Of a stretch of DNA of 35,088 nucleotides, positions 1 to 35,088 are shown one piece after another. Made by a program: the position numbers and the translations under genes. This DNA is from Planctomycetales bacterium. Its GTDB lineage: Bacteria > Planctomycetota > JAKEIC01. Position 1 is the first letter of the stretch; each line of letters starts with the position of its first letter. The notes beneath the pieces are model-generated. The model was not told the DNA's origin. It made no database searches and saw only the letters and a program-made list of their open reading frames with translations. The stretch lies in contig JAKEIC010000182.1 of the NCBI GenBank assembly GCA_022614695.1, forward strand, positions 1-35,088. The letters are read 5' to 3'.

Positions 1-369
1 CCACACCGCAGCGGCGCCGAGCAACCCTCGCGTGTCCGTCTCGTGGTGGAGCGTGACCTCGGTCCCGCCGCCGTCGGGCCGGAACTTCGCGCCGACGTGC
101 GTGAGCGCGATCGGCCCCTTCGGGAATCGGCGCGTCGCCAGATACCACTCGGGCTCCACCCACTCGAACGCGTCCTCGACCCACTCGATCGCGAGGCCGA
201 GCTTGCGGGTCTTCGCGACGAGCTTGGTCCCCCCCTCGGGACGCGGGGCGTAGCTGTAGTTGAGGGCGGGGAGACCGACCTCGCGGTTGAGGCGGCCCGT
301 CGCCGAGACGTAGGGCCAGAGGGCCTCGGGCGGGGCCGCGAGTCGGAAGACGATGGTGTCCTCGGCCAT
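1..369 (-). CDS. SRPBCC / DUF5939-like domain protein, 3' end outside window
   Basis: This gene reads leftwards from an ATG at 369 and stays open for 123 codons to the window edge, so only its N-terminal part is visible. The protein begins MAEDTIVFRLAAPPEALWPY, followed by a segment ending in TGRLNREVGLPAL. A 'P-x-x-LWP-x-VS-x-T-x-R-x-NR-x-x-GLP' pattern of this kind is typical of the SRPBCC-like N-terminal region (DUF5939) that precedes adenylate/guanylate cyclase domains in some bacteria. Conserved Trp and Glu residues of the START-like fold follow (WVEDAFEWVEPEW). The cyclase domain itself, if present, would lie outside the window. No strong Shine-Dalgarno sequence is seen. The gene is divergent from the HEAT-repeat gene on its right. 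Family assignment is from remembered motif patterns and is moderately sure; function beyond that is unknown. Confidence 0.6.
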   Translation of the reverse strand, partial: MAEDTIVFRLAAPPEALWPYVSATGRLNREVGLPALNYSYAPRPEGGTKLVAKTRKLGLAIEWVEDAFEWVEPEWYLATRRFPKGPIALTHVGAKFRPDGGGTEVTLHHETDTRGLLGAAAVW

Positions 370-441
370 GGTTCGCGGGGCGGGAGGCCGCGAGTCTACG
401 ACGGGGGCACCGACGGGGGGAAGGACACTCCTGGCTCCCGC

Positions 442-457
442 GTGACCGACCGGTCAC
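442..457. promoter_or_regulatory. 16-bp perfect inverted repeat, candidate operator
   Basis: GTGACCG-AC-CGGTCAC is a perfect dyad with 7-bp arms and a 2-bp centre. It lies in the roughly 280-bp gap between the divergent starts at 369 (-) and 649 (+). Compact ACCGACCGGT-type dyads are a common shape for TetR-family operators in GC-rich bacteria, so a regulator site is a reasonable inference. No TetR gene is in the window. The rest of 370-648 shows no gene that I can support. Confidence 0.4.
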
Positions 458-648
458 CGAGTCGCCGCGTAAAGGAACCTCGCGGGGCTGGAAACGGCCG
501 AACCGGCGCACACAACCCGGCGAGGGCCCGTCGGATGCGCGCGACACTCGCCTCCCCCCGGCTCCTCCCCGGCGGTCGGCCCGTGCGGAACACGCTTCGC
601 AGTGACCGGAGGGAACGAGGGGGGCCGGGGGCTCCCGGGGAGGCCCGC

Positions 649-732
649 ATGCGGACCCGGTTCGTGGTCGCCGTCTCGCTGACGCTCGCGTACCTCCCGG
701 CGGCGGAGAGGCCCGCCTCCGGGTTCCCCTGA
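649..732 (+). other. Signal-peptide-like 5' part of the HEAT-repeat gene, ended by in-frame TGA
   Basis: An ATG at 649 is preceded by a clear Shine-Dalgarno (GGGGAGG, 636-642). It starts a 27-codon reading frame, MRTRFVVAVSLTLAYLPAAE and onwards, with the basic-hydrophobic-small pattern of a Sec signal peptide. The frame stops at TGA (730-732). It is the same frame as the HEAT-repeat protein at 886. The codons between 733 and 885 have no stop and no ATG/GTG/TTG start, and they encode TWEGWWFLNQW, which matches TWEGWWAFNQW in the paralogue at 2562. The natural reading is one gene, 649-2538, interrupted by a stop or by a base-call error. Confidence 0.6.
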
Positions 733-885
733 GGAGGCGGCGGGGGGGCGTCGCCCTCCACGCCCTGGCCCTCTCCGGCGTCCGCCGGGGCCACCACCGG
801 GGGAGGCGGAACCGCCAACACCCGCGCGGTCCGCGACGCCTTCGCCACCTGGGAGGGCTGGTGGTTCCTCAACCAATGGGAGTTC

Positions 886-2538
886 ATGCGGGCTCCGCGG
901 CCCGCGACCGTCACCGGATCGGGGAGCGGCGCCGCCGAGGCCGGCGAGCGCTTCGTCGCCTCGAGGTTCGCCCTGGAAGTCCTCTCGCGGGAGACCTCGC
1001 CCCCGATCCTGGGGGCGGCGGCCATCATGGCCGGGAAGCTCGGGGCGACCGAGGCCGCCGAGAAGCTGGAGGCGCTCCTCGCGAGCGGGCCGGCGCTCTC
1101 GGCCCACGAGCACGACGAGGACGAGGTCCCCCACGTGCACACCGAGAAGGAGATGCGCGCCCTCGCCGACCGCGTGAAGTCGGAGACCCGCGAGCAGGCC
1201 GCCCTCGGCCTGGGCCTCATGGGGGCGTCGGGCTCCTCCCCCGTCCTCCTGCGGATCGCCATGGACCCGGACGCCCCGGTCCGCGTGCGGGTCCACGCGA
1301 CCCTGTCGTTGGGCCTGCTGCGCCAGGCCGCGGCGGTCGGGCCGGTTCTCCGGGTGCTCGGCCGCGACGACGAGCCGGAGGTCCACCTCGCCGCCGCGAC
1401 GGCGCTGGGGCTCATCGGGGACGCCGCGGCCGCGGAGGAGCTGGGCCGGAGGCTCTCGAACCTCGGGACCCGAGACGAGGTGCGCGCGGCGGCGGCCACG
1501 GCGCTGGGGAAGCTCGGTGACGTGCGGATCGGCGAGACGACGGCCGGGGCGCTCCTCGCCGCCGCCCTCCTCCGGGACCGGGACGCCGACGTGCGCCGTT
1601 CGGCCGCGCTCGTGATGCACCGGGTCGCCGGGGCGGAGGCGATCGCCGCGCTCGGCCAGGCCGCGTGGGGCGATCGGGACGCCCCCACGCGCGGGTTCGC
1701 CCTCCTCTCGCTCGCCCGGGCCACGGCGGCCGGGAGCGGGCTCGAGGCGCGGGAGAGGTGCCGCCTCCACGCGGCCCGGGTCCTCCGCGCGGGCGACGAC
1801 CGCGAGTCGGGATTCGGGGCCCTCGCGCTCGGGCTCCTCGCTCGGGCCGGCGAGCGGTCGGCCCTGCCGGCGCTCCGGGAGGCGCTCGCCGGCTCCCGGT
1901 CGGAGAACACCCGCGCGGCCGTCGTGGTCGCCCTCGGGCTCGCGCGCGACCCGGAGAGCCGGGCGGCGATCGCCGAGATCGTCCGGCGGGCGCCGGGGAC
2001 GGCGACGGCGGACGGCGGCGAGGAGCGCGCCGGACGGTCGCTCCGGGCGAAGGTCCTCGGCGGGGGCGCCGGACCCGACCCGGGGCCCCGGTACTCCGCC
2101 AAGGTGCGCGCCTATGCCTGCATCGCGCTCGGGCTCTTCGAGTCGGCCGACGCGGTCGCGTCGGCCGCCCTGCGCGAGGCGCTCGGGGACGGGAACGACC
2201 CGGCGATCCGCGGGGCCGCGGCCATCGGCCTCTCGGGCCTGGGCGACCGCTCGGGCACGCCGGCGCTCACGGCGCTCCTGCGCGGGAAGAGCGCGTTCCT
2301 GCGGAACTCCGTCGTCATCGCGCTCGGCTTCTACCGCGACCTCGACGCGACGCGCGACCTCCTCGACCACTACTACCGGGAGAAGGACCCGGTCCTGCGC
2401 GCCGCGGCCGTGTCGGCGATCGGGACGATCGCCGATCCCTCGCGGCCGCCCCTCCTCCTCCGCATCGCGTCGGACTTCAACCCGCTCCTCGTGATGGGCC
2501 GGTTCTCCGCGCTCGAGCGGGCGCTGAGGCTGTACTGA
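886..2538 (+). CDS. HEAT-repeat protein (body of an interrupted secreted protein)
   Basis: From the first ATG after the in-frame TGA this encodes 550 residues of repeated helix pairs rich in Ala, Leu, Gly and Arg. Typical units are AALGLGLMGASGSSPVLLRI, TALGLIGDAAAAEELGRRL and ATALGKLGDV, i.e. HEAT/PBS-lyase-like repeats. These form a right-handed superhelix used for protein binding; no enzyme motif is visible. The ORF is open upstream to 733, and conserved residues before 886 show that the ATG at 886 is not the ancestral start, which is probably 649. The protein is paralogous along its length to the next gene: shared TWEGWW, VRVHATLSLGLLR and a closing DFNPLLVMGRFSALERALRL against DFNYLLVQYKMPVLDVILRL. 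If the TGA is real, the secreted form is not made unless the stop is read through, and the gene may be decaying. Confidence 0.8.
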   Translation: MRAPRPATVTGSGSGAAEAGERFVASRFALEVLSRETSPPILGAAAIMAGKLGATEAAEKLEALLASGPALSAHEHDEDEVPHVHTEKEMRALADRVKSETREQAALGLGLMGASGSSPVLLRIAMDPDAPVRVRVHATLSLGLLRQAAAVGPVLRVLGRDDEPEVHLAAATALGLIGDAAAAEELGRRLSNLGTRDEVRAAAATALGKLGDVRIGETTAGALLAAALLRDRDADVRRSAALVMHRVAGAEAIAALGQAAWGDRDAPTRGFALLSLARATAAGSGLEARERCRLHAARVLRAGDDRESGFGALALGLLARAGERSALPALREALAGSRSENTRAAVVVALGLARDPESRAAIAEIVRRAPGTATADGGEERAGRSLRAKVLGGGAGPDPGPRYSAKVRAYACIALGLFESADAVASAALREALGDGNDPAIRGAAAIGLSGLGDRSGTPALTALLRGKSAFLRNSVVIALGFYRDLDATRDLLDHYYREKDPVLRAAAVSAIGTIADPSRPPLLLRIASDFNPLLVMGRFSALERALRLY

Positions 2539-2547
2539 GGTCGCCTG

Positions 2548-2553
2548 TAGGAT
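2548..2553 (+). promoter_or_regulatory. -10-like TAGGAT, 8 nt before GTG start
   Basis: TAGGAT is followed by 8 nt and then the GTG at 2562, so a transcript starting about 7 nt after the hexamer would begin near the start codon. The same geometry recurs at 4317, 12663, 24271 and 29436. A weak -35 candidate (CTGAGG, 2524-2529) precedes it. Confidence 0.4.
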
Positions 2554-2561
2554 AGGGAGAC

Positions 2562-4304
2562 GTGACCGCCGCCCCCCTCGCCCGCCGGCTCGGCACGCTC
2601 CTCGGGGCGGGGCTCCTCGCCGTCGTCCCCGCCGCCCCCGCCCTCGCCCACGGCGGGGGCCACCCGACTCCGTGGCCGACGGGCGCGCCACCGGCCACTC
2701 CCTTCCCCGGCGGGCCGGCGGGCCCGACCGGGGCGAGCGCCGGCGCCACGAGCACCTCCCGCGAGACGTGGGAGGGCTGGTGGGCCTTCAACCAGTGGCG
2801 GTACTTGAAGCTCACGGACGCCCGGACCCTCACGCCGCGCGGGAGCAGCACCGAGGCGGTCCGGCCGGAGGCCTCGGAAGTGGACGTCCTCCGGCTCTTC
2901 TTCCTCGACGCCCTCGCGCGCGAGAAGCACCACGACCCTCGCTCGGCGGCCGCGCTCGCCCTCGGGAAGGCCGAGGTCGTGGAGTCGGCCGAGGCGCTCG
3001 GGAAGCTCCTCGCCGACAAGGACGCCCACCGCTACGAGCGCGAGTGCGCCGCGCTCGGACTCGGGGTGATGCGGTCGCTCCCGTCGGCGCCGGCGCTCCT
3101 GCGGATCGTGATGGACCAGTCGAACGAGAGGCGGCTCCGGGTCCACGCGGTCGTCGCCCTCGGGCTCCTGCGGGACGGGGCGGCGGTCGGGCCGCTCGAG
3201 GAGGTCCTCGCCCGCGAGGACGAGGCCGAGATCCACGCGGCGGCCGCGCTCGTCCTCGGGCTCGTGCCCGATCCGCGCGCGGGAGCCGCCCTGCTCCGCC
3301 TCGCCCGGAGCCCCTCCGCCGAGGAGGAGGTGCGGGCGGCGGCCGCGAGCGCGCTCGGCCGCGGCGGGCGCGAGAAGGTGGAAGACGTCTCCGTGGCGGA
3401 CCTGCTCCGGGACCTCCTGCTCTCGGAAAAGAGCGACCTCGTCCGGCAGTCGGCCGCCCTCTGCCTGCACCGCTTCGGCGGCTCCGACCCGTTCCGCGCG
3501 CTGCTGCGCGCCTCGGACCTGGACAAGGACAAGACCACGCGGGGCCTTGCGCTCGTCTCGCTCGCGCTCTGGGTGGAGGCGCGGGGCGAGACCGCCGACC
3601 GCGCGGCGGCGACCGAGGCCGCCCGCCGGACCCTCCTCACGGGAGGCCAGCGCGTCGCCGGGTTCGGCGCGCTCGCCCTCGGGATCCTCGGCGCGAAGGA
3701 CCCGGGCTGCGCCCCGCCGCTCCGGACCGTCTTCCTCCGCGAGGGCGCCGCCTCCTCCTCCGCGGCGAACCCGGTCGCGTCGGCCTGCGCGATCGGGCTC
3801 GGGCTCATGCGCGACGCCGAGAGCCGGAAGAAGATCCTCGAGTGCGCGAAGAAGCACCGGGACCTCGTGTTCCGGGGCTACTGCATCATCGCGCTCGGCC
3901 TCCTCGGGGCGGCCGACCGCGAGGGGGTCGCCGACCTCCGGAAGATCCTCGAGGAGGAGAACGACCCGGGGCTCAAGGGGGCCGCCGCCGTGGCGCTCGC
4001 GAACATCGGGGACCGGGGCGCGATCCCGTCCCTCGTCGCGGCGCTCCGGGAGCGGAACAAGGTGGTCCAGTCCGCGGCCCTGCTGGCCCTCGGCTACTTC
4101 CGGGAGCTGGGCGTCACGCGCCACCTCCTCGAGTTCTACTGGGCCGAGAAGGACGCGCAGTACCGCGCCATCGCGATCGCGGCCCTCGGGAACTTCGCCG
4201 AGAAGTCGCGGCCGCCGGTGCTCCGCGCGCTCTCGGTGGACTTCAACTACCTGCTCGTCCAGTACAAGATGCCCGTCCTCGACGTGATCCTCAGGCTCTT
4301 CTGA
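2562..4304 (+). CDS. Secreted HEAT-repeat protein
   Basis: The protein has 580 residues and starts at GTG 2562. The N-terminus is a Sec signal peptide (basic LARRL, hydrophobic LLGAGLLAVVPAA, then ALA before HGGG, so cleavage near residue 29). A Pro/Gly/Thr-rich linker follows, then TWEGWWAFNQW, then about ten HEAT/PBS-lyase-like helical repeats such as AALGLGVMRSLPSAPALLRI, VVALGLLRDGAAVGPLEEVL and AVALANIGDRGAIPSLVAAL. It probably serves as an exported protein-protein scaffold; no catalytic residues are seen. It lies 23 nt after the paralogous HEAT gene and 26 nt before a small lipoprotein gene, and all three read the same way. The pair most likely arose by tandem duplication. Confidence 0.85.
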   Translation: MTAAPLARRLGTLLGAGLLAVVPAAPALAHGGGHPTPWPTGAPPATPFPGGPAGPTGASAGATSTSRETWEGWWAFNQWRYLKLTDARTLTPRGSSTEAVRPEASEVDVLRLFFLDALAREKHHDPRSAAALALGKAEVVESAEALGKLLADKDAHRYERECAALGLGVMRSLPSAPALLRIVMDQSNERRLRVHAVVALGLLRDGAAVGPLEEVLAREDEAEIHAAAALVLGLVPDPRAGAALLRLARSPSAEEEVRAAAASALGRGGREKVEDVSVADLLRDLLLSEKSDLVRQSAALCLHRFGGSDPFRALLRASDLDKDKTTRGLALVSLALWVEARGETADRAAATEAARRTLLTGGQRVAGFGALALGILGAKDPGCAPPLRTVFLREGAASSSAANPVASACAIGLGLMRDAESRKKILECAKKHRDLVFRGYCIIALGLLGAADREGVADLRKILEEENDPGLKGAAAVALANIGDRGAIPSLVAALRERNKVVQSAALLALGYFRELGVTRHLLEFYWAEKDAQYRAIAIAALGNFAEKSRPPVLRALSVDFNYLLVQYKMPVLDVILRLF

Positions 4305-4316
4305 GCCGGTGAGCGG

Positions 4317-4322
4317 TAGGAT
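4317..4322 (+). promoter_or_regulatory. -10-like TAGGAT, 8 nt before ATG start
   Basis: TAGGAT is followed by exactly 8 nt before ATG 4331, the same arrangement as at 2548. No convincing -35 or Shine-Dalgarno sequence is seen, which fits a leaderless transcript. Confidence 0.4.
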
Positions 4323-4330
4323 GGCCGGCG

Positions 4331-4684
4331 ATGGGATCCTCCGGCGCGCGGCGGCGCGGCCCCCGGGTCGTCGCGGGCTTCCTCGCGGCGGCCCTGGCGG
4401 CGGGGCCCGGCTGCGCGAGCCGCTGTAGCGACGAGATCGCGTCCCGCGACGGCGGCTCGTGGAGCATGGGATCCCTGAACCTCGGGTCCGGGGGGGGCAA
4501 CGGCGCCGGGGTCCTCGTGGCCGTCGGCGTGCTCTTCGGCGTGGTCCTCGTCGTCGCCGCCGTCGAGGCGGCCATCCCCGACGCGAAGGTCTGCACGGGG
4601 ATGAACTGCCGCGGCCCGGACGGCCGCCACGACAACTCCCTCTGCGGCTGCTCGGATCGATGCGGCTGCCGGCGGGGCGGATAG
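4331..4684 (+). CDS. Small cysteine-rich putative lipoprotein
   Basis: This 117-residue protein is of unrecognised family. It begins with an Arg-rich n-region and the hydrophobic run VVAGFLAAALAAGPGC. The Cys after GPG could be a lipidation site, although Pro at -2 is not ideal for a lipobox. A second hydrophobic stretch (GVLVAVGVLFGVVLVVAAVEAAI) would be a membrane helix or a glycine-rich loop. The C-terminus carries six cysteines (CTGMNC ... CGCSDRCGC), suggesting metal binding or disulfides in an exported domain. It follows the HEAT-repeat pair on the same strand and its stop is 6 nt from the convergent methyltransferase stop. Confidence 0.65.
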   Translation: MGSSGARRRGPRVVAGFLAAALAAGPGCASRCSDEIASRDGGSWSMGSLNLGSGGGNGAGVLVAVGVLFGVVLVVAAVEAAIPDAKVCTGMNCRGPDGRHDNSLCGCSDRCGCRRGG

Positions 4685-4690
4685 GCTCGG

Positions 4691-5413
4691 TCAGGCGCCC
4701 CGGGACCGGGCGTCGTAGACGAGCGCGAGCGGGCCCCGGCCCGCCGACCGTAGGCCGGGCTTCTCCGCGAGCACCTGCGGCGTCGGCGCGACCTCGACCC
4801 TCTCGAAGGAGAAGCGCTCGCGGCGGAGGGCACGGTCGTACTCCTCGATCTCGCGGGGGACGACGGGGAGCCGGAGCCCCTCGGGGCCGGGCATCGTCGT
4901 GGGCGCTCGTCCGGGTCCGCGCCGCCCGATCTGCCCGCGTCGGTTCAGCGCGTGAACGAACCTCGGGTGGAGGACGGTCGCCAGGAGTCGCCCCTCGGGC
5001 TCGAGCACCCGCGCGCACTCCGAGAGCGCGTTCCGGAGGGCCCCCGAGCCGACCTCGTTCAGGACCATCGTGGCGAGGACGAGGTCGAACTCCGCGGCCG
5101 CGAACGGCCAGCGGCGCCCCGCGTCGAGCCGGAGGTAGCGGACTCCCGGAGCGCGGTGCCGTGCCCACGCGATCGCGAGCAGGGGGGCCGATACCTCGGA
5201 GACCACGTGACTCGCCGGGTTCTGCCCGCGACGCCGCTCGAGCAGCCACCGGGCGAAGTAGCCGTTTCCCGCCCCTATCTCGAGGATCCTCAGCCCGTCG
5301 AGAGCGGGGAGCCGCTCCTCGATGATCGGGTTGAGGACGAGCCGCTTGAAGGGACCCCCTGCGGAGCCGGTCGCCCGGTCCCACGCGGCGGCGATGCGGT
5401 CGTAGAAGGCCAC
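4691..5413 (-). CDS. Class I SAM-dependent methyltransferase
   Basis: The protein has 240 residues from GTG 5413 (VAFYDRIAAAWD). The glycine-rich SAM-binding motif I is EIGAGNGYFARWLLE (residues 45-59). It is followed by an acidic strand end (SEVSAPLLAIA), the DLVLATMVLNEVG motif IV and CARVLEPEGRLLATVLHP, the usual post-motif III of the UbiE/Methyltransf_11 type. The substrate cannot be told; a small molecule or lipid is typical of this class. It starts 29 nt downstream of the kdsD-like gene and is probably co-transcribed with it. The reading frame is open much further upstream, but that extension runs antisense-like through kdsD and has no family features, so the short start is preferred. 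Confidence 0.8.
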   Translation of the reverse strand: MAFYDRIAAAWDRATGSAGGPFKRLVLNPIIEERLPALDGLRILEIGAGNGYFARWLLERRRGQNPASHVVSEVSAPLLAIAWARHRAPGVRYLRLDAGRRWPFAAAEFDLVLATMVLNEVGSGALRNALSECARVLEPEGRLLATVLHPRFVHALNRRGQIGRRGPGRAPTTMPGPEGLRLPVVPREIEEYDRALRRERFSFERVEVAPTPQVLAEKPGLRSAGRGPLALVYDARSRGA

Positions 5414-5442
5414 CCGAGTGGGCGAAGGACCCGCTCCAGGGG

Positions 5443-6480
5443 CTACTTCTTCGGCGCCCGCGCCTCGGGCGAGCCGGGCCCCGCCCCGAGGCGGACCTTC
5501 CCGCGTCCGAGGATGTCGTGGAGGTGGATGAGGCCCAGGGCGCGGCTCCGGCCGTCCACGACGGCGAGCGAGGTGATGCCCTTCGCCTCCATGAGCTGGA
5601 GCGCCTCGCTCGCGGGGGCGTCGGCCTCGATCGTCTTCGGGTTCTTGGACATGAACTTCGAGACCGGGGCGTCGAGGTCGGAGTCGAGCGCGGCCGAGGC
5701 GTGGAGGAGCCGGCGGAGGTCGCCGTCCGTCACGATCCCGACGAGGCGGCCGTCCTTCTCGGTGACGAGCGTCACGCCGATGGACTCCTTCGCGGTCATC
5801 TCGTCCACCGCGTCGCGGAGGGTCCGTTCCTGCGTCACGACGGGCATCTTCTCGCCCCGCCGCATCAGGTCGCCGACCTGGTGCGCGAGCCGCTGCCCGA
5901 GGGTGCCGCCCGGGTGGATCGCGGCGAACTCCTCGCGCGTGAAGCCGCGGGCCTCCTCGAGGACCATGGCGATCGCGTCGCCGAGCGCCATCGCGGCCGT
6001 CGTGCTGGCCGTCGGGGCGAGCCCGAGCGGGCACGCCTCGCGGTCCACCGAGGCGTCGAGGACGATCTCCGAGAGGGAGCCCAGCGTCGAGCCCTCGCGC
6101 CCGACCATCGAGGCGATCCGCGCGCCGCGCTCCTTCGCCGCCGAGACGAGGCCGAGGACTTCCTCGGATTCCCCCGAGTTCGAGAGCGCGAGCACGACGT
6201 CGCCCCTCTGGACGACTCCCAGGTCCCCGTGGAGCCCCTCGACGGGGTGGAGGAACACGGCCGGGGTGCCGGTGGAGGAGAGCGTCGCCGCGACCTTCTG
6301 CGCGACGAGCCCCGACTTCCCGACCCCCGTGACGACGACCTTCCCCTTCCCCTCGAGCACGGCGCGCACCATCCGGACGAAGGCGTCCCCGACCCGTTCG
6401 CGGACCCGGCCGACCGCCGCCGCCTCCATACCGAGGATCTCCCGAGCGCGAGAGAGGATCGCCTTCTCGTCGAGGGCCAT
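5443..6480 (-). CDS. kdsD: Arabinose-5-phosphate isomerase (KdsD/KpsF family)
   Basis: The protein has 345 residues and starts at ATG 6480 (MALDEKAILSRAREIL). It has an N-terminal SIS sugar-isomerase domain (VVVTGVGKSGLVAQKVAATL; LSNSGESEEVL; HGDLG; IHPGGTLGQRL) and two C-terminal CBS domains (VGDLMRRGEKMPVV ... VTDGDLRRLL; VSKFMSKNPKTI ... LIHLHDIL). This is the complete KpsF/GutQ/KdsD architecture and normal length. The family interconverts ribulose-5-phosphate and arabinose-5-phosphate, the first step to KDO in lipopolysaccharide. With lpxI elsewhere in the window it supports an LPS-bearing outer membrane. A perfect TATAAT lies 9 nt upstream of the start. The gene is divergent from the E1/Ubl/E2 operon and upstream of a methyltransferase in a likely two-gene operon. 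Confidence 0.93.
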   Translation of the reverse strand: MALDEKAILSRAREILGMEAAAVGRVRERVGDAFVRMVRAVLEGKGKVVVTGVGKSGLVAQKVAATLSSTGTPAVFLHPVEGLHGDLGVVQRGDVVLALSNSGESEEVLGLVSAAKERGARIASMVGREGSTLGSLSEIVLDASVDREACPLGLAPTASTTAAMALGDAIAMVLEEARGFTREEFAAIHPGGTLGQRLAHQVGDLMRRGEKMPVVTQERTLRDAVDEMTAKESIGVTLVTEKDGRLVGIVTDGDLRRLLHASAALDSDLDAPVSKFMSKNPKTIEADAPASEALQLMEAKGITSLAVVDGRSRALGLIHLHDILGRGKVRLGAGPGSPEARAPKK

Positions 6481-6489
6481 GGCGGGGGG

Positions 6490-6495
6490 ATTATA
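6490..6495 (-). promoter_or_regulatory. TATAAT -10 box of the kdsD-like gene
   Basis: On the minus strand a consensus TATAAT is followed by 9 nt (all C and G) and ATG 6480. The transcript start would fall within a few bases of the start codon, giving a very short or absent leader. No good -35 is seen. Confidence 0.55.
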
Positions 6496-6509
6496 GGGGG
6501 ACTCAGCCG

Positions 6510-6535
6510 GGGGACAGAGCCCCGGCGCTGTCCCC
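6510..6535. repeat. Inverted repeat between divergent promoters, candidate operator
   Basis: GGGGACAG (6510-6517), a 10-nt spacer and CTGTCCCC (6528-6535) form a perfect 8-bp dyad. It lies in the 82-bp gap between kdsD (-) and the E1/Ubl/E2 operon (+), just upstream of the rightward -10 element and within reach of the leftward one. The position favours an operator; an RNA hairpin on either strand is the alternative. Confidence 0.45.
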
Positions 6536-6541
6536 AGCTTG

Positions 6542-6547
6542 TAGAAT
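6542..6547 (+). promoter_or_regulatory. -10-like TAGAAT of the E1/Ubl/cyclase/E2/JAB operon
   Basis: TAGAAT stands 15 nt before GTG 6563, the first start codon of the conjugation operon. It matches the -10 consensus at five of six positions and the -10-like hexamers elsewhere in the window. The -35 is not recognisable, which may fit activator-dependent control near the dyad at 6510-6535. Confidence 0.45.
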
Positions 6548-6562
6548 CCGCCCCGGGGTCCC

Positions 6563-7759
6563 GTGTCCCTCCGGATCTCGGACGACGACCGGTACGCGCG
6601 GCTGCGGCTCCTCCCGGACCTGCCGCTCGAGCGGCTCCGGCGCGCGACGCTCCTCGTGGCGGGCGTCGGCGCGCTCGGGAACGAGGTGGCGAAGACCTTC
6701 GCGCTCCTCGGCGTGGGTCGCCTCCTCCTCCTCGACCGGGACCGCGTCGAGGCGAGCAACCTCTCCCGCGCGGTCCTCTTCCGCGCGGGGGACGCCGGAC
6801 GTCCGAAGGCCGAGGTGGCGGCCGAGCGGCTGCGGGAGCTGAACCCCGACGTCGCGGCCGTCCCCCTCGTCGCGGACGTCTCGGGCGGCCTCGGCCTCGG
6901 GACGCTCCGCGAGTGCGACGCGTCGCTCGGGTGCCTCGACTCGCGCGAGGCGCGTCTGGCGTTGAACGCCGCCTCTTTCCGGGCGGGCGTCCCCCTCGTG
7001 GACGGGGCCCTCGGCGACCTCTCGGGGACGGTGCGCGTCTTCCGCCCCCCCGACGGCCCCTGCTACGAGTGCGGGCTCACCGACACGGACTGGAAGCTCC
7101 TCGCCGCGCGCGCCCCGTGCGGGCTCGTGGGCCGCGCCGTGGCCGCGGAGGGGCGGATCCCGACGACGCCCATGGCCGCGGCGGCGGTCGCGGCGTTCGA
7201 GGTGGAGGAGGCGCTCCGGCTCCTCCGGGGGGACGGCGACGCGGCCGGCACCGCGCTCGTCTGGAACGGCCGCGGGCCGACGCTCTACCGGACGAGGCTC
7301 CCGGCCCGGCCCGACTGCTCGGCCCACGAGACGTGGCCGCCGGCGCGGCGGCTCCCGGTCGCGGCGGCGCGCGCGACGCCGGGCGAGCTGCTCGCCGAGG
7401 CCGCGCCGCGCCTCGGGCCCCGGGCGCGCCTCCTCCTCGGCCGGGAGTGGGTCGCCGCGGCGACCTGCGTCGCGTGCGGGCGGCGCGACCCGGTGCGGCG
7501 CCTCCGGAGGACCGTCCACGAAGAGGGGCGGGCCGCGGCCTGCCCGGGGTGCGGCGGGGCGCGGGAGCCCGAGGTCGTGGCCGAGGTCGGGCCCGGGTCG
7601 CCGTGGGCCGCCGAGACCCTCGCAGACCTCGGGGTCGCGCCCTACGACGTCGTGCGGGTGGCGGGAGAGGACGGGGCGGCCGAGTACCTCTGCCTCGCGG
7701 GGGACCGGGAGCCGTTGCTCGGGAACGGGGCGAACGGCGGGAACGGGAGGGAACCATGA
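6563..7759 (+). CDS. E1-like (ThiF/MoeB/UBA) activating enzyme
   Basis: The protein has 398 residues from GTG 6563. It shows the ATP-binding Rossmann motif GVGALGNE (34-41), the acidic strand LLLLDRD (Asp58, Asp60), the E1 signature SNLSRAVLF (Asn66, Arg69), Lys82, and CLDSREAR (Asp126), which together adenylate a Gly-Gly C-terminus. CYEC (167-170) is a zinc-type pair. Cys186, in APCGLVGR, occupies the place of the ThiF/MoeB loop cysteine and is the likely thioester residue. The C-terminal 120 residues are an extension with two further CxxC pairs (302/305 and 327/330), probably a zinc ribbon, absent from plain ThiF. Its stop overlaps the Ubl start (ATGA). With E2, Ubl and JAMM genes behind it, a modifier-activating role is far more likely than thiamin or molybdopterin synthesis. 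Its true partner and target are unknown. Confidence 0.92.
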   Translation: MSLRISDDDRYARLRLLPDLPLERLRRATLLVAGVGALGNEVAKTFALLGVGRLLLLDRDRVEASNLSRAVLFRAGDAGRPKAEVAAERLRELNPDVAAVPLVADVSGGLGLGTLRECDASLGCLDSREARLALNAASFRAGVPLVDGALGDLSGTVRVFRPPDGPCYECGLTDTDWKLLAARAPCGLVGRAVAAEGRIPTTPMAAAAVAAFEVEEALRLLRGDGDAAGTALVWNGRGPTLYRTRLPARPDCSAHETWPPARRLPVAAARATPGELLAEAAPRLGPRARLLLGREWVAAATCVACGRRDPVRRLRRTVHEEGRAAACPGCGGAREPEVVAEVGPGSPWAAETLADLGVAPYDVVRVAGEDGAAEYLCLAGDREPLLGNGANGGNGREP

Positions 7760-8055
7760 GCCAGGAGATCCGCGTCGTCTTCCTCGACCAGACCGGCGCG
7801 AAGAGCGTCGAGGCGATGATCGCCCGAGGGGTGAGCGTCGCCCGGATCCTCCCGAGTGTCGTCACGAAGATGAACCTCCCCGTGTCGGCGCCCGACGGGA
7901 CGGCCGTCGCCTACTCGCTCGATCACAAGGAGGGGGGCCGCCGCCTCCGCGAGGAGGAGACCCTCGACGGGGCCGGGGTCCGGGCCGGGGACCACCTGAT
8001 CGTCTATCCGGAGGTCGTCGCGGGCGCGGGCGGGCTTCTCGCGGCGACCGGGTAG
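7756..8055 (+). CDS. Ubiquitin-like (beta-grasp, YukD-like) modifier precursor
   Basis: This 99-residue protein starts with an ATG that overlaps the E1 stop. The pattern fits a beta-grasp fold: IRVVFLDQTG as the first hairpin, a helix (SVEAMIARGVSVARILPSVV), and RRLREEETLDGAGVRAGDHL followed by IVYPE as the closing strands, the usual '...L...GVRDGD.L.v.PE' ending of YukD/Ubl proteins. The C-terminus is VVAGAGGLLAATG. Gly92-Gly93 is followed by six residues, LLAATG, so the protein looks like a precursor that must be trimmed to expose Gly-Gly before activation. The JAMM peptidase of the same operon is the obvious candidate. A sulfur-carrier (MoaD/ThiS) role is less likely because those end exactly in Gly-Gly and do not travel with an E2. 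Confidence 0.82.
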   Translation: MSQEIRVVFLDQTGAKSVEAMIARGVSVARILPSVVTKMNLPVSAPDGTAVAYSLDHKEGGRRLREEETLDGAGVRAGDHLIVYPEVVAGAGGLLAATG

Positions 8056-8072
8056 AGTAGGTCGCCGTCGCC

Positions 8073-10310
8073 ATGACGCCGGAGCGCCCCGCCGACTCGC
8101 CCCCGCCCGCCGCGCCCGCGGCGGCCGCGGCGGCCCCGCGCGACCGCTGGGGGCCGCAGGCCTACCTGATGCTCGCGCTCGACGAGATCGGGCGCATCGC
8201 GGTCGAGGAGCTCGAACTCGCCGACCTGGCGCGGCGCATGACCGCCCTCATCAAGGACTCGCTCTACCTCGACCTCGTGTCGCTCGTCCTGGTCGAGGCC
8301 CAGGGCCGGAAGCTCGTTTTCCTCGGCTACGCGGCCGAGTACGAGATCGGCGTCCGGCCCGGCGACACCCAGTCGCTCGACGCGGGGCTCGTGGGGCTCT
8401 GCGCCCGCGAGGGACGCACGATCTACATCGAGGACGTCCGCGCCGACCCCCACTACGTCGAGGTCGTCCCCGGGATCGTCGAGGAGCTGGCCGTGCCCGT
8501 GCGGGCCGGCGGCCGCGTCGTGGCGGTCCTGAACTGCGAGACGCGCACGCCCGGGAGTCTCCGCGACCGGAGCGTCTTCCTCGAGATCGCGGCGGACCGG
8601 CTCGGAGCCGCGCTCGAGAACGCGGAGTTGCTGCGCGACCGGCAGAAGGCGCTCGACGGCATGCGCCGCTACGCCCAGCAGATGACGATCCTCGCGGAGA
8701 TCGCGCGCATCGCGACTCAGGACCTGGAGCTCAGGCCGATGCTCCAGAGGATCACCGACGCGCTCGCCGAGAGCTTCGGTTGGGGGTTCGTCGCCTGCGC
8801 GACCGTGGACTACAAGGCGAACCGCTTCGTCTGCGAGGCCGTGACGAGCCGCGTCGAGACGGGGGTGACGGTCGGCTACGGGCGCGAGCTCGGGAGCGGG
8901 GTGGTGGGGGAGGTCGCCGCGACGGGCCAGCCGATCCTCCTCGACGACGCGCGGACGCGGGCGAACTACGTCGAGACCATGCCGGGCGCGCGGAGCGAGC
9001 TGTGCGTGCCGGTGAAGTACGGGGGGACGGTCATCGCCGTCCTCAACCTCGAGAGCCTCGAGCCCGCGGCGTTCCACGACGAGTTGCCCCTCCTCGAGAC
9101 GGTCGCCGAGCAGGTCGCGGGCGCCATCGCCTCCGCGCGGCTCTACGGCGAGACCCGGCGACGCGCCGACCACCTCCGCATGATGAGCGAGGTGTCGCGC
9201 GCGGCGATGGAGGCGACCGACGTCCACGCCCTCCTCGACCGGGTGCTCGACTACCTCTACGGGCGATTGAGCTTCTCCCTCGTCGCGGTCGTCCTCCTCG
9301 ACGAGAAGGGGGAGGAGCTGGAGCTGGTCTCCTTCAAGGGGAACATCCCGCTGAACGTCTCACGCGGGACACGCATGCCGGTTTGGATAGGGATCGTCGG
9401 ACGGGCCGTGAAAACCGGCGAGACTCAGCTCGTCACCGACCTGGCGAACGACCCCGACTACGTGACGATCAACCCTGACGTCGTGGCGGAGCTGGCCGTC
9501 CCGATCCAGTTCCAGGGGAAGACCCTCGGGGTCGTGAACTTCGAGAGCACGACACGCGAGTCCTTCACCCCGGAGAACGTGCTCGTCCTCCGGACCTTCG
9601 TGGACCAGATCGCGGGCGCGGTCCACATGGCGGAGGGGAACCGGCGGCTCGCCGACGCGAACCGGCGGCTCTCGGAGCTCTTCTCGCGCTACGTGGCGCC
9701 CGACCTCGCCGAGGCGCTGCTCAAGGACCCCGAGCGGTTCCACACGCGCGGGGAGCGCCGGGAGGCCACCGTCCTCTTCGCCGACATCCGCGGCTTCACG
9801 CGCCTCTCCCAGAGGCTCCCGTCCGAGAAGGTGCTCGAGCTGCTGAACGAGTACTACGCCGAGATGGCCGAGGCGATCTTCGCCGAGCGCGGGAGCATCA
9901 ACCGCTTCCTCGGGGACGGATTCCTGGCGGTCTTCGGGGTGCCCGAGCGGCTCGCCGACCATGCGGGAGCGGCCGTCCGCGCCGCCCTCGAGATGCAGAG
10001 GCGCGTCGAGACCCTCTCGACCCGGTGGGTGGGGGCGACGGGAGAGCCCCTCCGGGTCGTCGTCGTCGCGAACGCCGGCCCCGTGATCGCCGGGAGCCTC
10101 GGGGACCCGAGGCACATGGAGTTCACCGTGCTCGGGGACGTCGTGAACGTTGCCGCGAGGCTCGAGGCCGAGGCCAAGGCCCGCGACGCGCGGATCCTCG
10201 TCTCGGGCGATGTCTACGACGCGCTCGGGGGCGCCGTCCCCGCGCGCGCGCTCGGCCCCGTGGAACTCCGCGGCCGCGAGGGCGCGGTGAGGCTGTACCA
10301 GGTGATGTAG
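8073..10310 (+). CDS. GAF-GAF-GAF class III adenylate/guanylate cyclase
   Basis: This 745-residue soluble protein has an Ala/Pro-rich N-terminus and three GAF domains (about 45-185, 215-355 and 378-518). Each ends in a similar ELxVPxxxxGxxxxVxNxE block. A short coiled linker follows, then a class III cyclase domain (about 565-745). Both metal aspartates are present (Asp571 in FADIRGFT, Asp615 in FLGDGF), as are LGDVVNVAARLE with Asp689 in the base-selecting position and the transition-state pair Asn692 and Arg696. The usual substrate Lys is replaced by Arg611 (SINRFLGDG), so ATP versus GTP use is uncertain. It lies 17 nt after the Ubl gene and 6 nt before the E2 gene, inside the conjugation operon. 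GAF domains bind cyclic nucleotides or other small ligands, so this should be a ligand-gated second-messenger source. Confidence 0.93.
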   Translation: MTPERPADSPPPAAPAAAAAAPRDRWGPQAYLMLALDEIGRIAVEELELADLARRMTALIKDSLYLDLVSLVLVEAQGRKLVFLGYAAEYEIGVRPGDTQSLDAGLVGLCAREGRTIYIEDVRADPHYVEVVPGIVEELAVPVRAGGRVVAVLNCETRTPGSLRDRSVFLEIAADRLGAALENAELLRDRQKALDGMRRYAQQMTILAEIARIATQDLELRPMLQRITDALAESFGWGFVACATVDYKANRFVCEAVTSRVETGVTVGYGRELGSGVVGEVAATGQPILLDDARTRANYVETMPGARSELCVPVKYGGTVIAVLNLESLEPAAFHDELPLLETVAEQVAGAIASARLYGETRRRADHLRMMSEVSRAAMEATDVHALLDRVLDYLYGRLSFSLVAVVLLDEKGEELELVSFKGNIPLNVSRGTRMPVWIGIVGRAVKTGETQLVTDLANDPDYVTINPDVVAELAVPIQFQGKTLGVVNFESTTRESFTPENVLVLRTFVDQIAGAVHMAEGNRRLADANRRLSELFSRYVAPDLAEALLKDPERFHTRGERREATVLFADIRGFTRLSQRLPSEKVLELLNEYYAEMAEAIFAERGSINRFLGDGFLAVFGVPERLADHAGAAVRAALEMQRRVETLSTRWVGATGEPLRVVVVANAGPVIAGSLGDPRHMEFTVLGDVVNVAARLEAEAKARDARILVSGDVYDALGGAVPARALGPVELRGREGAVRLYQVM

Positions 10311-10316
10311 GTCCGC

Positions 10317-10877
10317 GTGACCGCGCCCCCCTCCCCCCGCAACCGGAGGCTCCGCGCCGACCGCGAGGCGCTCGAGAGGCTCGCGGGAGAGAGCACGATC
10401 ATCTCCTTCGAGGGTCCCGGGGCGGCGCCCGAGAGATACGCGCTCTCGTTCCGGGGGTCGGGGCTCGAGCGCGGGGTCGACGGTCGCGTCGTGGTGCGCC
10501 GCGAGCACCGGATCGAGGTGACCCTCGGGCCGGAGTACCCGCGGCAGCGCCCGGACCTGCGCGTCACGACCCCGGTGTTCCACCCGAACGTGGCCGCCGG
10601 CGGCGCCGTCTGCCTCGGGGGCTATTCCACCCACTGGGCCCCGGGCCTCACCATGGACGCGATGTGCGCGATGCTCTGGGACATGATCCGCTACGCGAAC
10701 TACGACGTCCGGTCCCCCTACAACCTCGAGGCGGCGCGCTGGGCCTCGGCGCAGCGCGAGTACCGGTTCCCGCTCGACCCGCGGCCGCTCCGGGACCGGG
10801 TCGCCGCCGCGCGGGCGGCCCCTTCCGCACTCCTGGCGGAGCCGTCCCCGCCCCCGGACATCGTGTTCCGTGGCTGA
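10317..10877 (+). CDS. E2-like ubiquitin-conjugating enzyme (UBC fold)
   Basis: The protein has 186 residues from GTG 10317, 6 nt after the cyclase stop. The central block is a recognisable UBC core: IEVTLGPEYPRQRPDLRVTT corresponds to the 'PxxYPxxPP' strand region, and HPNV (89-92) supplies the HPN motif. Cys99 in GGAVCLGGY is the catalytic-type cysteine, exactly eight residues after the HPN Asn. WAPGLTM (107-113) matches the W-[SA]-P-x-x-T-I region, and a helix SPYNLEAARW (133-142) corresponds to the NPxxPLN-type end. These are the hallmarks of active E2s. The N-terminal helix and a Pro-rich C-terminal tail (168-186) are extra. Its stop overlaps the JAB start by 8 bp. No RING or HECT E3 gene is seen nearby, so it may act directly on targets. 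Confidence 0.9.
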   Translation: MTAPPSPRNRRLRADREALERLAGESTIISFEGPGAAPERYALSFRGSGLERGVDGRVVVRREHRIEVTLGPEYPRQRPDLRVTTPVFHPNVAAGGAVCLGGYSTHWAPGLTMDAMCAMLWDMIRYANYDVRSPYNLEAARWASAQREYRFPLDPRPLRDRVAAARAAPSALLAEPSPPPDIVFRG

Positions 10878-11445
10878 CGAGTTGCCCGAGATCCGGCTCG
10901 GGAACCTCCAAGTCCGGCCGCCCGAGTCCCGACCCTGGCCGCTCGGACGCCCCGGGATCTCGGCCGAGCGGCGCGGCGACGCCCGCGAGGACGACCGGCC
11001 GCTCTTCGTCGCCGCCGGCGCGCTCCAGGCCGCCTCGGACTGGTCCTGCGCGGACACCTCCCGCGAGGTGGGCGGACTCCTCCTCGGATTCCATGGGGTG
11101 GACGAGGGCCGGGAGTTCGCCGAGCTGACGGCCTTCCTCCCGGCCGGGGCGGCGCAGGGGGGCCCCGCCCACGTCGTCTTCACCCACGACGCGTTCGCCG
11201 CCCTCGAGAAGGCGCGCGACGCCCTCGACCCCTCCCTCGCGGTCGTCGGCTGGCACCACACGCACCCGGGCTACGGCGTCTTCCTCTCCGACGCCGACCG
11301 GTTCCTCCACACCCGCTTCTTCCCGTTCCCGTGGCAGGCGGCCCTCGTGGTGGACCCGGTCCGGAGGGAGCTGGGGTTCTTCCGGGAGGGGCCCGGCGGG
11401 CTCCGGACGACGGGGTTCTTCATCCTGCGAGTAGCAGGCGCCTGA
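10870..11445 (+). CDS. JAB/JAMM (MPN+) metalloprotease, deubiquitinase-like
   Basis: The protein has 191 residues from GTG 10870, within the end of the E2 gene. All JAMM zinc and catalytic positions are present: Glu66 in SREVGGLLLG, and the H-x-H-x7-S-x2-D motif in HTHPGYGVFLSDAD (His130, His132, Ser140, Asp143). The family cleaves isopeptide or peptide bonds after Gly-Gly of ubiquitin-like proteins. Here it could both mature the Ubl, whose Gly-Gly is followed by six residues, and remove conjugates. The first 40 residues are a non-conserved, charged extension. It is the last gene of the five-gene cluster; prfB follows after 66 nt with its own promoter. It resembles the stand-alone bacterial Mov34/MPN/PAD-1 proteins of E1-E2 operons. 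Confidence 0.92.
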   Translation: MADELPEIRLGNLQVRPPESRPWPLGRPGISAERRGDAREDDRPLFVAAGALQAASDWSCADTSREVGGLLLGFHGVDEGREFAELTAFLPAGAAQGGPAHVVFTHDAFAALEKARDALDPSLAVVGWHHTHPGYGVFLSDADRFLHTRFFPFPWQAALVVDPVRRELGFFREGPGGLRTTGFFILRVAGA

Positions 11446-11458
11446 TTCGTCGAGCCGC

Positions 11459-11487
11459 TTGCGCCCCGCGACGTCCGTCGCTATCGT
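11459..11487 (+). promoter_or_regulatory. Probable sigma-70-type promoter of prfB
   Basis: TTGCGC (11459-11464), a 17-nt spacer and TATCGT (11482-11487) lie between the JAB stop and prfB. The predicted transcript starts near 11494 and contains GGAAGGAA (11496-11503) as a Shine-Dalgarno before ATG 11512. This separates prfB from the conjugation operon. Confidence 0.5.
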
Positions 11488-11511
11488 CCCGGCCCGGAAG
11501 GAACCGTCCCC

Positions 11512-12625
11512 ATGTCCCCCCGCGAACTGCGAGAGACCCACGCCGCGCTCGCCGAGAGGTTCGCGAAGCTCCGGGACTCGCTTTGACTTCGCCGGCCAGT
11601 CCGCCGCCCTCGCCGAACTCGAGAAGAGGATGGCGGACCCCGGGTTCTGGAACGACCGCGAGGGCGCGCAGGTCGTCGTCGGGAAACTGAGAGCGCTCAA
11701 GGCCCTCGTCGAGCCCCTCCGGCAGGTCGAGAAGGAGCTCCGCGACCTGGGCGAGCTCCTCGAGATCACCGAGGACTCGGACGCGGCCTCCGTCGAGACG
11801 CTCCGCCGCGACGCCGCCGTCGCCGGCAAGCGCCTCGACGCGCTCGAGTTCGCGCGGCTCCTCTCGGACGCCGACGACCGGCTCGACTGCTACCTCGAGG
11901 TCCACGCGGGAGCGGGGGGCACCGAGGCGGCCGACTGGGCCGAGATGCTCCTCCGCATGTACACGAAGTGGTGCGAGCGGCGCGGGTACGAGACCGAGCT
12001 GGTGGACCAGCTCCGCAACGACGAGGCGGGCGTCAAGCACGCGACGCTCCGGGTCGCGGGCCTCTTCGCCTACGGCTACTTGAAGGCCGAGACCGGGGTC
12101 CACCGGCTCGTCCGGATCTCGCCCTTCGACGCGAACGCCCGTCGCCACACCTCCTTCGCGTCCGTGGACGTGATGCCCGACTATCCCGAGGAGGCGGTGA
12201 CGATCCGCGAGGAGGACCTCAAGATAGACACCTACCGCGCCGGGGGCGCGGGCGGGCAGCACGTGAACGTCACGGACTCCGCCGTCCGGATCACGCACCT
12301 CCCGACCGGCATCGTCGTCCAGTGCCAGAACGAGCGGAGCCAGCACCGGAACCGCAAGGTCGCGATGAAGATCCTCATGGTGCGGCTGAAGAGGGTGAAG
12401 GAGATGGAGCGCGAGAGGGACCTGGCCGCCACCTACAGCGAGAAGGGCGAGATCGCCTGGGGGAGCCAGATCCGGAGCTACGTCCTCCAGCCCTACCAGC
12501 TCGTCAAGGACGTCCGGACCGAGGTCGAGACGAGCAACACCGGCAAGGTCCTCGACGGCGAGCTGGACCCATTCATCGAGGCCTTCCTCCGCTGGGACGC
12601 GGCGCGGAAGACCCGCCCCCGTTAG
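11512..12625 (+). CDS. prfB: Peptide chain release factor 2, with programmed +1 frameshift
   Basis: ATG 11512 opens 24 codons that end in CTT and an in-frame TGA (11584-11586). The rest continues in the +1 frame from GAC at 11585 (DFAGQSAALAELEKRMADPG) to TAG 12623-12625, giving about 370 residues in total. This is the classic autoregulatory CTTTGAC arrangement of RF2. Ser203-Pro204-Phe205 (RISPFDANAR) is the RF2 stop-codon-reading tripeptide. Gly247-Gly248-Gln249 (AGGQHVNVTDSAVRITH) is the peptidyl-tRNA hydrolysis motif. RF2 terminates at UGA and UAA; shortage of RF2 lets ribosomes shift past the TGA. The two ORFs are therefore one intact gene. The SD-like stimulator before the slip site is weak (CCGGGA, against AGGGGG in E. 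coli). Confidence 0.95.
11581..11587 (+). other. Programmed +1 frameshift site of prfB (CTTTGAC)
   Basis: CTT (11581-11583) sits in the P site and TGA (11584-11586) in the A site; slipping by one base places GAC (11585-11587) in frame. The heptamer is identical to that of E. coli prfB. Both flanking reading frames match RF2 domain 1. Confidence 0.92.
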
Positions 12626-12639
12626 GCTCTGTCTGGCCG

Positions 12640-12668
12640 TTGCTGTCGGGCGGCCGGCGGACTAGCAT
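12640..12668 (+). promoter_or_regulatory. Promoter with -10 adjoining a GTG start (leaderless type)
   Basis: TTGCTG (12640-12645), a 17-nt spacer, TAGCAT (12663-12668), then 7 nt and GTG 12676. This is the best-formed example in the window of a -35/-10 pair whose transcription start should coincide with the start codon. No Shine-Dalgarno sequence is seen. Confidence 0.55.
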
Positions 12669-12675
12669 CCGGGCC

Positions 12676-13359
12676 GTGGACGACGCGGCGCTCCCGACCC
12701 GGATCCCGCTCTTCCCGCTGCCGAGCGTGGTGCTCCTGCCGACCGCGGTGATCCCCCTCCACATCTTCGAGCCGCGCTACCGCCTCATGGTGAGGCGCTG
12801 CCTCGACGGGACCGGCGTGTTCGGGATGGTGCTGACGCGGGACGGCGGCCCCGAGGCCGACGCGACGGAGCGGCCCCTGCACGAGGTCGGCGCGGCCGGG
12901 CGGATCGTGGACCACGAGCCCGTCGGGCCCGCGCGCGACGGACGGATGAACATCCTGGTCCGGGGCGAGCGCCGTTTCCGGATCCGCGCCGTGGACCGGG
13001 CCGAGCCCTACCTCGTCGCGGAGGTCTCGTACCTCGCCGCTCCCCCCGCGCCCGCCGCCCGCGAGGCGGAGGGGCGCGAGCGCCTCGGGAAGCTCTTCCG
13101 GGAGTTCCTCGCCCACTGCGTGGGCGACACCGAGGCGGCGCTCGACCGGCTCGGGACCCTCACCGAACTCGGCGACGCCGTGGACTTCTGCGCCTCGCTC
13201 CTCGACCTGTCGCTCCGGCGGCGGCAGGCGATCCTCGAGACGCTGGACACCGGCGAGCGCCTCGAGTCCCTCGTCTCCGAGATCGAGGCGCGGATGAGGG
13301 CGATCCGCTTGAAGGCGCTCGAGAAGCGCTTCCCGAAGGCGGGCTTCTCGGCGAATTAG
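12676..13359 (+). CDS. Lon N-terminal (LON_substr_bdg) domain protein
   Basis: The protein has 227 residues from GTG 12676. It opens with IPLFPLPSVVLLPTAVIPLH, IFEPRYRLMVRRCL and later ILVRGERRFRIRAV, the signature of the Lon protease N-terminal substrate-binding (PUA-like) domain, followed by a helical C-terminal half (residues about 125-227). There is no AAA+ or Ser-Lys protease domain, so it is a stand-alone LON-domain protein, common in bacteria and of uncertain function; substrate recognition or folding help is usually proposed. The reading frame is open far upstream, but that part is a shadow of prfB. Its stop overlaps the stop of the convergent GTPase-kinase gene by 3 bp (13356-13359 region). 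Confidence 0.88.
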   Translation: MDDAALPTRIPLFPLPSVVLLPTAVIPLHIFEPRYRLMVRRCLDGTGVFGMVLTRDGGPEADATERPLHEVGAAGRIVDHEPVGPARDGRMNILVRGERRFRIRAVDRAEPYLVAEVSYLAAPPAPAAREAEGRERLGKLFREFLAHCVGDTEAALDRLGTLTELGDAVDFCASLLDLSLRRRQAILETLDTGERLESLVSEIEARMRAIRLKALEKRFPKAGFSAN

Positions 13360-15668
13360 GGCTCGGTGCGCCGGAGGATCACCGTCTTGATCTTCCGCGT
13401 GATCGAGCGGGCGAGGCCCTCGGAGGCCCCGGTCGCCTCGCCCTCGAGCTCGCGCTTCAGGTCCTTGAGCGCCTGCAGCGTCTCGGCCGCGCTCGGGTAG
13501 CGCTCGTCGCGGTCCTTCTCCATCATCTTCTTGAGGATGGGCGCGAACTTCTTCGGCACCTGCGCGTTCGCCTCCGAGGGGTCGGGAGGCCTCTGCGTCA
13601 GGTGCTTCACGAAGATCTCCTCGGCGGTCTTGCCCTCGAACGGGGGCTTGCCGACGAGCATGTGGTAGAGAGTCGCCCCGAGCGCGTAGACGTCGGCGCG
13701 GGAGTCTATGTCCGGCCGCCTCTCGATCTGCTCGGGCGCGATCGTGTAGGGGGACCCGACGATCTTCTCCGCCTCGTCGCCCGCCCCGATCCGCCTCGCG
13801 AGCCCGAGGTCGCAGAGCTTCGCGATCCCCTCGGGGGTGAGCATGACGTTCGCGGGCTTCACGTCGCGGTGGACGAGCCCGTGGGCCTCGGCGTGCGCGA
13901 GGGCGCGGAGCACCTGGATCGAGATGTCGAGCGCCTGGAGCGGGGGGACCGCGCCCTTCTCCTCGAGGATCTGCTTCACGGTCTGCCCCTCGACGTACTC
14001 CATCGCGAAGTAGTAGTAGCCCCGGGAGCGGCCGACGTCGAAGGCCTGGACGATGTTCGGGTGGTTGAGCTGCGCCGCGGCGCGCGCCTCGGTCTGGAAC
14101 CGCTCGATGAACGTGTCGTCCATCGCGAGGCGCGGGTCGAGGACCTTGAGCGCCACGATCCGGTCGAGGTTCATCTGCCGCGCGGCGTAGACGAGCCCCA
14201 TGGCCCCTCGGCCCAGCTCCGCCTCGATCTTGTAGCCCTCGATCGGGTTCTTCACGATCTCGCCCTGGAGGGACTGGCAGATGATCTCGACCTGGCGCTC
14301 GCTGAGGAACCCCTCCTCCTGCAGGATCACGCCGAGGTACTTGTCCACGCCCTTGCGGCGGTTGAGCCGCTGGACTTCGAGCGCACTCTCGAGCTGCTCG
14401 GGGGTGACGAACCCGTAGCGGACGGCGAGGTTCCCGAAGTAGGCCGCGGTCTTGCGCCCGCGCGCCATGACCTTCAGGAACTGCGTCGTGCCCCCCTTCT
14501 CGGCCCCCGCCTCGGCCGCCCCCTCGCGCTCGAGCTCGCCCCGGTGGGCCTCGGCGAGCGCCACGAGGATCTCGCGGTGCTGCCGGCGCGAGAGCTGGCC
14601 CCCCGCGACGAGGAGGGGCCCGAGGGCCACCTGGAAGTCCACGCTCTTCTGCGTCGCGATGGCGCGCTTCACGCTCGCGAAGTCGGTGAAGCCCGACTCG
14701 ATCGCGATCTTGCCGTAAAGGATCTCCTCGTGGATCACCTCGCCGTGGGCCTGGACCTGGAGCGCGGTGCGCACGTCCTCCTCCGCGAGGAAGCCCCGCC
14801 GGAGGAGGATCTCGTCGAGCCGCATCGGGAGCTTGGCCATCTCGGCCGTCCTCTGGACCGCCACGGCCTCGGCGACGCGGTCGGCATCCAGGAGTTTCAG
14901 CCGCGTGACGACCTCCGCGAGGTAGCGGTCGGAGTGGGGGGAGTAGACGGCGGCGACCGAGCTGAAGGTGCGGAGGTAGATCTCGCCGGCGCGGCGCACG
15001 TCCGCGAGGCCGTCTCCCTCCCCGTCCGCGCGGACCCCCGGGCGCGACCCCGGGGCCCTCGCCCCGCGGCCGGCCAGCCCCCGGAGGGTGGCCGCCGTCG
15101 CGATCTTGAGCGCCTCGAGGACGCCCTCGCCCCGGGTGACGCTGCCCGGCACGACGGGGATCTCCCCCAGCGGTCCGCCGGCGCTCCCGCCCGCCTCTCC
15201 GGCGAGCGGGAGAGGCTCGTCCTGCCGGGCCAGGTCGCGCTTGTTCGCGAACACGACGAGGGGCACCGGGTCCCCCGCCTCCGCGCGTCCCTCGAGCACC
15301 TTCCGGACGCGGCGGAACGCGCGGACGCTCCCCGCCCCGTCCTGGCCCGAGCCGTCGGCGACGAACAGGACACCGTCGGCGTGTTGCAGGATCATCCGCT
15401 CAGCCAGCCAGAACCGGTCCCGTCCCGGGAGCGCGTAGAGTTCCCCGAGGACCTCCACCCCCGAGATCGCCCCCACGTCCAGGAGGAGGAAGTCGTAGAG
15501 CAGCGTCGGCCCGTCCGGCGAGGGGAACGAGATGAGCCCGCCCCGCGCGCCGCGGCGGAGACGGCCGAGGAGGTGCCGGAGGAACTCGGTCTTCCCGCTC
15601 CCGGCGGGCCCGGCGAGCGCGAGGGCGAACTCGACCCTCGCGGTCCCGGTCGCCGGCTCGGTGTCCAC
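13356..15668 (-). CDS. MglA-like GTPase / MshEN-like repeats / Ser-Thr kinase fusion
   Basis: The protein has 770 residues from GTG 15668, with GGAGG 4 nt upstream. Residues 12-200 look like an MglA/Ras-type GTPase: P-loop GPAGSGKT (20-27), TLLYDFLLLDVGAISGVEV (55-73), ELYALPGRDRFW (76-87) in the MglA PM3 position, ADGVLFVADGS, and the guanine motif NKRD (142-145). Residues about 245-470 hold several 'LG-x-x-L-x-x-x-GF-x-x-x-x-Q-x-x-x-A' units (for example LDEILLRRGFLAEEDVRTAL and YLGVILQEEGFLSERQVEII). These resemble MshEN/GspE-N repeats, some of which bind c-di-GMP. Residues 479-735 are an active-looking Hanks kinase: GRGAMG, Lys508, HRDVKPAN (600-607), DLG (620-622), APE (644-646). No transmembrane segment is seen. 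Divergent from the LacI-PilZ gene. A cytoplasmic switch-controlled kinase is inferred. Confidence 0.85.
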   Translation of the reverse strand: MDTEPATGTARVEFALALAGPAGSGKTEFLRHLLGRLRRGARGGLISFPSPDGPTLLYDFLLLDVGAISGVEVLGELYALPGRDRFWLAERMILQHADGVLFVADGSGQDGAGSVRAFRRVRKVLEGRAEAGDPVPLVVFANKRDLARQDEPLPLAGEAGGSAGGPLGEIPVVPGSVTRGEGVLEALKIATAATLRGLAGRGARAPGSRPGVRADGEGDGLADVRRAGEIYLRTFSSVAAVYSPHSDRYLAEVVTRLKLLDADRVAEAVAVQRTAEMAKLPMRLDEILLRRGFLAEEDVRTALQVQAHGEVIHEEILYGKIAIESGFTDFASVKRAIATQKSVDFQVALGPLLVAGGQLSRRQHREILVALAEAHRGELEREGAAEAGAEKGGTTQFLKVMARGRKTAAYFGNLAVRYGFVTPEQLESALEVQRLNRRKGVDKYLGVILQEEGFLSERQVEIICQSLQGEIVKNPIEGYKIEAELGRGAMGLVYAARQMNLDRIVALKVLDPRLAMDDTFIERFQTEARAAAQLNHPNIVQAFDVGRSRGYYYFAMEYVEGQTVKQILEEKGAVPPLQALDISIQVLRALAHAEAHGLVHRDVKPANVMLTPEGIAKLCDLGLARRIGAGDEAEKIVGSPYTIAPEQIERRPDIDSRADVYALGATLYHMLVGKPPFEGKTAEEIFVKHLTQRPPDPSEANAQVPKKFAPILKKMMEKDRDERYPSAAETLQALKDLKRELEGEATGASEGLARSITRKIKTVILRRTEP

Positions 15669-15682
15669 AAGGCCTCCGGGGG

Positions 15683-15688
15683 ATTCTA
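15683..15688 (-). promoter_or_regulatory. -10-like TAGAAT of the GTPase-kinase gene
   Basis: On the minus strand TAGAAT precedes GTG 15668 by 14 nt, with GGAGG between them as a Shine-Dalgarno. No -35 is evident. Confidence 0.4.
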
Positions 15689-15727
15689 GCCGGGCCGGGC
15701 CGGGCGCGCAGGGGCGGGGGACGCCGG

Positions 15728-15755
15728 TTGACATCCTCCACATGTGGCATAGACT
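15728..15755 (+). promoter_or_regulatory. Sigma-70-type promoter with palindrome in the spacer
   Basis: A consensus TTGACA (15728-15733), 16-nt spacer and TAGACT (15750-15755) drive the LacI-HTH/PilZ gene. The spacer contains the perfect 10-bp palindrome CCACATGTGG (15738-15747), well placed for a repressor that blocks RNA polymerase, possibly the encoded HTH protein itself. Downstream, GCGGCG-TTT-CGCCGC (15762-15776) can form a hairpin in the leader before GTG 15789. Confidence 0.65.
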
Positions 15756-15788
15756 TCCGGGGCGGCGTTTCGCCGCGGGGGCTAGCGC

Positions 15789-16295
15789 GTGCCGAAGAAG
15801 GGCATCAGCCACGACGACATCGCGCGCCGACTCGGCCTCGCGCGCTCGACGGTCACCAAGATCCTGAATCAGCTCCCGACGAACCGCGCGAGCGCGGAGA
15901 CCGTCCAGAAGGTGTTCCAGCTCGCGAAGGAGCTGGGATACGACTTCCACCGGCTCCGCAACATCCATCGCCGGCGCGACGAGCGCCGCCAGTGCCGGAT
16001 CGCCGCCCGCCTCGAGCTGCTCCAGAGCGGAGGCAAGGTCGCGGGCACCGGGACCGCGGTCGTCCACGACATCTCGCTCCACGGCGCCCAACTCCAGCAG
16101 GTCACGATGGACGGGAAGGGCCTCCCCGTGACGCCCTTCCTCCTCCGCCTCACCCTCAGCGAGGCGCCGCTCGCGGACCTCGTCGGGACCGGGGAGGTGG
16201 TGCGGTTCTCGTCGCGGGAGCCGGTGAAGTTCGGGATCAACTTCCTCGAGATGACCGAGGCGGACCAGCGGCGGCTCGGGGAATTCCTGAGATGA
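15789..16295 (+). CDS. LacI-type HTH fused to a PilZ (c-di-GMP) domain
   Basis: This 168-residue protein starts at GTG 15789. Residues 5-55 are a LacI-family DNA-binding headpiece: ISHDDIARRLGLARSTVTKI (helix-turn-helix) followed by AELVQK-like helices and the hinge-type LGYDF ending. The sugar-binding domain of LacI is absent. Residues 60-168 are instead a PilZ domain with the c-di-GMP motif R66-x3-R70 (RRQCR) and D94-x-S96-x2-G99 (DISLHG), plus VKFGINFLEM near the end. The inferred role is a transcription factor whose DNA binding responds to cyclic di-GMP. The stop overlaps the ATG of the pseudokinase gene (ATGA), so the two are translationally coupled. The promoter palindrome just upstream suggests autoregulation. 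Confidence 0.85.
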   Translation: MPKKGISHDDIARRLGLARSTVTKILNQLPTNRASAETVQKVFQLAKELGYDFHRLRNIHRRRDERRQCRIAARLELLQSGGKVAGTGTAVVHDISLHGAQLQQVTMDGKGLPVTPFLLRLTLSEAPLADLVGTGEVVRFSSREPVKFGINFLEMTEADQRRLGEFLR

Positions 16296-19225
16296 ACGGG
16301 CCGGGAGACGGCCTCTTCCTCGACTGCCCCGGCTGCGGGGCGGTGCTGAACGCCCGCGGCCGCGCCCCGGGCCAGAAGGTGAAGTGCGGGAAGTGCGGCG
16401 AGGTGATCGCCGTGCCCGCGGAGGGCGGGGCCGCGCCGGCGGGGGGACCTCCGCCCACCACGGTCGGGGCGCCTCCCACGACGGTCCCCTCCTCGACCCC
16501 GGGGCCCCCGGTGCCCACGGGCCCGCCGACGAGGCTCGACGCGGCATTCCCGTCGGGCCCCCCGACGCGCATCGATGCGGCGTCGCCTGCGGGCCCTCCG
16601 ACGCGCCTCGACGCGGGGCTCTCCGGGCCTCCGACGACCGTGGGCCCCTCGACCGGGCTCGGGACGGGGGGGCTCGGGACGGGGCGCGCGGCCCCGGCCG
16701 CCGCTCCGCCGCCCGCGCAGATCGTCCCCGGATACGTCCTCCACCGCGAGGTCGCCCGCGGCTCGGCCGGCACCGTCTACGAGGCGACCCGCAAGGAGAA
16801 CGGCCAGCGCGTCGCGATCAAGGTGCTCTCGGACGAGACGGCTTCGGACGCGGCAGCGCTCTCGGCCTGGAGGAAGGTCGCCGAGACGGGCCAGTCGATC
16901 CTCCACGACAACCTCGCGCGGGTCGTGGACCACAGGCTCGAGGGCCCCGCCGGCGGCGACGCCGGCCCGCTCTGGGTCGCGTCCGAGTGGGACGACGGGC
17001 AGCCGATCGGCGGCGCGTCCGGGCGGATGCGCATGTCGGTGGACCGGGTCGCGAGGCTCGGCATCCAGGTCGCGCGGGCGCTCCACGCCGTGCACGAGAA
17101 GGGGCTCCGCCACGGGGCCGTCCAGCCCGGGAACATCTCGCTCGGCTCGGGGGACCACGTCGTGCTTCTCGGGCTCGGCGTCCCGCGGAGACCCTCGCGC
17201 GAGCCGACGCCCTATCAGGCCCCCGAGGAGGCCGGAGGCTCGTCCCGGCCCTCCGACCCGCGCCGCATGGACGTGTACGCCCTCGGCGCGGTCCTCTACG
17301 AGATGCTCACCGCCCAGCTCCCCCTCCGGAGCGGCGCGGGCGGGAAGAGCGACAGCCAGGCGGGCCTCGCCAAGCCCCGCGCCCTCGACCCGAGGATCCC
17401 GGTCGCCATGGAGTCGGTGGTGCTCAAGGGCCTCCACCCCGACCCGACGCGCCGCTACGCGACGGCGCTGGCGATGGCCGAGGACCTGGAGCGCTTCCGC
17501 AAGGGGCAGAACGTAAAGGCGGGCGGGAGCCTCATCACCAGCTCACTCGCATGGGCCCAGGAGAACCGCGGCCAGGCGGCGCTCGTGGGGGCCGGGCTCG
17601 CGGCCGTCGCGACGGGCCTCGTGGCGCTGGCGCTCCTCCCCCGGGGAGGCCCCGCGGGCGGGGCGACGGGCGGGACGACGGGCACCGGCGGCAAGGGGGG
17701 CTCCGCGACGGGGGCCGCGTCGGCGCTCTCCGACCTCGAGGACGCGCGCGCGAACCTCGGCGCTTCGCGGATAGACGCGGCGCGTCAGGCGATTACGAGC
17801 TACCTCGACAAGATGGGCGCCGCGGCGGTGCCCGAGGCCCACCTCATCGCGGCGAAGACCGCCCGTCTCTCGGGCGACCTCGCGGCCGCGCACGAGTCCC
17901 TCTCGCACGCCGAGCCGGCGGCGGGCGGGTCGGCCGCCGCGCTCGCCGAGCGCGGGGAGATCCTTCTCGGGCTCGGCCAGGCCGAGGCGGCGCTCGCGAA
18001 GTTCGACGCCGCGGTCGCGGCCGACGCGAAGTGCGCCCCGGCCGCCGCGGGACGCGGGGCGGCGCTCCTGCGGCTCGGACGCGCCGAGGAGGCCGCGGCG
18101 GCGCTCGCCCAGGCCACCGAGCTGGATCGCGACGACACGAACGCGCAGGTCCGCCTCGCCGAAGCCCTCGCGTCCGCCGGCAAGGTGGACGAGGCGCTGA
18201 AGGCGGCCCAGGCGATGGCGGGCAAGCTCGTCCCCCCCCGCGGGGCGGCCTACGTCGTCGGCTTCTGCCTCGAGAAGAAGCTCCGGCCCGACGAGGCGCT
18301 CGCCCAGTACCAGGCCGAGAACAAGACGCCGGGCGGCGACGCCCGCGCCGCGGCCGCGGCCGAGAGGCTCGACGCGCAGGTGAAGCGCGTCCGTGAGCTG
18401 GGGAAGGCCCTCGTGGAGGAGATCGGACGCAAGACCTCGGACGAGCCCGGGCGGCAGGAGCTCCGGGCCAAGGCTGCCGAGTGGCTCGCCCGTTGCCGCG
18501 AGACGCTCGACCGCACCTCCGACCCGGCGACAGTCGGGCAGATCCACTACTTCGCCGCGCAGTTCGAGAGGATCCTCGGCCAGCGCGCGGAGGCCGAGAA
18601 GAGCCTCACGCGGGTCCTCTCGCAGCCGGGCGGCGGCCGGGGGCAGGCCCCGCCTCTCCAGGCGCGGCAGATGCGGGCGGATCTCCGCGCGGAGCAGGAC
18701 GACCTCGGGGGCGCGCTCGAGGACTACGACTGGATGGCCAACGCCTACCAACGGGAGCTGTCGAACCCAAATCGCCCCCCGGAGGTGGTCCCGCGGTACG
18801 TCCAGCTGGTGCTGCGTAGGCTCGAGATCCACCGGCGGCTCGGCGACCTCAGGAACCTCGAGGGCGAGTCGGACGGGCTCGTCCGGATCCTCGGGCAGCT
18901 TGCCGCGGCGCAGCAGGAGGGGAACGTCCCGAAGCCGATGCGCCGCCAGGCCTGGATCTACCACGGCGTGACGAAGGCGCTGGCCGGCAAGGTGAAGGAG
19001 GCGCTCGCCGACCTCGAGCGGGCGCGCGAGGCGTCGGAGGAGGACGAGCAGGCGGGGCTCCACTGGCTCCGCGCGGCCATCGCGATGGCGAAGGGCAACG
19101 CCGCCGAAGCTCGCGACTGGATCCAGGAGGAGCTGAATCTCGAGAAGAAGGACTTCGAGCGGCCGGCCAGGGACCTGCTCTCGGAGCTGGACCGCCGGGA
19201 CGCCGGAGGCGGGGGCAGGAAGTAG
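16292..19225 (+). CDS. Zinc-ribbon / pseudokinase / TPR membrane protein
   Basis: The protein has 977 residues from ATG 16292. An N-terminal zinc ribbon (Cys12, Cys15, Cys32, Cys35; CPGC and CGKC) is followed by a Pro/Gly/Thr linker with repeated GPPT-(R/T) units (77-116). A Hanks-type kinase fold follows at about 147-405. It keeps the glycine loop ([10 protein letters not shown]) and Lys177 (VAIKVL), but the catalytic HRDxKxxN is HGAVQPGN (274-281) and the DFG metal Asp is missing (LLGLGV). It is therefore predicted to be catalytically dead. One membrane helix lies near 429-449 ([20 protein letters not shown]). The rest, about 500 residues, is TPR-like helical repeats ([40 protein letters not shown]). 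A scaffold or sensor at the membrane is inferred. The frame extends upstream, but that part overlaps the LacI-PilZ gene. Confidence 0.82.
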
Positions 19226-19233
19226 CCGTCTCG

Positions 19234-20175
19234 ATGCCGGCCCCGTCGCGCGCCGCCGTCCGCGCGATCTACGAGCGGGCGCTGCCGGACCTCCTCTTCG
19301 AGGCGCAGCGCGTCCACCGCGCCCACCATGACCCGGCGGCGGTGCAGCTCTGCACGCTCTCCAACGTGAAGAGCGGGGGGTGCCCCGAGGACTGCGCCTA
19401 CTGCCCCCAGAGCGCGCACTACCGGACCGGGGTCGCCGTCACGGGGGTCCTGCCCGTCGCCGAGGTGCGCGCCCAGGCCGAGCGGGCGAAGGCGGCGGGC
19501 GCCACGCGCTTCTGCATGGGAGCGGCGTGGCGCGAGGCGCCGGCCGACGGGCGGTTCGGGCAGGTCCTCGACCTCGTGCGCGCGGTCGCGGGGACGGGCC
19601 TCGAGGTCTGCTGCACGCTCGGGATGCTCACGGACGAGCAGGCGCGCGCCCTCAAGGCCGCCGGCTGCACGGCCTACAACCACAACCTGGACACGAGCCC
19701 GGAGTACTACGGGGAGATCATCACCACCCGGACCTACGAGGACCGGCTGCGGACGATCTCGCGGGTGGCCGCGGCGGGGATGGTCGTCTGCTGCGGCGGG
19801 ATCCTCGGGCTCGGCGAGTCGCGCGAGGACCGGGTCGGGCTGCTGGCCACCCTCGCCGCGCTCGATCCGCCGCCCGAGTCGGTCCCCGTGAACGCGCTCG
19901 TCCGCGTCGAGGGCACCCCCCTCGCCGAGCGCCCGCCCCTCGAGCCCTTCGAGCTGGTCCGGACCATCGCGACCGCCAGGATCCTGCTCCCGAGGGCGCG
20001 GGTCCGTCTCTCCGCGGGCCGGACGGAGATGAGCCCGGAGCTGCAGGCGCTCTGCTTCCTCGCCGGGGCGAACTCGATCTTCATGGGCGAGAAGCTCCTC
20101 ACGACGCCGAACCCGGAGCCGTCGGAGGACCTGGCCCTCCTCGCGACCCTCGGGATGCGGCCGATGGCAAGCTGA
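19234..20175 (+). CDS. bioB: Biotin synthase
   Basis: The protein has 313 residues from ATG 19234, 8 nt after the pseudokinase stop. The radical-SAM cluster motif is Cys50-x3-Cys54-x2-Cys57 (CPEDCAYC), preceded by [11 protein letters not shown]. Other BioB signatures are [78 protein letters not shown] and the closing [16 protein letters not shown]. BioB inserts sulfur into dethiobiotin using a [4Fe-4S] and a sacrificial [2Fe-2S] cluster, the last step of biotin synthesis. Length and motifs are normal. No other bio gene is in the window, and the link to the upstream signalling genes is probably only positional. Confidence 0.97.
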
Positions 20176-20198
20176 GCGGCCCGGAGGGGGTTCTTCAC

Positions 20199-20222
20199 CA
20201 CGGAGTCACGGAGACACGGAGG
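20199..20222. repeat. Three tandem 8-bp units CACGGAGN
   Basis: CACGGAGT, CACGGAGA and CACGGAGG run head to tail in the non-coding 20176-20386 gap between bioB and the convergent prenyltransferase-repeat gene. It looks like a degraded intergenic repeat rather than coding sequence. Confidence 0.6.
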
Positions 20223-20243
20223 ACCGAACTTTGTCCCGAGAGT

Positions 20244-20259
20244 CCTTCGCGGGCGAAGG
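20244..20259. terminator. Perfect 7-bp hairpin between convergent genes
   Basis: CCTTCGC-GG-GCGAAGG is a perfect inverted repeat about 70 nt after bioB and 130 nt after the minus-strand stop at 20387. There is no T-tract on either side and the 2-nt loop is tight. It may be a bidirectional terminator or a repeat-type palindrome. Confidence 0.35.
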
Positions 20260-20278
20260 CAGGAGCCCGGTGCTAGGG

Positions 20279-20300
20279 CTCGTGCTCGTGCTCGTGCTCG
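20279..20300. repeat. Hexamer repeat (CTCGTG)3-CTCG
   Basis: Three perfect CTCGTG units plus a partial one lie in the same intergenic gap as the CACGGAGN repeat. The same hexamer family (CGAGCA/TGCTCG) occurs at 31121-31174 and 31307-31324 next to the four-helix-bundle gene, so it is a dispersed repeat type in this genome. Confidence 0.6.
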
Positions 20301-20386
20301 GAATCCCAGGGCGCGGGCTGCCGTCCGCGATCTCGAGGCCGTCCGCGCTGAACGCGAACGGAGATGCGCCCCCGCCGCCCCGCGGA

Positions 20387-21784
20387 CTACCTCGGCCCGT
20401 GCCCCGTGATCCCGCCCCTCACCCGGATCGTCGCCCGGCAGAGGAAGAGGATCGCGTAGCAGTTGGCGCAGACGGGGCCGTCGCTGCCGGCGGGCCACGG
20501 CGGGCCCGCGGTCACCAGGTACTTCGCGCCCTCGCCGTACCAGTCGTGCTTCCCGATGAAGGTGTGGTCCGAGAGGACCCCCGCCCGCTCGAGGCCGTAG
20601 AGGTAGTAGTAGTGCCAGTTGCCGGGATACTTCGGGTTCTCCGTCACGGAGAAGTTGAGCGCCAGCCATGCGAGACCGTCGTTCACCGACCGGTCGTAGT
20701 CGCGGGCGTACTTGTCCTGCGCCCCGCGGGCGTCCTTGTCGCCCTGCCCGGCCATCCTCTGGATCTCAGACCAGGCGAGCTCCATCGAGGCGACGCCCAC
20801 GGTGGTCATCGAGCCGGTCGCGATCTGCTGCCCCCCCCCGGCGGCGGGGGGCTTGATGTTCCCGTTATAGCCCCAGCCCCGCGCCGTGTCGGTGATCCCC
20901 GCCTGCGTCGCCATCTGCGGCACGTACGGGTCGTTCGGCTTCCGCGGCGCGACGAGGACCCGGTTCACCCGGGGCCCCGCCTCCTCCTGCGTGTAGAGGA
21001 AGTTCTCGAGGATCCCGATCCAGATCGGGCCGGGGCTCGGGTAGCCGAGGCGCGCCGCGCTCTTCAGGCCGAGCACCGCGTACTGCGTGTTCGAGTGGTC
21101 GGTGATCATGCGGGCCGTCGAGGGGTAGGACCAGACCTCCCTCTTCTCGACGACGCCCGCCTTCGCGCCTCCCGTCGTCTCCTGCCGGGTGAACGCGACG
21201 TTCTCGATCAGGTAGTCGCGCAGCTCCTTCACCCAGTCGAGCTCGTCCTTCTTGAGCTTCCCGCCCACGACCGCCGTCCCGTGCTGCTCGACGCCCTTGC
21301 CGGGCTTCCACATCCCGAGGGCCTCGAGGGCCATGATCGTGATGCCCACCTCGTAGGTCTTCCACGCCGCCGGGCCGTGGGGGACGCGGCCCGAGGCCTT
21401 CCAGCCGTCCCACTTGTCCTTCAAGAACTTGAACCCCTTCTCGATCCTCTCGTCGAAGCGGTTGGCGCCGCCCTTCAGGCACGCGTAGAGGACGAGCGAC
21501 GTGACGCCGTGCGGGAAGGGGCCGTGGCCGCTGTGGGCGGCGCGCGTGTAGCACGGGTCCTCCCACGAGCCGTCCGGGAGCTGCTGCCCGAGCAGCATCT
21601 CCACCCCGCGCGAGACGCAGTCGTTCACCCGCGCCTTCAGCGCGTCGTCGAGCTGCCCGAGCTTCACCCGCTCCTCCTGCTCGCGGCCGCCCTCCCCCTT
21701 CCCGTTCTGCGCCGAGGCCGGCCCGCCGCCCGCCATCGCGAGCGCCATCGCCGCGCCGAGGCCGATCATCCGGTGTGTGCTCAT
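20387..21784 (-). CDS. Secreted prenyltransferase/squalene-cyclase-like repeat protein A
   Basis: The protein has 465 residues from ATG 21784, with Shine-Dalgarno GGAGGGA just upstream. A Sec signal peptide (MIGLGAAMALAMAGGGPASAQ) precedes an alpha/alpha-toroid built of repeats typified by QQLPDGSWEDPC and paired helices such as VTSLVLYACLKGG, VGITIMALEALGMW and NTQYAVLGLKSAARLG. These are the QxxDGSW-type repeats of squalene-hopene cyclases and prenyltransferases, but the DxDD cyclase motif is not visible, so a terpenoid reaction is doubtful. Planctomycetes encode many such exported proteins of unknown role. It is 8 nt downstream of a paralogue and surely in the same operon. Confidence 0.85.
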   Translation of the reverse strand: MSTHRMIGLGAAMALAMAGGGPASAQNGKGEGGREQEERVKLGQLDDALKARVNDCVSRGVEMLLGQQLPDGSWEDPCYTRAAHSGHGPFPHGVTSLVLYACLKGGANRFDERIEKGFKFLKDKWDGWKASGRVPHGPAAWKTYEVGITIMALEALGMWKPGKGVEQHGTAVVGGKLKKDELDWVKELRDYLIENVAFTRQETTGGAKAGVVEKREVWSYPSTARMITDHSNTQYAVLGLKSAARLGYPSPGPIWIGILENFLYTQEEAGPRVNRVLVAPRKPNDPYVPQMATQAGITDTARGWGYNGNIKPPAAGGGQQIATGSMTTVGVASMELAWSEIQRMAGQGDKDARGAQDKYARDYDRSVNDGLAWLALNFSVTENPKYPGNWHYYYLYGLERAGVLSDHTFIGKHDWYGEGAKYLVTAGPPWPAGSDGPVCANCYAILFLCRATIRVRGGITGHGPR

Positions 21785-21792
21785 CGTCCCTC

Positions 21793-23208
21793 CTAGTGCC
21801 CTCCGGTGACGTGCACGTTGATCTGGAGCGGGATCGTCGCCTTCGTGAGGAAGAGGAGCGCGAAGCAGGTCGAGGCCTGCTGCCCCTCGTGGTCGGCGGT
21901 CCACGAGCCGTCCCCCGACTGGGACTTGAGGCAGTGCTCCGCCCCCTCGCGGTACCAGTCGTGGGCGCCGATCAGACGCGAGTTCGTGAGCACCGCCGCC
22001 CTCTCCACCGCATAGAGGTAATAGTACAGGTACTTGGCCGGGTGGTCCGGCTCCTGGAAGGGGACCTTGTCCACGGCCCAGTTCACGTCGAGCCAGGCGA
22101 GCCCGTCGGCGACCGCCTTGAGGCCATCCCTCTGGTCGGAGCCGTCCATCTTGCCCGCCCTCGCCACCTGGTCCATGCAGAGGGCGACGACGGCCACCCC
22201 GACGGCGGTCATGCTCCCGATCGCGCGGCCCCACTCGTCGCCCTTCGGATCCGGGTCTCGCCCCGTGTAGTAGGCCCAGCCCCTCGCCTCGTCGTTCACC
22301 CCGCCGACGGTCTTGTACATGATGTAGCCAGGGTTCTGCTTGTCCTCGAACGCGACGATCCGAGGCACCCGCTTCTCGCCCTTCTTCTGCTGGAAGTCGA
22401 GGAAGTTCCGAAGCACGCCGCGCCACATCTCGGCATCGGTCGGGACCCCGCACCGGTCGGCGGCTTGGAGGCCGAGCACGGCGTACTGGGTGTTCGAGCG
22501 GTCGCTCTCGTTCGCCTTCTGGCTGCGCGGGTAGCTCCACGCGCCCTTCGTCTCGGAGGGCTGTGTCACCGTGGACTTCCCCACCTTCCGCGTCACCATC
22601 GAGCTCGAGGCGACCGTGTAGTGGTCGTGCAAGTAGGCGGTGAGCTGCTTCACCCACTCGAGGTCCTTGGGGGGGACCTTCACCTGGCCCGCGCGGCCGC
22701 CGCCCCCGGCGAGAGGGGTCCCCTGGATCTTTTCCCGCAGGAACGCCAGCGGCGGGCTCCACCGGGCCTCGATGGCCATCAACGTCACGCTCACCTCGTA
22801 CTGCTTCCAAGAGGTGGCCTGGTGGAGGACCGAGCCGCCGGCCTTCCAGTTGTCCCACTTCGCCCGGAGGTACTTGAACCCCAGATCGATCTGCTCGTTC
22901 GAGGGGGAGACGCCGCACCGGAGCAGCGCCAGGAGGCAGAGCGCGGTCATGCCGTTCCGCCAGCAGCCGTGCAGGTGCTCGTCGAAGTTGCTGGCCCAGG
23001 AGCCGTCCCCTTGCTGGATCCGCTTCAGGTAGTCCACGCCGCGCGTGATGGCGGCGTTCACGTTCTTGAGCAGCTCGGCGTCCCGGTCGCCGGCCTTGAG
23101 CTTGTGCTCCTCGGGCTTCACCTGCGCGAACCCGGGGGACGGGGCGATCCCCGCCCCTCCCATGACCATGGCGAACGCGGCGAGAGAGAGGAGGATCGCG
23201 GGTCGCAT
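21793..23208 (-). CDS. Secreted prenyltransferase/squalene-cyclase-like repeat protein B
   Basis: The protein has 471 residues from ATG 23208 (MRPAILLSLAAFAMVMGGAG), with GGAG 9 nt upstream. A TTG five codons earlier is possible but would sit in that Shine-Dalgarno. Signal peptide, then helical toroid repeats: RIQQGDGSWASNFDE, MTALCLLALLRCG, VSVTLMAIEARW, NTQYAVLGLQAADRCG, and near the C-terminus SQSGDGSWTADHEGQQASTC followed by FALLFLTKATIPL. The layout matches protein A, so they are tandem duplicates with diverged sequence. No cyclase catalytic motif is seen. It is the first gene of a two-gene operon preceded by a plausible promoter at 23270-23297. Confidence 0.85.
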   Translation of the reverse strand: MRPAILLSLAAFAMVMGGAGIAPSPGFAQVKPEEHKLKAGDRDAELLKNVNAAITRGVDYLKRIQQGDGSWASNFDEHLHGCWRNGMTALCLLALLRCGVSPSNEQIDLGFKYLRAKWDNWKAGGSVLHQATSWKQYEVSVTLMAIEARWSPPLAFLREKIQGTPLAGGGGRAGQVKVPPKDLEWVKQLTAYLHDHYTVASSSMVTRKVGKSTVTQPSETKGAWSYPRSQKANESDRSNTQYAVLGLQAADRCGVPTDAEMWRGVLRNFLDFQQKKGEKRVPRIVAFEDKQNPGYIMYKTVGGVNDEARGWAYYTGRDPDPKGDEWGRAIGSMTAVGVAVVALCMDQVARAGKMDGSDQRDGLKAVADGLAWLDVNWAVDKVPFQEPDHPAKYLYYYLYAVERAAVLTNSRLIGAHDWYREGAEHCLKSQSGDGSWTADHEGQQASTCFALLFLTKATIPLQINVHVTGGH

Positions 23209-23269
23209 CAGGGGGTTCTCCAAAGTGTTAACGTTGCCGCAAGCCCCGCGCCAGGCGAGGCCTCCGCCT

Positions 23270-23297
23270 AGGATACTCGGAAGCCCCTCTTGGGCAA
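23270..23297 (-). promoter_or_regulatory. Probable promoter of the prenyltransferase-repeat operon
   Basis: On the minus strand TTGCCC (23297-23292), a 16-nt spacer and TATCCT (23275-23270) lie about 60 nt upstream of ATG 23208. The leader contains GTTAAC and a Shine-Dalgarno GGAG. Confidence 0.45.
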
Positions 23298-23338
23298 GGT
23301 CTTCCGGTCGGGGCCCCGAGGGCGCCGGGGCCTCGGGT

Positions 23339-23374
23339 GCGTCCGAAAGCGGACGCGTGTAAAGCCCGCTTTAC
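23339..23374 (-). terminator. Tandem hairpins after lpxI, candidate terminator
   Basis: Two perfect stems lie at the end of lpxI: GTAAAGC-(2 nt)-GCTTTAC (23359-23374, overlapping the TAA stop) and GCGTCCG-(4 nt)-CGGACGC (23339-23356). Neither is followed by a T-tract in the direction of transcription, as is often the case in very GC-rich genomes. They separate lpxI from the downstream operon at 23208. Confidence 0.45.
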
Positions 23375-24264
23375 GCGGGCGCTCGCCGCGACACGATGGC
23401 GATCCCCGCGGCGTCGGCCGCGCGTAGGGTCTCCTCGGGGTCGAGGAGGTAGGTCTTCCCGGCCTCGATCGCCAGGAGCCTCGCGCCCGACTCGACGAGC
23501 GAGCGCACCGTCTCGGGCCCGACGGTGGGGACGTCGTAGCGCATGTCCTGCGCCGGTTTCGCGACCTTCACGACGGTGAACCCCCCGGCCTTGCAGAGGG
23601 TCCCCGCGCGGCGGATCGCGGCGTCGGTCCCCTCGATCGCCTCGACGGCCAGCACCGCCTGCTCGCGGACCGCCACGGTCTGCCCGACGTCGAGGCCTCC
23701 CATCCTCTTCGCCAGCTCCCAGCCGAACTGGATGTCCTTCTCCTCGCCCGCCGTCGGGCGGCGGTAGGTGAGGACCCCCTCGGGGGCGAGCAGCTCCGGG
23801 CAGTAGTCGGCCGCGCTCTCGAGGGCGATCCCCTCCCGGGAGAGCTCCTCCGCGAACGTCCCGAGCAGCGTGTCGTCCTTGCGGTCCCGGACGTGGCGGT
23901 ACCAGAGGGTGAGGGTCTTCCAGTCGGGGAGGAACCGCAGCAGCCGCAGCGGCCCGAAGACGCGCGCCTTGTGGATCTTGCCCGCCATGATCGCGCGCCG
24001 GAGCCCCTCGGCCTTCAGCAGCCGGAGCAGCCTCCCGAGGCGAGCGATCCCGCACCAGTGGAGCCGCTCGACGAGGGGCCCCAGGTCCGGGGAGCACTCG
24101 CCGCGGATGCCGACCGCGACGACGGGGATCCCCTGCGCGCGCGCCCGCTCGGCGAAGAGGATCGGGAACCGCCCGAACCCGGCGATCAGCCCGATCCTCT
24201 CGCCCGGGGGGAGGGTCTTCGCGGGAGAGCGCGCCGTCTCGGGGCGCGGGGGAGGCGCGGGCAC
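23371..24264 (-). CDS. lpxI: UDP-2,3-diacylglucosamine pyrophosphatase LpxI
   Basis: The protein has 297 residues from GTG 24264. After a Pro-rich start it shows IGLIAGFGRFPILFAERARA (LpxI N-domain glycine-rich motif), RAIMAGKIHKARVF, RPTAGEEKDIQFGWELAKRM, DVGQTVAVREQAVLAVEAIE, GTDAAIRRAG and KVAKPAQDMRYDVPTVGPET. The Asp in that last motif belongs to the conserved DUF1009 signature containing the catalytic Asp. LpxI hydrolyses UDP-2,3-diacylglucosamine to lipid X in lipid A synthesis in bacteria lacking LpxH. It supports a lipid A-containing outer membrane. The start is 9 nt after the stop of the upstream secreted-protein gene, and a -10-like TAGGAT overlaps that stop. Confidence 0.93.
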   Translation of the reverse strand: MPAPPPRPETARSPAKTLPPGERIGLIAGFGRFPILFAERARAQGIPVVAVGIRGECSPDLGPLVERLHWCGIARLGRLLRLLKAEGLRRAIMAGKIHKARVFGPLRLLRFLPDWKTLTLWYRHVRDRKDDTLLGTFAEELSREGIALESAADYCPELLAPEGVLTYRRPTAGEEKDIQFGWELAKRMGGLDVGQTVAVREQAVLAVEAIEGTDAAIRRAGTLCKAGGFTVVKVAKPAQDMRYDVPTVGPETVRSLVESGARLLAIEAGKTYLLDPEETLRAADAAGIAIVSRRAPA

Positions 24265-24270
24265 GCGGGC

Positions 24271-24276
24271 ATCCTA
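24271..24276 (-). promoter_or_regulatory. -10-like TAGGAT, 6 nt before the lpxI GTG
   Basis: The hexamer contains the TAG stop of the preceding gene and is followed by 6 nt and GTG 24264. It may give lpxI its own leaderless transcript, but coincidence with the stop codon makes this uncertain. Confidence 0.3.
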
Positions 24277-25986
24277 CCGCCCCATGATCTCCCGCAGTTC
24301 CTCGACGATCGGCCGGACTTCCGCCGCCTGGAGGCGGTGGTCGCGGAACGCGTCGCGCCAGCGGCGCTCGAGCACCAGGATGCGGGCCCGGGTCTCCGGG
24401 GCGAGGAGCCGGGTCTGGTCGGGCTGGTGGAGCCAGACGCGGAACTCGTGCTCGGTGACGGCGAGACCGAGCGCCTCCTCCTCGGCCTCGAGCCCCGGCG
24501 CGGCGATGAACCGGACCTTCCTCCGCGGGGCCGGGAGGTCGAGGGGCACCGCCTCCCACTTCACCCCCTCGGGCCGCGTGAGCCGCGGGTCGGGCCCCGT
24601 CCCGGGCCCGACCCAGCCGAGGTCCCGGGCCGGGGCGCGGAAGACCTGGTCCGGGGAGTTCACGAAGTAAGCCCACTCGCCGTCCGCGAGATCGTTCGGC
24701 CACGCGAAGCACCCGTAGCCCCCCGGCCCCTCCTGCACGTCCGCGTTCGCCGGGTCCCCGTCGGGAGGGACCCCGTTCGCCTCCCGCAGCACCTTCCCCC
24801 CCGCGCCCGCGAGGAAGCAGACGTGGCAGTAGGCGTCGGCCACGACCACGCCGCGCGCGTCGGTCCTGCCGTGGAAGGGGTGGAGGCCGAACTGCCGCAG
24901 GGGAACCATCGCCCCGAGCCGCCCCCCCGGCGTCCGCAGGTTCGCTGTCCCAGCCAACTCGCAGAGGAAGCCGTACTCGCCCCGGCCGTCCCCGTCCTGG
25001 TCCACGCGCTTGTCCACCTTCCACTGCTCCTCGCTCCGGCCGATCGCGTAGAGGCGCTTGCGGCCCATGTCCTCCCCCGCCCACCTCCGGTCGAGGCCCG
25101 GGTCCTGGTCCACAGGCTGGAGCATGAGCGCCCCCGCGATCCACCGGCCGTCCAGCTCGGCGCCCTCGTACGGGACCCCCTCGGCGACGACCCGATACCA
25201 GAGCCACTTCGTGAACTCCCAGTCGAGCTCCTGCGAGAAGCGCAGCTCGACCTCCGCCGCGGCCAGGGCCCCCCGGGCGGGGTCCCAGAACGTGAGCCCC
25301 TCGGCGTCGAGGGACCTCGCGTCGCCGAACGGGCCGCCGCCCGGGAGCGGCAGCTCCAGTTCCCAGCGGAAGGCCTCGCACCGGCGGTCGCCGAGGGTCC
25401 TGTCCGGGAGCCTCTCGACCCGGAGCGCCGCGAGGACCGTGCGCCCGTCGGGGGAAGGGAACGGGGCCGCGTCGGTCCACCGCTCCCCGACGGGCGCCGA
25501 ACCATGCCCGGGCGGGCGGAGGAGGAGCAGGGTGAGGAAGGTCTCGTAGATCGGGGAGAACGGCCGCGAGCCGGGCGAGGCCCCCGCGCGGACCACCCCG
25601 TCGGTCCGCATCGTCCCCGAGAACTCGGTGTCGAGCCCGGGGAGGGACTTCGCGTCCGGGCCGCGGGGACCGACCGGCGCGCGGACCTCGGCGAGCCCGT
25701 CCTCGCGCGGCGAGAGCGCGACCCGAGGCGGGACCGGAAGCGTGTAGAGGTCCCACTCGCCCGCGCCGGACGGGTGGATGAGGTAGGCGAGGTCGCTCCC
25801 GCGCGCGAGCTTGAACGGGCGCTCGGTCGGCTGGACCAGGGGCTCGGCGGGGACGTGCGGACCGGTGGACGTCGGCTCGCCCGAGCCCTTCCGGCAGCGC
25901 AGGGCGGCGGTCCCGGCGGCGAGCAGGGCGCCCGCGCAGAGGATCGCGGCGGCCCGTCGCGCACGCACGGAGGCCCGAGAGACCAT
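24274..25986 (-). CDS. Large exported protein with prepilin-like C-terminal module
   Basis: ATG 25986 gives 570 residues; an ATG 13 codons earlier is possible but lacks a signal. N-terminal VRARRAAAILCAGALLAAGT is a signal peptide or anchor. Residues about 35-340 are of unrecognised, beta-rich type. The C-terminal part contains VDKRVDQDGDGRGEYGFLCE, a 'D-x-DGDG-x-GEYG' pattern, followed by DAYCHVCFLAG, YGCFAWPNDLADGEWAYFVN and QVFR. This resembles the globular part of planctomycete H-X9-DG/pseudopilin-like or DUF2950-type proteins, here without a pilin N-terminal helix. A soluble or membrane-tethered periplasmic protein is inferred; no enzyme motif is seen. It is upstream of lpxI on the same strand and divergent from the GreA-type gene. 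Confidence 0.7.
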   Translation of the reverse strand: MVSRASVRARRAAAILCAGALLAAGTAALRCRKGSGEPTSTGPHVPAEPLVQPTERPFKLARGSDLAYLIHPSGAGEWDLYTLPVPPRVALSPREDGLAEVRAPVGPRGPDAKSLPGLDTEFSGTMRTDGVVRAGASPGSRPFSPIYETFLTLLLLRPPGHGSAPVGERWTDAAPFPSPDGRTVLAALRVERLPDRTLGDRRCEAFRWELELPLPGGGPFGDARSLDAEGLTFWDPARGALAAAEVELRFSQELDWEFTKWLWYRVVAEGVPYEGAELDGRWIAGALMLQPVDQDPGLDRRWAGEDMGRKRLYAIGRSEEQWKVDKRVDQDGDGRGEYGFLCELAGTANLRTPGGRLGAMVPLRQFGLHPFHGRTDARGVVVADAYCHVCFLAGAGGKVLREANGVPPDGDPANADVQEGPGGYGCFAWPNDLADGEWAYFVNSPDQVFRAPARDLGWVGPGTGPDPRLTRPEGVKWEAVPLDLPAPRRKVRFIAAPGLEAEEEALGLAVTEHEFRVWLHQPDQTRLLAPETRARILVLERRWRDAFRDHRLQAAEVRPIVEELREIMGR

Positions 25987-26090
25987 GGTGCGGGGAGGGT
26001 AGGGGATGGCGGGCGGGGACGTCAAACGGGGGGCGCCGCCGCCCCTTCGGGCTAGGCACTTGTGCCCGGGGACGCTATGCTCCCGACCCC

Positions 26091-28298
26091 ATGTCCGCGA
26101 TGACCCGAGGGGAGCGGGCGCTCGCCGCCGCCGAGGCCGGGAACGCCGCCGCCGCCGAGGACCTCTGGCTCGAGGCCCTCACGGCCGGAGAGGCCGCGGA
26201 CCCCGCGTTCGCCTCCGCGGCCAAGATCCTCGTCACACGTGGCGAGAAGGAGCGGGCGGCGGTCCTGCTCGGGATGACCGCCCCGCTGCTCGAGTCGGCC
26301 GGGCGGGGCCGGGAGACGTTCGAGGTCCTCTCGATCCTCGCGCGTCTCACGCCTGCCGAGCCGGGGCTCCGCGACCGGATCGCCTCGGCGGCGGCCGTCG
26401 CGTGGCGCGAGCACCCGCAGGCGCGCGAGATCGTGGAGACCCTCCGTCTCGAGGGCCCCCCCGAACCGGGAGAGCTCGCCGAGGCCCTCCGCGCGGCCTT
26501 CGCCTTCGCCTCGGGCGACGTGGTGCGCCACAACGGGGGCTGGGGCGTCGGCCGGATCTCGAGGCTGGACGCGCGCCGGCTCCAGATCGTCGTGGACTTC
26601 CCGGGAGCCTCCGGGCGGGCGTTCCCGCTCCGGACCGCCGGCGGGCTCCTCTCGCGGGTTCCTCCCGACGCCTTCGACGCGCTGGCGGTCGCGGCCCCCG
26701 AGAAGCTCCGCGAGGAGGCGGCCCGCGAGCCGGCGAACCTGGTGAAGAGGCTCCTGCGCGACCGGGGGGGGAAGGCGACGCTCCGCGAGGTGAAGGGGGA
26801 GCTGGTGCCGCGCCTCGTCGCCGACGGCGACTGGACCCGCTTCTGGGGCGCGGCGCGGAAGGCGCTCCAGGCCGACCCGTTCGTGGAGGTCGGATCGGGG
26901 GCGAACGCCCCGCTCGCGATGCGCGAGCGGCCGGTCACCCGCGGGGAGGACGTCCTCGCCCGGGTGCGGCGGGCCGCGGACCTCGCCGACAAGCTCCGGG
27001 AGGTGCGGGCGAGCCGCCGGGAGGTCACCGAGCCGGCGCTCCTCGCCGCGATCGCGGCCGAGGTGGCGACCGAGGCGGCCGGGGTCGCGGCCTCCGACCG
27101 TGCGGGACGCGCCGCCGTGGCGCTCGCGCTCGAGGAGGTGGGGGCCCCCGCGGGCGCGGGTGCGCCTCCCGCGGATCTCGCCGCGCTCGCGGCGGACCCT
27201 GCGGCGGCCACCGAGGTGCTTTCGGGGCTCTCGGATCCCGCGCACCGCTCCGCCTTCCTCGGGCGGGTCCGAGCGGCCCGGCCCGCGGACTGGGGGGAGG
27301 TCGTGTGCGGGGTCCTCCAGCGGCCCTCCGTCCCCGGCGCCTACGAGGCCGTGGCCGAGGCGTGCCGCTCGGCCGGCGGGCTGGCCTGGGACCTCTTCCG
27401 GACGGCGGCCGCGCGGGCGGCGGCGCCGTCGGCCCGGGTCCCCGCGGCGACGCTCTGGATCGCAGGCGAGGTGATCGGGGGCCGGGTCCCGGCCGGTCCT
27501 CCCTTCCCGGACGAGGCGGACCTCCTCGCCCGCGCCCTCGAGCTCCTCACCCACGCGAGCGCCGACGCCGAGTGGGGCCGGGACGCCCAGGCCAAGGAGG
27601 TGCTCCGGCGCGGGCGCGAGGCGCTCTCCGCCGACTCGCTGATCGCCTTCCTCGAGAGGCGCGCGGCGGAGGAGATGCCGCGTCTCTCGCACGCGGTGCT
27701 CGGATGCCGCGGGCTCACGGGTCGGGTCAAGGCCGAGGTCGAGCGCTGGGTGGCCCGGCACCACCCCGACGCGCTGGTCGCTCCCTCGCTCGAGGAAGAG
27801 CCGATCGTCCCGCCCGGGACGATCGTCGTCTCCGCCGCCGGGTTCGCCAAGCGGCAGGCCGAGTTCGCGCAGCTCATGAACGTGGAGATCCCGAAGAACC
27901 AGGTGGAGCTCGGGGAGGCGATCGCCAAGGGGGACCTCGCCGAGAACGCCGAGTACGACGCGGCGCGCGAGCGGCAGAGGATCCTGCTCGCCCGCGCCGG
28001 GGAGATGAAGGCCGAGCTGGAGAAGGTCCACGTGCTCGATCTCGCGTCGGTGAAAGCCGACCGCGCGCAGCCCGGGACGAGGGTCCTCGTGCTCGGGGCC
28101 GGCGGCGAGCGCGAGGCGTACACGCTGCTCGGTCCCTGGGACGTGGACGTGGCCCGCGGGATCATTTCCTACCTCTCCCCCATCGGGAAGGCCCTCCTCG
28201 GGAGGCAGGCGGGCGACGACGTCCGCGCGCGGCTGCCCGAGGGGGAGCGGAGCTTCCGGATCGAGGCGATCGAGACGCTCGGGGGGGAGAACGCGTGA
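26091..28298 (+). CDS. greA: Long GreA-type transcription elongation factor
   Basis: The protein has 735 residues from ATG 26091, far longer than the usual ~158 of GreA. Residues about 585-735 are a complete GreA/GreB module: a coiled coil with GDLAENAEYDAARERQ (tip acidic pair Asp615 and Glu618, the residues that place Mg in the RNA polymerase channel), then AQPGTRVLVLGA, YTLLGPWDVDVARGIISYLS, SPIGKALLGRQAGDDV and ARLPEG of the FKBP-like C-domain. The first ~580 residues are Ala-rich helical segments with no recognised family, including GDVVRHNGGWGVGRISRLDA, a CarD/TRCF-RID-like strand pattern near residue 140. Long Gre proteins are known in chlamydiae and spirochaetes. Stop and next start overlap (GTGA). 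Confidence 0.85.
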   Translation: MSAMTRGERALAAAEAGNAAAAEDLWLEALTAGEAADPAFASAAKILVTRGEKERAAVLLGMTAPLLESAGRGRETFEVLSILARLTPAEPGLRDRIASAAAVAWREHPQAREIVETLRLEGPPEPGELAEALRAAFAFASGDVVRHNGGWGVGRISRLDARRLQIVVDFPGASGRAFPLRTAGGLLSRVPPDAFDALAVAAPEKLREEAAREPANLVKRLLRDRGGKATLREVKGELVPRLVADGDWTRFWGAARKALQADPFVEVGSGANAPLAMRERPVTRGEDVLARVRRAADLADKLREVRASRREVTEPALLAAIAAEVATEAAGVAASDRAGRAAVALALEEVGAPAGAGAPPADLAALAADPAAATEVLSGLSDPAHRSAFLGRVRAARPADWGEVVCGVLQRPSVPGAYEAVAEACRSAGGLAWDLFRTAAARAAAPSARVPAATLWIAGEVIGGRVPAGPPFPDEADLLARALELLTHASADAEWGRDAQAKEVLRRGREALSADSLIAFLERRAAEEMPRLSHAVLGCRGLTGRVKAEVERWVARHHPDALVAPSLEEEPIVPPGTIVVSAAGFAKRQAEFAQLMNVEIPKNQVELGEAIAKGDLAENAEYDAARERQRILLARAGEMKAELEKVHVLDLASVKADRAQPGTRVLVLGAGGEREAYTLLGPWDVDVARGIISYLSPIGKALLGRQAGDDVRARLPEGERSFRIEAIETLGGENA

Positions 28299-29434
28299 CG
28301 CCTCCGCGGCCCCCGACCCCGCCTGCCACCGGCGCCGCTCTCGTGGGCGCTTCGCCGGCGCGGGCCGGGGCGACCGCGGCCCCGGGGGCTTCGCTCGCGA
28401 GCCGGGGGGATCGGCTCGCCGCCGCCTTCGAGGTGCTGGCCGGGGTGGCCCACGAGCTGAACAACCCGCTGGCCGGGGTCCTCGGCTACGCGGAGCTGCT
28501 GCTGCGCCGCGAACCCCCGGCCGAGTGGCGAGGGGACGTGGAGGCGCTTCACCGCGAGGCGTCCCGCTGCGCCCGGCTCGCGAACGACCTCCTCGCGCTC
28601 GCCCGCGGCTGGCCGGGCGAGGTGAGGCCGGTGGACGCCGGCAAGCTCGTGCGCGAGGCGCGCGAGGCGGTCTCCGCGCGGCTCGCGCCGGCGGGCCCCG
28701 GAGGGAATGGGGGAGAGATCCGCTGGGAGGAGAGGCTCGCCGCGGGGCTTCCCGCCGTGCTCGGGGACTCGGGGCGGCTGCGCCAGGCGCTCGTCCACGT
28801 GGTCCGCAACGCCTGCGACGCGATCGAGGAGTTCCGGGGCGAGGGGACGATCGTCGTGTCCGGATCCGCCGAGGGGGGGTGGCTGGACATCGCCGTCGAG
28901 GACGACGGCCCGGGGATGGGCCCGGCGGTCCTCGGCCGGCTCTTCGAGCCGTTCTTCACGACGCGCGCGCCGGGGCGGGGGATCGGCCTGGGCCTCGCGC
29001 TCGTGCACGCGATCGTCACGGACCACCGGGGCGAGGTCGCCGTGAAGAGCCGCCTCGGGTCGGGGACGTCGGTGCGCCTGCGGCTCCCCGTCGGGCAGGG
29101 GCCGCCGCGGCGGCCGCGCACGACGCCCTCGACGCTCTCGTGGTCGCGGGGGGCCCTCGTGGTGACCGGGAGGGAGGACCTGGCCAACGCGCTCTCCGAC
29201 GCGCTCCTCGGCCTCCGGTGGCGCTGCCACGTCGCCCCCACGCCGGCGATCGCCGCCGCGCTCTCGGCCCGCAACCGCTACGACGCGGCCCTCGTGGACC
29301 CGGCGCTCGCGGCCGAGGCGGGGCCGGCGCTGCGCGCGAAGCTCGCCGGGCGGACGGTGGCCGTGCCGTCGGCGACCGTCACGCTCGAGTGGCTCGCCGC
29401 GGCGCTGGCGCGGGCGCTCCTGGGGCAGGCGTAG
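28295..29434 (+). CDS. Sensor histidine kinase with degenerate receiver-like tail
   Basis: The protein has 379 residues from GTG 28295, overlapping the GreA-type stop. It lacks transmembrane helices and any recognised sensor domain; the first 40 residues are Pro/Ala-rich. The H-box is VAHELNNPLAGVLGYAELL with phosphoacceptor His53. The ATPase domain has the N-box ALVHVVRNACDAI, G1 DDGPGMG, F-box FEPFFTTR and G2 GIGLGLALVHAI, the pattern of NtrB/HPK4-type kinases. The last ~100 residues (GALVVTGREDLANALSDALL ... NRYDAALVDP) resemble a response-regulator fold but lack the acidic pocket. No response regulator gene is adjacent. Input is presumably cytoplasmic or via a partner protein. Confidence 0.87.
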   Translation: MTPPRPPTPPATGAALVGASPARAGATAAPGASLASRGDRLAAAFEVLAGVAHELNNPLAGVLGYAELLLRREPPAEWRGDVEALHREASRCARLANDLLALARGWPGEVRPVDAGKLVREAREAVSARLAPAGPGGNGGEIRWEERLAAGLPAVLGDSGRLRQALVHVVRNACDAIEEFRGEGTIVVSGSAEGGWLDIAVEDDGPGMGPAVLGRLFEPFFTTRAPGRGIGLGLALVHAIVTDHRGEVAVKSRLGSGTSVRLRLPVGQGPPRRPRTTPSTLSWSRGALVVTGREDLANALSDALLGLRWRCHVAPTPAIAAALSARNRYDAALVDPALAAEAGPALRAKLAGRTVAVPSATVTLEWLAAALARALLGQA

Positions 29435-29435
29435 C

Positions 29436-29441
29436 TAGAAT
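29436..29441 (+). promoter_or_regulatory. -10-like TAGAAT, 10 nt before ATG 29452
   Basis: TAGAAT lies in the 17-nt gap between the histidine kinase stop and the ADP-ribosylglycohydrolase start. It is another example of the near-start -10 arrangement; no -35 is evident. Confidence 0.35.
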
Positions 29442-29451
29442 CGCCGGCGCC

Positions 29452-30426
29452 ATGGCCGCGCCTGCCGCGCCCGAGCCGACGGTCGAGGAACGCTACGAGG
29501 GCTGCCTCCTCGGGCTGGCCTGCGGGGACGCGCTGGGGGTGGCGCTCGAGTTCCTCGGGCGCGAGCAGGCCCGGATCAAGCTCGGGATCGTCCGCGAGAT
29601 GCTGGGTTCCCCCGCGCGCGGGCTCCGGCCCGGGGAGACGACCGACGACACGGCGATGGCGCTCGCGCTCGCCGAGAGCCTCGCCGCCAAGGGCGCGCAC
29701 GACCCCGCCGACGCGCTCGCCCGCTACCTCGCCTGGTTCGGGACGAACCCGCCGGACGTGGGCGTCTGCACTCGCGCGGCGCTCACGCTCGCCTCGGAGG
29801 GGGTCCCCGCGGCGGAGGCCTCCCGGCGCGCCCACGACGAGGTCGGGGGCCGCTCGGCCGGGAACGGGGCCGCGATGCGCGCCGCGCCCCTCGGGCTCCG
29901 CTTCCGCGGGCGCCCGGCGGAGTGCGTCCGGGCGGCGCTCGCCGACGCCCGGATCACGCACTGGGATCCGCGGGCGGGGGCGGCGGCCGGGCTCGTGGCG
30001 CTCCTGGTCGCCGACATGGCGAACGGGGGGCGCGACCTCGACGCGGCGCTCGGGCGCTCGGTCGAGGCCCTCGACGCCGCGGGGGCCTCGGCCTCGGTCC
30101 CGGACCTGGCCGGGCTCCGCAAGAAGTCCGCGCTCCAGATGCGCTCCACGGGCCTCGCCGAGGACACGATCGAGTGCGCCCTCTGGGCCCTCGCCACGAC
30201 GAAGTCGTTCGAGGAGGCGCTCGTCGCAGCGGTGAACCTCGCCGGGGACGCCGACACCGTCGGCGCGATCGCCGGCGCGATCGGGGGCGCGAGGGACGGC
30301 GCCCGCGCGATCCCCGAGCGCTGGACCCGGCGCCTCGCCGAGCGGGCGCGCCTGCGGGCCGCCGCGGCGGCGCTGCTGGCGGCGTCGGGGGGCGGGAGTC
30401 GGGGAGCCGCGGGCCGGTCCCCGTGA
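29452..30426 (+). CDS. ADP-ribosylglycohydrolase (DraG/ARH family)
   Basis: The protein has 324 residues from ATG 29452. The fold's metal motifs are all visible: GCLLGLACGDALGVALEF at the N-terminus, GETTDDTAMALALAESL (Thr64, Asp65, Asp66), RSAGNGAAMRAAPLGL, and NLAGDADTVGAIAGAIGGA (Asp266, Asp268, Thr269), which together hold the two Mg ions of ARH/DraG enzymes. The family removes ADP-ribose from arginine, serine or small molecules, or hydrolyses O-acetyl-ADP-ribose. The substrate here is unknown, and no ADP-ribosyltransferase gene is in the window. Its stop overlaps the GTG of the lipoprotein gene (GTGA). An earlier in-frame start is excluded because it would run through the histidine kinase gene. 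Confidence 0.92.
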   Translation: MAAPAAPEPTVEERYEGCLLGLACGDALGVALEFLGREQARIKLGIVREMLGSPARGLRPGETTDDTAMALALAESLAAKGAHDPADALARYLAWFGTNPPDVGVCTRAALTLASEGVPAAEASRRAHDEVGGRSAGNGAAMRAAPLGLRFRGRPAECVRAALADARITHWDPRAGAAAGLVALLVADMANGGRDLDAALGRSVEALDAAGASASVPDLAGLRKKSALQMRSTGLAEDTIECALWALATTKSFEEALVAAVNLAGDADTVGAIAGAIGGARDGARAIPERWTRRLAERARLRAAAAALLAASGGGSRGAAGRSP

Positions 30427-31061
30427 ACGCCGCCAGGCGGGTGCTCCCAGCGCTCGCGGCTCTCGCGCTGGCCGGCTGCGGCCGGTCGGCGCGTCCGCCG
30501 GCGAGCGCGTCGGATCGCCCCGATGAGCGGTCTCCCGCGAAGACGTCCGGCGACACGCCGGAACCCGGAGGGTTTGCGACTCCCGAAGCGGTCTTCGCAA
30601 GCTACGCGGAGGCGTGCCGGAAGGGGGACGTCGGGGGAGTCGTCTCCGTGCTCGATCCCGACCACCGGCTCGTGTGCCTCCTGGACCTGCTCCTGGCCGC
30701 CACCGGCGTGGCGGAGACCGCCGGTGGACCCGCGGCCCGGGAGCTCGGCTCCCTGCTCGCCGAGCACGGCATCCGGGAGAGGCCCTCGCTCGACACGGTC
30801 GTCGACTGGAAGGACCCGAAGGCCGCCCTCGCGGTCGCGCGCCCGATCCTCGGCTCGGCCGGCGACCTCCCGGGGCTCGGGCGGGGCCTGCTCGCAGTCG
30901 TCCGGCGGCACGGGACGGGCGATCTCGCGCAGATGGGCCCGAAGCCCGTGGCGGGCGAACTGGGCGACCTCCGGATCCGGGGCGACCGCGCGACCGGAAG
31001 GGTCGGCGGGCAAGTGTTCCAGTTCGTCCGGGTCGGCGGCCGCTGGTACCTGGGAGAATAG
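30423..31061 (+). CDS. Putative lipoprotein, possible NTF2-like domain
   Basis: The protein has 212 residues from GTG 30423, overlapping the preceding stop by 4 bp. The N-terminus RRVLPALAALALAGC ends in a textbook lipobox (LAGC), so lipidation at Cys18 and membrane anchoring are likely. A disordered Ser/Pro/Asp-rich spacer follows, then ATPEAVFASYAEACRKGDVG, an opening often seen in SnoaL/NTF2-like or DUF4878-type domains, and a final VFQFVRVGGRWYLGE strand pair of the same type. No catalytic motif is visible. It ends the GreA-type/histidine kinase/ADP-ribosylglycohydrolase series; the repeat-rich patch follows. Confidence 0.75.
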   Translation: MNAARRVLPALAALALAGCGRSARPPASASDRPDERSPAKTSGDTPEPGGFATPEAVFASYAEACRKGDVGGVVSVLDPDHRLVCLLDLLLAATGVAETAGGPAARELGSLLAEHGIRERPSLDTVVDWKDPKAALAVARPILGSAGDLPGLGRGLLAVVRRHGTGDLAQMGPKPVAGELGDLRIRGDRATGRVGGQVFQFVRVGGRWYLGE

Positions 31062-31120
31062 CTATCCAGGCTCCGCCTCGGACCGATGCGGCCTTGCCTG
31101 CGGACGGGCGCCTGGCGATT

Positions 31121-31174
31121 CGAGCACGAGCACGAGTACGGGCACGGGCACGACCAGGGACACGGACACGAGGA
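31121..31174. repeat. Nine degenerate tandem hexamers (consensus CGRGCA)
   Basis: Units read CGAGCA, CGAGCA, CGAGTA, CGGGCA, CGGGCA, CGACCA, GGGACA, CGGACA, CGAGGA. The complementary orientation (GTGCAC, GTGCTC, GTGCTC) appears at 31307-31324, inside the four-helix-bundle ORF, so the two arrays face each other around the inverted repeat at 31194-31282. The hexamer also occurs at 20279-20300. Confidence 0.7.
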
Positions 31175-31193
31175 CGGCGCACGGTCACGCCGG

Positions 31194-31282
31194 ACGACGA
31201 TCTCCTTCCTTCGGGGGCTCCATCGCGTCCCCCACATCTCGTGAGGGGACGCGATTCCACCCCCTCGGAAGGAGATCGTCGT
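31194..31282. repeat. Long imperfect inverted repeat enclosing the start of the S23-type gene
   Basis: The left arm (31194-31232) and right arm (31245-31282) pair over ~38 bp. The outer 16 bp (ACGACGATCTCCTTCC and complement) and inner 11 bp (ATCGCGTCCCC and complement) are perfect, with a looser middle, around a 12-nt loop. The right arm contains the Shine-Dalgarno AAGGAG (31269-31274) and touches GTG 31281. As RNA it would hide the ribosome binding site of the four-helix-bundle gene. Confidence 0.75.
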
Positions 31283-31700
31283 GATCGTGTCCGTCCATCG
31301 TCCCACGTGCACGTGCTCGTGCTCGCACCCGGATCCCGGTGTCCTCCTCGACCACGAGCGTCTCGACGCCTACCGCGTCTCGGATCAGCTCGACGTCGAG
31401 GTCGTCGCGATCGCTCGCCGCGTGCCGCGCGGGCACGCCGGGCTCGCCGACCAGGCGCAGCGCGCCTCGGCCTCGGCGAACCTGAACCTCGTCGAGGCGA
31501 TGGGCCGGACGGGCGCCGACCGCGCGCGCGTCCTGCGGATCGCCCGGGGGGAGGCGTTCGAGGTGGACGCGGCCCTGACCCGCCTTCAGCGCCGGGGCGC
31601 GTGCGACGCCGCGTCGCGGGCGCGGGCCCGCGAACTCAACGTGAGGCTCGTCCAGATGCTCGTGGGGCTGATCGTCGTGGCCGAGGGCGGGCGCGAGTAA
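31281..31700 (+). CDS. Four-helix-bundle protein (S23 / 23S rRNA intervening-sequence family)
   Basis: The protein has 139 residues from GTG 31281, chosen because AAGGAG lies 6 nt upstream; GTG 31287 is the alternative. The first ~22 residues (HRPTCTCSCSHPDPG) are encoded partly by the hexamer repeat and are probably not part of the fold. From LDHERLDAYRVSDQL onwards it follows the S23/IVS pattern: VVAIARRVPRGHAGLADQAQ, RASASANLNLVEAMGR, RARVLRIARGEAFEVDAALT, and the final helix ARELNVRLVQMLVGLIVV. Members of this family were first found in 23S rRNA intervening sequences and form pentameric helical bundles; their role is unclear. Here there is no rRNA nearby. The setting, a repeat-rich patch between conserved operons, suggests a mobile or recently acquired element. 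Confidence 0.82.
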   Translation: MIVSVHRPTCTCSCSHPDPGVLLDHERLDAYRVSDQLDVEVVAIARRVPRGHAGLADQAQRASASANLNLVEAMGRTGADRARVLRIARGEAFEVDAALTRLQRRGACDAASRARARELNVRLVQMLVGLIVVAEGGRE

Positions 31701-32067
31701 GCGGACCTCGCCGCCGCGGCACGTCGAGAACGTCTCGCCCTGCCTTCGGGGCACCGCGGCGACGAGGGGCACCGGGAAACTCGGCTCATTCGCAACGACT
31801 TCTGCCCTTCGAGATCGCGAGCCGGAAGGAATCGGCGACAAGGACCTCGGTCGGGATGGAGACGTGCGGGATCTTCCGCTTCGGCCTCGGGCGACAACGG
31901 CTCGGGGAGGAGGAGCTTCGCGCCGACGCTCGCGTCGGCGACGCACCGGGGCGCCGGTGCAGTTTCGCGGGGACCTTCCGGACGTGCAGGGTGGCCGAGG
32001 CTCCTCCTCGGGGACCCCTCCCCACGGGGAGTGCAGGCGAGGAGGTTGCACTTCGGAGCCTGGAGGC
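31701..32067. other. Gap without intact gene; nested hairpins and PIN remnant
   Basis: This 367-bp gap between the S23-type gene and the convergent kinase stop holds no ORF that I can support as intact. CGCCGCGG (31712-31719) pairs with CCGCGGCG (31754-31761) around an inner CGAGA-ACG-TCTCG stem (31724-31736), possibly a terminator for the S23-type gene. A short PIN-domain-like fragment lies at 31860-31945 (-). Confidence 0.5.
31860..31945 (-). pseudogene. Remnant of a PIN-domain (VapC-like) toxin
   Basis: Read on the minus strand from 31945 the frame gives CVADASVGAKLLLPEPLSPE, which matches the start of PIN-domain ribonucleases (V-x-DAS-x-x-x-K-x-x-LPEP-x-S), including the first catalytic Asp. 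After about 28 residues the similarity is lost in this frame, and no start codon or complete ORF is present. It is most simply a decayed toxin gene from a toxin-antitoxin pair. The match is short, so the call is tentative. Confidence 0.4.
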
Positions 32068-34383
32068 CTAACGTCCCCGCCCCTCCCGGAGCCGGGCCTC
32101 GCAGCGGGCGAGGCCCTCGCGCGCCAGGGGGTAGTCGGGCCGCCGCGCGAGGGCGGCCCGGAAGTCCTCGAGCGCCGCGGCGGCCTCCCCGCGGGCGAGC
32201 CGCAGCCCGCCCCGGTTGGCGTGCGCCTCGGCGTGACCGGGCTCGAGCGCGATCGCCGCGTCGTAGTCCTCGAGGGCCCCCGCGTCGTCGCCGAGGAGGC
32301 TCCGGGCGTTCCCGCGGTTCACGTGCGCGGGCGGAAATCCGGGGCGGACCCGCAGGGAGGCCGTGTAGTCCTCCACCGCCTCGGCCAGGAGGCGCTGCGC
32401 GGCGCGCGCGTTCCCCCGGTGGTAGAGGGCGAGCGCGTGGTCGGGCTTCCGACGCAGCGCCTCCGTCAGGTCCTCGACGGCCCCGGCCGGGTCCCCGAGC
32501 GCGAGGCGCGTCGTCCCGCGGCTGTTCCACGCCTCGGCGTTCCCGGGCTCCACCGCGAGGGCCGCCGTGAGGTCCGCGAGGGCCCCGGAGTGGTCCCCGA
32601 GCCCCCGGCGCGCGTGGGCGCGGTTCACGAGCGCGCTCGGGTCCCGCGGGTCGAGCGCGAGCGCCCGATCCAGGTCCTCCATCGCGCCGCGGGCGTCCCC
32701 GAGGGTCCCGCGCGCCGCCGCCCGGCCCACCAGCGCCCGGACGTCCCCGGGGAAGCGCCGGAGCGCCGCCTCGAACTCGGCGAGGGCGCCCCGCGAGTCG
32801 CCGAGGGAGTGCAGGCACGCCCCCCGGTTGGCGAGCGCCCAGGGCAGTGCCGGCCCTTCCCCCTCGAGCGCCGCGCCGTACTCCCGGAAGGCCCGGGCTC
32901 GGTCCCCGGCCGGGTCCCCGCTCTCGACGTAGCCCCGGAGGAGCGAGGCCTCCCAACCGGCGAGGGAGGCGAGCGCCTCCCTCGCTTCGGCCCATCGTCC
33001 GCGCGCCGCGAGCGCCGCGGCGCCGGCGAGACGGGCCACGCGGCCCTCCCCGCGCGCGGCGAGGGCGTCGAGATCCTCGCACGTGGCCGCGGGGTCCCCC
33101 CGCCCGAACGCCTCGAGCGCCGCGTAGAAGACCGCGGCCGGTCCCTCGGGGCTCGCGGCGCGCGGGACCCTCGCCCAGAGCGCGCGGGCGGCGGCGCCCT
33201 CCCCGAGGGACCAGAGGAGGAGCCCCGCCTCGACGCGCCACGCGGGGCGAGCGGGCTCGAGAGCGGCCGCCTCCTCGAGGAGGCGCGCGGCCGCGCGCGG
33301 GTCCGACGCCCGTAGCCCCCGGGCCCGCGCCGCGAGGGCCTCGGCCCGGGAGGCAGGTGCCGGCGGCGCGGCCGGGGCGGCGGGAGGCGGACCCACCCCG
33401 CCCCCCCGCGCGACGAGGCCCGCCCCGACGCTCCCCGCGAGGAGCAGCGCTCCGAGGGCGACGCGGCGCGAGGTCCGCCACGGGGGCCGTGCCCGGACCC
33501 GTTCCCCCCGCAGCACGCGGGCGAGGTCGTCCCGGAGCGCGGCGGCGTCGCGGTAGCGGGCCCGGGGCGACTTCGTGAGGCAGACGCGGATCACCCGGTC
33601 GAGCGCCCGGGGGACTTCCCCCCGGATGCGCCTGAGCGGCACGGGCTCGGCGAGGATCACCTTCTCGACGACGACGTTCTCGGAGGAGTCGGCGAACGGG
33701 GACCGCCCCACGAGCGCCTCGTAGAGGACGCACCCGAGGCTCCAGACGTCGGTCGCGGGCGTGAGCGAGTCGCTCTCCCCCTGCGCCTGCTCGGGCGACA
33801 TGTACTCGGGGGTCCCGATCGCGAAGCCCGTGCGGGTGAGGCGGGAGCCGGTGGAGACGAGCCGCGCGAGGCCGAAGTCAGTGAGGAACACGCTTCGCGC
33901 GTTCCTACGGGGGGCGTCACGAGCAACATCCTCGTCGCCTGCCTTGCGCCCGAGGAGGATGTTCCCCGGCTTCACGTCCCGGTGCAGGATCCCCTGGCCG
34001 TGGGCGTGGGCCAGAGCGTCGGCCACGTCGCGGGCGATCTCCACCGCGCGGCGCCAGGGGAGCGTCTCCTCGGCGAGCGCCTGGTCGAGCGCGACGCCCT
34101 CGACGAGGTCCATGGCGAACCAGAAACGGTTCGCAGTCCCCTCTTCCCCCACGTCCAGCACCCGCACGATGCCCGGGTGGTCGAGGACCCTCGCGATCGC
34201 GATCTCGCGCTGGAATCGGCGCATCTCGCCGAGGGTCACGCCCGGGTCGGCCATCAGGACCTTCACGGCCGCGACGACCCCGGTCCGCGCGTGGCGCGCC
34301 CGGTAGACCGTGCCGTAGCCGCCCCGGCCGATTTCCTCGCCGATCTCCCAGGGGCCGAGCCGCGCGGGGGGGACCTCGCTCAC
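32068..34383 (-). CDS. Ser/Thr protein kinase with membrane helix and TPR domain
   Basis: The protein has 771 residues from GTG 34383, overlapping the SDR stop (GTGA). The N-terminal kinase has the glycine loop GRGGYG (19-24), Lys41 (VVAAVKVL), HRDVKPGN (134-141), DFG (169-171) and PEYMSPEQ (192-199), so it should be active. A short insert sits between the catalytic loop and DFG. A single membrane helix follows near 305-325 (VALGALLLAGSVGAGLV), then an Ala/Pro linker and a long series of TPR units, e.g. ALANRGACLHSLGDSRGALA, ALVNRAHARRGLGDHSGALA, AWNSRGTTRLALGDPAGAVE and AHANRGGLRLARGEAAAALE. The layout is that of PknB-like receptor kinases with outward-facing TPRs, common in planctomycetes and myxobacteria. 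Upstream frame extension runs into the SDR gene and is rejected. Confidence 0.93.
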   Translation of the reverse strand: MSEVPPARLGPWEIGEEIGRGGYGTVYRARHARTGVVAAVKVLMADPGVTLGEMRRFQREIAIARVLDHPGIVRVLDVGEEGTANRFWFAMDLVEGVALDQALAEETLPWRRAVEIARDVADALAHAHGQGILHRDVKPGNILLGRKAGDEDVARDAPRRNARSVFLTDFGLARLVSTGSRLTRTGFAIGTPEYMSPEQAQGESDSLTPATDVWSLGCVLYEALVGRSPFADSSENVVVEKVILAEPVPLRRIRGEVPRALDRVIRVCLTKSPRARYRDAAALRDDLARVLRGERVRARPPWRTSRRVALGALLLAGSVGAGLVARGGGVGPPPAAPAAPPAPASRAEALAARARGLRASDPRAAARLLEEAAALEPARPAWRVEAGLLLWSLGEGAAARALWARVPRAASPEGPAAVFYAALEAFGRGDPAATCEDLDALAARGEGRVARLAGAAALAARGRWAEAREALASLAGWEASLLRGYVESGDPAGDRARAFREYGAALEGEGPALPWALANRGACLHSLGDSRGALAEFEAALRRFPGDVRALVGRAAARGTLGDARGAMEDLDRALALDPRDPSALVNRAHARRGLGDHSGALADLTAALAVEPGNAEAWNSRGTTRLALGDPAGAVEDLTEALRRKPDHALALYHRGNARAAQRLLAEAVEDYTASLRVRPGFPPAHVNRGNARSLLGDDAGALEDYDAAIALEPGHAEAHANRGGLRLARGEAAAALEDFRAALARRPDYPLAREGLARCEARLREGRGR

Positions 34384-35088
34384 GTCTTCCGGAGCCCCGT
34401 CCCCGGCACCCGCATGGGGAGGAGATCGGCGAGCTTCGGAAACATCGCGAGGAGCGCGACCCCGACGCGCGCGGGCCAGAAGAGGATCACCTCGGGGCTC
34501 GGCCTCCGGGCGCACCGGAGGAGCCGTCGCGCGACCTTCTCGGCCGAGTGGACCGGCCAGGCCATCCCGACCTCGGGCGTGCCCGGGGTCTTGAGCGCCG
34601 TACGGAAGAAGTCGGTCCGAGTCGAGACCGGGAGTACGACCGTCACGTGGACGCCCGTCCCCCGCAGCTCCGCCCGGACCGCCTGCGAGAGCCCGACCTG
34701 CGCGAACTTCGTCGCGCAGTACGCCGCCATCCCTCCGATCCCCATCCGGCCCGCGACCGAGGAGATGTTGAGGATATGGCCCGAGCCCTGGCGACGCATG
34801 ACGGGGATCGCCGCGCGCATCCCGTACATCGTCCCGAGGAGGTTCGTGGCGACGATCCGGTCCAGGTCCTCGACGGGCGAGTCCTCGAACGCCCCGAAGA
34901 TCCCGAACCCGGCGTTGTTCACGAGCACGTCGAGCCGCGAGTGGCGCTCGACCGTCCACCGGACGAGCGCCTCGACGTCCCCGGCGCGGGCGACGTCGCA
35001 GACCCGTCCCTCGGCCGACGGCGCCCCCGCCGCCCGGCACTCGGCGACGGCCGCCGCGAGCGCCTCGGCCCGCCGCGCCGCGAGGACC
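34380..35088 (-). CDS. Short-chain dehydrogenase/reductase, 5' end outside window
   Basis: The frame is open from the window edge to the TGA at 34382-34380, about 235 residues. The first visible residues, VLAARRAEALAAAVAECRAA, are the part just after the TGxxxGIG cofactor loop, which lies outside. The core includes VCDVARAGDVEALV, VLVNNAGFGIFGAFED (NNAG), HILNISSVAGRMG (catalytic Ser), and YCATKFAQVGLSQAVRAEL (YxxxK). PVSTRTDFF follows at the usual 'PG-x-x-x-T' place. This is a classical SDR, an NAD(P)-dependent oxidoreductase of unknown substrate. The C-terminus has a hydrophobic segment (VILFWPARVGVALLAMFPKL), as in lipid- or steroid-like SDRs. Translationally coupled to the kinase-TPR gene. 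Confidence 0.9.
   Translation of the reverse strand, partial: VLAARRAEALAAAVAECRAAGAPSAEGRVCDVARAGDVEALVRWTVERHSRLDVLVNNAGFGIFGAFEDSPVEDLDRIVATNLLGTMYGMRAAIPVMRRQGSGHILNISSVAGRMGIGGMAAYCATKFAQVGLSQAVRAELRGTGVHVTVVLPVSTRTDFFRTALKTPGTPEVGMAWPVHSAEKVARRLLRCARRPSPEVILFWPARVGVALLAMFPKLADLLPMRVPGTGLRKT

Follow-up and report, generated by a model that had tools for sequence, protein, structure and literature searches.

A class III cyclase gene with GAF domains inside a ubiquitin-like conjugation operon of a planctomycete

In the bacterial clusters described by Iyer, Burroughs and Aravind, genes for a ubiquitin-like protein (Ubl), an E1, an E2 and a JAB peptidase adjoin one another, as they do in the 35,088-nucleotide stretch of Planctomycetales DNA analysed here (contig JAKEIC010000182.1 of assembly GCA_022614695.1; hereafter the window), and the 2011 RING-finger paper of the same authors reportedly covers YukD-like Ubls that occur with E1, E2 and JAB. 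Type II CBASS, in which a CD-NTase is accompanied by Cap2, a fused E2-E1 protein, couples E1/E2 chemistry with a nucleotide cyclase, and the window has both kinds of gene; however, its cyclase is of class III, its E1 and E2 are separate, and it has a dedicated Ubl. The Bil system (BilABCD) likewise has Ubl, E1, E2 and JAB in one operon, but there BilA carries a pair of Ubl domains and BilD a pair of adenylation domains (available part of PMC11354881), whereas the window has one Ubl domain and one ThiF domain. The ubiquitin operon of Caldiarchaeum subterraneum encodes a Ubl, an E1, an E2, a JAMM-type peptidase and a RING E3 (PMC11354881 and PMC5654768, in the portions available); it resembles the window in having one each of the first four, but it is archaeal and includes the RING E3, whereas the window is bacterial and no RING gene was recognised at its operon. 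YukD itself occurs in ESAT-6 export clusters, in a source whose accessible text does not contain the word "cyclase", and the Bacillus protein that gave the family its name is reported there not to be conjugated (PMC1779556). Compared with the clusters in the accessible part of that paper, the YukD-like Ubl of the window sits with E1, E2 and JAB, and a cyclase gene lies between Ubl and E2.

Gene layout and conserved residues

Five open reading frames, all on the + strand, occupy positions 6563–11445 in the order E1-Ubl-cyclase-E2-JAB. They encode an E1-like enzyme (6563–7759; Pfam ThiF, 9.9e-46) with a GTG start codon, a YukD-like beta-grasp Ubl (7756–8055; YukD, 2.2e-12), a class III cyclase with three GAF domains (8073–10310; GAF_2, 9.7e-50; Guanylate_cyc, 8.5e-25), an E2-like enzyme (10317–10877; UQ_con, 2.6e-13) and a JAMM/JAB peptidase (10870–11445), whose Prok-JAB (9.1e-6) and JAB (4.4e-5) scores are slightly above the Pfam cut-offs. 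The gaps between successive genes are −4, +17, +6 and −8 nt; the last, the E2/JAB overlap, is taken from the reading frame coordinates, and the remaining junctions were also read in the DNA. Coordinates and Pfam domains thus agree with the gene identities, order and tight packing proposed in the sequence-only reading. A divergent gene upstream of E1 carries SIS and CBS domains and, if it starts at the ATG at 6480, is separated from E1 by 82 nt (6481–6562, no strand assigned), a candidate site in which the operon promoter likely lies. Given this divergent gap, a single transcript of all five genes starting there is plausible. The GC3 of the five genes is 0.94–0.97, and in both GC3 and codon usage they differ little from nine other window genes. 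The cyclase therefore does not stand out in composition, which gives no support to a horizontal origin. A misjoined contig was set aside, given the clean gene-to-gene junctions and uniform composition of the assembly sequence (as distinct from reads).

The conjugation proteins retain their catalytic residues, as judged by conservation over alignments of 65–84 rows. The E1 has a single ThiF domain and a C-terminal zinc ribbon; C186, C167, C170 and C252 are conserved in 68 of 68 rows, the ribbon cysteines (C302, C305, C327 and C330) are kept in 61–63 of the 68, and C186 is the candidate thioester cysteine. The Ubl is a one-domain protein of 99 amino acids with a conserved end, VVAG90 (A89 in 72/72 rows, G90 in 71/72), followed by a nine-residue tail, AGGLLAATG, which the JAMM peptidase could cut off after G90. 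It is predicted to adopt the beta-grasp fold: a model made from a three-row alignment has a mean pLDDT of 85.2, with residues 91–99 below 50, and its closest PDB fold match is Caldiarchaeum ubiquitin, SUMO being matched as well. The E2 has an HPN motif at 89–91 and a cysteine at 99 (H89 in 84/84 rows, P90 in 83/84, N91 in 82/84 and C99 in 77/84), and the JAMM residues E66, H130, H132, S140 and D143 are each conserved in 65/65 rows. With its E1 cysteine and zinc ribbon, Ala-Gly Ubl, E2 HPN motif and cysteine, and JAMM residues, the operon has the sequence features that mark YukD-type Ubl conjugation operons of this phylum.

The cyclase plays no catalytic part in conjugation. In multi-GAF class III cyclases of bacteria, such as the cyanobacterial CyaB type, GAF domains precede the class III catalytic domain, as they do in the window protein (three stretches here by Pfam). 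Alignment with solved cyclases shows that the regions of the metal Asp residues (D571, D615) and of VNVAAR are present, and the protein departs from the CyaB type in two respects. It has no match to a loose pattern for NKFDE, the motif of cyclic-nucleotide-binding GAFs, and at the base-recognition position it has Arg611 (in INRFLGD) where Lys is usual and is found in the 10 other aligned cyclases. The GAF domains suggest that it may be "ligand-gated", as it had been labelled.

Distribution among relatives and neighbouring signalling genes

The four-gene set E1/Ubl/E2/JAB is common across the phylum of these genomes (probably Planctomycetota), where it is kept together in several gene orders. 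One of the genomes, G376, has 72 matches to SBP_bac_10, a family typical of planctomycetes, against none in 14 control genomes, although the window's own genome has none either. A profile scan found no cyclase inside the operon at any of 80 other loci, 71 of which have both Ubl and E2, so that the cyclase is internal in one locus of 81 with the window counted. These 81 comprise two sets of 39 regions, L002, L003 and the window. The first 39 regions represent 40 of 44 places, the window being one more and three weak places being left out; the second 39 leave out the new places of families f25 and f106, the second copy present in several f99 genomes, and weak places. Eight of the 81 show an E2 only, gene calls in the relatives' loci are rough, and the profiles used for cyclases, FHA domains and kinases each drew on few sequences (for kinases, on a single protein); a Pfam cyclase check in 38 genomes covers the first locus set, L100–L138 lying outside it. 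In the sister genome G001 the cyclase is missing from a Ubl-E2-JAB set, and the matches to it in that genome (30–39% identity) cover the C-terminal cyclase region only. Among the matches listed for 391 other genomes of the phylum, in which each genome is represented by two scored candidates, there is no full-length cyclase ortholog at E≤1e-60. Because of the 0/80 count, the sister genome and this ortholog search, we read the cyclase as a lineage-specific insertion into a phylum-wide operon family. A contig search found one relative in Paraburkholderia ribeironis, one in a gammaproteobacterial MAG and no others; neither has a cyclase by local profile. A plasmid search with the E2 as query gave no match.

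The earlier idea that the cyclase belongs to the operon as an integral and conserved component is therefore not borne out, and its presence in one locus of 81 means that conservation lends no support to a link with conjugation. The observation that was to count against such a link, conjugation genes in relatives without the cyclase and the cyclase elsewhere, was found in its first half, with no cyclase inside any of the 80 loci (71 of them with both Ubl and E2) or in the set of G001, but not in its second, since the same cyclase did not appear elsewhere in those relatives at the threshold given above. By chance about 0.12 cyclases are expected inside the operon spans, and two cyclases would lie within 5 kb of the 41 places, among which the selected window is counted, with a probability of about 0.05. 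The estimate uses totals (148 cyclase domains, 245 Mb) that were summed by hand from a Pfam survey.

Signalling genes do recur at some operons of this family, as seen in raw counts to which no base rate is attached. Where the order is Ubl-E1-JAB-E2, every one of the 12 loci (one is truncated by the end of its contig) has an FHA gene inside, and Pfam confirms the FHA domain in 7/7 of their proteins tested. At four loci a kinase follows 3' of JAB on the same strand, with its domain within 400 nt, and two of these four kinases carry an N-terminal FHA domain. A hybrid histidine kinase gene follows E2 in G133, and a divergent FHA-SpoIIE gene stands beside the operon in G001. In G018 a different cyclase gene lies divergently beside the operon; its product has no Pfam GAF domain, so it was dropped as a second GAF-cyclase, and an adjoining cyclase of this type occurs in no other examined genome of its class. 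By contrast, 33 operons of the order Ubl-E2-E1-JAB have no FHA or kinase gene within 3 kb in the sequence examined, which for 10 of them includes a flank shorter than 3 kb. Four E2s of a RING-type branch (L019, L020, L062 and L063) have no other core gene in the stretch examined, and among them only L063 has an FHA gene, 2.7 kb away.

Candidate explanations

The explanation that we favour, with a probability of about 0.5, is that these genes specify a functional conjugation and deconjugation pathway and that one lineage gained the cyclase between Ubl and E2 as a local signalling module. The JAMM peptidase would trim the Ubl tail after G90, the E1 would activate the Ubl through C186, the E2 would hand it to target proteins through C99, and the peptidase would take it off again. 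The cyclase might then be the local counterpart of the FHA, FHA-kinase, kinase and hybrid histidine kinase modules of other operons, and a shared mRNA might match a GAF-sensed signal, in the form of a cyclic nucleotide, to the conjugation machinery. A functional link between cyclase and conjugation is plausible, and the recurrent signalling neighbours speak for it. Against this explanation stand the single locus of 81, the 33 operons with no FHA or kinase gene nearby, the failure to find a cyclic-nucleotide-binding domain among the ten window genes tested, and the report that Bacillus YukD is not conjugated. A bolder proposal, that a GAF-sensing cyclase of unusual base recognition and the Ubl cascade regulate each other in a two-way circuit, such operons recruiting exchangeable signalling modules, is in our judgement doubtful. 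It would be, to our knowledge, the first bacterial example in which a class III cyclic nucleotide messenger is coupled to ubiquitin-like tagging, and a literature search that included few subscription journals found no paper whose title places a cyclase in an operon of this kind.

A serious rival, which we hold to be a real possibility if a less probable one, is that the cyclase gene entered a genuine Ubl operon at a site that tolerates insertion and is simply co-transcribed, with no connection between messenger and conjugation. Its occurrence in a single locus and the lack of an ortholog among the matches listed for relatives, G001 included, fit this well, and with 11 cyclase domains in the 5 Mb of the organism's genome, cyclases are common cargo. 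In addition, 273 and 468 nt separate Ubl from E2 in two relatives of the same gene order, and these intervals hold predicted small ORFs. The tight packing on both sides of the cyclase (17 and 6 nt), its host-like codon usage and the recurrence of other signalling genes at related operons argue the other way. It is improbable, in our estimate, that the cyclase is instead switched as a conjugation target, with the Ubl joined to one of its lysines as in type II CBASS. The cyclase does share an operon with the conjugation enzymes, and conjugation of a cyclase has a precedent in CBASS (PMC10097602, PMC10449767 and PMC11153139, in the portions available), but other loci hold the same enzymes without it, so the enzymes must act mainly on other proteins, and no acceptor site can be named from the sequence. 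The literal CBASS parallel drawn earlier, in which the cyclase would be conjugated through its own end, is unlikely because the cyclase ends in RLYQVM, with no terminal Gly; it is the Ubl that has the Ala-Gly end.

We give very little credence to an antiphage system of the Bil, CBASS or Pycsar type, even though several window proteins match PADLOC models. The E1 matches the E1-E2 and BilD models over part of the model length, the JAB protein matches BilC weakly (0.0086), and the cyclase matches PycC models (5.7e-23). Matches of eight neighbouring genes, which have no control and may be generic, include a kinase (13359–16547) that strongly matches PD-T4-6 kinase models (1.3e-85), a methyltransferase that matches the mad2 model and two HEAT genes with partial matches to other models. 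However, 3/3 control cyclases also match PycC models (3.9e-31 to 6.7e-23), so that match is generic, and there is no PADLOC match for the Ubl or E2. Bil was rejected since the tandem-Ubl BilA and two-domain BilD are absent, the window having a single Ubl, a single ThiF domain and a separate E2, and type II CBASS since the cyclase has a class III Guanylate_cyc domain and E1 and E2 are separate proteins. A Pycsar system has PycC beside a dedicated effector of the PycTM/PycTIR type; neither such an effector nor a CD-NTase was recognised among the window genes tested, and Pycsar was rejected as well. Domain make-up and the PADLOC control thus uphold the sequence-only reading in finding that the locus resembles Bil and CBASS and is neither.

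If the cyclase is a passenger, the FHA and kinase association remains a lead on what these pathways respond to. The Ubl pathway family is widespread in one phylum, with catalytic residues, a processable Ubl end and phospho-signalling neighbours in several branches, and as far as we know bacterial Ubl conjugation outside defence has been little tested. With only five genes to handle, the window operon makes it possible to test whether a ubiquitin-like pathway in bacteria can be steered by a small-molecule signal.

The operon and its surroundings

The sequence-only reading had described five packed genes at 6563-11445, and the ORFs and junction DNA bear this out: an activating enzyme (E1, 6563-7759), a ubiquitin-like protein (Ubl, 7756-8055), a triple-GAF class III cyclase (8073-10310), a conjugating enzyme (E2, 10317-10877) and a JAMM peptidase (JAB, 10870-11445) are encoded on the forward strand, with the gaps of -4, +17, +6 and -8 nt given in that reading. 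Pfam assigned the same identities to the genes (ThiF, YukD, three GAF domains plus Guanylate_cyc, UQ_con and Prok-JAB/JAB, respectively); the JAB protein scores barely above the Pfam cut-offs, yet its metal-binding residues are complete in the alignment. GC3 and codon usage are similar in the five operon genes and nine other window genes, and the cyclase would probably be translated from an mRNA shared with the conjugation genes. Upstream of the operon lies a divergent SIS/CBS gene (Pfam domains), whose start is probably at 6480. A putative prfB (11512-12625; RF-1 and PCRF domains in Pfam) has its ATG at 11512, 66 nt past JAB, and reading of the DNA by eye found the +1 programmed frameshift site CTTTGA that is usual for prfB. 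The large protein at 13356-16547 matches AAA and GTPase-like domains weakly and has a protein kinase at its C-terminus, and a 735-aa protein (26091-28298) carries C-terminal GreA/GreB domains.

Residues of the conjugation proteins and of the cyclase

Residue conservation was read from aligned copies from the fetched loci, restricted to stop-free ones of sufficient length. In the same-family E1 alignment (68 rows) the nucleotide-binding residues are conserved, and C167, C170, C186 and C252 are each present in 68/68 rows; C186 is the candidate thioester cysteine. E2 retains H89 in 84/84 rows, P90 in 83, N91 in 82 and C99 in 77, and E66, H130, H132, S140 and D143 of JAB are present in all 65 rows. 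Ubl A89 is found in 72/72 rows and G90 in 71/72, the odd one out being the sister genome, G001. Several Ubls of relatives stop exactly at this AG and others have an extra tail; the window's Ubl ends in AGGLLAATG. Its predicted structure, modelled from a three-row alignment, is beta-grasp-like (mean pLDDT 85.2, below 50 for residues 91-99). Among solved structures it matches Caldiarchaeum ubiquitin best (E 1.6e-5), followed closely by SUMO and the ESX-3 translocon. Bacillus YukD, a member of an export cluster, is reportedly not conjugated (PMC1779556). Taken together, the conserved residues, the Ubl end and the predicted fold indicate that the operon encodes a processable Ubl, enzymes to activate and conjugate it, and a peptidase to match. 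We infer conjugation by the operon's Ubl, E1 and E2, and the operon would most likely make up a self-sufficient pathway that both adds and removes the tag.

The catalytic domain of the window cyclase can be aligned to solved bacterial class III cyclases and contains the regions FADIRGF, NRFLGDG, FTVLGD and VNVAARL, in which we place the metal Asp residues and the Asn/Arg pair. At the base-recognition position, where Lys is the usual residue, it has Arg, as opposed to Lys in 10/10 other aligned cyclases, so its product may be something other than cAMP. A loose NKFDE pattern was unmatched in its GAF domains. Models for cyclases of the Pycsar antiphage system match it, but since three of three control cyclases match likewise these matches are generic, and a Pycsar-specific identity was rejected.

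Distribution of the operon, the cyclase and other signalling genes

E2 of the window's kind was found in 40/392 genomes across the phylum sample and in 68/248 of the class of G376, with some matches weak and partial in both; it is present in 4/23 genomes of the class of G199, in 9/12 of that of G018, and in both genomes of the window's own class (the phylum-wide and class-level samples overlap). The 81 loci, window included, have the core orders Ubl-E2-E1-JAB (33), E1-Ubl-E2-JAB (12, including the window) and Ubl-E1-JAB-E2 (11), the remainder being E2 alone (8) or other or truncated (17). JAB and E2 are doubled at L053, L109 and L129 (Ubl-E2-JAB-E1-JAB-E2), the second E2 of L053 being without Cys. 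E2-like genes of family f25 at L017, L054 and L055 have no active Cys, and no Ubl, E1 or JAB within the fetched stretch. In the E2 tree the window pairs with G001 with moderate support (91/88), and G376, G199, G187, G160 and G352 are nearby; a firm placement was not obtained in the E1 tree. The G001 operon is Ubl-E2-JAB, with neither cyclase nor E1 adjoining; a family E1 lies on a separate contig (a 390-aa ThiF frame, 1.1e-125 against the E1 profile), and the Ubl ends in AA instead of AG and so is missing the conserved Gly. The separately located E1 and the AA-ending Ubl (L013:8081-9731, L095) possibly reflect decay or a different role.

Whether the cyclase is conserved between Ubl and E2, the check proposed with the sequence-only reading, was answered in the negative. 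Profile scans found a class III cyclase in 2/81 loci, inside the operon in the window alone and, in G018, outside and divergent from E1 (L014:11490-13148, with a long N-terminal part that has no Pfam match); a Pfam search agrees on cyclases (38 of 40 E2-positive genomes of the phylum sample). At loci where Ubl is directly followed by E2, the profile matches of the two genes lie -5 to 475 nt apart (57 loci besides the window), as against 2291 nt in the window. Across 391 other genomes the window cyclase had no match at E<=1e-60, with two candidates scored per genome among the matches listed, and in G001 its best matches are confined to the C-terminal cyclase region (30-39% identity). Because it is absent inside the other loci, without a strong match elsewhere and only partly matched in G001, the window cyclase is, as far as sampled, lineage-specific. 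Judged from cyclase density, chance alone would place about 0.12 cyclases inside these operons, so a single, pre-selected case proves little alone.

By raw count, other signalling genes accompany some of these operons. By profile, an FHA protein lies inside 12/12 Ubl-E1-JAB-E2-type loci (L016, L018, L051, L064-L067, L070-L072, L077 and L078; one cut at a contig edge), after JAB and before E2, forming a distinct Ubl-E1-JAB-FHA-E2 variant, and Pfam confirms FHA in 7/7 of those tested. Among the tested loci, Pfam also found Trypsin_2 proteins at L016, L018 and L065, and Prok-RING_1 at L016 and L018, the L065 match being slightly below cut-off. In E1-Ubl-E2(-JAB) operons, kinase domains occur less than 400 nt past JAB on the same strand in G018, G157, G190 and G163, fused to an FHA domain in the last two, and G133 has a PAS hybrid histidine kinase downstream of E2; these kinase genes are at L073:3198-4493, L076:4721-5995, L014:6425-8698, L057:2933-4759 and L074:7729-9912. 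G001 has an FHA-SpoIIE gene divergent from its operon. Around the 33 Ubl-E2-E1-JAB operons, by contrast, neither FHA nor kinase turned up out to 3 kb, with one flank shorter than that in 10 of them. The association with signalling partners is thus branch-dependent, common in some branches and unseen in others.

Possible relation of the cyclase to conjugation

The cyclase may be a sensor, with its cyclic nucleotide working in parallel with the tagging pathway; none of ten window genes tested showed a cyclic-nucleotide-binding domain. That the cyclase is simply a passenger gene in the operon is nearly as well supported. It might itself be a conjugation target, which is possible but less likely, as relatives retain the pathway without the cyclase. 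A defence role for the operon is a more remote possibility: some neighbouring genes are hit by PADLOC models, including kinase and methyltransferase ones, among them the protein at 13356-16547 (PD-T4-6 models, 1.3e-85), and such matches may be generic.

The searched literature, in which subscription journals were thinly covered, contained no earlier report of a cyclase in such an operon. The cyclase inside a Ubl operon is a real, rare arrangement, and there may be a functional link between the cyclase and the conjugation pathway that is open to experiment.
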